NCBI GenBank assembly: GCA_014843695.1
Contig: CM026394.1
Location: 40,904,368-40,968,367, forward strand
DNA from: Archivesica marissinica
Taxonomy: Eukaryota > Mollusca > Bivalvia > Venerida > Vesicomyidae
DNA length: 64,000 nt
Direction of reading: 5' to 3'
A program made the translations under genes and the position numbers. Shown in pieces: positions 1 to 64,000 of this stretch (positions are counted from its first letter, which is position 1; the number at the start of each line of letters is the position of its first letter). Under the pieces are notes generated by a model. That model ran no database searches and was not told the DNA's origin. It worked only from the letters and a program-made list of their open reading frames with translations.

Positions 1-245
1 ATGGCACACATATCAGATATTGCTGAAAAATATAGAAAACGGCATTTTCTAGTATGCATACAATGTCATTTATATCTGCAAAACACATGTATATAAAGCA
101 CACTGTATGACTAAAGAATAACCATGTACACGTCGCACAATGCAGACTTGCATGCTGGACACATCCAGGTACGAACTAGCTAGCACCACAACTCGTTTCG
201 TATGTAATTTAGCAGGTTGAACATTTATGGGCGATTTTTATTTTA

Positions 246-382
246 ATTATCGTCGCTACCGGTTGCCCATATGAGCGACGCCTCCTGAAGAGATTAGTCA
301 TTTTAGATTTTGGAGGATAGTGCAATGATACAGACAGAGACCCATTCCAGAATATCCTCTGGTTCTTTTGCGTGCACGGTGT
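246..382 (-). mobile_element. SINE family S1, tail half
   Basis: This is the 3' part of a tRNA-derived SINE, read on the minus strand. It holds the S1 body (CCAGAGGAGA-like, then CACTATCCTCC) and the tail hairpin CATATGGGCAACCGG with flanking GCGACG. The tRNA-like head is missing, so the copy is 5'-truncated. The better copy at 43996 defines the family. There is no coding capacity. Confidence 0.8.
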
Positions 383-711
383 AATTAAAGACCAAATAAC
401 TAAAACTCAATTAAGTCCGTGCCTACACTTTGGAATATATTTAATAAAACCTTTTACTATCGATATTACGACAAAACTTGAGTAGGTACCCGCCTATTTG
501 TTGTTACAACCACCTGAATGAAAATACCTGACTGGTCGTCAAGTCACATGACAATGCAGGTCAAGGAAATACCGACTAATTTTAGATTATACGGAATGTA
601 CCGAAATTAAAACGAGGTCCCGTAATTGATACGGCATACAGTTCACAAACACTTGTAGCGGCCTACGACAGATTCTTCCCACATCCGCATCCGTGGTCGA
701 GTGTGTGTGTG
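383..711. other. Unassigned stretch
   Basis: I see no open frame, RNA gene or family match here. It ends in a short GT run just before the next S1 SINE. Confidence 0.5.
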
Positions 712-983
712 TGTTTTACGTTTATTTATCGTCGATATCGGTTGCCAATATCAGCAACGCCTCCTAACGAGATTAGTCATTTTAGATTTTTGGAGGATAG
801 TGCAATGATACAGACAGAGACCCATTCCAGAGTCTCCTCTGGTTCTTTTACGTGCACGGCGTAAAATACCGACACGAGATCTCGGTTGAAAGTCCATGAT
901 AGACTGTTTAATTTATTAGAGACAGACTGCGATCCCTGGATTACCAGTCTAACGTGTTAACCACTGAACTACAGATCCATCTG
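712..983 (-). mobile_element. SINE family S1, near full length
   Basis: The copy runs from the TAAATAAACG-type tail at its left end to the tRNA-like head at its right end (CAGATGG...). B-box-like GGTTAACAC/ATCCAGGGATC segments are recognisable but mutated. A similar TCGAGTGTGTGTG string occurs on both sides (about 697 and 991), which fits a target-site duplication or a shared GT-rich flank. Confidence 0.8.
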
Positions 984-1008
984 TCGTGTTCGAGTGTGTG
1001 TGTTTTGC

Positions 1009-1270
1009 GTTTATTTATCGTCGCTACAGGTTGCCCATATGAGCGACGCCTCCTGAAGAGATTAGTCATTTTAGATTTTTGAAGGATAGTGCAATGATAC
1101 GGAAAGAGAACCATTCCAGAGTCTCCTCTGATTCTTTTACATGTACGGTGTACAGCACCGACACGAAACCTCGGTTTAAAGTCCCATCTGAAAGACTTAA
1201 TTTTATTAGTTAAATTTATTAGTCAGACGGGGGAATCGAACCTGCGACCACTAGACTACATATCCGTCTG
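1009..1270 (-). mobile_element. SINE family S1, head internally deleted
   Basis: This is the third S1 copy in a row with the same orientation. The body and tail are complete. The tRNA-like head lacks most of the anticodon arm, going straight from the GGTTCGATTCCCC T-arm to TAGTCTAGTGG. Confidence 0.78.
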
Positions 1271-1302
1271 TATAAAGTAAAGAGTATTTTTATTATATTT
1301 AA

Positions 1303-1543
1303 GTTTATTTAACGTCGCTACCGGTTTCCCATTTGAGCGACGGGCAGTTTACCTAACAACACCTTTCTTGGGCAGGCTCCAGCAGTTAACCAGTACTTGG
1401 TGCACCAACCTCCGTAAGAAACTGCCAACTTGTTCATATAAATGAGACACGGTCTGAGCTGGGCTCGAACCCGTGACCATCAGAGATGATAGGTTACAGT
1501 GGTATACAAGTCAGTGACCTTAACCACTCGACCACGATGATGA
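1303..1543 (-). mobile_element. SINE family S4 (class II tRNA-like head)
   Basis: On the minus strand the head reads GTGGTCGAGTGGTTAAGG, a D-arm typical of tRNA-Ser/Leu. A long variable-arm-like stem (CATCTCTGATGG) and a T arm (CGGGTTCGAGCCC) follow. The body contains TTGGTGCACCAAGTACTGG. The tail is CCGGTAGCGACGTTAAATAA, nearly identical to the S1 tail although the head is unrelated. Confidence 0.82.
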
Positions 1544-1548
1544 TGATT

Positions 1549-1592
1549 GAGCTTATTTACCCTCGCCGCCGGCGAACCATATGGGCGAGTTA
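1549..1592 (-). mobile_element. SINE tail fragment, third tail variant
   Basis: The minus strand shows CTCGCCCATATGGTTCGCCG followed by GGCGAGGGTAAATAAGCTCA. It has the same hairpin layout as the S1/S4 tail with a different stem sequence. A second copy lies at 43815. Confidence 0.5.
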
Positions 1593-1952
1593 CTTCTACT
1601 ACTCGACCACGGACACTCCAATAGGTGTTTAAGCTAGCCAGCGTCTACTTTCTAACGAGTTTCTTGCATGGATTTTTGATACGACGTCTTACGAAGAAAT
1701 AAATGGAGAATCTTATATATATATTTTTTTCAATTGTGTGTTCGTTTTAAGGTAAGAAATATATAATTATGTTTCTGTCGTTTTATGTACCAATTTCTTG
1801 TAATTTGAATTCACGATAGTGGGCCCTTCTTAGAATACTACTTCTAACAGAGTGTTGGTCTTCTGTTTGCAGAAGATTAGAAGTGATAACATATATCTAA
1901 CTTGAAATAGGCCAAATATTATAACAGATCGGAAAAACATTATGTAAACATT

Positions 1953-2197
1953 TAAACTTATTTATTTTACAATGATTGAAAAGCAAGTTTTAACAACTTA
2001 TATTAATCACTCTCGTTGGCGTGGATGAAAGTGTAAATGTGGTCATTCGTGTGGGAGGACACCGGAGTACCAGGAGAAAACCCAACTGTCCGATCTGGCG
2101 ACCATCGTACCATCTCACATACATCACGGTTCGAGGATCGAACCCGGGTTGCATTAGTGAGAAGCGAGCGCGCTAACCAATGAGCTAATCGGACAGC
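1953..2197 (-). mobile_element. SINE family S2, full length
   Basis: On the minus strand the tRNA-like head reads GTCCGATTAGCTCATTGG with an A-box-like segment, and GGTTCGATCCTCG as the B box. The body contains CCTCCCACACGAATGACCAC, and the tail is GAGAGTGATTAATATAAGTTG followed by TAAAATAAATAA. An open frame on this copy is only the SINE body read through. Confidence 0.85.
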
Positions 2198-2519
2198 CAA
2201 ATTATGTAGAGGTCTGATATATAGGACTAGCTGCTCACCAGATACACACAGACTAGGAATGGATGGCAGATACCTGGGAAGGCCATTCCAAGGACGAATT
2301 ATTTAATGAACAAATTTAGGAAACTGAGTATTGTATTAGGTTTAGAAAACGATACATAGTAGGCTATGCATTTAAGATTACAGCAAAGTTGAGATGGTCT
2401 TTTTGCATTTAAGTTACTTCCTAGTTTATGTTTGTAACCCGAGTATATTCTAAAGTTTGAACAAGTGAATTTAGTATTTTAATCACATTGTTTAGTGACC
2501 ATTGGTTAAATCTCATACT

Positions 2520-2752
2520 GGCTGTCCGATTAGCGCAGTGGTTAGCGCGCTCGCTTCTCAACAATGCAACTGGACCGGGAAGTATGTGAGATGGTACGGT
2601 GGCTGCCAGATCGGACAGGTGGGTTTTCTGCTGGTACTCTGGTTTCCTCCCATACGAATGACCACATTTACCCTGTCATTCGCGCTAATGACAGTGATTA
2701 CTATAAGTTGTTGCAGCTTGTTTTGCAATCATTGTAAAATAAATAAAGTTTA
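2520..2752 (+). mobile_element. SINE family S2, B box damaged
   Basis: This copy starts at GTCCGATTAGCGCAGTGG and ends in TGTAAAATAAATAAAG. The T arm with the GGTTCGATCC B box is deleted, so Pol III transcription from this copy is unlikely. It stands head to head with the copy at 1953, about 320 bp away, giving an inverted pair. Confidence 0.83.
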
Positions 2753-2852
2753 AGCTGTTTTAGTTGTAAGAGGAAACATCAAATAAACATTGATATTATT
2801 GCATGGATTGGAAGGGGAAGATCAGCAATGCTTGTGCATGATAGAGATATGG

Positions 2853-3928
2853 ATGAAGGACTGAGCCTTGAGGAACATCAGAGAACAGGTAAGGTATATA
2901 TCAAGTGCAATACAGTCCTCAAGGACTGAGCCTTGAGGAACATCAGAGAACAGGTAAGATATATATGAAGGTGCAATACGGTCCTCAAGGACTGGGCCTT
3001 GAGGGACATCAGAGAACAGGTAAGGTATATATGAAGTGCAATACGGTCCTCAAGGACTGAGCCTTGAGGGACATCAGAGAACAGTAAGGTATATATGAAG
3101 TGCAATACGGTCCTCAAGGACTGAGCCTTGAGGGACATCAGAGAACAAGTAAGGTATATATCAAGTGCAATACGGTCCTCAAGGACTGAGTCTTGAGGAA
3201 CATCAGAGAACAAGTAAGGTATATATGAAGTGCAATACAGTCATCAAGGACTGAGCCTTGAGGAACATCAGCGAACAGTAAGGTATATATGAAGTGCAAT
3301 ACGGTCCTCAAGGACTGAGCCTTGAGGAACATCAGAGAACAGGTAAGGTATATATGAAGCGCAATACAGTCCTCAAGGACTGAGCCTTGAGGGACATCAG
3401 AGAACAAGTAAGGTATATATGAAGGTGCAATACAGTCATCAAGGACTGAGCCTTGAGGAACATCAGAGAACAGTAAGGTATATATGAAGTGCAATACGGT
3501 CCTCAAGGACTGAGCCTTGAGGAACAAAACAAAACCCCAATGCAATACGGTCCCAAACTGAGCCTTGGGACATCAGAGAACAGGTAAGGTATATATGAAG
3601 CGCAATACAGTCCTCAAGGACTGAGCCTTGAGGAACATCAGAGACTAGGTAAGGTATATATCAAGTGCAATACGGTCCTCAAGGACTGAGCCTTGAGGAA
3701 CATCAGAGAACAGGTAAGGTATATATGAAGCGCAATACGGTCCTCAAGGACTGAGCCTTGAGGAACATCAGAGAACAGGTAAGGTATATATGAAGGTGCA
3801 ATACGGTCCTCAAGGACTGAGCCTTGTAAGGTATATATGAAGTGCAATACGGTCTTCAAGGACTGAGCCTTGAGGAACATCAGAGAACAGGTAAGGTATA
3901 TATCAAGTGCAATACGGTCCCCTAAAGA
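2853..3928. repeat. Minisatellite, 63-65 bp unit
   Basis: About 17 tandem copies of a unit containing GGACTGAGCCTTGAGGAACA and CAGGTAAGGTATATATGAAG. Unit length varies by 1-2 bases, and two units near 3540 and 3825 carry internal deletions. The short minus-strand frames here only reflect the repeat. Confidence 0.95.
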
Positions 3929-4298
3929 CTAGATCCAACATGGTTCCAGAAAGTGGACCTGTCATAAGGAGCCATGATGTTTGAGATTATAATGTTTTCC
4001 ATTACTAGTAACTTGGAATTACTACAAGTGAGTTGTTGTTAGTGTAAAAACACGTTAGAAATTGTACTCTTTAAATAGTGACGTACATTTTGCGAAGTTA
4101 AAATTATCGATGTGCATTTACAATGTCATTTCTATATTGTAACATCGATGGTACCTTTTCGTTCATCCACGTCACTTTTGAATAGACTCAAATACAGTTA
4201 CTTCTCATATGTCCTTTTCGCTTAGAATAACCATTTGCCAAGCGATTTTTAACGACTGGTAAAGTGTATAGCCACTCGTTTACATGTTAAATGTTCTC
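3929..4298. other. Unassigned stretch
   Basis: I recognise no gene, RNA or repeat family between the minisatellite and the TTAA-flanked MITE. Confidence 0.5.
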
Positions 4299-4302
4299 TT
4301 AA

Positions 4303-4531
4303 CCCATTTCATTCTGGATACATTTAAAGGCTTTTGCAAACAACATAGATCCAGATCAGCCGCAGCGTGCTGATCAGGATCTATGTTGTTTGCTACATAG
4401 CCAAGTGTCTTAGCAAGATCATCTGAATAGCAAACAGCATAGAGCCTGGTCAGATGTAACATTCCGTGGCGGCTGATCTGCATCTATGTTCTTTGCAAAT
4501 ACTGTTTGAATGGTATCCAGAATGAAATGGG
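4303..4531. mobile_element. TTAA-flanked MITE, family A copy 1
   Basis: The element is 229 bp, flanked by TTAA on both sides (4299-4302 and 4532-4535). Its termini are inverted, CCCATTTCATTCTGGATAC against GTATCCAGAATGAAATGGG. Inside are smaller palindromes around GCAAACAACATAGATC. TTAA targets with CCC...GGG ends are characteristic of piggyBac-type transposons. It is non-coding, so it would have depended on a transposase supplied in trans. Confidence 0.85.
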
Positions 4532-4828
4532 TTAACATATCACCAACACAAGAATATTTAAGTTTCTCCCACTGGAACTAAATCAGATCTGTTAACAATC
4601 CATCAATTCTCTCGTTTGAAGACTACATACAGAGTTAAACAACAAATGTCTATTAAACTTTACATTTTATTGAAAATATCTAAAACTAAAAGAATCATTG
4701 TACAGGTTGATCGGTTATACAAAGATAAAAAATCTGAAAATCAGATGAAGATGCATGCAATAAATTAGTCACAAGGATATACGGTGTTTCGTCAGTGTGC
4801 GTTTGTGGATGCCACGCACATTGTTTAA

Positions 4829-5418
4829 CCCTTTCCTTCATAGAGATTTAGGTTCATATACTATTATATCGCCATACAAACGACAGCCATTTAGCTATCA
4901 TGCAGTGGATAAGTAGTCGCCATATCTATCGCACCTCCATAGATATTACTGGGACTTCATAGAGATTTAGGTTAATATACTATTATATCTCCATACAAAC
5001 GACAGCCATTTAGCTATCATGCAGTGGATAAGTAGTCGCCATACCTATCCCACCTCCATAGATATTACTGGGACTTCATAGAGATTTATGTTAATATACT
5101 ATAATAACTCCATACAAATGACAGCCATTTAGCAATCATGCTGCGGATAAGTAGTCACCATATCTATCCCACCTCCATAGGTATTACTGGGACTTCATAG
5201 AGATTTAGGTTAATATACTATTATATCTCCATACAAACTACAGCCATTTAGCTATCATGCAGCGGATAAGTAGTCGCCATATCTATCCCACCTCCGTATA
5301 TATTACTGGGACTACATTGAGATTCTGGCCTTTATTATGAACATTGGTTTCGCTACTACATTGTCAATGTATGTCGTATTGGTATTGGCATCAAGAGGTG
5401 CTTTTCTGAGGGAAAGGG
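4829..5418. mobile_element. TTAA-flanked MITE, family B copy 1, with internal tandem repeat
   Basis: The ends are CCCTTTCCTTC and GAGGGAAAGGG, flanked by TTAA at 4825-4828 and 5419-5422. The interior is about four tandem copies of a 119-bp unit (4837-5315) containing CAGCCATTTAGCTATCATGC. It is non-coding. Confidence 0.8.
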
Positions 5419-5462
5419 TTAATTGTAAAATATCACGCTACTTGAAATGAAAAATTGAGATA

Positions 5463-5892
5463 TAGTCAAACCTGTCTTAAGCAGCCATCCAAGGGAATCA
5501 CACATAGTGGCTACTTAGCACAGGTGGCTATTTAATAGAGGGCAATGTTGTTTGTTCTGGTTTTACGCCTTCATCAGTACCATTGTGGGCTATAGAGCCG
5601 ACGGGCAGTTGACCTAACAACATCTTTCATGGGCAGGCTACAGATGGTGCACCAACATCTGTAAGAAACTGACAACTTTTTCATGTACAGAAACAAGGTC
5701 TGAGTGGGGTTCGAACCCGTGATGATGGGTTACAGTGGTATACAAGTCAGCGACCGTAACCACTCCACCACGTAGGCGGTCTAGACAAATAGAGGGCAAA
5801 TGTATAATAAAATACCATTTTGGAATCTGGAAACTGGCTGCTTAATGCAGGTTGGGTGCTTTAAGGTGACCCGCTAACACATGCTTGACTGT
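5463..5892 (+). mobile_element. TA-flanked MITE, family C copy 1, interrupted by a SINE
   Basis: The element begins TATAGTCAAACCTGTCTTAA and ends GCTAACACATGCTTGACTGTA, imperfect inverted termini next to TA, which fits a Tc1/mariner-type target. It repeats GTGGCTGCTTAGCACAGGTG-like modules, which gives the family an internally redundant look. A SINE (5546-5787) sits inside. Without it the element would be about 175 bp, matching the other copies. Confidence 0.78.
5546..5787 (-). mobile_element. SINE family S4 nested in MITE C1
   Basis: This is an S4 copy with the second tail type (GGCGTAAAACCAGAACAAAC on the minus strand). The 12-bp sequence AATAGAGGGCAA occurs at 5534-5545 and again at 5788-5799, a perfect target-site duplication that fixes both ends. 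The insertion is younger than its host MITE. Confidence 0.9.
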
Positions 5893-6436
5893 ATAATCTA
5901 TGTTCATTGTTCGAATTATAACATTTTAGATTCCTATGCAGCACATAGCAGTAACTATATTATACATAGTTTATCTAAAGTACCATTCTTGGTTAGAACA
6001 TTACACCTGTTTACAATGAGAGCCATCACAAAGTATCTATTACCTCCCTTGTCAGATAAGTCTGATTTATCCCAAAATATAAATAGATAATTTTTGTTGG
6101 AATCCTTTGTTTTTACTGTTGTGCCCTAACCAGATGTTGCGGTATGGTAAATGGGATTTTATCAAAATTGCATTAATTAACTGATAACATTGTTTTACAA
6201 ATAAGTACTCATTGTGTATATACTGTAGGAGATCTGTCGAGCTATAGCAAATTAATAATTATAAGAAGCAATAGTGGAATAAAATTGCTAGCATGTTGTG
6301 CAAAGGAAACAACGATAATAACAAAGGAAAATACTTATTGGACCTATCTAGTATTATGGAATATTCACGGGCAGTAGTAACCGATGTCTGTTATTGCAAA
6401 ACAAGTATGTCTCTAACCAGCATTCAGGTCCCTTCT
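5893..6436. other. Unassigned stretch
   Basis: AT-rich sequence with no recognisable gene or family. I looked on the minus strand for the TLK exon expected after 17096 and did not find one. Confidence 0.5.
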
Positions 6437-9400
6437 GTGCAATATACAGATATAATACAAACATATGTGTGCAATATACAGATATAATACAAACACATGT
6501 GTGCAATATACAGATATAATACAAACATGTGTGCAATATACAGATATAATACAAACATGTGTGCAATATACAGATATAGTACAAACACATGTGTGCAATA
6601 TACAGATATAATACAAACACATGTGTGCAATATACAGATATAATACAAACACATGTGTGCAATATACAGATATAATACAAACACATGTGTGCAATATACA
6701 GATATAATACAAACACATGTGTGTAATATACAGATATAGTACAAACACATGTGTGTAATATACAGATACAATACAAACACATGTGTGCAATATACAGATA
6801 CAATACAAACACATGTGTGCAATATACAGATACAATACAAACACATGTGTGCAATATACAGATACAATACAAACTTATGTGTGCAATATACAGATATAGT
6901 ACAAACACATGTGTGCAATATACAGATATAATACAAACACATGTGTGCAATATACAGATATAATACAAACACATGTGTGCAATATACAGATATAATACAA
7001 ACACATGTGTGCAATATACAGATATAATACAAACACATGTGTGCAATATACAGATATAGTACAAACACATGTGTGCAATATACAGATACAATACAAACAC
7101 ATGTGTGCAATATACAGATATAATACAAACACATGTGTGCAATATACAGATATAATACAAACACATGTGTGCAATATACAGATATAGTACAAACACATGT
7201 GTGCAATATACAGATATAATACAAACACATGTGTGCAATATACAGATATAATACAAACACATGTGTGCAATATACAGATATAATACAAACACATGTGTGC
7301 AATATACAGATACAATACAAACACATGTGTGCAATATACAGATATAGTACAAACATGTGTGCAATATACAGATATAATACAAACATGTGTGCAATATACA
7401 GATATAATACAAACACATGTGTGCAATATACAGATACAATACAAACACATGTGTGCAATATACAGATATAGTACAAACACATGTGTGCAATATACAGATA
7501 TAGTACAAACATGTGTGCAATATACAGATATAGTACAAACATATGTGCAATATACAGATATAATACAAACAATTGTGCAATATACAGATATAATACAAAC
7601 ATGTGTGCAATATACAGATATAATACAAACACATGTGTGCAATATACAGATATAATACAAACATGTGTGCAATATACAGATATAATACAAACACATGTGT
7701 GCAATATACAGATATAATACAAACATGTGTGCAATATACAGATATAATACAAACATGTGTGCAATATACAGATATAATACAAACATGTGTGCAATATACA
7801 GATATAATACAAACATGTGTGCAATATACAGATATATACAAACATATGTGTGCAATATACAGATATAATACAAACACATGTGTGCAATATACAGATATAA
7901 TACAAACAATGTGTGCAATATACAGATATATACAAACATGTGTGCAATATACAGATATAATACAACACATGTGTGCAATATACAGATATAGTACAAACAC
8001 ATGTGTGCAATAACATACACATGTGTGCAATATACAGATATAATACAAACATGTGTGCAATATACAGATATAATACAAACATGTGTGCAATACAGATAAT
8101 ACAACCATGTGTGCAATATACAGATATAGTACAAACACATGTGTGCAATATACAGATATAATACAAACACATGTGTGCAATATACAGATATAATACAAAC
8201 ACATGTGTGCAATATACAGATATAATACAAACACATGTGTGCAATATACAGATATAATACAAACATATGTGTGCAATATACAGATATAATACAAACAATG
8301 TGTGCAATATACAGATATAATACAAACACATGTGTGCAATATACAGATATAGTACAAACACATGTGTGCAATATACAGATATAATACAAACATGTGTGCA
8401 ATATACAGATATAATACAAACATGTGTGCAATATACAGATATAATACAAACATGTGTGCAATATACAGATATAATACAAACATGTGTGCAATATACAGAT
8501 ATAGTACAAACATGTGTGCAATATACAGATATAATACAAACACATGTGTGCAATATACAGATATAATACAAACACATGTGTGCAATATACAGATATAATA
8601 CAAACAATGTGTGCAATATACAGATATAGTACAAACACATGTGTGCAATATACAGATATAATACAAACACATGTGTGCAATATACAGATATAATACAAAC
8701 ACATGTGTGCAATATACAGATATACAAACACATGTGTGCAATATACAGATATAGTACAAACACATGTGTGCAATATACAGATATAATACAAACACATGTG
8801 TGCAATATACAGATATAATACAAACCATGTGTGCAATATACAGATATAGTACAAACATGTGTGCAATATACAGATATAGTACAAACACATGTGTGCAATA
8901 TACAGATATAATACAAACACATGTGTGCAATATACAGATATAGTACAAACATGTGTGCAATATACAGATATAGTACAAACACATGTGTGCAATATACAGA
9001 TATAATACAAACACATGTGTGCAATATACAGATATAATACAAACATGTGTGCAATATACAGATATAGTACAAACACATGTGTGCAATATACAGATATAAT
9101 ACAAACACATGTGTGCAATATACAGATATAGTACAAACATGTGTGCAATATACAGATATAGTACAAACACATGTGTGCAATATACAGATATAATACAAAC
9201 ACATGTGTGCAATATACAGATATAATACAAACATGTGTGCAATATACAGATATAGTACAAACATATGTGTGCAATATACAGATATAATACAAACATATGT
9301 GCAATATACAGATATAGTACAAACATGTGTGCAATATACAGATATAGTACAAACATGTGTGCAATATACAGATATAGTACAAACATGTGTGCAATATACA

Positions 9401-10420
9401 GATATAATACAAACATGTGTGCAATATACAGATATAATACAAACACATGTGTGCAATATACAGATATAATACAAACATATGTGTGCAATATACAGATATA
9501 ATACAAACATGTGTGCAATATACAGATATAGTACAAACACATGTGTGCAATATACAGATATAATACAAACACATGTGTGCAATATACAGATATAGTACAA
9601 ACATGTGTGCAATATACAGATATAGTACAAACACATGTGTGCAATATACAGATATAATACAAACATATGTGCAATATACAGATATAGTACAAACATGTGT
9701 GCAATATACAGATATAGTACAAACATGTGTGCAATATACAGATATAGTACAAACATGTGTGCAATATACAGATATAATACAAACATGTGTGCAATATACA
9801 GATATAATACAAACACATGTGTGCAATATACAGATATAATACAAACACATGTGTGCAATATACAGATATAATACAAACACATGTGTGCAATATACAGATA
9901 TAATACAAACATGTGTGCAATATACAGATATAGTACAAACACATGTGTGCAATATACAGATATAATACAAACATGTGTGCAATATACAGATATAGTACAA
10001 ACATGTGTGCAATATACAGATATAGTACAAACATATGTGCAATATACAGATATAGTACAAACATGTGTGCAATATACAGATATAGTACAAACATGTGTGC
10101 AATATACAGATATAGTACAAACATGTGTGCAATATACAGATATAATACAAACATGTGTGCAATATACAGATATAATACAAACATATGTGTGCAATATACA
10201 GATATAATACAAACATATGTGTGCAATATACAGATATAATACAAACACATGTGTGCAATATACAGATATAGTACAAACACATGTGTGCAATATACAGATA
10301 CAATACAAACACATGTGTGCAATATACAGATATAATACAAACACATGTGTGTAATATACAGATACAATACAAACACATGTGTGCAATATACAGATACAAT
10401 ACAAACATATGTGTGCAATA
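6437..10420. repeat. Satellite A, left array (30/32-bp unit)
   Basis: About 128 tandem units run up to the first gap. The 32-bp form contains GTGTGCAATATACAGATATA then ATACAAACACAT. The 30-bp form lacks one CA, and 28-bp and damaged units also occur. ACACATGTGTGC is palindromic and alternates purine and pyrimidine. Blocks of 30- and 32-bp forms repeat at about 370 bp (compare 9203-9501 with 9573-9871), a higher-order pattern. All three minus-strand frames stay open because three 32-bp units make 96 bp without a stop; this is not coding. Confidence 0.97.
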
Positions 10421-11420
10421 NNNNNNNNNNNNNNNNNNNNNNNNNNNNNNNNNNNNNNNNNNNNNNNNNNNNNNNNNNNNNNNNNNNNNNNNNNNNNNNN
10501 NNNNNNNNNNNNNNNNNNNNNNNNNNNNNNNNNNNNNNNNNNNNNNNNNNNNNNNNNNNNNNNNNNNNNNNNNNNNNNNNNNNNNNNNNNNNNNNNNNNN
10601 NNNNNNNNNNNNNNNNNNNNNNNNNNNNNNNNNNNNNNNNNNNNNNNNNNNNNNNNNNNNNNNNNNNNNNNNNNNNNNNNNNNNNNNNNNNNNNNNNNNN
10701 NNNNNNNNNNNNNNNNNNNNNNNNNNNNNNNNNNNNNNNNNNNNNNNNNNNNNNNNNNNNNNNNNNNNNNNNNNNNNNNNNNNNNNNNNNNNNNNNNNNN
10801 NNNNNNNNNNNNNNNNNNNNNNNNNNNNNNNNNNNNNNNNNNNNNNNNNNNNNNNNNNNNNNNNNNNNNNNNNNNNNNNNNNNNNNNNNNNNNNNNNNNN
10901 NNNNNNNNNNNNNNNNNNNNNNNNNNNNNNNNNNNNNNNNNNNNNNNNNNNNNNNNNNNNNNNNNNNNNNNNNNNNNNNNNNNNNNNNNNNNNNNNNNNN
11001 NNNNNNNNNNNNNNNNNNNNNNNNNNNNNNNNNNNNNNNNNNNNNNNNNNNNNNNNNNNNNNNNNNNNNNNNNNNNNNNNNNNNNNNNNNNNNNNNNNNN
11101 NNNNNNNNNNNNNNNNNNNNNNNNNNNNNNNNNNNNNNNNNNNNNNNNNNNNNNNNNNNNNNNNNNNNNNNNNNNNNNNNNNNNNNNNNNNNNNNNNNNN
11201 NNNNNNNNNNNNNNNNNNNNNNNNNNNNNNNNNNNNNNNNNNNNNNNNNNNNNNNNNNNNNNNNNNNNNNNNNNNNNNNNNNNNNNNNNNNNNNNNNNNN
11301 NNNNNNNNNNNNNNNNNNNNNNNNNNNNNNNNNNNNNNNNNNNNNNNNNNNNNNNNNNNNNNNNNNNNNNNNNNNNNNNNNNNNNNNNNNNNNNNNNNNN
11401 NNNNNNNNNNNNNNNNNNNN
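10421..11420. other. Assembly gap, 1000 N
   Basis: Exactly 1000 N, so the size is probably a placeholder. It joins satellite A to satellite B, and the true length and content are unknown. Confidence 0.99.
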
Positions 11421-14400
11421 GTGGTGGTCTCTATTGGGAGGTGGTGGTCTCTATTGGGAGGTGGTGGTCTCTATTGGGAGGTGGTGGTCTCTATTGGGAG
11501 GTGGTGGTCTCTATTGGGAGGTGGTGGTCTCTATTGGGAGGTGGTGGTGTCTATTGGACGGTGGTGGCCTCTATTGGAAGGTGGTGGCCTCTATTGGGAG
11601 GTGGTGGTCTCTATTGGAAGGTGGTGGCCTCTATTGGGAGGTGATGGCCTCTATTGGAAGGTGGTGGCCTCTATTGGGAGGTGGTGGTGTCTATTGGGAG
11701 GTGGTGGTGTCTATTGGGAGGGGTGGTGTCTATTGGGAGGTGGTGGTGTCTATTGGAGGTGGTGGTGTCTATTGGGAGGTGGTGGTGTCTATTGGGAGGT
11801 TGGGCCTCTATGGGAGGTGGTGGTGTCTATTGGATGGTGGTGGTCTGTCTCTATTGGGAGGTGGTGGTTTTATTGGAGGTGGTGGTCTCTATTGGGAGGT
11901 GGTGGCGTCTATTGGAGGTGGTGGTCTCTATTGGGAGGTGGTGGCTCTATTGGAAGGTGGTGGCCTCATTGGGAGGTGGTGGCCTCTATTGGAAGGTGGT
12001 GGCCTCTATTGGGAGGTGGTGGTGTCTATTGGGAGGTGGTGGTGTCTATTGGGAGGTGGTGGTGTCTATTGGGAGGTGGTGGTGTCTATTGGGAGGTGGT
12101 GGCCTCTATTGGGAGGTGGTGGTGTCTATTGGATGGTGGTGGTCTCTATTGGGAGGTGGTGGCCTCTATTGGGAGGTGGTGGTGTCTATTGGACGGTGGT
12201 GGTGTCTATTGGGAGGGGTGGTCTCTATTGGGAGGTGGTGGCCTCTATTGGGAGGTGGTGGTGTCTATTGGACGGTGGTGGTCTCTATTGGGAGTGGTGG
12301 TCTCTATTGGGAGGTGGTGGTCTCTATTGGGAGGTGGTGGTCTCTATTGGGAGGTGGTGGCGTCTATTGGGAGGTGGTGGTCTCTATTGGGAGGTGGTGG
12401 TCTCTATTGGGAGGTGGTGGTGTCTATTGGAGGTGGTGGCCTCTATTGGGAGGTGGTGGTCTCTATTGGAAGGTGGTGGCCTCTATTGGGAGGTGGTGGC
12501 CTCTATTGGAAGGTGGTGGCCTCTATTGGGAGGTGGTGTGTCTATTGAGAGGTGGGGGTCTCTTGGGATGTGGTGGTGTCTATTGGGAGGTGGTGGTGTC
12601 TATTGGGAGGTGGTGGTCTCTATTGGAATGTGGTGGTGTCTATTGGGAGGTGGTGGTCTCTATTGGGAGGTGGTGGTATCTATTGGGAGGTGGTGGCCTC
12701 TATTGGGAGGTGGTGGTGTCTATTGGGAGGTGGTGGTGTCTATTGGGAGGTGGTGGTGTCTATTGGGAGGTGGTGGTCTCTATTGGAAGGTGGTGGCCTC
12801 TATTGGGTGGTGGTGGCCTCTATTGGATGGTGGTGGTCTCTATTGGGATGTGGTGGTCTCTATTGGGAGGGGGTGGCCTCTATTGGATGGTGGTGGTCTC
12901 TATTGGGATGCGGTGGTCTCTATTGGGTGGTGGTGGCCTCTATTGGGAGGTGGTGGTCTCTATTGGGAGGTGGTGGTCTCTATTGGGAGGTGGTGGCCTC
13001 TATTGGGTGGTGGTGGCCTCTATTGGGAGGTGGTGGCCTCTATTGGGAGGTGGTGGCCTCTATTGGGAGGTGGTGGTCTCTATTGGACGGTGGTGGTCTC
13101 TATTGGGAGGTGGTGGCCTCTATTGGGAGGTGGTGGCCTCTATTGGGAGGTGGTGGCCTCTATTGGGAGGTGGTGGTCTCTATTGGACGGTGGTGGTCTC
13201 TATTGGGAGGTGGTGGCCTCTATTGGAAGGTGGTGGCCTCTATTGGGAGGTGGTGGTCTCTATTGGAAGGTGGTGGCCTCTATTGGGAGGTGGTGGCCTC
13301 TATTGGAAGGTGGTGGCCTCTATTGGGATGTGGTGGCCTCTATTGGGATGTGGTGGTCTCTATTGGACGGTGGTGGTGTCTATTGGACGGTGGTGGTGTC
13401 TATTGGACGGTGGTGGTGTCTATTGGGAGGTGGTGGCCTCTATTGGGAGGTAGTGGTGTCTATTGGACGGTGGTGGTGTCTATTGGACGGTGGTGGTGTC
13501 TATTGGGAGGTGGTGGTCTCTATTGGGAGGTGGTGGTGTCTATTGGGATGTGGTGGCGTCTATTGGACGGTGGTGGTGTCTATTGGGAGGTGGTGGCGTC
13601 TATTGGGAGGTGGTGGTGTCTATTGGGAGGTGGTGTTGTCTATTGGGATGTGGTGGTGTCTATTGGACGGTGGTGGCGTCTATTGGGAGGTGGTGGTCTC
13701 TATTGGGAGGTAGTGGTCTCTATTGGGAGGTGGTGGTGTCTATTGGACGGTGGTGGTCTCTATTGGGAGGTGGTGGCCTCTATTGGGAGGTGGTGGCCTC
13801 TATTGGGAGGTGGTGGTGGTCTCTATTGGGAGGTGGTGGTCTCTATTGGGAGGTGGTGGTCTCTATTGGGAGGTGTGGTCTCTATTGGGAGGTGGTGGTC
13901 TCTATTGGGAGGTGGTGGTCTCTATTGGGAGGTGGTGGCGTCTATTGGGAGGTGGTGGTCTCTATTGGGAGGTGGTGGTCTCTATTGGGAGGTGGTGGTC
14001 TCTATTGGGAGGTGGTGGTGTCTATTGGACGGTGGTGGCCTGTATTGGGAGGTGGTGGCCTCTATTGGGAGGTGGTGGTGTCTATTGGACGGTGGTGGTC
14101 TCTATTGGACGGTGGTGGCGTCTATTGGGAGGTGGTGGTGTCTATTGGGAGGTGGTGGTCTCTATTGGGAGGTGGTGGTGTCTATTGGGAGGTGGTGTCT
14201 ATTGGAGGTGGTGGTGTCTATTGGACGGTGGTGGTGTCTATTGGACGGTGGTGGTGTCTATTGGACGGTGGTGGTCTCTATTGGAAGGTGGTGGTGTCTA
14301 TTGGGAGGTGGTGGTGTCTATTGGGAGGTGGTGTCTATTGGACGGTGGTGGTGTCTATTGGGAGGTGGTGTCTATTGGACGGTGGTGGTGTCTATTGGAC

Positions 14401-16055
14401 GGTGGTGGTGTCTATTGGAAGGTGGTGGTCTCTATTGGGAGGTGGTGGTCTCTATTGGGAGGTGGTGGTGTCTATTGGACGGTGGTGGTCTCTATTGGGA
14501 GGTGGTGGCCTCTATTGGACGGTGGTGGTCTCTATTGGACGGTGGTGGCGTCTATTGGGAGGTGGTGGTGTCTATTGGGAGGTGGTGGTCTCTATTGGGA
14601 GGTGGTGGTCTCTATTGGGAGGTGGTGGTGTCTATTGGGAGGTGGTGTCTATTGGACGGTGGTGGTGTCTATTGGACGGTGGTGGTCTCTATTGGAAGGT
14701 GGTGGTGTCTATTGGAGGTGGTGGTGTCTATTGGGAGGTGGTGTCTATTGGACGGTGGTGGTGTCTATTGGACGGTGGTGGTGTCTATTGGAAGGTGGTG
14801 GTCTCTATTGGGAGGCGGTGGTCTCTATTGGGAGGTGGTGGTGTCTATTGGACGGTGGTGGTCTCTATTGGGAGGTGGTGGCCTCTATTGGGAGGTGGTG
14901 ATGTCTATTGGACGGTGGTGGTGTCTATTGGGAGGTGGTGGTCTCTATTGGGAGGTGGTGGCGTCTATTGGGAGGTGGTGGCGTCTATTGGGAGGTGGTG
15001 GCGTCTATTGGGAGGTGGTGGTCTCTATTGGGAGGTGGTGGTCTCTATTGGGAGGTGGTGGTGTCTATTGGACGGTGGTGGCCTCTATTGGGAGGTGGTG
15101 GCCTCTATTGGGAGGTGGTGGTGTCTATTGGACGGTGGTGGTCTCTATTGGACGGTGGTGGCGTCTATTGGGAGGTGGTGGTGTCTATTGGGAGGTGGTG
15201 GTCTCTATTGGGAGGTGGTGGTGTCTATTGGGAGGTGGTGTCTATTGGACGGTGGTGGTGTCTATTGGACGGTGGTGGTGTCTATTGGACGGTGGTGGTC
15301 TCTATTGGAAGGTGGTGGTGTCTATTGGGAGGTGGTGGTGTCTATTAGGAGGTGGTGTCTATTGGACGGTGGTGGTGTCTATTGGACGGTGGTGGTCTCT
15401 ATTGGAAGGTGGTGGTGTCTATTGGAAGGTGGTGGCCTCTATTGGGAGGTGGTGGTCTCTATTGGGAGGTGGTGGTGTCTATTGGACGGTGGTGGCCTCT
15501 ATTGGGAGGTGGTGGCCTCTATTGGGAGGTGGTGGTGTCTATTGGACGGTGGTGGTCTCTATTGGACGGTGGTGGCGTCTATTGGGAGGTGGTGGTGTCT
15601 ATTGGGATGGTGGTGTCTATTGGACGGTGGTGGTGTCTATTGGACGGTGGTGGTGTCTATTGGAAGGTGGTGGTGTCTATTGGACAATGGTGGTGTCTAT
15701 TGGGAGGTGGTGGTCTCTATTGGGAGGTGGTGGTCTCTATTGGACGGTGGTGGTCTCTATTGGGAGGTGGTGGTCTCTATTGGGAGGTGGTGGTCTCGAT
15801 TGGGAGGTGGTGGTCTCTATTGGGAGGTGGTGGTCTCTATTGGACGGTGGTGGTCTCTATTGGACGGTGGTGGTCTCTATTGGGAGGTGGTGGTCTCTAT
15901 TGGGAGGTGGTGGTCTCTATTGGAAGGTGGTGGCGTCTATTGGGATGGTGGTGGTCTCTATTGGGAGGTGGTGGTCTCTATTGGGAGGTGGTGGTCTCTA
16001 TTGGGAGGTGGTGGTGTCTATTGGGAGGTGGTGGTGTCTATTGGACGGTGGTGGT
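11421..16055. repeat. Satellite B, G-rich 20-bp unit
   Basis: About 230 copies of GTGGTGGTCTCTATTGGGAG and close variants (GTGTCTATT, GCCTCTATT, GGAAG, GGACG). The plus strand is strongly G-rich and C-poor. Each unit carries four G runs (GGG, GG, GG, GG), so neighbouring units could form G-quadruplexes. All plus frames are open over long distances because 60 bp (three units) contains no stop; this is not a gene. Confidence 0.97.
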
Positions 16056-16186
16056 CTTTAGACATAGTATTGACAGTACTTCATTTCGGTATAACAAGCA
16101 TTAACAGGATATTCTCATATACAGGACACTATCCACTAAGCTTTCTGACAGCTAAGTCCTGGACTCAAACGGGGTATTCTCACATA

Positions 16187-17080
16187 CATAAACGTGGGAG
16201 AGACAGACATCTGTTACACTGGGATTGCTATACATATCTAGCTTTGCACGAACGTGGGCGAGACAGACATCACGTGGGAGAGACAGACATCACATGGGAG
16301 AGACAGACATCATGTGGGAGACAGACATCACATAGGAGAGACGGACATCACATAGGAGAGACGGACATCACGTGGGAGAGACGGACATCACGTGGGAGAC
16401 AGACATCACGTGGGAGAGATGGACATGACGTGGGAGAGACAGACATCACGTGGGAGAGACTGACATCATGTGGGAGAGACAGACATCACGTGGGAGAGAC
16501 AGACAACACGTGGGAGAGACAGACATCACGTGGGAGAGACAGACATCATGTGGGCGAGACAGACATCACATGGGAGAGACAGACATCACGTGGGAGAGAC
16601 GGACATCACGTGGGAGACCGACATCACGTGGGAGAGACAGATATCACGTGGGAGAGACAGACATCATGTGGGTGAGACAGACATCACGGGGAGAGACTGA
16701 CATCACGTGGGAGAGACTGACATCACGTGGGAGAGACAGACATCATGTGGGAGAGACAGACATCATGTGGGTGAGACAGACATCACGTGGGAGAGACTGA
16801 CATCACGTGGGAGACTGACATCACGTGGGAGAGACAGACATCATGTGGGAGAGACAGACATCGCATGGGAGAGACAGACATCATGTGGGAGAGACAGACA
16901 TCACATGGGAGAGACAGATATCACGTGGGAAAGGACAGACATCACGTGGGAGAGACAGACATCACGTGGGAGATACAGACATCACGTGGGCGAGACAGAC
17001 ATCACGTGGGAGAGACAGACATCACATGGGAGAGACAGACATCACGTGGGGGAGACAGACATCACGTAGGAGAGACAGAC
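16187..17080. repeat. Satellite C, 20-bp unit with CACGTG
   Basis: About 44 copies of AGAGACAGACATCACGTGGG. Many units contain CACGTG, the palindromic E-box that bHLH factors bind; others have CATGTG or CACATG. It shares the 20-bp period of satellite B but not its sequence, and ends about 16 bp from a TLK splice donor. The reading frames across it are shadows. Confidence 0.95.
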
Positions 17081-17095
17081 ATATGCAACACTTAC

Positions 17096-17183
17096 TACCA
17101 CTTCCATCATGATTGCTATCACTGTTAGTCGGTTTTCGTTTTCTCTTTCTCTCTGACGGAGTTCTCTTCTCCGGTGTGTGGGC
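17096..17183 (-). CDS. TLK: Tousled-like kinase, internal exon (TPEK / basic block)
   Basis: The exon is 88 nt. The upstream acceptor is CTTCCATTTGCAG and the downstream donor is GTAAGT. It enters in phase 0, directly continuing the exon at 19004, and leaves in phase 1. Its translation contains THTPEKRTPSERKRKRKP. Known TLKs carry a TPEKK...RKRK segment right after a GSLSDKE-like block, and RKRKRK would be a nuclear localisation signal. TLK is a nuclear serine/threonine kinase acting on the histone chaperone ASF1 in chromatin assembly. The next exon is not visible in the window, so the following intron must hold satellites C and B, the first gap and satellite A, or else the exon lies in the gap. 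A donor three bases earlier is possible but weaker. Confidence 0.82.
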
Positions 17184-17205
17184 CTGCAAATGGAAGACAT
17201 GGGTT

Positions 17206-17440
17206 AGTTTAGTTTATACAAATTTATCTTAGCTCGATTGTGAAACAAGTTCTTACAACTTATATTAATCACTCTTGAGACTTCATTCCTGATGAGGGAG
17301 AGAGAAGAGGCAACGTGGAATTTAAATGCCTTGCCCAAGGGCACAATCGTAACGGCTACAGCTGGGCTCGAGCCGTTACCACCTGAAGCTAACACGTTAC
17401 GACCAAGTGTATTACTTGAGGAAACCACCACCATAGTTCT
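17206..17440 (-). mobile_element. SINE family S3 in a TLK intron
   Basis: On the minus strand this copy has the S3 body (CCCTTGGGCAAGGC, CTTCTCTCTCCCTCATCAGG) and the tail TTAATATAAGTTGTAAGAAC followed by ATAAATTTGTATAAAC. The tail ends about 23 bp before the TLK acceptor at 17184, so the ACTAAACTAAC that could act as branch point lies at the SINE edge. The tRNA-like head is diverged. Confidence 0.75.
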
Positions 17441-17763
17441 GTAGTGTTTATTCTAGAGTGGAAAAAGGGGATAGTGTGGGTTAGAAAATTAGGAAGAGTG
17501 CATTTTGAGCTGCGATGACGTGCAGGGCGGTGTATTTTGGGGTTAGCCCCTAGAAATATTTTGCTAACGTACGGCGATTGATCACAGAGGCAGTAAGGCA
17601 GTACATATTGGTGAAACGGGCGGACGAGTTATAAGTTATATCGGGCTGCCCGCCCGAAGCATATGTCGCATATATATTTCCATAGTTTTCAGATACAAAT
17701 AAGAAAAACACATTAATGATTTGCAATCTGCTACAATTATTTCAACCATTTATAGCTTTTATT
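17441..17763 (-). other. TLK intron, unassigned part
   Basis: No exon, repeat family or RNA gene is recognised between the S3 SINE and the hAT-like element. Confidence 0.5.
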
Positions 17764-17771
17764 TTACCCAG

Positions 17772-18703
17772 GGTTCCTGCAGAATGAAAGTTGTGAAATT
17801 CAAGGCTATTTGTCCGCATTTCTCTCTCCCATTTTTCAAGGCCCAAAACTGCCAAATTTCAAGGCTTTTCAAGGCCCCTAGCTGACGCATGTATGTAATA
17901 CTGCGGCACTTATATATATATATAATAAAACAATTAATTATGACAATATTAGGTGATTTAAGCTAGGCCTTCAAAAACAGGCCTACTGATATTTTCACTA
18001 AAATAAACATTTTTTACGACAGCTTTGCTGGCAGTTTCCTGTTATGTTTATAATTAATCGGTCGATACATAAACCCTTGTACACATTTCGTCGCCCACAG
18101 AATCTCAGCTGATTGAATTTCTGATGCCTTTTCACTGCTACTGGGGACAGTCTCAAGATTGTTTAGAAGAACTTCCGAAGTTGATTTTCATGTTTTCATT
18201 TTGGTCCCCGACTACCATATTTGTGACACTGAAATTTTTCTGACAAGCCGTGCATCTCGTTGCATATAGATCACCCAGTACTGGCAACAGCCAGCCCATA
18301 TAATCGCTAGATTTCAGCCAATTCTGTTGGAAAGCACACTTCCCCATTTTGACACCAGTTTGGAAAGATGGCGGTCACCGCGATGTAAGTGAGCTTTTGA
18401 TTGGTGCAACAGACAGCAGCCTCTGCAACATTAGCCATTCCGATTTATATTTTAAGTGCGCATGCGTGCGACCTCATACAGTAAACTAAATGCGTTCACT
18501 CATTCACACTCCAATCGGCAGTTAGAGAATCACTACAATGCGCTGTAAAAAATATTAATAATTATGAATTTTGCAATCGTCGGCGATATTTCCCAAATTC
18601 GATACTATTCCAGGCTTCCGTTGAAATTATCAATTTTGCTCTCATCGCCTATATTGCCAAATTCCAGGCTTTTCCAGGAAATTCAAGGAGTGCAGGAATC
18701 CTG
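17772..18703 (-). mobile_element. hAT-like element relic
   Basis: The 8-bp repeat TTACCCAG flanks the element (17764-17771 and 18704-18711). The termini are inverted: (CA)GGGTTCCTGCA on the left and TGCAGGAATCCTG on the right. An 8-bp duplication and CAG-type ends are hAT hallmarks. Inside, on the minus strand, is a remnant of the transposase N-terminus. The length, about 930 bp, is far below an autonomous hAT (usually 2.5 kb or more), so this is an internal-deletion derivative. Confidence 0.72.
18050..18347 (-). pseudogene. hAT transposase N-terminal fragment with BED zinc finger
   Basis: An open frame from 18347 begins MGKCAFQQNWLKSSDYMGWL and continues RCTACQKNFSVTNM. A conserved Trp, a CxxC pair and the FS(V/L)xNM ending are typical of the BED-type finger that opens many hAT transposases. 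After a frame change, SAEILWATKCV (about 18110-18081) resembles the AEI.WALK.V segment that follows the finger in these proteins. The His pair of the finger is lost in the frame break. Nothing of the RNase H-like core remains. The family assignment rests on motifs only. Confidence 0.6.
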
Positions 18704-18711
18704 TTACCCAG

Positions 18712-18890
18712 CACGCAAAGAGTTAAATACAACATTTGAATAGAAGGTGTGCTTTACAATGGCCAGTGTAGCCAGCCTATTGTAGTTTGGAAAAAAAAAT
18801 TGGGGGGGGGGGAAGTGGAGCCCCCCAGGTAACGAAGTCACGGTACTTAGAGCGACTATTTAGCCCATGTCACGGTCTAGAATGAGCACT
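18712..18890. mobile_element. hAT-like MITE family D, partial
   Basis: The segment shares TTAAATACAACATTTGAATAG, a GGGGGCCCC/GAAGTCA-type middle and a final CTAGAATGAGCACTGG with the copies at 20420 and 23069. The left terminus is missing. It contains an A10/G12 homopolymer junction near 18790-18812. Confidence 0.55.
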
Positions 18891-19003
18891 GGGGATGTTA
18901 CTGTGTTGTTGGTGGTAGAGCGGCCTGATTTGTTATTGCTATGCGACGTCACAGTAGTGGTAAAGTTTTGAAAAGTGGCGTGTATAATTAAAAGCATACA
19001 CAC

Positions 19004-19180
19004 CTCTTGGTCCTCGCGATCCAATGAGCCGCCACTCATGTTACTGTTGCTCTCACCGGGGATCGGCACTTGTTGCGGCATATTCATTTGTTGCGCTACA
19101 TTCATTTGCTGCGATACATTCATTTGCTGCGGTACATTCATTTGCTGCGGTATATTCATTTGCTGCGGTAGATTTAATGG
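19004..19180 (-). CDS. TLK: Tousled-like kinase, exon with PQQMN repeat
   Basis: The exon is 177 nt, 59 codons, phase 0 at both ends. The acceptor is TGTTTCTAGTTTCAG and the donor is GAG|GTGTGTAT. The translation starts PLNLPQQMN, runs through PQQMNI, PQQMNV, SQQMNV, AQQMNM and PQQVPIP, and ends SNMSGGSLDREDQE. Vertebrate TLKs have, in this place, a short linker (GPLN...) followed by a Ser-rich GSLSDKE block, so both ends fit the family. The middle is a 15-bp coding repeat not known to me in vertebrate TLKs, likely disordered. The PQQMN frame is open further downstream, but the good donor and the in-phase fit with 17183 favour ending the exon at 19004. Confidence 0.8.
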
Positions 19181-19252
19181 CTGAAACTAGAAACACAATG
19201 CACATGCATCATACACCGACGACATTTATGCTTACAACTCAAGTAATGAGTG

Positions 19253-19350
19253 TACAGTCAAACCTGTCTTAAGTAGCCAACAAAGGGAACCACAGAAAGT
19301 AGCTGCTTAATAGAGGTCATTTGCATAATAAAACAAGGACAGCTATATAG
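19253..19350 (+). mobile_element. TA-flanked MITE family C, left half
   Basis: It starts TACAGTCAAACCTGTCTTAA and has the GTAGCTGCTTAATAGAGGTC module, but no right terminus before the next copy. Confidence 0.7.
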
Positions 19351-19386
19351 CTTTCTGACTAATTCCTTAATATTTTTTTTTGTAAA

Positions 19387-19569
19387 TACAGTCAAACATG
19401 TGTTAGTGGTCACCTCAATTAAACAGCCAACCTATATTAAGTAGCCAGTTTTCAGATTCCCAATATGTTGCTTTATTATACATTTGCCCTCTATTAATCA
19501 GCCAGCCTGTGCTATGCAGCCACTTTCTTTGATTCCCTTGGCTGGCTGCCTAACACAGGTTAGACTGTA
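19387..19569 (-). mobile_element. TA-flanked MITE family C, full copy
   Basis: At 183 bp, with TACAGTCAAACATGTGTTAG at one end and TAACACAGGTTAGACTGTA at the other, this is the cleanest full-length member. Confidence 0.8.
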
Positions 19570-19620
19570 ATCATGTACATGATAGACAATAACAATAAAT
19601 ATGATGTTTAAACTAATAAA

Positions 19621-19709
19621 CATATTGGAAATCAGGAAACTGGCTGCATAGCACAGGCTGGCTGCTTAATAGAGGCTGCTTGTTGACCACTAACACAGGT
19701 TTGACTGTA
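19621..19709 (+). mobile_element. TA-flanked MITE family C, right half
   Basis: It runs from TTGGAAATCAGGAAACTGGC to CTAACACAGGTTTGACTGTA. The left half is absent. Confidence 0.7.
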
Positions 19710-19754
19710 TTCTTAACTTAATGTGCTGCTCCATCATCATTATACAAACATACC

Positions 19755-19908
19755 TACAGTCAGGTTTGCCGTACGCAGCCAACCAATGGAATCACAGATA
19801 GTGGCTGCTTAGCACAGGTGGCTGACCAATAGATAGCAAAACAACATATTGGGAATCTAGAAACTGGCTGCTTAATAGAGGTGACTACTAACACAGGTTT
19901 GACTAAGT
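19755..19908 (+). mobile_element. TA-flanked MITE family C copy
   Basis: It runs from TACAGTCAGGTTTGCC to AACACAGGTTTGACTAAGTA. This is the fourth family member within about 650 bp of TLK intron. Confidence 0.72.
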
Positions 19909-19911
19909 ACA

Positions 19912-20062
19912 AACTTTATTTTACGACTGCGAAAAAGCTGTAACAATTTATATTAATCACTCTTGCTGGTGCGGATGAAAGCATATTTATGGTCATTCGT
20001 GTGTGTGGGGGGGGGGACGTGGGTACACGGAGAAAACCAACCTGTCTGTGATTTACAGAAAC
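19912..20062 (-). mobile_element. SINE family S2, head truncated
   Basis: Tail and body only (ATATTAATCACTCTTG, GTGGTCATTCGTGTGT), with a G10 run at about 20008. The tRNA-like head is lost. Confidence 0.75.
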
Positions 20063-20149
20063 AATCGTCTACTTTGGTCTAGTTAATTAGGTCAGGTCTA
20101 ATAAGCTTTCAAAGTTACATGTCTAGCAGGACTCATTCTAAGTCAGAAT

Positions 20150-20240
20150 GACCACATATACGCTTTCATCCGTGCCGACGAGAGTGATTAATATATGTTG
20201 TTAGAACTTGCTTCGCAATCGTAAAATAAATAAAAAGTTT
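20150..20240 (+). mobile_element. SINE family S2, 3' end only
   Basis: It runs from ATGACCACATATACGC to AATCGTAAAATAAATAAA. It faces away from the minus-strand copy at 19912. Confidence 0.75.
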
Positions 20241-20419
20241 AAACTTTTTAGGTCAGAATTTTTGGGAGAAGTGTGAAAGCGTGCAATTGCATCCTTAAAA
20301 TGCACATGCGGGTTAATGAAGATGAAACATATTTTGAGGATATTACAATATATTGCCTTCATGTGACTTTAGTATGGGTTCCGAGTAATCCTCCATTTTC
20401 ACCTAGCTACATATTGATT

Positions 20420-20697
20420 GCCAGGGTTCATTCTAGGTCAGAAATTTGGGGTGAAGTGAGAAAGCACGCGATCGCGTCCTTAACTGCTGTTATTTAATAA
20501 ATTCAACAAATATAGTTAAAATGCACAGTATGACCATTAAATACAACATCTGAATGCTTTATAATGAATGGGCCAGTGTATCTTACTGGACAAAATTCTG
20601 CATGAAAATTGTAAAAATTATTTTTTTAGGGACAAGTGGGGGCCCCAGAGGGCGAAGTCAGGGTCCCTAGGGTGACTATTTCGTGCACTAGAATGAG
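20420..20697. mobile_element. hAT-like MITE family D
   Basis: It begins CAGGGTTCATTCTAGGTCAG and ends CACTAGAATGAGCATTGG, imperfect inverted ends. The middle shares ACCATTAAATACAACATCTG and GGGCGAAGTCAGGGTC with the copies at 18712 and 23069. No coding capacity. Confidence 0.6.
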
Positions 20698-21104
20698 CAT
20701 TGGTCTAGTGATCGAAAAGAGTCGAGCCCCAATTTGATTATCGGGATACATGAAATATTATAACCAAACTGCCTGATACAGGACAGGAGAACAATTATCC
20801 GACACGAAGACGGTCGCTCACCAAATTGATTCCGGAAAACAATCAGTTCGTTTTAATGATAAAATCAGTGCTAACTCTTTCTGAGAATTGACTGCATGGA
20901 TAGTATTGATTATTAATTATACAGTAAAACCTATTTACCGGCAATAGGCACGTCGATATATGTTCATACACCCGTGTTGCTGGTAAATGACATTATGCTA
21001 ATTCATTTATAAAATAAGAAATAGCAGATTTCAGATTATGGCTTCCTGTCTTATGAGTGCTAAAAATAAAGCAATAAAAAATATATTTTTGACATTTTTA
21101 GTCA
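20698..21104 (-). other. TLK intron, unassigned part
   Basis: No exon, RNA or family match seen. Confidence 0.45.
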
Positions 21105-21180
21105 ATTAAAGGGCAATAACTCTGGTGTTACTGGGCAGATCTACATGAAAAGTACACATGCACCACCACACTATGTTATA
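21105..21180. repeat. Dispersed repeat with GGGCAATAACTCTGG, copy 1
   Basis: A segment of about 75 bp starting TTAAAGGGCAATAACTCTGG and containing GAAAAGTACACATGCACCAC. It recurs at 21620 and 22649. All three begin at a TTA(A) and two directly follow TTAA-flanked MITEs, so a MITE probably inserted at its TTAA. Confidence 0.7.
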
Positions 21181-21233
21181 CATATATTCAAGAGTTTTTA
21201 CTTTAAAAAAAATAATGTCTTAACCCTTTCCCT

Positions 21234-21619
21234 CAAAGAAGCACCTCTTGACACTATTACCAATACGACATACATTGACCCTTTCCCTCATAGAAGCACC
21301 TCTTGACACTATTACCAATACGACATACATTGACAATGTAGTAGCCAAGCCAAACCAATGTTCATAATAACGGCCAAAATCTCATGTAGTCCCAGTAATA
21401 TATATGGAGGTGGGATAGATATGGCGACTACTTATCCACTGCATGCTAGCTAAATGGCTGTCGTTTGTATGGAGATATAATAGTATATTAACCTAAATCT
21501 CTATGTAGTCCCAGTAATATCTATGTAGGTGGGATAGATATGGCGAATACTTATCCACTGCACGATAGCTAAATGACAATATAATAGTATATTAACCTAA
21601 ATCACTATGAAGGAAAGGG
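21234..21619. mobile_element. TTAA-flanked MITE, family B copy 2
   Basis: CCCTTTCCCTCAAAGAAGC and GAAGGAAAGGG ends with TTAA at 21230-21233 and 21620-21623. Relative to the copy at 4829 it is reversed. It carries a duplicated GAAGCACCTCTTGACACTAT module at its left end and about two of the 119-bp inner units. Confidence 0.8.
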
Positions 21620-21700
21620 TTAAAGGGCAATAACTCTGGTGTTACTGGGCAGATCTACATGAAAAGTACACATGCACCACCACACTATGTGATACATGTC
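21620..21700. repeat. Dispersed repeat with GGGCAATAACTCTGG, copy 2
   Basis: Nearly identical over about 75 bp to the segment at 21105. Together the two bracket MITE B2, so the local order is repeat, MITE, repeat. Confidence 0.7.
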
Positions 21701-22024
21701 AGTATAAATTCAGGAAACATTCAAATGATTAACTATAATATGTCTGGTGAAACAGTTTCAAAACCATTGATGACATTTCGACGGGATGTTGATCATTGAG
21801 ATACGGACGCCAATCCCCCCCCACCCACCAAGTGTTGTATGCATCATCTTGGTACAGTAGATTGCACATTTTGGGCATAGCTATTTCAAACTATGCTCTA
21901 TTATGCTGAGCGGTTTACAAGGTATGTAGCAGATACATGAAATCCGAACTGAGAAGTGGCGGGCGGTGGGTGGACAAATTTGTGAATATTTAGCTACTTA
22001 AACGACACACTCTGCCGTACTGGC
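21701..22024 (-). other. TLK intron, unassigned part
   Basis: No feature recognised; a short C-rich run lies near 21815. Confidence 0.45.
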
Positions 22025-22312
22025 CGGATCCCGTCGAAACTCTGGTGTTACTGGCCCGGTACCAGCGAAACTCTGGTGTTACTGGCCCGGTACCAGCGAA
22101 ACTCTGGTGTTACTGGCCCGGTACCAGCGAAACTCTGGTGTTACTGGCCCGGTACCAGCGAAACTCGGGTGTTACTGGCCCGGTACCAGCGAAACCCTGG
22201 TGTTACTGGCCCGGTACCAGCGAAACTCTGGTGTTACTGGCCCGGTACCAGCGAAACTCTGGTGTTACTTGCCCGGTACCAGCGAAACTCTGGTGTTACT
22301 GGCAAGATCCGG
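22025..22312. repeat. Minisatellite, 31-bp unit
   Basis: About nine copies containing CTCTGGTGTTACTGGCCCGG and TACCAGCGAA. The first 15 bases resemble ACTCTGGTGTTACTGG of the dispersed repeat at 21105 and 21620, so the array probably grew from that element. The frames crossing it are repeat shadows. Confidence 0.93.
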
Positions 22313-22419
22313 CCAAAAATCACGCGAGCACTGCCACAGTATGGTGATATTAAATCCCACACATTGGTTACTGAGAACAGGCTATGGACGGACGGTCAAA
22401 TTTGTGGATTTTTAATCAA

Positions 22420-22648
22420 CCCATTTGATTCTGGATACATTTAAATGCTTTTGCAAACAACATAGATCCAGATCAGCTGCAGCATGCTGATCAGGATCTA
22501 TGTTGTTTGCTACATAGCCAAGTGTCTTAGCAAGAACATCTGAATAGCAAACAGCATAGAGCCTGATCAGACGGCACGTTCCATGGCGGCTGATATGGCT
22601 CTATGTTCGTTGCAAATACTGTTTGAACGGTATCCAGAATCAAATGGG
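22420..22648. mobile_element. TTAA-flanked MITE, family A copy 2
   Basis: 229 bp, the same length as the copy at 4303, with CCCATTTGATTCTGGATAC and GTATCCAGAATCAAATGGG ends. The right flank is TTAA (22649-22652); the left is TCAA, one base changed. It shares the GCAAACAACATAGATCCAGA inner palindromes. Confidence 0.85.
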
Positions 22649-22725
22649 TTAAAGGGCAATAACTCTGGTTTTACTGGGCAGTTCAACATGATGCACGATG
22701 ACACTATGTGATACATATATTCATT
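22649..22725. repeat. Dispersed repeat with GGGCAATAACTCTGG, copy 3
   Basis: This diverged third copy (TTTTACTGGGCAGTTCAACA) starts exactly at the right flank of MITE A2. Confidence 0.6.
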
Positions 22726-22900
22726 CCATCCATTGGTTACCGAGAACTGGCTCCGGACGGACGCAGCCAAATCATTAATGATTATCCTCCGCCAAAATTG
22801 TAACAATTGATAGGAGGCACGCGCCGCACACGCCAAGTGCGCACACTAGCACCTAAAACTCTTGCACACTAGATCAAATCAGGGCAAAGACAACACTTAC

Positions 22901-22979
22901 CCTTCCGTAAAACCTGGCTTCCAACAATTCTTGCTTTCTCGGATCCAATCCACCCAGGTTAACATTGTCCATACTGCAA
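22901..22979 (-). CDS. TLK: Tousled-like kinase, first coding exon
   Basis: The acceptor is GTAGATATATTTCAG; 7 nt then precede the ATG at 22972. The 24 codons include GGLDPRKQELLEARFYGR, and the donor is GTAAGT (22900-22895). TLK1 and TLK2 have LDPRRQELLEARF at the same place near an initiator Met, a very specific match. The exon ends in phase 0 and the next exon (19180) opens in phase 0. Because an acceptor precedes it, at least one upstream non-coding or N-terminal exon should exist at higher coordinates. A second AG four bases before the ATG is an alternative acceptor. The intron to the next exon is about 3.7 kb and full of MITEs and SINE pieces. Confidence 0.85.
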
Positions 22980-23068
22980 CTGAAATATATCTACAAAATA
23001 TGACACATATCAATACTAACTAACTTGTGTGTAGTTGTATTTTAATTGTTCTAAAGTGACACTTCCTC

Positions 23069-23271
23069 AGGGTTCATTCTAGGTCAGAATATTTGGGAGA
23101 AGTGAGAAAGCGCGTGATCGCTTCCTTAAATGGTGTTCTTTAATATACTTCTGCAAAATAGGGTCAAAATGCACAATACAACCATTAAATACAACATTTG
23201 AATAGAAGGAGTTTTGTTTTTAGGGAGAAGTCAGGGTCAGGCCCACATCGCCCTCTAGAATGATCCCTGCT
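23069..23271. mobile_element. hAT-like MITE family D, full copy
   Basis: The 15-bp ends are CAGGGTTCATTCTAG and CTAGAATGATCCCTG, inverted with one mismatch. CTTCCT directly flanks both sides, giving a 6- to 8-bp duplication depending on where the CA is counted. About 203 bp, non-coding. Confidence 0.7.
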
Positions 23272-23335
23272 TCCTCAAATATAATGCTTTCCTCACAAAT
23301 AAAAACAAAATGAAACTAAACGCACTCCTTCAATG

Positions 23336-23436
23336 TTTGTTTGGGTTTAAACGCCTGAATCAGCACCATTTTGGGTTATATCGCCAGCAGGCAGTTTACT
23401 TAATAATATCTTTCCTGGACAGGCTCCAGCGGTTAA
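23336..23436 (-). mobile_element. SINE family S4, left piece of split copy
   Basis: This is the S4 tail (TGTTTGGGTTTAAACGCC...) and body up to GGCTCCAGCGGTTAA. The copy continues at 24041 after a 604-bp insertion. Confidence 0.85.
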
Positions 23437-24040
23437 AGTAGCATTACATCGTAATAAAGGATGTTTTGGGTAAAATATAAATACTAATGTGTGTGTGTTT
23501 ACAAAAATCGAAATAGTCGCTCAGAAACGATAAAATTTCAATAAATTTAAACCGTTGTATACGCGAATTTGTTTATCAACACACGAAATGTAAACACGCA
23601 CAGCGCGCATGCGTGAAAGAAACAACAGAGGATGTAGAAAACAGCGTATATATTTTGAACATTAAATACTATTTATCTATCTTCCTCTAATGTCGAACCC
23701 CTCGCGGGGATGTAGACATGTCCCTAAAAGACGCTAACAGAGGTATGAATAAACATATCAAGTAATTTATTTAAAAAAGACAACGTGGGACAAATGGGGT
23801 CGATGCATTCTGAATGTAAACAAGTGCGAACGATGCGTTCCGGTTGTAAACAAATGCGTGACCGATCAACTTGGAAAGTCCTACTTTCGGTTTCGAGTTT
23901 GTTTTATCGCAAAAAAACACTGTTTACCAAATGAACATAAGCATACAAGGTATAATGTTAGAATGTGTAGCAGCATTGCTACCCATACGTAAAATTTGAA
24001 TTTTTCAAATATATTTTATTTCATACAATGTAATGCTGCT
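23437..24040. mobile_element. TTAA-flanked element inside an S4 SINE
   Basis: The termini AGTAGCATTACAT and ATGTAATGCTGCT are inverted with one mismatch in 13. TTAA lies on both sides (23433-23436, 24041-24044). Removing the element restores the canonical S4 order GCGGTTAACAAGTACTTGG, which proves the insertion and its exact borders. It is 604 bp and non-coding, but contains a 40-bp LINE-tail segment. Confidence 0.88.
23682..23721 (-). mobile_element. LINE 3'-tail fragment
   Basis: On the minus strand this holds ACATGTCTACATCCCCGCG, GGGGTTCGACATTA and then GAAGATAGATAAATAG. It matches the tail of the LINE at 34592-34631 with about two differences in 40. Only the tail is present. Confidence 0.75.
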
Positions 24041-24140
24041 TTAACAAGTACTTGGTGCATCAACCTCTGTAGGAAACTGCAAAGAGTGGAGCTCAAACCT
24101 GTGACCATCGGTGATGATACGACTGCAACTATTCGCCCAC
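24041..24140 (-). mobile_element. SINE family S4, right piece of split copy
   Basis: Continues S4 from TTAACAAGTACTTGGTGC through GGAAACTGCA and a diverged T arm. The tRNA-like head is poorly kept beyond about 24110. Confidence 0.7.
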
Positions 24141-24194
24141 GGCTCAATTCCGATCTCAGACACCTCGACTCGGTTATTTTCGATTTGATTCAAT

Positions 24195-24352
24195 TTAGTT
24201 TATACAAATTTATTGTAGTTCAATTGCGAAACAAGTTCTTACAACTTATAATCACTCTCGAGACCTCATTCCTGGTGGAATCCATCACCACGAGGGAGAG
24301 AAGAGGCTCCGTTCTTTCACACCTGAAGCGAACGTGCTACCACTGCGCAATC
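24195..24352 (-). mobile_element. SINE family S3, internally deleted
   Basis: The tail (TTATAAGTTGTAAGAACTTG), the CTTCTCTCCCTCGTGGTGAT body and the A-box end (GTAGCACGTTCGCTTCAGGT) are present. The T arm and B box are missing. Confidence 0.7.
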
Positions 24353-24393
24353 ATGACTTCCTTTTATTTTATTGCCGCCATGTTATATGTTAA

Positions 24394-26850
24394 GGGTTGA
24401 CCAAAGCAAGGGTTGACCAAAGCAAGGGTTGACCAAAGTTATCGCCAAGGTTACCAGCATATACAGCCACGGTTACCGGCATATACAGCCACATGTTACC
24501 GGCATATACAGCCAAGGTTACCGGCATATACAGCCAAGGTTACCGGCATATACAGCCATGGTTACCGGCATATACAGTCAAGGTTACCGGCATATACAGC
24601 CAAGGTTACCGGCATATACAGCCATGGTTACCGGCATATACAGCCAAGGTTACCGACATATACAGCCACAGCCAAGGTTACCGGCATATACAGTCAAGGT
24701 TACCGGCATATACAGCCAAGGTTACCGGCATATACAGCCATGGTTACTGGCATATACAGCCACGGTTACCGGCATATACAGCCATGGTTACCGGCATATA
24801 CAGCCAAGGTTACCGGCATATACAGCCACGGTTACCGGCATATACAGTCAAGGTTACCGGCATATACAGCCAAGGTTACCGGCATATACAGCCAAGGTTA
24901 CCGGCATATACAGCCATGGTTACCGACATATACAGTCAAGGTTACCGGCATATACAGCCAAGGTTACCGGCATATACAGCCATGGTTACCGGCATATACA
25001 GCCACGGTTACCGGCATATACAGCCACGGTTACCGGCATATACAGCCAAGGTTACCGGCATATACAGCCAAGGTTACCGGCATATACAGCCAAGGTTACC
25101 GACATATACAGCCACAGCCAAGGTTACCGCCATATACAGCCACAGCCAAGGTTACCGGCATATACAGCCAAGGTTACCGGCATATACAGCCAAGGTTACC
25201 GGCATACACAGCCAAGGTTACCGGCATATACAGTCAAGGTTACAGCCAAGGTTACCGGCATCTACAGCCAAGGTTACCGGCATATACAGCCACAGTTACC
25301 GGCATATACAGCCACAGCCAAGGTTACCGGCATATACAGCCAAGGTTACCGGCATATACAGCCACGGTTACCGGCATATACAGCCACGGTTACCGGATAT
25401 ACAGCCAAGTTTACCGGCATATACAGCCAAGGTTATCGGATATACAGCCAAGTTTACCGGCATATACAGCCAAGGTTATCGGCATATACAGCCACGGTTA
25501 CCGGCATATACAGCCATGGTTACCGGCATATACAGCCAAGGTTACCGGCATATACAGCCAAGGTTACCGGCATATACAGTCAAGGTTACCGGCATATACA
25601 GCCAAGGTTACCGGCATATACAGCCAAGGTTACCGGCATATACAGCCATGGTTACCGACATATACAGTCAAGGTTACCGGCATATACAGCCAAGGTTACC
25701 GGCATATACAGCCATGGTTACCGGCATATACAGCCACGGTTACCGGCATATACAGCCAAGGTTACCGGCATATACAGCCAAGGTTACCGGCATATACAGC
25801 CATGGTTACCGGCATATACAGCCACGGTTACCGGCATATACAGCCATGGTTACCGGCATATACAGCCAAGGTTACCGGCATATACAGCCAAGGTTACCGG
25901 CATATACAGTCAAGGTTACCGGCATATACAGCCAAGGTTACCGGCATATACAGCCAAGGTTACCGGCATATACAGCCATGGTTACCGACATATACAGTCA
26001 AGGTTACCGGCATATACAGCCAAGGTTACCGGCATATACAGCCATGGTTACCGGCATATACAGCCACGGTTACCGGCATATACAGCCACGGTTACCGGCA
26101 TATACAGCCAAGGTTACCGGCATATACAGCCAAGGTTACCGGCATATACAGCCAAGGTTACCGACATATACAGCCACAGCCAAGGTTACCGCCATATACA
26201 GCCACAGCCAAGGTTACCGGCATATACAGCCAAGGTTACCGGCATATACAGCCAAGGTTACCGGCATACACAGCCAAGGTTACCGGCATATACAGTCAAG
26301 GTTACAGCCAAGGTTACCGGCATCTACAGCCAAGGTTACCGGCATATACAGCCACAGCCAAGGTTACCGGCATATACAGCCACAGCCAAGGTTACCGGCA
26401 TATACAGCCAAGGTTACCGGCATATACAGCCACGGTTACCGGCATATACAGCCACGGTTACCGGCATATACAGCCAAGGTTATCGGCATATACAGCCAAG
26501 TTTACCGGCATATACAGCCAAGGTTATCGGCATATACAGCCACGGTTACTGGCATATACAGCCAGGGTTACAGGCATATACAGCCACGGTTACCGGCATA
26601 TACAGCCAAGGTTACCGGCATATACAGCCACGGTTACCGGCATATACAGCAAAGTTTACCGGCATATACAGCCAAGGTTACCGGCATATACAGCCACGGT
26701 TACCGGCATATACAGCCACGGTTACCGGCATATACAGCCACGGTTACCGGCATATACAGCCAAGGTTACCGGCATATACAGCCAAGGTTACCGGCATATA
26801 CAGCCAAGGTTACCGGCATATACAACCAAGGTTACCGGCACATTCAGCCT
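24394..26850. repeat. Satellite D, 22-bp unit
   Basis: About 110 copies of AAGGTTACCGGCATATACAG+CC, opened by three copies of a 16-bp AAGGGTTGACCAAAGC repeat at 24394-24440. The variants (CATGG, CACGG, GTCAAGG, CCACAGCCAAGG) are ordered. The marker CATGGTTACCGACATATACA occurs near 24915, 25648 and 25978, and CACAGCCAAGGTTACCGCCA near 25111 and 26173, so a block of about 1063 bp is duplicated. All plus frames are open; there is no gene. Confidence 0.97.
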
Positions 26851-27308
26851 AGACTTTGTATTGATGTCTTACCCTAGCCTGGGAACATGCGTTGATATAT
26901 TTTGCCTTGTCAGTGTCAGTCATATAAATATATTTTAAACACTGTATTGAGTTTCTGATAATATCAATGCCTGGGGAAACCCGGGGTGTATTCCGTGTAA
27001 TTATTGATTATAATTCATGACGTGCTTGAATCGAAAGCGAGGCACTGCAATGTTGATAAAACTGTACAATTGGTCAACATTTTACGGGTCATTTTGCCAG
27101 AAGTAAATTAGTGAAAAATCGACAGACAGGAACCCAGATTTGTTTTACCCACTAAACACTAGTAAACAGGGCTCCAGAGAAGTTGTTTATACCCTCCCGG
27201 AAACCAAAATGCTCCCATAAATTTGTACTTTATATCTTAAAGATGTTGAGACGCATTGTTTAGTATCGGTACTGCGTCAGATTCCGTACTAAATTGGAAT
27301 GAGATACT
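26851..27308. other. Unassigned stretch
   Basis: Past the satellite I see no gene or family match here. Confidence 0.45.
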
Positions 27309-27514
27309 TGTTTGTTTGGGGTTTACGCCTTCATCAACACCATTTTGGCCTATATCGCCGGTGGGCAGTTTATACCCAACACATTTCCTGGGCAGGCTCC
27401 AGCGGTTAACCAGTACTTGGTGCACCAACCTCCGTAAGAAACTGCCATCAGTGATGATCGGTCACAGTGCTATACAATTCAGCGACCATAACATCTCGAC
27501 CACGGAGGCGGACT
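27309..27514 (-). mobile_element. SINE family S4
   Basis: Second tail type (GCGTAAACCCCAAACAAAC on the minus strand), intact CGGTTAACCAGTACTTGGTG middle, head with CCGTGGTCGAGATGTTATGG. Part of the T arm is deleted. Confidence 0.8.
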
Positions 27515-27580
27515 AGAATCACTTAATGAACACGGTAAAGCACAGAAGATTAGCAGAACTTTTCAAATATTGTATTAAAA

Positions 27581-27737
27581 AGTTTAAACTTTATTTATTT
27601 TACAACGATTGCAAAGCAAGTTTTAACAACTTATATTAAATATTAATCACTCTCATTGGCGTGGGTGAAAGTGTAACTGTGGTCATTCGTGTGGGAGGAA
27701 ACCGGAGTACTCGGAGAAAACCTACCTGATCTGGTGA
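27581..27737 (-). mobile_element. SINE family S2, head truncated
   Basis: The tail and body are clear, including GTTTCCTCCCACACGAATG. An extra TTAAATA duplication lies in the tail. It stops before the tRNA-like head. Confidence 0.75.
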
Positions 27738-28020
27738 CATACTGTATGAAGTAGAATGCACAACATATTGTCAGGTTAGTTTTTGGTGCATTTGGTAACG
27801 ATATTTAAATCTACAATGCCGCTATAAATATATCGGTAATATGAAATATGAGGTAATCCACAGTGCATTCTTCAAGCTGAATAAATGACATCATTTAGCC
27901 ACCTAAAGCTGAGGTAACAATGTGTAGGTGATTGCCCATTGTAATAAACCATACTTTAATATGTTTGGCTTAATTTCAAAATCTTAAAAATTAACAATTT
28001 ACTCTACAATATATACAATG

Positions 28021-28167
28021 TACAGTCAAACCAAGGGAATCACAGAAAGTGGCTGCTAAATAGAGGTCAACTGTATAATAAAATAACATATTGGTAATCT
28101 GGAAACTGGCTGTTTAATACAAGTTGGCTGCTGAATGGAGGTGACCACTAACACAGGTTTGAATGTA
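28021..28167 (+). mobile_element. TA-flanked MITE family C, first of a tandem pair
   Basis: It runs from TACAGTCAAACCAAGGG to CACAGGTTTGAATGTA and shares its final TA with the next copy. Confidence 0.75.
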
Positions 28168-28347
28168 CAGTCAAACCTATCTAAGCAGCCAGCCAAGGGA
28201 GTCAGAGAAAGTGGCTGCTTAGCACAGGTGGCTGCTTAATAGAGGTAAAATATATAATAAAACAACCAATTGGGAACCTGGAAAGTGGCTGTTTAATACA
28301 GGTTGGCTGCTGAATGGAGGTGACCACTAACACAGGTTTGAATGTAC
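28166..28347 (+). mobile_element. TA-flanked MITE family C, second of a tandem pair
   Basis: It starts TACAGTCAAACCTATCT and ends ACACAGGTTTGAATGTA. The shared GAATGTA end suggests the pair arose by tandem duplication or by insertion into the TA end of the first. Confidence 0.78.
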
Positions 28348-28472
28348 AGGATATTAAATGAGTGGTCATTTGTTCTTAAATGTGTGTCTAAAAACGATAA
28401 AAACGAGCCGATGGACGAGTTAAATAAATTCAAATGCAAATGAACACGAATATAAGATCCTATTTATAACAT

Positions 28473-28755
28473 GTGTGTTCTACGTTTATTTATCGTCACT
28501 ACCGGAGTACCGGTTGCCCATATGAGCAACGCCTCCTGAAGAGATTAGTCATTATAGATATGTGGAGGATAGTGCAATGATACAGACCAATTCCATCTAG
28601 AGTCTTCTCTGGTTCTTTTACGTGCATGGTGCAAAGCACCGGCACAATCCCATCTGAAAGACTGTTCATTTTATTAGGGTCAGACAGAGGGATCGAACCT
28701 GCGATCCCCGTATTACCAGTCCAACGTGGTAACCACTGGACTACAGATCCATCTG
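28473..28755 (-). mobile_element. SINE family S1, full length with target duplication
   Basis: TATTTATAACAT is present at 28461-28472 and 28756-28767, a perfect 12-bp duplication. Head, B-box-like GGTTCGATCCC, body and tail are all present. Confidence 0.9.
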
Positions 28756-29028
28756 TATTTATAACATAATCTTCAAAAAAAATCTGTAAATTCACTGAAT
28801 TGCAAGTGTTTTATGTACCTGTGCTTCAGGTATAATTAATGAAGTGCTTTATGTGGTCAGTTGTAAATGAATAGTAAACCAGGCATAGTCATAGCATAGT
28901 GTGTGTATTACCTACAAGTCTGACCTTGAGAAATCATGTGCTATGTCCACTGTGTCTAGAAATCAAAACTCCAAAATCGCTAAAAGGCAGTACGGGATTT
29001 TGAACAGTGTGTAAACATGGTCTGACCA

Positions 29029-29165
29029 TTGATTGCTCTCGAGATTTCATTCCTGGGGACATTTCATCGTGACGAGGGAGAGAGGAGTGGCAATGTGGAT
29101 TTACGGGTTTTTGCCTAAGGACACCACCACTGTGGTTCTGGCGAGGCTCGGCCTCACAACCTTTC
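29029..29165 (-). mobile_element. SINE family S3 fragment
   Basis: Body with TCGTCACGATGAAATGTCCC and CTCTCTCCC, and a diverged T arm (GAGGCCGAGCCTCG). Tail and head are both incomplete. Confidence 0.55.
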
Positions 29166-29590
29166 AATTACGTCTCGAAGGCTCCACCTTCGACCTCTAC
29201 ATGTGACCTTGAACTGACATGGTTTTGAAAGTTGTGCGATGCACATTGTTTTCATTATGATGACAATGTGTGCAATTCCTTCCTTTGGTTGAACATATGT
29301 AGCAGACACAAAATACTGTACGTATGACCTTTGACCTCTAAATATGAAATTGAACAAGTTATTTTGAAAGTTGAGCTGTGTGCATTTTCATCTCAATTTA
29401 ACATTTAGAACGCAGTAGACGAAATGAGCAGATAACAAATGTGTAATATTTTTCTTATTTTTCCTAGAAAGTAGGGCTTGTAACATTTCTAAATAAATAG
29501 AAATCTCTCTTCAAAGAATCTACCCTAAGTACGGTTCCAACAAACAATGGGGAGTGGCACACGATAGACAGTTAACCACTCGGCTTGTCC
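29166..29590. other. Unassigned stretch
   Basis: No gene or RNA recognised. CATGTGACCTTGAACTGACA at 29200 and a similar ATGACCTTTGACCTCTAAAT near 29320 suggest a weak local duplication. Confidence 0.4.
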
Positions 29591-29905
29591 ACAGGGTTCT
29601 TCCCTATGTGGTTTTTTCCAATACGGATGAAATAATTTTCTTCTCTACTATTCGGAAGAAATGGAAGAAACTCGCATTTTGTCAAATATTCTAGCAATAT
29701 ATGTCCAATTTGGTGCATAAAATGTACATAAATATACATAAAATGTATATATAATGATTAATAATTGATTTTAATGTAAATACTATTCTCTTACTTCTGT
29801 AAATGTTATACCGTGAAGTATACAGACTGACAATGATGCAATAAAGAATAATGCAGCTTTATTCGCAGTTTCTTCCATTTATTCCGGGAAGAAAGCCCAC
29901 AGCAC
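29591..29905. repeat. Imperfect inverted repeat, possible MITE
   Basis: GGAAGAAATGGAAGAAACT near 29655 faces AGTTTCTTCCATTTATTCC near 29870, and GGGTTCTTCCCT at the left faces GGGAAGAAAGCCC at the right. No clear target duplication. A degenerate fold-back element is the likeliest reading. Confidence 0.35.
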
Positions 29906-30036
29906 CCACACTGCTCGTCGGCGCATATTTTTTATTGTACCTACTGGTTCAATCTAGTTTGTGATTACTTACAATTTAACAACCCCACTCTGCTCTGTCT
30001 GCTTCCAACTATACAAACATTCTTGTGTACAGTTCA

Positions 30037-30150
30037 ACAGCTACCGTAAAACCATCTTCCCGAGCACTCCTGAAAACACAAACAGTTACCGTAAAACCAT
30101 CTTCCCGAGCACTCCTGAAAACACAAACAGCTACCGTAAAACCAAACTCA
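30037..30150. repeat. Short tandem duplication, 45-bp unit
   Basis: About two and a half copies of a unit with CCGTAAAACCATCTTCCCGA and GCACTCCTGAAAACACAAAC. No coding meaning. Confidence 0.8.
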
Positions 30151-30164
30151 ACGCACTCCTTCAC

Positions 30165-30405
30165 TGTTTGTTTGGGTTTTACGCCTGCATCAGCACCATT
30201 TTGGGCTATATCGCCAGTGAGTAGTTTACCTAACAGCACCTTTCCTGGGCAGGCTCCAGCGGTTAACAAGTACTTGGTGCACCAACCTCCGTAAGAAACT
30301 GCCAACTTTTTCATATAAACGAGACACAGTCTGAGCGGGGCTCGAACTCGTGACCATCAGTAATGATAGATTACAATGGTATACAAGTCGGCGACACTGA
30401 GCCTA
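30165..30405 (-). mobile_element. SINE family S4
   Basis: A near-complete copy with the second tail type (GGCGTAAAACCCAAACAAAC on the minus strand), TTGGTGCACCAAGTACTTGT and a class II-like head with a GATGGTCACGAGTTCGAGCC arm. Confidence 0.82.
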
Positions 30406-30596
30406 CTGAGGAAAATGTGTCATGGTCCCAGAGAACATCTTCACAGCTGCAACAGATTCTATCGAAAATAATTTTAACTACGCTGAAAAACTTCAGCAAT
30501 GTGTATTGAGTAAGTACAAACAAGTGCAAGAGGTAACTAATTCCCATACGAAATGGTGGAATATTAAGACGGTTCAACAATCACAAAATAAGAGTC

Positions 30597-30675
30597 CCCG
30601 GTTCGATACTCGGCCTCCGCATATATGTAGCGTTCTTAAGCAACACACCTCACACACAATACTTAGTAATGGTTA
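30597..30675 (+). mobile_element. SINE family S5, fragment
   Basis: Begins at the B-box region CCCGGTTCGATACTCGGCC and continues CACCTCACACACAATACTTA, matching the copy at 31841. Head and tail are absent. Confidence 0.65.
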
Positions 30676-30815
30676 TGTAGTGTATTCCGGCGTGGTTAGA
30701 ACATCGGCACTGCTAGCTCAGTTGGTAGAGCTCTCCGACTAGTGATCAAGGTCATGGGTTCGAGTCCCTAGTCGGGTCACTAACTTTTCCGCTCTTTCTT
30801 TGCTTGGTCACTTTA
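30676..30815 (+). mobile_element. tRNA-Lys-like repeat S6, copy 1
   Basis: TGTAGTGTATTCCGGCGTGG leads into CTAGCTCAGTTGGTAGAGCT and a T arm GGGTTCGAGTCCC. After it comes GTCGGGTCACTAACTTTTCC. The D and T arms look like tRNA-Lys, but the anticodon stem does not pair well, so it is not a functional tRNA gene. Confidence 0.65.
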
Positions 30816-30913
30816 ATGGGGACGAGGATATCTGGTTTGGTACGGGCATGCAAAGGAGTAGGGGTGCGGCTCCAGGGATCGGAGTACGGCTTATAAAGAA
30901 TAGAAGAGAGAGT

Positions 30914-31052
30914 GTAGTGTCTTTTGGCGTGGGTAGAACATCGCCAGGCTATCTCAGTTGGTAGAGCTGTCCGACTAGTGTCCGGGAGGTCGTGTGTTCG
31001 CGTCCCACGTCGGGTCACTAACTTTTCCGCTCCTTTGCTTGGTCACTTTAGT
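30914..31052 (+). mobile_element. tRNA-Lys-like repeat S6, copy 2
   Basis: Same leader (TGTAGTGTCTTTTGGCGTGG), TATCTCAGTTGGTAGAGCTG and GTGTTCGCGTCCC, then the same 3' flank. It lies about 236 bp downstream of copy 1 in the same direction. Confidence 0.65.
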
Positions 31053-31385
31053 TAACAACTTAGGTCACTATAAAATGCACTTGTCGTATATTATTATTTT
31101 CGTGGAAGTCGTAGAAACAACTTTCAAAAATCTCTTGCTGCTCAATACAGCTATCCCAACGGTGTCGGGTCGGCACCCGTTTATATGGGGGAACTCGAGA
31201 CTTCAGACCACATTTGCTCATATACCATATCAGTTTTGGTGGAAATATTCTCCCAATGATTTGTTTGTTTATATTCATCCAGTGGACTAGTCACCTGCCA
31301 GTTGCATAAGGCTACAGATACATGCAACGGAATGCTATTGAACCATGCATCAGCTGTCAGCGAAATTAGCCTACAACTATATAAA
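31053..31385. other. Unassigned stretch
   Basis: No gene or repeat recognised between the two tRNA-like pairs. Confidence 0.45.
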
Positions 31386-31522
31386 TGTAACGGTGTGTAT
31401 ATTAACCCGATATGTGAGGTTATATGTAGGCAGCCCGGTTAGCTCAGTCGGTAGAGCATATAAGCGAGAGGTCCCAGGTTCAAGTCCCGGGCTGGTTGCA
31501 TGTTTTTCTCACCTGGGTTACA
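31386..31522 (+). mobile_element. tRNA-like repeat S7, copy 1
   Basis: The unit starts TGTAACGGTGTGTATATTAA and ends CACCTGGGTTACA. It encloses a tRNA-like stretch (GGTTAGCTCAGTCGGTAGAG, GGTTCAAGTCCC) missing about 8 nt of the anticodon arm relative to copy 2. TGTAAC...GTTACA ends resemble LTR ends. Confidence 0.6.
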
Positions 31523-31626
31523 TGGCCCCCCTCTTTGCGAACGCTACAGTATAAACTCAAATATATAGATATATTTCACAATTTGTCTCGATCCCTATGG
31601 AAGAATTCCAATTTGGTGTGCGAGTA

Positions 31627-31770
31627 TGTAACGATGTGTATATTAACCCAACTTGTGAGGCCATATGTAGGCAGCCTGGTTAGCTTAGTCGGTAGAGCAA
31701 TCGGCCTGTAAGCGAGAGGTCCCAGGTTTGAGTCCTGGACTGGCTGCATGTTTTTCTCACCTGGGTTACA
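31627..31770 (+). mobile_element. tRNA-like repeat S7, copy 2
   Basis: The same leader, tRNA-like body (with CTGTAAG where the anticodon loop would be, GUA-like) and CACCTGGGTTACA end, 241 bp downstream of copy 1. GCAGCC and GGCTGC could pair as acceptor stem, but the anticodon stem is mismatched. Confidence 0.6.
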
Positions 31771-31840
31771 TAAATATTTTAAATACGGATGTAAATGGAC
31801 AAATACGCTGAGCATAGGTTTCACCACTCTTAGGTATTGT

Positions 31841-32055
31841 GGCGTCCGTGGTCCAGTGGTATGGCTTCGAATTTGGAATCGAACGGTCCCGGGTTCGATA
31901 CTCGGTCAGGTCATGTATGTAGTGTCATTGAGCAAGGCACCTCACACACATTGCTTAGTACTGGTTAACCACTTAGGGGTCGGCTAAGCCTGCCCAGGAA
32001 AACATGTCTAGGTCCCCGCAAGGGGTTTGACATTAATGGAACATACATACATACT
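31841..32055 (+). mobile_element. SINE family S5 with LINE-type tail
   Basis: Head GCGTCCGTGGTCCAGTGGTA and B box CCCGGGTTCGATACTCGG; the anticodon loop region reads TTTGGAA (Gln- or Pro-like). The tail at 32002-32041 (ACATGTCTAGGTCCCCGCAA, then GGGGTTTGACATTAATGGAA) differs from the tail of the LINE at 34592-34631 at 4 of 40 positions. It ends in CATACATACATAC. Sharing a tail with a LINE is the usual sign that the LINE mobilised the SINE. Confidence 0.8.
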
Positions 32056-33286
32056 CTATGTAGGAATACTTCTGCAACTGCAAGCAAAAAACATCATACC
32101 CTGTGAATAGCAGTGTTCTCATCATAACAGAAATGAAACATAGGTGCAAACATGTAAATAAGACACATATGTTGGGTCAAGGTCAATAATAGAAGCAGAA
32201 TAGACTGTTGATGCGGTACACACGGCCAGTAAACGACGTATTTTATGCTGTAGTTGGCACTTTTACAGGAATTTCTGGCCATATTTGGGAAAATTACCTT
32301 GTATAAATATTAAAAACCATTATGCAATCGGGCCTAATGGAGGTTTAAAGGGTGATTAATATCCGTATGGATGCTGTTTCTTCCTCTATGTAACATGCAA
32401 ATACTTTTAAAAAACGTAATCAACCAGTATTTTCATGGCATCAAACGTTGACTTTTACTCGAAAGAAAACATGGCGGGTCACAAAATATTTGCATCAACA
32501 AAACACAAGAAATAAACATAGTTACCAGCTACATTATTGTAATATTTCGTAAATCACAAGTTCAATAGTTTGTCTCCACGTCTACAAAGTCACACGGTTA
32601 TACTTCTCAAAATGGCGACGTAATTAGCGAACAAAAATGGTCAATTTTCCTGCACTTCGTTGTTGATGCTCGACCTGTGACGTCACACATGCACTCTGCA
32701 GCGCGCGATGTGTCGGAATAATTGTCTAATTGATTAGTTACTTATTGATTTTTAATCAACATGTACCTTTTAAATAAACACGAAAATGCATTCGTTTCCA
32801 CACATTAAGTGATATAATAGCCAGTAATTAAAGATTTCACTTTTTTAATACACAAACCTTCGGAATATATCGGCTATGTACATGTACCCAATAACTATTC
32901 CCGCCCAAGATGTTGGTTGTATATTGTATGCAGGGCGAACAGAGATCACAACGACATGTAGAAATCGGGTACCAATAATCACTGATTTGATTGTCGTATG
33001 TTGACATTTGTAGTGACCATGTTTAAATGTTTCCCTTTCAAGTGCAATATTTAATTACTATTTTGCAAACGATTATGAATATCATCTACATTATAACTAT
33101 ACCTGTTCACCCCGGATACGGCCTACGACCGTAAATATTTATAATATCTTCTTCCCCATATCAACCACTAAGCACCTACCTTCGTTTCGTTCTCTTTCTT
33201 CCAATTAGATGACAGAGCACCATTGCTGATGCTAATATTGTCCTTATTTTCCTGCACAGGCTTAGCTGACCAAGCAATGTATACAC
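32056..33286. other. Unassigned stretch with promoter-like motifs
   Basis: No open frame worth reporting. Near 32460-32710 are ACATGGCGGG, AAAATGGCGACG (YY1-like) and TGACGTCA (CRE-like, about 32690), motifs often seen at animal promoters, but no transcript or exon can be tied to them. Confidence 0.3.
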
Positions 33287-34481
33287 GTGAGCCTGTACCA
33301 TTTGCAGCATGGTTTTAGAGAAAAACGGTCATGCGTGACCCAACTAGTAATGCTAGTCAATGACTTGGTTACCTCTGCCTACAATAAGCATCAGGTAGAT
33401 CTCATCCTATTAGACTTCAGTAAGGCTTTCGATAAGGTCAATCACGAGAAAGTACTACTAAAAATGCATGAATATGGAGTCAGAGGTCAAACATTAAGGT
33501 GGATTAAGAGTTTTCTAGATAATAGACTCCAGTCAGTTGTCCTTAATGGTATTAGTTCAGAGGCCATTCCGGTGTCCTCTGGAGTCCCACAGGGATCCGT
33601 ACTTGGACCCCTGCTTTTCCTAGCCTACATAAACGACCTCCCACAAAACACCAGTTCCAAAGTCCGCATCTTTGCAGATGATACTGCAGTATATCTATCA
33701 CTGACATCTGCAAATGTCACACTCCAAAATGATCTTAAGAGATTAGAAGAGTGGGAGTTGGAGTGGAACATGAAATGTAACCCCTCCAAATGTCAAGTTA
33801 TCCACGTCACCAGAAGGAAACATCCTATTCCCAGCAAATATAAACTCCATGGAGTCCTACTCGAGTCGGTCACCTCAGCCAAATACCTTGGCGTGGATAT
33901 CTCAAATAACCTGTCGTGGGACACCCACATAAAAAGGTCAAAAAAGAAAGCAAACCAAACATTAGGATTTATACGTAGAAACCTCCAGGTCAAATCTGAA
34001 CCCCTTAAGACCATGGCTTACCAGACACTAGTGAGACCACAGCTTGAATATGGCTCCGAGATCTGGTCGCCCCATACCCAAACATTGATAGACCAAATTG
34101 AAGGTGTCCTGCGAAGAGCAGCCCGTTGGATAAAGGCTGACTTCTATCGTACCTCTAGTGATACAGACATGCTACATTCCCTAAATCTACGCAGACTAGA
34201 TCAACGGCGTATTGACAATAGGTTATCCCTTATGCATAAAATTCATAATGATCTTGTTGCTATTCCCATTGAAAATTACCTAGTTCCTCCTCTCCCGTCC
34301 TACTCGCCATTGCCATTCCTTAAGCTATAGGTTAATTACAGCAACTACAGACTACTACAAGTTTTCCTTCTTTCCAAGAACAATCTATCATTGGAACCAC
34401 CTCCCTCCTGACATTGTCCATCTCCCTACCATAGAGCAATTCAATACGGCAGTTTGCCATATTGAACATGCCAGTCCCTAG
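33287..34481 (+). pseudogene. LINE reverse transcriptase, 3' part, one frameshift
   Basis: From the first codons the frame runs QHGFREKRSC, DFSKAFDKVNHEKLL-like motif 1-2, SGVPQGSVLGPLLF (motif 4), FADDTAVYL (catalytic motif 5, both Asp present) and LGVDISNNLSW. It then enters the thumb region with YGSEIW and RRAARW. The frame closes at 34330, but a one-base shift near 34305 restores a typical C-terminus: SYRLITATTDYYKFSFFPRT and HWNHLPP, up to a stop at 34481. The first codon (GTG at 33287) is not a real start, because the protein is cut at its 5' end. A young, nearly intact fragment. Confidence 0.88.
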
Positions 34482-34649
34482 TTATTCTGCGTAGCTGCTT
34501 TTAAACTTTTACCACAACTTATTTTCATACCTTCTTAAATTATACTTTTAACTACTCATACTTTTAACTTCTTTGCGGTTTTTGACGCGCAACATGTCTA
34601 CGTCCCCGCGAGGGGTTCGACATTAAAGGAAGATAGATAGATAGATAGA
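33287..34649 (+). mobile_element. Non-LTR retrotransposon, 5'-truncated LINE
   Basis: It contains the RT and C-terminal part of ORF2, a short 3' UTR, the CCCCGCGAGGGG hairpin tail (34592-34631) and a terminal (AGAT)n run. RT motifs such as YINDL and FADD place it in the Jockey/CR1/L2 side of the LINEs. The endonuclease and ORF1 are absent, which fits 5' truncation at insertion. The 5' border is uncertain. Confidence 0.85.
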
Positions 34650-34765
34650 CATGCCGAACTGGGGACTTCTCGGTTCCAAATCTGGACTACGGACGCCATG
34701 GCCACATGCAGTGTTGTGTTTTCAAGTTTATTAACCTTTAGCATGATCAGATAACAAATGTGTCG

Positions 34766-34956
34766 TGGATGTCGTGATAGCGCAGTCGTAGTGTGTTCGC
34801 TTCATGTGCGAAAGGCCCTGAGTTCGAGCCCCATTGGAGCCGTTACGATTGGGTCCATAGACAAGGTATTTAAATTCCACATGGCCGCTTCTCTCTCCCT
34901 CGTCGCGATGGATTTCGTCAGGAATGAGGTCTCGAGAGTAATATAAGTTGTAAGAA
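34766..34956 (+). mobile_element. SINE family S3, near full length
   Basis: Head GTCGTGATAGCGCAGTCG, then TGTGTTCGCTTCATGTGCGA, T arm GAGTTCGAGCCCC, CTCTCTCCCTCGTCGCGATG body and a shortened tail (GTAATATAAGTTGTAAGAAG). Confidence 0.82.
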
Positions 34957-35266
34957 GGGGCAACGGTCGTTTACTTCACATCACTCGCTTCTCACTGCTA
35001 TAAGTTTGAATTCTACTGGGATTTCGAATTCTTTAATGTGACGAAGCTATCCAGCTGGTTTGTGGAAGGTTAGCTGCTTGCTCTACTCTGGTGCCTGAAA
35101 TACTGCGCGGAGGGACATCGTGGATCTCCTACACCAAACGTAGATGGAGACTCGACATGCATGACCTAAGCTGCTGGTGCGACTTAAAAAAACACACCAA
35201 CAATTAGCAAACAAACAAAATGAACGTCGGAAGAATAGTTGATGTGAAATCTACAACATAATAGCT

Positions 35267-35372
35267 CGCAACAAGTACTGGTTAACCGATTGAGCCTGCC
35301 CAGAAAATATGTTGTTAGGTAAACTGCCCGTCGCTCAAATGGGTAACCGGTAGCGACGTTAAATAAATTTAA
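35267..35372 (+). mobile_element. SINE family S4, 3' end
   Basis: It runs from CAACAAGTACTGGTTAACC through GTTAGGTAAACTGCCCGTCG to CCGGTAGCGACGTTAAATAA. The first tail type confirms that S4 occurs with the S1-like tail. Confidence 0.78.
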
Positions 35373-35689
35373 ATTAAAACAAATGGATATGCAATGCAAG
35401 TATGGGGCTTACTCAAGTACAAGTGCAAGTTAGACTATTTACTAAATAATAAATTTATGATAATGTTCTCAAAAATGCCACCCGCTCAGTGACACGTTTG
35501 GATATATTGTGTAATCTATGCAAATTGGATGTAACATATTCGGGTACAATATAAATCTGAATAATCATTTGAAAAAAGAAACACCCTTCAACAGAAAGCA
35601 GTTTCATAAAGTTACAATAGCTTCATTTGTGAAAACGCCCATGAATGTACAGTGGCCGATAACAATAACTAAATAAGTCGTCGTCTTAT
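35373..35689. other. Unassigned stretch
   Basis: AT-rich; no gene or family recognised. Confidence 0.45.
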
Positions 35690-36065
35690 TTAGTTTAAAC
35701 ATATTTTATTCAGTTCAGATGATGGTAAACGTTGGAATACATATACATCAAACAAATGAATTTGGATCAGAAAACAAGCAAATAGAATGCTTATATAAAT
35801 TCCTTTCCATGGTGGAGTTTTTTCACTATATAGTTGCGCTGTACGGTAAGTAAACATGGTGAGAGCAGTTGTATTCAATACAGATTCATAGATATGTTGC
35901 TCTGTTGACATTTTGACTGTTTATACAAACTAAGGGAGGTATTTTGATGTGCGTTAGTTTGATATGATCTTGAACTGATAATACAAAAAGAACGATATAT
36001 CTTGGTACAGTGTATCACACACAGGACCGGGGAACGAAACCAAGAAACCAACCGTTGCCACAGAC

Positions 36066-37025
36066 TCATGTGTCAAATCGCTTAGTTGCTGCAATGTAAC
36101 ACTGGACACGCAGGAAGAGGAACTTGTTACTTTCGAATGACAGATGCTCGTCACCAAACAGAAGATTGTTAATTGTAAGTGCACATGGAAGGTCGGACAA
36201 GTAGAGCTGGGCGTGCTCTATGGTATCTCAGACACACATAATATAGTGAAGAGATGTCTCAATAGATCCACAAAGGTAAAACCACAATGTTTCTACGGTT
36301 GAGGTCGAAGCTTAAGGAGCTGCATCCAAGACATAAGCGGATGTGGAGGATTTGTTGTCTTCGGTTTCCAATGTTGTAAAGAGGTGATGATTTTGTGGGT
36401 GTGGTGTTTAGCTTCCCCTTAAATTCAAGTATTGTGGAGGCGTTTCTTACATCTGATGACAGTCCATTCCACTCTCGAATTGTTAAGGGAAGAAACGTAG
36501 ATCCATACGATTTGATAGTTTGTGTGAATGAGTGGAACATTGTGAGAAGAGCGAAGTGTTTACGCTTGAGTGTTATGTTCTGGAATAAGGTTGGAAAGAT
36601 ACTTAGGAGAAAGGTTGTTCTGCATCTTGAAGAAAAGAAGTAATCGGTGTTTTCTTCTTTTTACTGCCAAACTTTCCCATTTCAGTTCGCTCAAGAGCCG
36701 ATCCAAATTGTAAAGTTTGGTGGCACCCGCTACAATTCTCGATGCCTCATTTTGGACTGATTCCAGGTCGTATTTGAGTTCGTTTGAAGAATTATCCCAG
36801 ACAACATTTCCATACGCTAGAAGCGGTCTGATAAACGATACAATGTATATACATTCGTTCGAGGCTCGGACGGGACAGAACAAACTTTAGGGACCGAACG
36901 ATACCCATTCTCTGCCACGCCTTGTTGACATATGCAGCAATATGGTATGTCCATTTGGCATCCTCCGCAAGAGTCAGGCCGAGATGTGTGTGAGTTATGA
37001 CATGAGGAATCTCAACTTGGTCCAT
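36066..37025 (-). pseudogene. LINE ORF2 thumb and C-terminal region
   Basis: Pieces in different frames: LGLTLAEDAKWTYHI, then RPLLAYGNVVWDN and LESVQNEASRIVAGATKL (36883-36560), then YGSTFLPLTIREWNGL (36540-36259) and NRRQQILHIRLCLGCSSL. A final frame with ETSLHYIMCV and QLYLSDLP runs to a stop at 36066. The LH.RL..GCSSL...C.CG....H...C pattern is a Cys/His motif common at the end of such LINEs; it is eroded here. Confidence 0.75.
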
Positions 37026-37853
37026 GAAGATGGCGGGATGATCTGGTGTTTGTGCTTACGCGAGAATAATACGTACTCCGTTTTAGAAGGGTTGAAGCAA
37101 ACTAGCCAGGTCTTAGACCATGAGGTGATACGAGACACATCGTTATTCAGGACCAACGCAGACGTGATAGTATCTTCGACGATGATGCACAAACTAGTAT
37201 TGTCAGCAAACAGACGTATATTGGCTTGGATATCGGTTACAATGTCATTTATATAGATTAAAAAGAGAAGTGGACCAAGAATGGAACCTTGAGGAACGCT
37301 TATTTCTAAAGGAGAGGTAAGAAGAGAACCAATTGAAAAGAGAGCCTTGTATACCAATAGAGGCCAGTTTCTGAAGAAGGCCGCGATGCCATACTCTGTC
37401 GAAAGCTTTCGAGATGTCACAGAAGACGACACGAACCTCTTTGTCCTCGTCCATAGCCTTACTTATGTCGTTGTAGAGGTATGTTAGCTGATTAACGGTA
37501 GAATAACCCTTGATAAAGCCTGATTGACATGTTGTAAGGATATCATTCGATATAACATAGTTGTATAAGTACTTGTGGACACAACGTACCATGAGTTTTC
37601 CAAGACAACTGAGGAGGGAAATAGGTCGATAGTTAGAAGGCTTAGAAGGATCTGATTTTTTAAAGATTGGTGAAACATTGGCCTGTTTCCAAGAGGAGGG
37701 AAAGACTGTGTTAGAAATGAGTGTGTTGAATAAGAGTGAAAATCGTTCTGCGAGTTCATTGGTACCCTCTTTGATTAGTCTCGGACTGATTGCGTCTGGG
37801 CCGCTTGCCTTGGATGGATCAACGAGACAGATAGCGTATTTAACGTCCTGCAC
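36995..37853 (-). pseudogene. LINE reverse transcriptase, frameshifted and catalytically altered
   Basis: The first frame (37853-37245) holds ASGPDAISPRLIKE, PSNYRPISLLSCLGKL and VFCDISKAFDRVWHRGLL. The second frame (37432-36995) continues with VPQGSILGPLLFLIYINDI and LFADNTSL. The active-site FADD is FADN here (codon AAT at 37201-37199), so polymerase activity would be lost. The shift lies between about 37430 and 37380. Confidence 0.85.
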
Positions 37854-38042
37854 AGAAATAAATATTTCAGCAAGACATGAGTGGGCAGGAGTCGGGATGA
37901 CAAGGGGAGCATGGTTATTGTCATTGATAGTAGACTGTTTGCCGAAGAAGGTGTTTAGCAGCTCTGCCTTGTCATCGGCTGTCGTTGCCTCGATGCCGTT
38001 GTCGATGAGGATAGGTATGGTGGATACTTTCTGATTAGTTGT

Positions 38043-38300
38043 TTAGCGAGTTTGAACCATTTCTTTGCAGTAATGCAATTTATCTGAGTTTATCTGGTTG
38101 ATGATATGTTCTTGGTGTTCGAGCTTAGATTTCCAGATTAATTTTGTTGTTTCGTTTCTAATGTTTCTGAAGTTGGACCAAGATGGTTCATCGTTATGGA
38201 ATTTGGCTTGTCGATGAACTTTGTTGCGTTTCCTGATTATTTCATGGATTAAATTGTTCTTCCAAGGAACATCTCCTGGTCTAATGGTCACTATCTTCAT
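38043..38300 (-). pseudogene. LINE ORF2 linker segment
   Basis: RPGDVPWKNNLIHEIIRKRN resembles the RP.D.PW.....I..L...RN.L linker found between endonuclease and RT in this class. Stops separate it from both neighbours. Confidence 0.65.
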
Positions 38301-38477
38301 CGGTATACTTTCAGAGGCCGCTGCGATAATGAAGTCAGCACAATTGTTGGGAATTACGTTCAGGTTTTCATTAATAAGAACGTTAGTCCAGTTAACTGAT
38401 CTCAGCCTGTTCTGGTATTTTACATAATCACCCTTATCATACAGCCAGATACGACGTTTGAAGTTGGTTTGTTTGGC

Positions 38478-38870
38478 TTAGCAAAACTTTAGGACAGAAA
38501 CAATAGGACAACGAAAGCGTTTAAGGTCAGGAATTAATGGATCTGCCATAAAACTGGACACACTATGGTGGGGATGTATGACTAACATAAGATCAATGAG
38601 TTTACTAGAGTGTTCGGTGATATGAGTGGGAGAACGTATCAGCTGCTCAGCGTTGTAGGAAGCTATTAGTCTGCTCATTTTCTTGGAAGGTGAGGCGCTG
38701 ATGTCGATTTTGAAGTCACCTGTCACTAGTATGTTATCATACTGTTCGTTGAAAGCTTTGTCATCGCTGTGTTCCATGTCAATCCACTGGGTGTTGTTAG
38801 AATCAAGGGGCCGGTATATCCCATCGATTAGAAGCTTACGCTGATTAACATGTATTTCAACCCAAATAGC
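38478..38870 (-). pseudogene. LINE APE endonuclease, second frame
   Basis: Continues with GLEAIWVEIHVNQRKLLIDG and IYRPLDSNN, then VTGDFKID at about 38720-38700. The APE motif is GDFN; here Asn is Lys (AAA, 38711-38709), which should abolish catalysis. Then SPTHITEHSSKLIDLMLV, the usual late APE segment. Confidence 0.78.
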
Positions 38871-38872
38871 TT

Positions 38873-39220
38873 CTAGTCCACCCAGAAGGAGGTCGTGACA
38901 GCATGTAACGTATCACGGACATATATTCCTCCAATTCGATCGCTTCTCTCACACCGAAAGGGAAGACTGAAGTTAAGTATTTGAAGGTTGTCGATCAGAA
39001 TATCTTTGTTGAGCCATGTTTCTGAGAAGATTAATATGTCGTAAGGTTGTGCTTCAATTGCTAGCAGGTCTATCTTTGGTTTCAAACTCTGTATGTTCCA
39101 GCACATAATGCTAAGACCGCTGTTAGGCTCTGATGTGGGACCTGGGTTGAGTTCGATGTCTCCAGACCTGCAAATCCTTAATGCATAAATATGGAGAAAA
39201 ACCAAGAAAAAGGCAGTATG
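38873..39220 (-). pseudogene. LINE ORF2 N-terminus: 2A-like motif and start of APE endonuclease
   Basis: The frame opens after a stop at about 39221. It begins with a hydrophobic stretch (TAFFLVFLHIYALRICRSG) and then GDIELNPGP at 39163-39137, the D(V/I)ExNPGP consensus of 2A-like ribosome-skipping peptides. The endonuclease starts a few residues later with LSIMCWNIQSL and IFSETWL, the first two APE motifs. A one-base shift near 38897 moves the frame into the next segment. 2A-like motifs at this position have been described in other APE-type LINEs. Confidence 0.8.
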
Positions 39221-39352
39221 TCACTAGTTTTCATGGGGTGCGTGTCCAGTTTACTGGCGTCACGACCGTTATAACATTCCGAAAAGTACATATTTACGGT
39301 GGATGGAAATGGTTAAGACGGTCGTCCGACGCTATGAAGAAAGCGACCGGGC

Positions 39353-39354
39353 AC

Positions 39355-39388
<34 letters not shown>

Positions 39389-39415
39389 GGGGGGGGGGAG
39401 AGAGACACGACCAGG
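39353..39415. repeat. Compound microsatellite
   Basis: (AT)n, then (AG)n, a G11 run and more AG. Such compound tracts often slip. Confidence 0.95.
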
Positions 39416-39720
39416 GGGTCCATGAAACCCACCGGAACTGTGTGTGACATCGTGACAATAGACAAATAAAATACTGAAAACTAGAACGAAAAGCAGCACA
39501 GAGTGTGTTGTGTCAGGTGCGTTGAAAACTGTAATAATATATTAATTGAGTAAGAACGAGAAATTATACGAGCGAGCAGTTATAGGGATTAAGACGCGAT
39601 GTAATAGAACTTGACTAATATTATCCCAGGTAGAAAGGTACGAAGGTTGTTGATAGGCGTTTGGCAACTCCAACATGTAAATGAATATCAGAGACTACAC
39701 TGACATATGTACATACTGTG
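39416..39720. other. Unassigned stretch
   Basis: No gene or family recognised. Confidence 0.45.
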
Positions 39721-39732
39721 TTCAAGTCAGTG

Positions 39733-40105
39733 TGCAGTTCGTCCATGCATAGTCATACAACACAACATAACACGTACAGTTCGTCCATGCATAGTCATAC
39801 AAACACAAATAAACACGTACAGTTCTCCATGCATGTCACAACACCAACATACACGTACATTCCCAGCATATCACACCCACCAACAAACACGTACAGTTCG
39901 TCCATGCATAGTCATACAACACCAACATAACACGTACAGTTCGTCCATGCATAGTCATACAACACCAACATAACACGTACAGTTCGTCCATGCATAGTCA
40001 TACAACACCAACATAACACGTACAGTTCGTCCATGCATAGTCTACAACACCAACATAACCGTACAGTTCGTCCAGCATATCATACAACACCAACATAACA
40101 CATTT
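39733..40105. repeat. Minisatellite, 43-bp unit
   Basis: About nine copies containing GTACAGTTCGTCCATGCATA and GTCATACAACACCAACATAA. Inner units carry short deletions (39825-39890, 40040-40085). Confidence 0.93.
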
Positions 40106-40486
40106 AGTATATGGATGTGTAAGATGGTATTTAACTCTTAACATATATACATTGTACACACATCTTTGCACAACCCTTCCACATATAATACATACCACCA
40201 ACATATATACATTTGATAGTCAAATTATGTATACACAGGACGATTAAATCTTTGCCCAACTACTTATCCATATATAGTACATACCACCAGCACATGTACA
40301 CAAGGAGTTCAATTCATTGCACATTTTATCTATGTTTAGTATACACCGCTTACAATTATACATAAGATGTTCAAATCATTGCACACATTTTCTATATATA
40401 GCATAGACCACTGACTACATGCATACATACATTAGATACATACCACCAACCTATATACATGAGATGCTCAAAGCATTTCGCAACTG

Positions 40487-40732
40487 TAATCCAGGGATCG
40501 CAGGTTCGATCCCCCGTTTGACCCTAATACAATTAACAGTCTTTCAGATGGGACGTTAAACCGAGGTCTCGTGTCGGTGCTTTACACTGTGCACGTAAAA
40601 GAACCAGAGGAGACTCTGGAATGTGTCTCTGTCTGTATCATTGCACTATCCTTCAACATCTAAAATGACTATTCTCTTCAGGAGGCGTCGCTCATATGGG
40701 TAGCGACGATACATAAACGTAAAACACACACA
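40487..40732 (+). mobile_element. SINE family S1, head 5'-truncated
   Basis: Begins inside the anticodon arm (GTAATCCAGGGATCGCAGG), has GGTTCGATCCCCC, a complete body and a tail missing the CAACCG part of the hairpin. Confidence 0.82.
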
Positions 40733-40848
40733 TTGCGCAACTCTTCCTTATATAATATACACCACCACAATATATATATACAGGAATATCAAATCTTTGC
40801 ACAACTTATCCTTATATAGTATATACGACTAGTACATGTACACACTGT

Positions 40849-41143
40849 CAGGCGCGTAGCTAGGCCTAAATATGGATTACGCACCATCCTAGGGGGATCC
40901 GGGGGCATGCACCACCCGGAGATTCCCCCCCCCGCTATATGGTCTCAGGTGACTTTTGCCTACTATGAACATCAGCTACAATCAATATATGTTGGCATGT
41001 TGTTCATGATCAATGTCGGTGTCCCATCCTTACCCCCTTACGATTCAGTTTTTATTGCATTTTTCGCATTTATTTCATTTTCAGGAACTGTCAAAATAAA
41101 TCTTACTCATGTACGTACATGCGTAAGCCTAGCTACGCGCATG
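40849..41143. mobile_element. hAT-like fold-back element
   Basis: Starts CAGGCGCGTAGCTAGGCC and ends GCCTAGCTACGCGC, giving 14 bp of inverted ends of the CAG..GCGTAGC type common in hAT elements. It sits in an old tandem array. No clean 8-bp duplication is visible. The open frame inside is not gene-like. Confidence 0.6.
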
Positions 41144-41330
41144 AATGTGTTCAATTCGTTGCACAACTCTTCCATATAGCATATACACCACCACCATATA
41201 TACACTGGAAGATCAAATAATTGCACACCTTATCCATATATATCGTCTTATTTGCATGGCCATACAGGACGCAATTAGGTTACATTTCCACATTTTATGA
41301 GAGTTTGAGTGATTTTGTGTTATTGAAAGA

Positions 41331-41712
41331 ATTCAATCGAATATTCGAATACCTTCCCGACCGAATATTCGAATACCTACCCGACCGAATATTCGAATAC
41401 CTTCCCGGCCAAATATTCGAATACCTACCCGCCCGAATATTCGAATACCTACCCGACCGAATATTCGAATACCTTCCCGGCCAAATATTCGAATACCTAC
41501 CCGACAGAATATCCGAATACCTTCCCGACCGAATATTCGAATACCTTCCCGATCGAATATTCGAATACCTACCCGACCGAATATTCGAATACCTACCCGA
41601 CCGAATATCCGAATACCTTCCCGACCGAATATTCGAATACCTACCCGACCGAATATCCGAATACCTACCCGACCGAATATTCGAATACCTTCCCGGCCGA
41701 ATATTCCAATAG
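41331..41712. repeat. Minisatellite, 24-bp palindromic unit
   Basis: About 16 copies of CGAATATTCGAATACCTACC+CGAC. CGAATATTCG is a perfect palindrome. As 24 is a multiple of three, both strands stay open (RIFEYLPD on plus), which is a period effect. Confidence 0.93.
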
Positions 41713-41982
41713 CGAAATCATTATTCGTTACCACCCCTACTGTTTAGACATGAAATACAGACATGTGTCAATGTGTACCGTGAACTCTTTGATAATGAAG
41801 GTACTAATAACGGTACTATATAATTATAACATGAACTATTAAACAAAATGTTAACAGTAACATTTAAGTTTCCTTCTTCAAACATTTTGTTTGCGAATTT
41901 ATCAAAACTTGCCAATTATTCAAATATTCTACTTGAGCGGGGCAGTTTACTAGCTAGAACGGGTTGCCCAATCCATTTATGG

Positions 41983-42236
41983 CTGTCCGATTAGCGTAGT
42001 GGTTAGCGCGTTCGCTGTTCATCAATGCAACCCTGGTTCGATCCTCGGACCGGAAGTGTGTGAGATGGTACGATGCTCGCCAGATCGGACTGGTGGGTTT
42101 TCTCCGGATATTCAGGTTTCCTCCCACACGAATGACCACATATACGCTTTCATCCGCGCCCAACGAGAGTGATTAATATAAGTTGTTAAAACTTGCTTCG
42201 CAATCGTTGTAAAATAAAAAAAAAAAATAAAGTTTA
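41983..42236 (+). mobile_element. SINE family S2, full length
   Basis: GTCCGATTAGCGTAGTGG head, CCTGGTTCGATCCTCGG B box, complete body and tail ending in an A-rich run with AATAAA. Confidence 0.88.
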
Positions 42237-42494
42237 GAAGAATCCATTTTGCTTTGTCATGATAATGTGTGTATGCTTTGTTTGCAATGTAAAATATGAA
42301 TAAACTATAAGACAACATGATATTCGTGCCAATGCAGTGCCAGGCTGCACTAGACGGTATTCTCGATGCGATAACTAATATCCGTTGGCAGCGGAGTCTC
42401 ACAAGGTTAGAGTTAGGGCTTAGAGTTAAGGGCGAAATTCACCGCTTACATCTAATTGCCACGCCTGCATAAATGTAATATTAATACTCATAAC

Positions 42495-42780
42495 GAATCG
42501 TTTATTTGCCTGAGAGTTATTCAATCGTTAGAACGTGTTCAGAAACGTGCCACAACGTTAGTACACGAGACGAGACATCTTCCCTATGGAGATAGATTGA
42601 GACACCTACACCTACATTCCTTAACATACAGAAGACTGCAATAGATCTTATAGAGGTCAATAAACTGTTACTCAACAAAGAACACATTGACTTCAAAGTA
42701 TTCTTTGATATGTCCGATACAACAACCACTAGAGGTCAACAGCATAACATAGGCATATGTCATAAGGTGCAATTGTTGTT
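42495..42780 (+). pseudogene. LINE reverse transcriptase C-terminal fragment
   Basis: The frame reads SLERVQKRATTLVHETRHLP and YGDRLRHLHLHSLTYRR, a thumb-like segment typical of LINEs (LE.VQ.RATK...L..L.Y..RL). After a shift near 42640 it goes on with IDLIEVNKLL and DFKVFFDMSDTTTTRG. It belongs to a different LINE from those at 33.3 and 35.7 kb. Confidence 0.8.
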
Positions 42781-42856
42781 AATAAATACAAACTCTTTGA
42801 ACACATATATTCGCTTGTCATTTTTGCTCCTATTTGAAGCAGTGAGTTGAAAACGT

Positions 42857-43589
42857 TGTAACACCTTCAGTTAGTTTGTAACGTAGCATATGTAGTACAG
42901 TGTAGTATAGTTTTAGTTATTTCCCTTGGACCAATAGTTATAATAAGTGACACGTACATTTGACCTGACACGTGACAATATTTAAGCACGTGCTCTTTAC
43001 TAACCAATCACTGCATGCATATGAGACATCCGCCATTTTCACAAAACATAAACAAGACGCCATTAATTATGTGCTACAAATAAACCATATTATGTAGGAA
43101 TATATATATATACCTTCAGGTAACTATTGCTACTCTTTTTGACTACCATCCCGATAATATATTATTCATGTACATTGACTGATAACCTGTTAGTTTTTGA
43201 GAAATATCGATCAGATGTAAAGACTTGATTTTCATTGTCTAACTTAAACTACACCATCGTATATTGTATTTCTTAAATTCGTCAATGCAATTGTCGTCAT
43301 TATATATGTCTGATGATATGGTATAACTTATGTGATTGTTAATTATGTGATGTATATAAGTATGAAACTGTATATTTGTATATATTGGTTGCAGATAGAG
43401 ATATCGAGAGATAGAGATATCGAGATATAGAGATAGAGAGAGAGATAGAGAGGGATAGATAGAGACGGAGAGAGAAACGATGGCTATATTGCGAGGAATA
43501 AAGTGCAGTAGACATTAATAAAAAAGTTTTCCTCTTTCTTTGTCGATCTCGACCATCACACCCTTAGTGCTCGCCGGCGGTCTGCGACA
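42857..43589. mobile_element. Candidate solo LTR
   Basis: Starts TGTAACACCTTCAG and ends GGCGGTCTGCGACA, with TATATAAG near 43350, AATAAA near 43496 and a following T-rich stretch, as in an LTR with promoter and polyadenylation signal. No target duplication, second LTR or internal coding region is seen. Low certainty. Confidence 0.3.
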
Positions 43590-43814
43590 CATATATATAT
43601 ATATTTATGTTGTCATTTGTATATACGCGTGGAATTAATTATGTGAAATATTGTATTGTTTTATTATGTTTTTCTGTAGATTTATGAGTGTATATATTGT
43701 ACGTTTTAGGCCCTATCCCTATACATACACGTGTATACATACATCCCTGTGACACATACACTTACCAGAACGGAGACACTCTGAGTACTAAGTTAAACGG
43801 GTTGAGACCCTCAA

Positions 43815-43865
43815 CACCGCTCGCCCATATGGTTCGTCGGAGGCGAGGGTAAATATAAGCTCAAT
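43815..43865 (+). mobile_element. SINE tail fragment, third tail variant
   Basis: CGCTCGCCCATATGGTTCGT then GGCGAGGGTAAATATAAGCT; the same variant as at 1549. Confidence 0.5.
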
Positions 43866-43995
43866 CATCAACCCTCAACACGGATAGCTTAGCAAGTTAA
43901 TAAATCTCGATAAATACACGTACCGGAACAGAGAAACTCTGAGTACACAAACACGAGGGGGTTATATAAGTTAGACGGCTTGAGACCCTCAACAC

Positions 43996-44289
43996 ACAGA
44001 CGGATATGTAGCCCAGTGGTAACACGCTGGACTGGTAATCCAGGGATCGCAGGTTCGATCCCCCGTCTGACCCTAATAAAATTAACAGTCTTTCAGATGG
44101 GACTTTAAACCGAGGTCTCGTGTCGGTGCTGTACACCGTGCACGTAAAAGAACCAGAGGAGACTCTGGAATGGGTCTCTGTCTGTATCATGCACTATCCT
44201 CCAAAAATCTAAAATAACTAATCTCTTCAGGAGGCGTCGCTCATATGGGCAACCGGTAGCGACGATAAATAAACGTAAAACACACACAC
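43996..44289 (+). mobile_element. SINE family S1, best copy
   Basis: ACCCTCAACAC repeats at 43985-43995 and 44290-44300, an 11-bp target duplication. The head folds as a tRNA: CAGACGG pairs with CCGTCTG, the D arm is TAGCCCAGTGGTAACA, the anticodon arm CTGGACTGGTAATCCAG has anticodon GGT (Thr) and the T arm is GCAGGTTCGATCCCC. The body and the CATATGGGCAACCGGTAGCG tail follow. A and B boxes look intact. Confidence 0.92.
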
Positions 44290-44853
44290 ACCCTCAACAC
44301 GGATAGCATAGCAAGTTAATAAATCTCGATAAATACACGTACCGGAACAGAGAAACTCTGAGTACACAAACACGAAGGGGCTATATAATTTAGACGGCTT
44401 AAGACCCTCAACACAAATAGCATAGCAAGTTAATAAATCTCGATAAATACACGTACCGGAACAGAGAAACTCTGAGTACACAAACACGAAGGGGTTATAT
44501 AAGTTAGACGGCTTGAGACCCTCAACACGGATAGCATAGCAAGTTTAATAAATCTCGTACGTTACGACATGCATGTTGACTACTGAAAGAAAGCGACGTT
44601 AGTTTCAATCATTTGCAAATTTGCGGCACAGTTAATATGTCTAGAAATACGGAAATGGATCAAGCAGATCGGATCTCATTTTAGATTCGGAACAGAAATT
44701 ACAACTATTGAAACCTTAAAATTAGATTCACGATGAAGGATGAGTCGGCTTGTTCAGTGCAATTTCCTTACAAAGAAAAAACACGAATGCAGATTGAATG
44801 TTGAATGCATATGCGTTCACGTTCCGCTGCACGTGTGTCAAGGTTGGAGTGGA

Positions 44854-45356
44854 AGACGTGATAGCATAGTTGAGGTCGTGATAGCGCAGTGAAAGTCGTG
44901 CTAGCGCAGTGGAAGTCGTGATAGCGCAGTGAAAGTCGTGCTAGCGCAGTGGAAGTCGTGATAGCGCAGTTAAAATCGTGATAGCGCTATGGAAGTCGTG
45001 CTAGCGCAGTGGAAGTCGTAATAGCGCAGTGGAAGTCGTGATAGCATAGTTGAAGTCGTGATAGCGCAGTGTCAGTTGTGGTAGCGCAGTGGAAGTTGTG
45101 ATAGCACAGACAGTGGAAGTCGTGATAGCGATATGGAAGTCGTGCTAGTGCAGTGGAAATCGTGATAGCGCAGTGAAAGTCGTGCTAGCGCAGTGGAAGT
45201 CGTAATAGCGCAGTGGAAGTCATGATAGCGTAGTGTAAGTCGTGATAGCACAGTGTAAGTCGTGATATCGTAGTGGAGGTCGTGGTATCGCAGTGTAAGT
45301 CGTGATAGCGCAGTTAAAATCGTGTTAGCGCAATGAAGTCGTGATAGCGCAGTTGA
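44854..45356 (+). repeat. Minisatellite, 20-bp unit derived from an S3 SINE head
   Basis: About 25 copies of AGTCGTGATAGCGCAGTGGA. The unit is the first 20 bases of the S3 tRNA-like head and includes the A-box-like TAGCGCAGTGG. The array runs directly into an S3 SINE at 45357, in the same orientation. Confidence 0.9.
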
Positions 45357-45463
45357 AGTAGTGATAGCGCCTTCGCTTCAGGTGTGAAAAGTCCTAAGTT
45401 CGCATACCCATATGTAGCCATTGCGATTATGCCATGCAATCCACTTAATTTCCACATTGTCTC

Positions 45464-45494
<31 letters not shown>

Positions 45495-45592
45495 ATCGCG
45501 ATGGATTCCATCAGACCTGAGATCTCGAGAGCGATTAAACTAATGTTGTAAGAACTGTTTCGCAATCCAGCTAGAATAAATGTGCACAAAAA
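45357..45592 (+). mobile_element. SINE family S3 at the end of the head array
   Basis: GTAGTGATAGCGCC, TTCGCTTCAGGTGTGAAAAG, a mutated T arm (AGTTCGCATACCC), a long (CT)n body and TTGTAAGAACTGTTTCGCAA tail. The B box looks damaged. Confidence 0.82.
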
Positions 45593-45789
45593 GGTAGGGT
45601 ATTATATATACTCACACGAAAAAGAAAGTGTGCACTTGGTTAGAGGGGAAATTATATACTTATATTCACACGTATAACAATGTTCTGATATTATCAAATT
45701 TCGATTAAAAGTACAACATAAAAGAATAAAGGTTAAGAATTAAAAAGCAAAATGTTATAGATACATCGCTAGATGGAACACACCAAACA

Positions 45790-46012
45790 CATGTCCGTGG
45801 ATGCGCGTTCGCTTCATGTGCGAAAGGTCCGGAGTTCGAGCCCCGTTGGAGCCGTTACGATTGTGCCCTTAGGCAATGTATTAAAATTCCACGTTGCCTC
45901 TTCTCTCTCCCTCGTGGCGATGTATTCCATCAGGAATGAGGTCTTGAGAGTGATTAATATAAGTTGTAAGAACTTGTTTCGCAATCGAGCTAAAATAAAT
46001 GTGTATAAACCA
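45790..46012 (+). mobile_element. SINE family S3
   Basis: The A-box segment is lost (CATGTCCGTGGATGCGCG); the rest from GTTCGCTTCATGTGCGAAAG through GAGTTCGAGCCCCG to AATCGAGCTAAAATAAATG is well kept. Confidence 0.82.
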
Positions 46013-46149
46013 AACACATACCCAACAAAAGAGGCATACTATGTTGAGAGGAGTCCCCTCACAGTGATTACAGCGCCATAACACAGGAGCTTGAAGTTTC
46101 ATTTAATTCCAAAATAAACAAATGGAAGAATCTAGATCTTTTTTTATAT

Positions 46150-46372
46150 ATACTTTATTTATTTTACAACGATTGGGAAGCAAGTTTTAACAACTTATAT
46201 TAATCACTCTCGTTGGCTCGGATGAAAGCGTAAATGTGGTCATTCATGTGGGAGGAAACCGGAGTACCCGGAGAAAACCCACCTGTCCGATCTGGCGACC
46301 ATCGTACCATCCCACATACTTCCCTGTCCGAGGATCGAACCCGGGTCGCATTGGTGAGAAGCGAGCATTTGC
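46150..46372 (-). mobile_element. SINE family S2, head 5'-truncated
   Basis: Tail, body and B box (GGGTTCGATCCTCGG on the minus strand) are present; the copy stops just after CGCTTCTCACCAATGC, so the A box is gone. Confidence 0.85.
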
Positions 46373-46428
46373 GAATTTTAAAAATTAATCATTGTAATGA
46401 AAAGTCTAGCATTAGAACGTTCGTCACT

Positions 46429-46888
46429 ACAGTCAATCCTGTCTTAAGAAGCCAGTCAATGGAGTCACAGAAAATGGTTGCTTAGCGCAGGTGGCTGCTT
46501 AATATATAATAAAACACTATACAGTCAAACCTGTGTTAAACAGCCATTCAATGGAGTAACAGAAAATGGCTGCTTAGCGCATATGGCTGCTTAATAGAGG
46601 GAAAATATATAATAAAACAATATACAGCCAAACCTGTGTTAAACAGCCATCAAGGGAGTCACAGAAAATGGCTGCTTAACGCAGGTGGCTGCTTAATAGA
46701 GGGCAAACATATAATAAAACAATATACAGCCAAACCTGTGTTAAACAGCCATTCAATGGAGTCACAGAAAATGGCTGCTTAACGCAGGTGGCTGCTTAAT
46801 AAAGGTCAAATATTTAATAAAACAACATATTGGGAATCTGGAAACTGGCTGCTTAATGGAGGTGACCACTAATACAGGTTTGACTGCA
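46429..46888 (+). mobile_element. TA-flanked MITE family C with amplified left half
   Basis: Four tandem left halves (TACAGTCAAACCTGTGTTAA to AGAGGGCAAAC...AATAAAACAA, about 120 bp each) precede one right half ending ACAGGTTTGACTGCA. Confidence 0.8.
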
Positions 46889-47168
46889 TTTGTATTCCGG
46901 TGGATCAAGGTAAGCTCTGTTTTTGTTTGGTTATTTACTGTTGATACTTCGAACATCTGTTGTTCAATATTTATGTATAGCCCATAATGTTGGAACGGGC
47001 CTTTGTTTTGTATACAACCATTTGTATGTCTACCATAACACTTTATTCAAACTAAGCTAAATATTATTTTATGATTTGATTCGTATTGAAAAGGGTTACG
47101 TGTAAGAATACCACAACGTGACAATGCAAACATATCCCACATATCTATATTCGCTTTAAGCATCAGTA

Positions 47169-47963
47169 CACATCCAGTACCTTATATACTAACGTATTAT
47201 ACTAGAGGACTTAGAACAGACGGATATGTAGTCCAGTGGTAACACGCTGGACTGATAATCCAGGGATCGCAGGTTCGATCCCCCGTCTGACCCTAATAAA
47301 ATTAACAGTCTTTCAGACGGGACGTTAAACCGAGGTCTCGTGTCGGTGCTTTACACCGTGCACCTAAAAGAACCAGAGGAGATTCTGGAATGGGTCTATG
47401 TCTGTATCATTGCACTATCCTCCAAAATCTAAAATAACTAATCTCTTCAGGAGGCGTCGCTCATATGGGCAACCGGTAGCGACGATACATAAACGTAAAA
47501 ACAGAGGACTTAGAAAACGCACACTTCAGATAAATGTGTTTTTACATGAAAAACTATATAAATACATACAGTACACATCCAGTACCTTATATAATAACGT
47601 ATTATACTAGAATGAATGAATGGTGTTTTACGGCGCATCGACATCTAAGGTCATGTAGCGCGCATTAAAGTTATGTTTATTGTCGAGTGTATGAAATAAA
47701 ATTCTATATAAGTATATGCATTACGTAAACATTAATACTAAGAAGTTATAAAGAGGTAAGATTAATTACAGGTAATATATGAATGAATGATTACTACAAA
47801 GGCATGATTAACAATTGATATCACAGCTTATTATAAATTCCTATTGCCTTGATAAATACTAGAGGACATAGAAAACGCACAATTCGGATAAACGTGTTTT
47901 TACATGAAAAACTATATAAATACATACAGTACACACCCAGTATCTTTTATAATAACGTATTAT
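47169..47963. repeat. Dispersed and tandem copies of a 106-bp unit
   Basis: Segments with AGTACACATCCAGTACCTTA, ACTAGAGGACATAGAAAACG and GTGTTTTTACATGAAAAACT recur at about 47170, 47503, 47565, 47857 and 47935. Two adjacent ones are about 106 bp apart. A SINE (47217-47502) splits one copy. At 47612-47660 is unrelated sequence with GGTGTTTTACGGCGCATCGA. Confidence 0.7.
47217..47502 (+). mobile_element. SINE family S1, full length with target duplication
   Basis: AGAGGACTTAGAA at 47204-47216 and 47503-47515, a perfect 13-bp duplication. Anticodon loop CTGATAA gives GAT where the family has GGT. Confidence 0.92.
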
Positions 47964-48198
47964 ACTAGAGGACATAGAAAACGCACACTTCGGATAAGTG
48001 TGTTTTTACATGAAAAACTATATATTATTTAAATACATAGGTTTAAACATTTGGGAATATTTGTTAGTTTGTAATAGTTGTTCAGTTTGTGTTTTGTAAA
48101 GAAGATGTGATATATCTTTGATGGAATCCTTCGTATTTAGTTGTCATGTAATAATAATCATATACTGTAGGTGTGCGTTTTCTATGTCCTCTAGTATA
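47961..48198. mobile_element. MITE with 28-bp perfect inverted ends
   Basis: The first 28 bases (TATACTAGAGGACATAGAAA then ACGCACAC) are the exact reverse complement of 48171-48198. About 182 bp of AT-rich spacer lies between. The right end is the first unit of the 36-bp array that follows. Confidence 0.75.
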
Positions 48199-48880
48199 TA
48201 ATGTAGGTGTGCGTTTTCTATGTCCTCTAGTATATAATGTAGGTGTGCGTTTTCTATGTCCTCTAGTATATAATGTAGGTGTGCGTTTTCTATGTCCTCT
48301 AGTATATAATGTAGGTGTGCGTTTTCTATGTCCTCTAGTATATAATGTAGGTGTGCGTTTTCTATGTCCTCTAGTATATAATGTAGGTGTGCGTTTTCTA
48401 TGTCCTCTAGTATATAATGTAGGTGTGCGTTTTCTATGTCCTCTAGTATATAATGTAGGTGTGCGTTTTCTATGTCCTCTAGTATATAATGTAGGTGTGC
48501 GTTTTCTATGTCCTCTAGTATATAATGTAGGTGTGCGTTTTCTATGTCCTCTAGTATATAATGTAGGTGTGCGTTTTCTATGTCCTCTAGTATATAATGT
48601 AGGTGTTCGTTTTCTATGTCCTCTAGTATATAATGTAGGTGTGCGTTTTCTATGTCCTCTAGTATATAATGTAGGTGTTCGTTTTCTATGTCCTCTAGTA
48701 TATAATGTAGGTGTGCGTTTTCTATATCCTCTAGTATATAATGTAGGTGTTCGTTTTCTATGTCCTCTAGTACATAATGTAGGTGTTCGTTTTCTATGTC
48801 ATATAGTATATAATGTAGGTGTGCGTTTTCTATGTCCTGTAGTATATAATGTAGGTGTGCGTTTTCTATGTCCTGTAGTA
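48169..48880. repeat. Minisatellite, 36-bp unit
   Basis: About 20 copies of GTAGGTGTGCGTTTTCTATG+TCCTCTAGTATATAAT, very uniform. 36 is a multiple of three, so a 275-codon frame (VRFLCPLVYNVG repeated) is open. It lacks a credible start and only tracks the repeat. Confidence 0.96.
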
Positions 48881-49287
48881 TATTTGTGTTATTTCCATTT
48901 CACAAATTTCATGGTCAAGACATGTCAGGTCAAAGTCGATTCTGTATTGCCTTCTCAATGCGAGATATACAATGACTATTGTGTAGCAATTATCCGGTAG
49001 GAATTTGAATATAAAATAACTATTTCTATTGGTGGAAAGTGTTATTTTAGTTTTCAATTATGTACAGCAACATATGACATTAATGCAAAATAAAGGATAA
49101 AAATTGAAGGTTTTATCGAACTTTTCAACTTGGATGGACTTTTTGCAGTTTATTTCGCTGGTTGAGAACGTTACAGTTTGGAATGCATTTGTAATTTGTA
49201 GACACATATAGCAAACCCATATTTCTGGATAGCATGCAGTTTATACGGAGTTGAGTGACGCAGTTATAGTTGCTGGCGTCCTAGCGG
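48881..49287. other. Unassigned stretch upstream of the EF-hand-like gene
   Basis: No exon, promoter element or repeat family recognised with confidence. If the ATG at 49803 is the start, a promoter could lie here. Confidence 0.4.
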
Positions 49288-49800
49288 GGTACGTGTAGCA
49301 CGTTACGTGTAGCACGGTGCGTGTAGCGGGGTGCGACGCGAAGCACGGTGCGTGTAGCGGGGTGCGACGCGAAGCACGGTGCGTGTAGCGGGGTGCGACG
49401 CGAAGCACGGTGCGTGTAGCGGGGTGCGACGCGAAAGCACGGTGTGTGTAGCGGGGTGCGACGCGAAGCACGGTACGTGTAGCGGAGTGCTTGTAGAGGG
49501 GCCAGCGGGGTACGTGTAGCACGTTGCTTTCTCATGGTACGTTTAGCACGGTACGGTACGTGTAGCACGGTACGGTACGTGTAGCACGGTACTGTATGTT
49601 TAGCACGGTACAGTATTTTTAGTACGGTACAGTACGTGTAGCGGTGATCGTGTAACGCTGTACGTGTAGCACATGGTACGGTACGTGTAGCACGGTACTG
49701 TACGTGTAACACGGTACGGTACGTGTAGCGAGGATCGTGTAGCGCACGGTACGGTACGTGTAGCGCACGGTACGGTACGTGTAGCGCACGGTACGTGTAG
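49288..49800. repeat. Minisatellite with 31-bp and 19-bp subunits
   Basis: A 31-bp form (CACGGTGCGTGTAGCGGGGT+GCGACGCGAAG) fills about 49310-49490. Shorter TACGTGTAGCACGGTACGG-type units then run to 49800. Each short unit carries GGTACGTG (donor-like) and GTGTAG (acceptor-like). The array ends exactly where the exon at 49803 begins. Confidence 0.92.
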
Positions 49801-49802
49801 TA

Positions 49803-49971
49803 ATGACTTTACGAGAACTATTTAAGCAAATCTCTGACGAGGATGGTAACATCACGGCTGAAAAATTACGTCAATTTTCTAAGGACATGGGAATGGAAAT
49901 ACCCGACGAACAAATCATGGAGATGCTAAAAGCTGTTGAACACAGCGTGAAAGGAGAGGATCCATTTAAAG
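49803..49971 (+). CDS. EF-hand-like protein, exon 1
   Basis: The frame opens with ATG at 49803 and reads MTLRELFKQISDEDGNITAE, then KLRQFSKDMGMEIPDEQIME and MLKAVEHSVKGEDPFK. It ends AAAG|GTACGT, a strong donor, after 56 codons plus one base. The helix, DEDGNIT loop, helix layout followed by MEIPDEQIMEML resembles an EF-hand pair as in centrin or calmodulin, but the loop is shortened, so calcium binding is doubtful. I do not recognise the protein. Upstream lies only minisatellite: either the ATG is the start, or the exon begins at 49801 after a weak TGTAG acceptor supplied by the array. The in-phase fit with 53746 is the main reason to call this a gene. Confidence 0.7.
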
Positions 49972-49979
49972 GTACGTGT

Positions 49980-50175
49980 TTGTGTTTTACGTTTATTTAT
50001 CGTCGCTACCGGTTCCCCATATGAGCGACGCCTCCTGAAGAGATTAGTCAGGTTAGATGTTTGGAGGATAGTGAAATAATACAGACAAAGACCCATTCCA
50101 GAGTCTCCTCTGGTTCTTTTACTTGCATGGTGTAAAACACCGACACGAGATTTCGGTTTAAATTCCTATCTAACG
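49980..50175 (-). mobile_element. SINE family S1, head missing, in the intron
   Basis: Tail (CATATGGGGAACCGGTAGCG on the minus strand) and body are present, ending before the T arm. It starts about 8 bp after the exon 1 donor, so the intron's first bases join SINE sequence directly. Confidence 0.78.
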
Positions 50176-50414
50176 GTAAGTGTTTTCTAAAACAGATATA
50201 TTGTGAGCGCACAACTAAGAGCCACTGTCCAAGACTGTCGACAATTAACATGACGCGAGCTGTCAATCGCACAGCCAGACAACTGGTCGCGATGATCGGT
50301 GTTAGAAACATGACGCCGGTGAGACTATAGCTCCCCCCACTAGTCACGTGGTCAGGATTTTCTAACACTAATAATATCGACAAATTGATTTACTTAACGC
50401 ACGGTAAGACTAAA

Positions 50415-53400
50415 TGTTATATGGGGAGTGACTTGTTTATTTGAGGACTGGCGTTTTATATAGTGACTGACTTGCTATTTGGTGACTGACTTGCTATATG
50501 GGGACTGACTTGCTATATGGGGACTGACTTGCTATATGGGGACTGACTTGTTATATGAGAACTGACTTGCTATATGAGAACTGACTTGTTATATGGGGAC
50601 TGACTTGCTATATGAGAACTGACTTGTTATATGGGGACTGACTTGCTATATGAGGACTGACTTGCTATATGAGGACTGACTTGCTATATGAGGACTGACT
50701 TGCTATATGAGGACTGACTTGCTATTTGGTGACTGACTTGCTATATGAGGACTGACTTGCTATATGAGGACTGACTTGCTATATGGGGACTGACTTGCTA
50801 TATGAGGACTGACTTGCTATATGGGACTGACTTGCTTTATGGGGACTGACTTGCTATATGAGGACTGACTTGCTATATGGGGACTGACTTGTTATATGAG
50901 GACTGACTTGCTATATGAGGACTGACTTGCTATATGGGGACTGACTTGCTATATGAGGACTGACTTGCTATATGGGGACTGACTTGCTATATGAGGACTG
51001 ACTTGCTATATGGGGACTGACTTGCTATTTGGTGACTGACTTGCTATATGAGGACTGACTTGCTATATGGGGACTGACTTGCTATATGAGGACTGACTTG
51101 CTATATGGGGACTGACTTGCTATATGAGGACTGACTTGCTATTTGGTGACTGACTTGCTATATGGGGACTGACTTGCTATATGGGGACTGACTTGCTATA
51201 TGAGGACTGACTTGTTATATGAGGACTGACTTGCTATATGAGAACTGACTTGTTATATGGGGACTGACTTGCTATATGAGGACTGACTTGTTATATGAGG
51301 ACTGACTTGCTATATGAGGACTGACTTGCTATATGGGGACTGCCTTGCTATATGAGGACTGACTTGCTATATGAGGACTGACTTGATATATGGTGACTGA
51401 CTTGCTATATGAGGACTGACTTGCTATATGAGGACTGACTTGTTATTTGGTGACTGACTTGCTATATGGGGATTGACTTGCTATATGGGGACTGACTTGC
51501 TATATGGTGACTGACTTGCTATATGAGGACTGACTTGCTATATGAGGACTGACTTGCTATATGATGACTGACTTGTTATATGAGGACTGACTTGTTATAT
51601 GAGGACTGACTTGCTATATGGTGACTGACTTGCTATATGAGGACTGACTTGTTATTTGGTGACTGACTTGCTATATGGGGACTGACTTGCTATATGAGGA
51701 CTGACTTGCTATATGAGGACTGACTTGCTATATGGGGACTGACTTGCTATATGAGAACTGACTTGTTATATGAGGACTGACTTGCTATATGAGGACTGAC
51801 TTGTTATATGGGGACTGACTTGCTATATGAGAACTGACTTGTTATATGAGGACTGACTTGCTATATGGGGACTGACTTGCTATATGAGGACTGACTTGCT
51901 ATATGGGGACTGACTTGCTATATGGGGACTGACTTGCTATATGAGGACTGACTTGCTATATGAGGACTGACTTGTTATATGAGGACTGACTTGCTATTTG
52001 GTGACTGACTTACTATATGGGGACTGACTTGCTATTTGGTGACTGACTTGTTATATGAGGACTGACTTGTTATATGAGGACTGACTTGCTATTTGGGGAC
52101 TGACTTGCTATATGGGGACTGACTTACTATATGAGGACTGACTTGTTATATGAGGACTGACTTGCTATATTGTGACTGACTTGCTATATGAGGACTGACT
52201 TGTTATATGAGGACTGACTTGCTATTTGGTGACTGACTTGCTATATGGGAACTGACTTGCTATTTGGGGACTGACTTGCTATATGGGGACTGACTTGCTA
52301 TTTGGTGACTGACTTGCTATATGGGGACTGACTTGCTATATGGGGACTGACTTGCTATATGAGGACTGACTTGTTATATGAGGACTGACTTGCTATTTGG
52401 TGACTGACTTGCTATATGGGGACTGACTTGCTATATGGGGACTGACTTGCTATATGGGGACTGACTTGCTATTTGTTGACTGACTTGCTATATGAGGACT
52501 GACTTGCTATATGGGGACTGACTTGCTATATGAGGACTGACTTGCTATTTGGTGACTGACTTGCTATATGAGGACTGACTTGCTATATGGGGACTGACTT
52601 GCTATTTGGTGACTGACTTGCTAAATGGGGACTGACTTGCTATATGGGGACTGACTTGCTATTTGGTGACTGACTTGTTATATGGGGACTGACTTGCTAT
52701 ATGGGGACTGACTTGCTATTTGGTGACTGACTTGCTATTTGGTGACTGACTTGCTATTTGGTGACTGACTTGCTATATGAGGACTGACTTGCTATATGGG
52801 GACTGACTTGCTATTTGGTGACTGACTTGCTATTTGGTGACTGACTTGCTATTTGGTGACTGACTTGCTATTTGGTGACTGACTTGCTATATGAGGACTG
52901 ACTTGCTAATGGGGACTGACTTGCTATAGGGACTGACTTGCTATTTGGTGACTGACTTGTTATATGGGGACTGACTTGCTATATGGGGACTGACTTACTA
53001 TTTGGTGACTGACTTGCTATTTGGTGACTGACTTGCTATTTGGTGACTGACTTGCTATTTGGTGACTGACTTGCTATATGAGGACTGACTTGCTATATGG
53101 GGACTGACTTGCTATTTGGTGACTGACTTGCTATTTGGTGACTGACTTGCTATATGGGGACTGACTTGCTATGTGAGAACTGACTTGCTATTTGGTGACT
53201 GACTTGCTATATGGGGACTGACTTGCTATGTGAGAACTGACTTGCTATTTGGTGACTGACTTGCTATATGGGGACTGACTTGCTATGTGAGAACTGACTT
53301 GCTATTTGGTGACTGACTTGCTATATGGGGACTGACTTGCTATGTGAGAACTGACTTGCTATTTGGTGACTGACTTGCTATATGGGGACTGACTTGCTAT

Positions 53401-53732
53401 GTGAGAACTGACTTGCTATTTGGTGACTGACTTGCTATATGGGGACTGACTTGCTATGTGAGAACTGACTTGCTATTTGGTGACTGACTTGCTATATGGG
53501 GACTGACTTGCTATGTGAGAACTGACTTGCTATTTGGTGACTGACTTGCTATATGGGGACTGACTTGCTATGTGAGAACTGACTTGCTATTTGGTGACTG
53601 ACTTGCTATATGGGGACTGACTTGCTATGTGAGAACTGACTTGCTATTTGGTGACTGACTTGCTATATGGGGACTGACTTGCTATGTGAGAACTGACTTG
53701 CTATTTGGTGACTGACTTGCTATATGACTTGT
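50415..53732. repeat. Satellite L, 19-bp unit, fills the EF-hand-like gene intron
   Basis: About 175 copies of TATATGGGGACTGACTTGC with variants (TATATGAGGA, TATTTGGTGA, TATGTGAGAA). From about 53140 to 53730 three variants repeat in fixed order as a 57-bp unit: TATGTGAG recurs every 57 bp from 53171 to 53684, ten times. No frame is coding. Confidence 0.97.
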
Positions 53733-53745
53733 TTTTATGCTTCAG

Positions 53746-53792
53746 GGCTGATTGGAATGATTCAGCAGTTTAACCAAGAATTTCCAATGTTG
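53746..53792 (+). CDS. EF-hand-like protein, exon 2
   Basis: The acceptor is CTTGTTTTTATGCTTCAG and the donor GTAAGA. The 47 nt complete the split codon from exon 1 (G|GG, Gly) and read LIGMIQQFNQEFPML, ending in phase 0. The two exons together give a 72-residue frame with no stop across the splice. Only about 14 bp separate the exon from the satellite. Confidence 0.72.
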
Positions 53793-53895
53793 GTAAGAAG
53801 GTTTCACTATTTAATTGTCAACAACTGTATCAAATCCTAGTATCTATTTCTTGTATGCGTTCCAATGAATGATAGAGTTTCTGTTCTGTTCGTAG

Positions 53896-54192
53896 CCTTA
53901 TCCGGCCTCAGTGAAAGAAAACTCCATCTTCCACCGCTTGAAACAGTGTTCTCTGTCATTTCCTGAGTTTCGTATTCCTCCGCGGTTGCATGTACTTTGT
54001 CTTGTCCGATTAGCGCAGTGGTTAGCGCGCTCGCTTCTCACCAATGCAACCCGGGTTCGATCCTCGGACCGGGAAGTATGTGAGATGGAACGGTGGTCGC
54101 CAGATCGGGTGGTTTTTCTCCGGGTACTCCGGTTTCCTCCCACACGAATTACCACATTCAGTTTACGCTTTCATCCGCGCCAACGAGAGTGA
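53896..54192 (+). CDS. Possible terminal exon reading into a SINE
   Basis: A good acceptor (GTTTCTGTTCTGTTCGTAG) precedes 53896, and phase 0 fits exon 2. The frame reads PYPASVKENSIFHRLKQCSL and SFPEFRIPPRLHVL, then enters the S2 SINE head at about 54001 and stops at 54192. The first 35 residues may be genuine; the SINE-encoded remainder would be an exonised tail. Alternatively the gene ends elsewhere and this is an ordinary intron. No known domain seen. Confidence 0.4.
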   Translation, partial: PYPASVKENSIFHRLKQCSLSFPEFRIPPRLHVLCLVRLAQWLARSLLTNATRVRSSDREVCEMERWSPDRVVFLRVLRFPPTRITTFSLRFHPRQRE

Positions 54193-54228
54193 TTAATATA
54201 AGTTGTTAAAAGTTGCTTCGCAAGCCTA
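54001..54228 (+). mobile_element. SINE family S2, tail end missing
   Basis: GTCCGATTAGCGCAGTGGTT head and CCCGGGTTCGATCCTCGG B box are intact; this is the best S2 head in the window. The tail stops at TTGCTTCGCAAG without the A-rich end. Confidence 0.88.
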
Positions 54229-54432
54229 TGGTTCATCAAACTGTTCTTAAAAATGGTTTTGAACCCGAAACCACAAGTTTATGTGGTCTTTATTACAAAA
54301 GAAAACAGTTAATTGCACATGTGATGTGAGGAGAAGAATTATATAAGACCCTGTCTTTCATTCAAATCCTTTTTCTGTATTTTGATTATGTGTGGTGTAT
54401 GCATTGTTCAATATGTATGTATTATATTGGGA

Positions 54433-54438
54433 AATAAA
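54433..54438 (+). terminator. AATAAA, possible polyadenylation signal
   Basis: It lies about 240 bp after the possible terminal exon. The surrounding AATAAAATATGTTTAAAC also occurs at the 3' end of the LINE at 35.7 kb, so it may belong to a LINE remnant instead. Confidence 0.3.
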
Positions 54439-54476
54439 ATATGTTTAAACTAAGTGATGTGAAACACTATAATTAA

Positions 54477-54714
54477 CTCTTTCACCGCCAATGTCGCATA
54501 AAAGCGACTTTGTAAAAAAGTAGAGTACCCGATCGGACAGAACAGAACATGCCGTCTGATCAGGCTATATGCTGATTGCTCTTCAGACAGTGGAGCTGAA
54601 GCACCTGTCCGAATAGCAAACAACATAGATCCTGATCAGACGCGGCGTTACGCCGCGGCTGATCTGGATCTATGTTGTTTGCACATGCTCTGAATTTATT
54701 CGGCGCTGAAAGAG
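54477..54714. mobile_element. TTAA-flanked MITE, family A-prime
   Basis: Ends CTCTTTCACCGCC and GGCGCTGAAAGAG, flanked by TTAA at 54473-54476 and 54715-54718. The interior GCAAACAACATAGATCCTGA ... GATCTATGTTGTTTGC module is shared with family A (4303, 22420), although the termini differ. Confidence 0.83.
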
Positions 54715-54776
54715 TTAATGAAATTTAAGGTATCATTTTTAATATATCAACCTCGAAGAAACGTTATTAGTTTAAG

Positions 54777-54926
54777 TTTAAACTTTTATTTATTTTACAA
54801 CGATTGCGAAGCAAGTTTTAACAACTTATATTAATCACTCTCGTTGGCTCGGATGAAAGCGTAAATGTGGTCATTCGTGTGGGAGGAAACCGGAGTACCC
54901 GTAGAAAACCCACATGTCCGATCTTT
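54777..54926 (-). mobile_element. SINE family S2, head truncated
   Basis: Tail and body up to the CCGATC segment. Opposite orientation to the copy at 54001, about 550 bp apart. Confidence 0.8.
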
Positions 54927-55198
54927 AACGTTATTAAAAGTTAGTTAAAACGGTTCGTTTACAAGTCACTGAACCAGTAACCGTAACGGATTTTAAACAA
55001 AGGAACAGTTATACTGCATATTGTAATCTGAAATATAAATAACCATAGAGTCGTTTGCTAAACTTGTCTCTTTCTAACTTTGTAATAATATTTCAAGAAA
55101 CTGTCTTTTCGGTCATCATGTATGTATATATAACGATGTTCATACGCGTACGTTGTATATAATATAAGAGCTGTTATTTTACGACGATTGTAATAGGG

Positions 55199-55875
55199 AA
55201 GTGTTATATTGGAATTTTGTATTGCAGAATGTTGGACAATGGGGTAAATGTGTTTTAATGTTATTCTGAAAATTCTATAAATTAATTCGTAATTGTAAAG
55301 TGCTATATTGGAATTTTGTATTGCAGAATGTTGGACAATGGGGTAAATGTGTTTTAATGTTATTCTGAAAATTCTATAAATTAATTCGTAATTGTAAAGT
55401 GCTATATTGGAATTTTGTATTGCAAAATGTTGGACAATGGGGTAAATGTGTTTTAATGTTATTCTGAAAATTCTATAAATGAATTCGTAATTGTAAAGTG
55501 CTATATTGGAATTTTGTATTGCAGAATGTTGGACAATGGCGTAAATGTGTTTTAATGTTATTCTGAAAATTCTATAAATTAATTCGTAATTGTAAAGTGC
55601 TATATTGGAATTTTGTATTGCAAAATGTTGGACAATGGGGTAAATGTGTTTTAATGTTATTCTGAAAATTCTATAAATGAATTCGTAATTGTAAAGTGCT
55701 ATATTGGAATTTTGTATTGCAGAATGTTGGACAATGGCGTAAATGTGTTTTAATGTTATTCTGAAAATTCTATAAATTAATTCGTAATTGTAAAGTGCTA
55801 TATTGGAATTTTGTATTGCAAAATGTTGGACAATGGGGTAAATGTGTTTTAATGTTATTCTGAAAATTCTATAAA
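55199..55875. repeat. Satellite M, 99-bp unit, running into the second gap
   Basis: Nearly seven copies containing GCTATATTGGAATTTTGTAT and ATTCTATAAATTAATTCGTA. Units alternate: CAAAATG/GGGGTAAA/AATGAATTC types with CAGAATG/GGCGTAAA types, giving a 198-bp dimer. 99 is a multiple of three, which explains the open minus frame. Confidence 0.95.
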
Positions 55876-56875
55876 NNNNNNNNNNNNNNNNNNNNNNNNN
55901 NNNNNNNNNNNNNNNNNNNNNNNNNNNNNNNNNNNNNNNNNNNNNNNNNNNNNNNNNNNNNNNNNNNNNNNNNNNNNNNNNNNNNNNNNNNNNNNNNNNN
56001 NNNNNNNNNNNNNNNNNNNNNNNNNNNNNNNNNNNNNNNNNNNNNNNNNNNNNNNNNNNNNNNNNNNNNNNNNNNNNNNNNNNNNNNNNNNNNNNNNNNN
56101 NNNNNNNNNNNNNNNNNNNNNNNNNNNNNNNNNNNNNNNNNNNNNNNNNNNNNNNNNNNNNNNNNNNNNNNNNNNNNNNNNNNNNNNNNNNNNNNNNNNN
56201 NNNNNNNNNNNNNNNNNNNNNNNNNNNNNNNNNNNNNNNNNNNNNNNNNNNNNNNNNNNNNNNNNNNNNNNNNNNNNNNNNNNNNNNNNNNNNNNNNNNN
56301 NNNNNNNNNNNNNNNNNNNNNNNNNNNNNNNNNNNNNNNNNNNNNNNNNNNNNNNNNNNNNNNNNNNNNNNNNNNNNNNNNNNNNNNNNNNNNNNNNNNN
56401 NNNNNNNNNNNNNNNNNNNNNNNNNNNNNNNNNNNNNNNNNNNNNNNNNNNNNNNNNNNNNNNNNNNNNNNNNNNNNNNNNNNNNNNNNNNNNNNNNNNN
56501 NNNNNNNNNNNNNNNNNNNNNNNNNNNNNNNNNNNNNNNNNNNNNNNNNNNNNNNNNNNNNNNNNNNNNNNNNNNNNNNNNNNNNNNNNNNNNNNNNNNN
56601 NNNNNNNNNNNNNNNNNNNNNNNNNNNNNNNNNNNNNNNNNNNNNNNNNNNNNNNNNNNNNNNNNNNNNNNNNNNNNNNNNNNNNNNNNNNNNNNNNNNN
56701 NNNNNNNNNNNNNNNNNNNNNNNNNNNNNNNNNNNNNNNNNNNNNNNNNNNNNNNNNNNNNNNNNNNNNNNNNNNNNNNNNNNNNNNNNNNNNNNNNNNN
56801 NNNNNNNNNNNNNNNNNNNNNNNNNNNNNNNNNNNNNNNNNNNNNNNNNNNNNNNNNNNNNNNNNNNNNNNNNNN
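55876..56875. other. Assembly gap, 1000 N
   Basis: Exactly 1000 N between satellite M and satellite A. Size probably nominal. Confidence 0.99.
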
Positions 56876-59800
56876 ATAGTACAAACACATGTGTGCAATA
56901 TACAGATATAATACAAACATGTGTGCAATATACAGATATAATACAAACACATGTGTGCAATATACAGATATAATACAAACACATGTGTGCAATATACAGA
57001 TATAGTACAAACACATGTGTGCAATATACAGATATAATACAAACACATGTGTGCAATATACAGATATAATACAAACACATGTGTGCAATATACAGATATA
57101 ATACAAACACATGTGTGCAATATACAGATATAATACAAACAATGTGTGCAATATACAGATATAATACAAACACATGTGTGCAATATACAGATATAATACA
57201 AACATATGTGTGCAATATACAGATATAATACAAACATGTGTGCAATATACAGATATAGTACAAACATGTGTGCAATATACAGATATAATACAAACATGTG
57301 TGCAATATACAGATATAGTACAAACATATGTGTGCAATATACAGATATAATACAAACATGTGTGCAATATACAGATATAATACAAACATGTGTGCAATAT
57401 ACAGATATAATACAAACATGTGTGCAATATACAGATATAATACAAACATGTGTGCAATATACAGATATAATACAAACATGTGTGCAATATACAGATATAG
57501 TACAAACATGTGTGCAATATACAGATATAATACAAACATGTGTGCAATATACAGATATAATACAAACACATGTGTGCAATATACAGATATAATACAAACA
57601 TGTGTGCAATATACAGATATAATACAAACACATGTGTGCAATATACAGATATAATACAAACATGTGTGCAATATACAGATATAATACAAACACATGTGTG
57701 CAATATACAGATATAGTACAAACACATGTGTGCAATATACAGATATAATACAAACACATGTGTGCAATATACAGATATAATACAAACACATGTGTGCAAT
57801 ATACAGATATAATACAAACATATGTGTGCAATATACAGATATAATACAAACATATGTGTGCAATATACAGATATAATACAAACAATGTGTGCAATATACA
57901 GATATAATACAAACACATGTGTGCAATATACAGATATAATACAAACACATGTGTGCAATATACAGATATAATACAAACATGTGTGCAATATACAGATATA
58001 GTACAAACACATGTGTGCAATATACAGATATAATACAAACACATGTGTGCAATATACAGATATAATACAAACACATGTGTGCAATATACAGATATAATAC
58101 AAACACATGTGTGCAATATACAGATATAATACAAACACATGTGTGCAATATACAGATATAATACAAACATATGTGTGCAATATACAGATATAATACAAAC
58201 ACATGTGTGCAATATACAGATATAGTACAAACATGTGTGCAATATACAGATATAGTACAAACAATGTGTGCAATATACAGATATAGTACAAACATGTGTG
58301 CAATATACAGATATAATACAAACATATGTGTGCAATATACAGATATAATACAAACACATGTGTGCAATATACAGATATAATACAAACATGTGTGCAATAT
58401 ACAGATATAATACAAACATGTGTGCAATATACAGATATAATACAAACACATGTGTGCAATATACAGATATAGTACAAACACATGTGTGCAATATACAGAT
58501 ATAATACAAACATGTGTGCAATATACAGATATAATACAAACATGTGTGCAATATACAGATATAGTACAAACACATGTGTGCAATATACAGATATAATACA
58601 AACATGTGTGCAATATACAGATATAATACAAACATGTGTGCAATATACAGATATAATACAAACATGTGTGCAATATACAGATATAATACAAACATGTGTG
58701 CAATATACAGATATAATACAAACATGTGTGCAATATACAGATATAATACAAACACATGTGTGCAATATACAGATATAATACAAACACATGTGTGCAATAT
58801 ACAGATATAATACAAACACATGTGTGCAATATACAGATATAATACAAACACATGTGTGCAATATACAGATATAATACAAACATGTGTGCAATATACAGAT
58901 ATAGTACAAACACATGTGTGCAATATACAGATATAATACAAACATGTGTGCAATATACAGATATAGTACAAACACATGTGTGCAATATACAGATATAATA
59001 CAAACACATGTGTGCAATATACAGATATAATACAAACATGTGTGCAATATACAGATATAATACAAACATGTGTGCAATATACAGATATAATACAAACATG
59101 TGTGCAATATACAGATATAATACAAACACATGTGTGCAATATACAGATATAATACAAACACATGTGTGCAATATACAGATATAATACAAACATATGTGTG
59201 CAATATACAGATATAATACAAACACATGTGTGCAATATACAGATATAATACAAACACATGTGTGCAATATACAGATATAATACAAACACATGTGTGCAAT
59301 ATACAGATATAATACAAACATGTGTGCAATATACAGATATAATACAAACATGTGTGCAATATACAGATATAATACAAACATGTGTGCAATATACAGATAT
59401 AGTACAAACACATGTGTGCAATATACAGATATAATACAAACATGTGTGCAATATACAGATATAATACAAACATGTGTGCAATATACAGATATAATACAAA
59501 CATGTGTGCAATATACAGATATAATACAAACATGTGTGCAATATACAGATATAATACAAACATGTGTGCAATATACAGATATAATACAAACACATGTGTG
59601 CAATATACAGATATAATACAAACATATGTGTGCAATATACAGATATAATACAAACATATGTGTGCAATATACAGATATAATACAAACATATGTGTGCAAT
59701 ATACAGATATAATACAAACATGTGTGCAATATACAGATATAGTACAAACACATGTGTGCAATATACAGATATAATACAAACACATGTGTGCAATATACAG

Positions 59801-62800
59801 ATATAATACAAACACATGTGTGCAATATACAGATATAGTACAAACATGTGTGCAATATACAGATATAATACAAACATGTGTGCAATATACAGATATAGTA
59901 CAAACATGTGTGCAATATACAGATATAGTACAAACATGTGTGCAATATACAGATATAGTACAAACATGTGTGCAATATACAGATATAATACAAACATATG
60001 TGCAATATACAGATATAATACAAACATGTGTGCAATATACAGATATAGTACAAACATGTGTGCAATATACAGATATAGTACAAACATATGTGTGCAATAT
60101 ACAGATATAATACAAACATGTGTGCAATATACAGATACAATACAAACATGTGTGCAATATACAGATATAGTACAAACATGTGTGCAATATACAGATATAG
60201 TACAAACATGTGTGCAATATACAGATATAGTACAAACATGTGTGCAATATACAGATATAGTACAAACATGTGTGCAATATACAGATATAATACAAACATA
60301 TGTGCAATATACAGATATAATACAAACATGTGTGCAATATACAGATATAGTACAAACATGTGTGCAATATACAGATATAGTACAAAAGTGTGCAATATAC
60401 AGATAAATACAAACATGTGTGCAATATACAGATAATACAAACATATGTGTGCAATATACAGATATAATACAAACATGTGTGCAATATACAGATATAATAC
60501 AAACATATGTGCAATATACAGATATAATACAAACATGTGTGCAATATACAGATATAGTACAAACATATGTGCAATATACAGATATAGTACAAACATGTGT
60601 GCAATATACAGATATAGTACAAACATATGTGCAATATACAGATATAGTACAAACATGTGTGCAATATACAGATATAATACAAACATATGTGCAATATACA
60701 GATACAATACAAACATGTGTGCAATATACAGATATAGTACAAACATGTGTGCAATATACAGATATAGTACAAACATATGTGTGCAATATACAGATATAAT
60801 ACAAACATGTGTGCAATATACAGATATAATACAAACATATGTGCAATATACAGATACAATACAAACATGTGTGCAATATACAGATATAGTACAAACATAT
60901 GTGCAATATACAGATATAGTACAAACATGTGTGCAATATACAGATATAGTACAAACATATGTGCAATATACAGATATAGTACAAACATGTGTGCAATATA
61001 CAGATATAGTACAAACATGTGTGCAATATACAGATATAATACAAACATATGTGTGCAATATACAGATATAGTACAAACATGTGTGCAATATACAGATATA
61101 GTACAAACACATGTGTGCAATATACAGATATAGTACAAACACATGTGTGTAATATACAGATATAATACAAACATATGTGTGCAATATACAGATATAATAC
61201 AAACATATGTGTGCAATATACAGATATAATACAAACATATGTGTGCAATATACAGATATAATACAAACATATGTGTGCAATATACAGATATAATACAAAC
61301 ATGTGTGCAATATACAGATATAGTACAAACACATGTGTGCAATATACAGATATAATACAAACACATGTGTGCAATATACAGATACAATACAAACACATGT
61401 GTGCAATATACAGATATAATACAAACACATGTGTGCAATATACAGATATAGTACAAACACATGTGTGCAATATACAGATATAATACAAACACATGTGTGC
61501 AATATACAGATATAGTACAAACACATGTGTGCAATATACAGATATAATACAAACACATGTGTGCAATATACAGATATAATACAAACACATGTGTGCAATA
61601 TACAGATATAGTACAAACACATGTGTGCAATATACAGATACAATACAAACACATGTGTGCAATATACAGATATAATACAAACACATGTGTGCAATATACA
61701 GATATAATACAAACACATGTGTGCAATATACAGATATAGTACAAACACATGTGTGCAATATACAGATATAGTACAAACATGTGTGCAATATACAGATATA
61801 GTACAAACATGTGTGCAATATACAGATATAATACAAACATGTGTGCAATATACAGATATAATACAAACACATGTGTGCAATATACAGATATAGTACAAAC
61901 ACATGTGTGCAATATACAGATATAATACAAACACATGTGTGCAATATACAGATATAGTACAAACACATGTGTGCAATATACAGATATAGTACAAACATGT
62001 GTGCAATATACAGATATAGTACAAACATGTGTGCAATATACAGATATAATACAAACATGTGTGCAATATACAGATATAATACAAACATGTGTGCAATATA
62101 CAGATATAATACAAACATATGTGTGCAATATACAGATATAATACAAACATGTGTGCAATATACAGATATAATACAAACATGTGTGCAATATACAGATATA
62201 ATACAAACATGTGTGCAATATACAGATATAATACAAACATGTGTGCAATATACAGATATAGTACAAACATGTGTGCAATATACAGATATAATACAAACAT
62301 GTGTGCAATATACAGATATAGTACAAACATGTGTGCAATATACAGATATAATACAAACATGTGTGCAATATACAGATATAGTACAAACACATGTGTGCAA
62401 TATACAGATATAATACAAACATATGTGTGCAATATACAGATATAATACAAACATGTGTGCAATATACAGATATAGTACAAACAAGTGTGCAATATACAGA
62501 TATAATACAAACATATGTGTGCAATATACAGATATAATACAAACACATGTGTGCAATATACAGATATAATACAAACACATGTGTGCAATATACAGATATA
62601 ATACAAACACATGTGTGCAATATACAGATATAGTACAAACACATGTGTGCAATATACAGATATAATACAAACAATGTGTGCAATATACAGATATAATACA
62701 AACACATGTGTGCAATATACAGATATAATACAAACACATGTGTGCAATATACAGATATAATACAAACACATGTGTGCAATATACAGATATAATACAAACA

Positions 62801-63436
62801 CATGTGTGCAATATACAGATATAATACAAACAATGTGTGCAATATACAGATATAATACAAACACATGTGTGCAATATACAGATATAATACAAACATGTGT
62901 GCAATATACAGATATAATACAAACATGTGTGCAATATACAGATATAATACAAACATGTGTGCAATATACAGATATAATACAAACAATGTGTGCAATATAC
63001 AGATATAATACAAACATGTGTGCAATATACAGATATAGTACAAACATGTGTGCAATATACAGATATAGTACAAACACATGTGTGCAATATACAGATATAA
63101 TACAAACACATGTGTGCAATATACAGATATAATACAAACATGTGTGCAATATACAGATATAATACAAACATGTGTGCAATATACAGATATAATACAAACA
63201 TATGTGTGCAATATACAGATATAATACAAACACATGTGTGCAATATACAGATATAATACAAACACATGTGTGCAATATACAGATATAGTACAAACACATG
63301 TGTGCAATATACAGATACAATACAAACATATGTGTGCAATATACAGATACAATACAAACACATGTGTGCAATATACAGATACAATACAAACACATGTGTG
63401 CAATATACAGATATAATACAAACACATGTGTGCAAA
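56876..63436. repeat. Satellite A, right array (30/32-bp unit)
   Basis: About 210 units of the same repeat and in the same orientation as 6437-10420. 30-bp and 32-bp forms alternate in blocks; around 60420-61130 the pattern repeats about every 332 bp. Damaged units cluster near 60385-60440. The minus frames of more than 2500 codons are repeat shadows. Confidence 0.97.
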
Positions 63437-63443
63437 CCAGCTT

Positions 63444-63812
63444 CTCTAAACAAAGAGAAATCAGTACAATGAACCCCGTAAGTCCTCTAAACAAACGGAA
63501 ATCAGTACAATGAACCCCGTAAGGCCTCTAAACAAAGAGAAATCAGTACAATGAACCCCGTAAGGCCTCTAAACAAACAGAAATCAGTACAATGAACCCC
63601 GTAAGGCCTCTAAACAAAGAGAAATCAGTACAATGAACCCCGTAAGGCCTCTAAACAAAGAGAAATCAGTACAATGAACCCCGTAAGGCCTCTAAACAAA
63701 CAGAAATCAGTACAATGAACCCCGTAAGGCCTCTAAACAAACAGAAATCAGTACAATGAACCCCGTAAGGCCTCTAATCAAACAGAAATCAGTACAATGA
63801 ACCCCCTCTAAA
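63444..63812. repeat. Minisatellite, 41-bp unit
   Basis: About nine copies with AACAAAGAGAAATCAGTACA and ATGAACCCCGTAAGGCCTCT; GAGA and CAGA variants alternate irregularly. It abuts satellite A. Confidence 0.95.
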
Positions 63813-63876
63813 CAGAACGGCTTCCGGATCAGTAGAAATGTTTATATATTTGTGGGAATCAAGTGGTATTATTTAA

Positions 63877-64000
63877 CCCTTTCCCTCATGGAAGCACCTC
63901 TTGACGCCATTACCAATACCAAATACATTGACAATGTAGTACCTCTTGACGCCATTATCAATACGACGTACATTAACAATGTAGTACCTCTTAACGCCAT
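63877..64000. mobile_element. TTAA-flanked MITE, family B copy 3, cut by window end
   Basis: TTAA at 63873-63876, then CCCTTTCCCTCATGGAAGC and repeated GTAGTACCTCTTGACGCCAT modules of about 46 bp. The right end lies beyond the window. Confidence 0.75.

What the first reader, a model, noticed from the sequence alone, without database searches (positions are those of the whole stretch)
17096..22979. Three phased minus-strand exons encode a Tousled-like kinase N-terminus
The exons at 22979-22901, 19180-19004 and 17183-17096 have good splice sites, join in phase 0/0, and give LDPRKQELLEARF, GGSLDRE and TPEK...RKRKRK in the order known from TLK1/TLK2. They are too short to stand out as open frames. 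The sequence shows the splice sites and phases; the TLK match comes from knowledge of the family.
Basis: partly seen in the sequence, partly recalled or inferred. Interest (0 to 1): 0.75.

Follow-up and report, generated by a model that had tools for sequence, protein, structure and literature searches.

The report
First exons of a clam kinase gene

Summary
The finding is real and the interpretation right. Three minus-strand exons, 22979-22901, 19186-19004 and 17183-17096, join without stop or frame break into the first 114 residues of a Tousled-like kinase (TLK). The best match is TLK2 of the venerid clam Ruditapes philippinarum (E 2e-33, 70% identity over 99% of the peptide), so the window is probably from a heterodont bivalve. 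The exons match that protein in order (50.8, 60.8 and 62.4 bits; best of 50 shuffled windows 27.7 bits). Exon 1 encodes the ASF1-docking helix solved in human TLK2 (PDB 7LO0), with five of six named contact residues kept and the sixth Lys instead of Arg. Exon 2 carries a small in-frame 18-base repeat expansion, not seen in the N-termini of 13 relatives. No further TLK exon was found in the window; where the kinase domain lies is untested, because the genome search did not complete, and assembly gaps in repeat arrays make its place uncertain. Ordinary; low interest.

The parts
22901..22979 (-). Exon 1 of the described part: ATG at 22972, 24 codons (MDNVNLGGLDPRKQELLEARFYGR), the presumed ASF1-docking helix; acceptor at 22979 (another AG 6 nt on, exon then from 22973; both lie before the ATG); donor gtaagt
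19004..19186 (-). Exon 2, 61 codons (FQPLNLPQQ...GGSLDREDQE); corrected start 19186 (reader: 19180); donor gtgtgt
19070..19174 (-). In-frame 18-bp tandem repeat inside exon 2, 5.8 copies by TRF, five full MN-x-x-QQ units
17096..17183 (-). Exon 3, 29 codons + 1 nt (AHTPEKRTPSERKRKRKPTNSDSNHDGSG), basic cluster, probably a nuclear localisation signal (inference); donor gtaagt
19187..22900 (-). Intron 1, 3714 nt
   Evidence: from exon coordinates
17184..19003 (-). Intron 2, 1820 nt
   Evidence: from exon coordinates
1..17095 (-). Start of intron 3, running to the window edge if the scaffold is right; 11007 of 16095 non-N bases are tandem arrays; contains the 1000-N gap 10421-11420

Best explanation
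These are the first coding exons of the Tousled-like kinase gene of a heterodont bivalve. Shown: three exons that splice in frame and encode a peptide homologous over its whole length to the N-terminus of bivalve TLK2. Inferred from the human protein: exon 1 makes a short helix that sits in the histone-H3 groove of the chaperone ASF1 and so brings the kinase domain, encoded by later exons not found in the window, to the ASF1 tail; exon 2 is a flexible linker; exon 3 carries a basic nuclear-import signal. The linker exon has an in-frame 18-base repeat that lengthens it without breaking the frame.
For: Window peptide matches Ruditapes TLK2 isoform X2 E 2.0e-33, Mercenaria 3.0e-32, then Dreissena, Mactra, Mya (28 of 104 candidates at E up to 1). 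Three colinear tblastn matches; for P0126 they end exactly at or within 4 nt of the splice sites, and all three exceed the best of 50 shuffles. PDB 7LO0 TLK2 peptide aligns to residues 6-23. Human contacts Leu8, Arg11, Arg12, Leu16, Arg19, Phe20 (PMC8826447, section 9 read) correspond to L9, R12, K13, L17, R20, F21 here; only Arg12 is changed, to Lys, which is also the residue of histone H3 at the analogous place (Lys122).
Against: No exon after the third was found in the window, so the kinase domain is not shown. No expression data. Docking by this protein is inferred, not tested. Pfam gave no TLK model for this part.
Confidence: 0.93

Rival explanations
1. A partial duplicate or decaying copy of the 5' end of a TLK gene; the working gene is elsewhere.
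For: Only the 5' exons are seen; the gap-free piece holding them (11421-55875) ends in tandem arrays on both sides, and no later exon was found in the 17 kb downstream.
Against: Frame intact over 343 coding bases, introns and AG/GT sites kept, 25 of 26 columns invariant among relatives kept. Long introns are usual in bivalves (recalled).
Confidence: 0.05
2. The gene is real but exon 2 starts at the reader's acceptor (19180), or both acceptors are used (not exclusive of the best explanation).
For: tag|TTTCAG| is a pair of AG sites 6 nt apart, both in frame.
Against: 11 of 13 relatives have RFQPLN at this place.
Confidence: 0.15
3. Chance assembly of short open stretches with splice-like ends.
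For: Each exon is short and does not stand out as an open frame.
Against: Best of 50 shuffled windows 27.7 bits against 50.8, 60.8 and 62.4; three matches in order on one strand.
Confidence: 0.001

Closest known systems
Bivalve TLK2 (Ruditapes philippinarum isoform X2 P0126; Mercenaria mercenaria P0127)
   Same: Start methionine, docking helix, SLDRE and HTPEKRTPSERKRKRKPTNSDSNHDGS segments, order; 87 and 88% identity to the window peptide as the alignment reports it (70% by BLASTP)
   Different: Gln instead of Ala at position 14; Ala instead of Val/Ile before HTPEK; five MN-x-x-QQ repeat units where no exact unit occurs in the first 190 residues of any of 13 relatives
Human TLK2 N-terminal ASF1-docking peptide (PDB 7LO0; PMC8826447)
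   Same: LDPR-x-QELLEARF helix; contact residues Leu8, Arg11, Leu16, Arg19, Phe20 kept
   Different: Arg12 is Lys, the residue of H3 at the analogous place (Lys122); ASF1 binding not tested here

Membership tests
Tousled-like kinase (TLK) | N-terminal ASF1-docking motif | tested here: met
   contacts from PMC8826447. Sequence only. The paper says that some animal orders lack the motif, so it is typical rather than strictly defining.
Tousled-like kinase (TLK) | Further N-terminal segments in family order (SLDRE, TPEK, basic cluster) | tested here: met
Tousled-like kinase (TLK) | PIP-box-like segment (KKINEYF in relatives) and coiled coils | tested here: inconclusive
   Expected in later exons; not found in the window, which ends inside the next intron and holds an N gap there.
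Tousled-like kinase (TLK) | TLK-type protein kinase domain | tested here: inconclusive
   Not found in the window; genome search not answered. The claim is therefore 'N-terminal exons of a TLK gene', not 'a complete TLK'.
Tousled-like kinase (TLK) | Phosphorylates ASF1 | not testable with these tools
   needs protein

The most novel reading that the evidence does not exclude
The 18-base repeat in exon 2 is a still-changing coding minisatellite that sets the length of the tether between the ASF1-docking helix and the rest of the kinase, so that individuals or close species carry kinases of different reach.
Probability: 0.06. Interest if true: 0.4.

Novelty: new member of a known kind. Interest (0 to 1): 0.17.

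Why it matters
It shows that a reader of raw sequence can find the three-exon start of a conserved gene whose exons are too short to stand out as open frames, and it gives exact coordinates (with one corrected splice site) for a gene model that may otherwise lose its 5' end in a repeat-rich region. Biologically it adds one more case in which the H3-mimicking ASF1 hook is kept in sequence in a bivalve. It opens no new question of weight.

Tried and rejected
Later TLK exons: regular expressions for recalled family motifs found only exon 1. tblastn of 13 long TLK proteins against the window gave nothing else convincing: the best match outside the three exons was 24.3 bits (P0133, 11996-11892, inside a tandem array), below the best of 50 shuffles (27.7); a 26.9-bit match of P0133 (19186-18881) covers exon 2 itself and runs on with gaps. 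Four next-exon queries against 1-17095 gave only weak matches; the best two, 21.2 bits (E 0.041) and 20.8 bits (E 0.056), lie in the 20-bp array and contain stops.

An upstream exon with the PPSW segment, which is present in P0137, P0140, P0122 and P0125 and recalled from human TLK1: no PPSW on the minus strand of the window. Pfam: only a sub-threshold Sigma70_r4 match, E 0.024, 14.6 against a cut-off of 24.1, rejected. Lys/Arg at the H3-Lys122 position: Arg in 120 of 120 rows listed (the best 120 of 1045 found, so the nearest to the human query), Lys in 32 of 33 rows, the one left (P0146) having no motif. This is biased because the two queries carried Arg and Lys respectively; no claim about evolution is made. 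P0146 matches the repeat (its start is rich in PQQM-type units) and is not taken as a TLK. A literature search for TLK in bivalves (listing only) showed 8 of 14,741 papers, each with 0 occurrences of 'tousled-like'; I make no claim that nothing is in print.

Rows not used: of the 28 hits, 13 served as tblastn and alignment queries (P0126-P0133, P0137, P0139, P0140, P0142, P0143; 11 carry names of mollusc species, P0128 and P0133 have no name). 15 were left out: close copies P0134 and P0135 of P0133 and P0144 and P0145 of P0143, rows with insect names (P0136, P0138, P0141, P0147-P0149, P0151-P0153), the unnamed P0150, and P0146. Genus-to-phylum assignments are recalled except Ruditapes, Mactra, Clunio and Phlebotomus, looked up.

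Full report
What was checked. The three exons exist as described. The corrected exon 2 is 19186-19004 and the peptide 114 residues.

Is it more than chance. tblastn of bivalve TLKs against the window gives three matches on the minus strand in protein order, for P0126 50.8 bits (22972-22901), 60.8 (19186-19001) and 62.4 (17186-17100). In 50 dinucleotide shuffles of the window (N removed) the best match to three TLK queries was 27.7 bits, the median of the best matches 22.7; in the reversed window it was 21.9. Matches to more distant relatives are weaker, down to 23.9 bits for exon 2 with P0140, which alone would not stand out.

What it is. The peptide alone, searched against 5.8 billion proteins, gave 5 matches among 10 short candidates (best E 2.9e-7), none with a Pfam domain or a TLK name; one is an uncharacterized protein of Arion vulgaris. 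As the scored region of a length-padded query it gave 28 matches among 104 candidates; the best are Ruditapes philippinarum TLK2 isoform X2 (2.0e-33, 70% identity, 99% coverage), Mercenaria mercenaria (3.0e-32), an unnamed protein (5.4e-31), Dreissena, Mactra and Mya. In the alignment Mercenaria is 88%, Ruditapes 87% and Mactra 81% identical. Ruditapes and Mactra belong to the order Venerida, Ruditapes to the Veneridae, so the window most likely comes from a heterodont bivalve near the Veneridae; this is inferred from one peptide. Of 26 N-terminal columns invariant among the 13 relatives the window keeps 25; the other is a gap beside the exon 1/2 junction. The only PDB match is the human TLK2 N-terminal peptide of 7LO0 (E 0.015, weak alone).

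How it works. Simon et al. (PMC8826447; abstract, sections 9, 11 and 12 and passages seen) showed for human TLK2 that residues 9-21 form a helix in the H3-binding groove of ASF1a, with contacts from Leu8 (seen in three chains), Arg11, Arg12, Leu16, Arg19 and Phe20, and that a docking-defective mutant is poor in ASF1 phosphorylation and does not restore colony growth. The window has Leu, Arg, Lys, Leu, Arg, Phe at these places; Lys replaces Arg12, and the paper gives H3 Lys122 as the analogue of Arg12. The paper states that the motif is widely conserved but absent from several animal orders, flies and annelids among them. That this clam protein docks on ASF1 is therefore inferred. Exon 3's RKRKRK is probably a nuclear-import signal (inference). 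A non-canonical PCNA-binding box is reported in the N-terminal part of human TLK1/2 (PMC11879137, passages seen); its likely counterpart in bivalves, KKINEYF (my assignment), follows in the relatives some ten residues after the part encoded here and would be in the next exon.

The one unusual detail. Exon 2 holds an 18-bp tandem repeat (19070-19174, 5.8 copies) that encodes MNIPQQ, MNVPQQ, MNVSQQ, MNVAQQ, MNMPQQ. No exact MN-x-x-QQ unit is present in the first 190 residues of any of 13 relatives, though Ruditapes has a related QQMNVMPQQV. Because the unit is a multiple of three it lengthens the linker without breaking the frame. The region varies in length and make-up among the relatives, so this is most simply drift of an unconstrained linker.

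Where the rest is. No later TLK exon was found in the window: not by recalled motifs, not by 13 long queries (best stray match 24.3 bits), not by four next-exon queries against 1-17095 (best E 0.041, in an array and with a stop). An exon hidden in the N gap cannot be excluded. Intron 3 is thus at least 17 kb if the scaffold is right and the gap holds no exon. The scaffold is uncertain: two runs of 1000 N (10421-11420, 55876-56875) bound the sequence that carries the exons, and on the far side of both runs lies the same 32-bp array with the same main unit variants (123 and 210 units). The middle piece could be set wrongly between two ends of one array. All three exons lie inside one gap-free piece, so the exon model does not depend on this, but the search for the kinase domain 'beyond the left edge' does.

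Verdict. Observation confirmed with two corrections, interpretation supported, a new member of a known kind and an ordinary gene start.

Noticed in passing
10421-11420 and 55876-56875: Two 1000-N gaps; the sequence outside both gaps is the same 32-bp tandem array (6436-10420 and 56876-63435) with shared main unit variants, so the piece 11421-55875 may be wrongly placed inside what is one array.
   Followed up: partly
whole window: Tandem arrays cover 28805 of 62000 non-N bases (from the TRF rows), with many different units (2-194 bp) side by side.
   Followed up: partly
16252-17082: A 20-bp array of 42 copies lies 13 nt beyond the end of exon 3, inside the intron; another 20-bp array with a different unit (11421-16057) follows.
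   Followed up: no
33266-34330 (+) and 36995-38042 (-): Reverse transcriptase domains (RVT_1, E 3.7e-31, 4.2e-08 and 3.1e-18), probably remains of LINE-type elements upstream of the TLK exons; the second is split over two frames.
   Followed up: partly
22972-22901, position 13 of the peptide: Lys at the place of TLK2 Arg12, as in histone H3 (Lys122); Lys in 32 of 33 rows found with the window peptide, Arg in 120 of 120 listed rows found with the human one (the queries bias this).
   Followed up: partly
related proteins P0147, P0149 (also P0148, P0151): PMC8826447 says the docking motif is absent from flies, yet the TLKs of the dipterans Phlebotomus argentipes and Clunio marinus (taxonomy) carry DPRKQELLEARF near the N-terminus; the loss is then not common to all Diptera.
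   Followed up: partly
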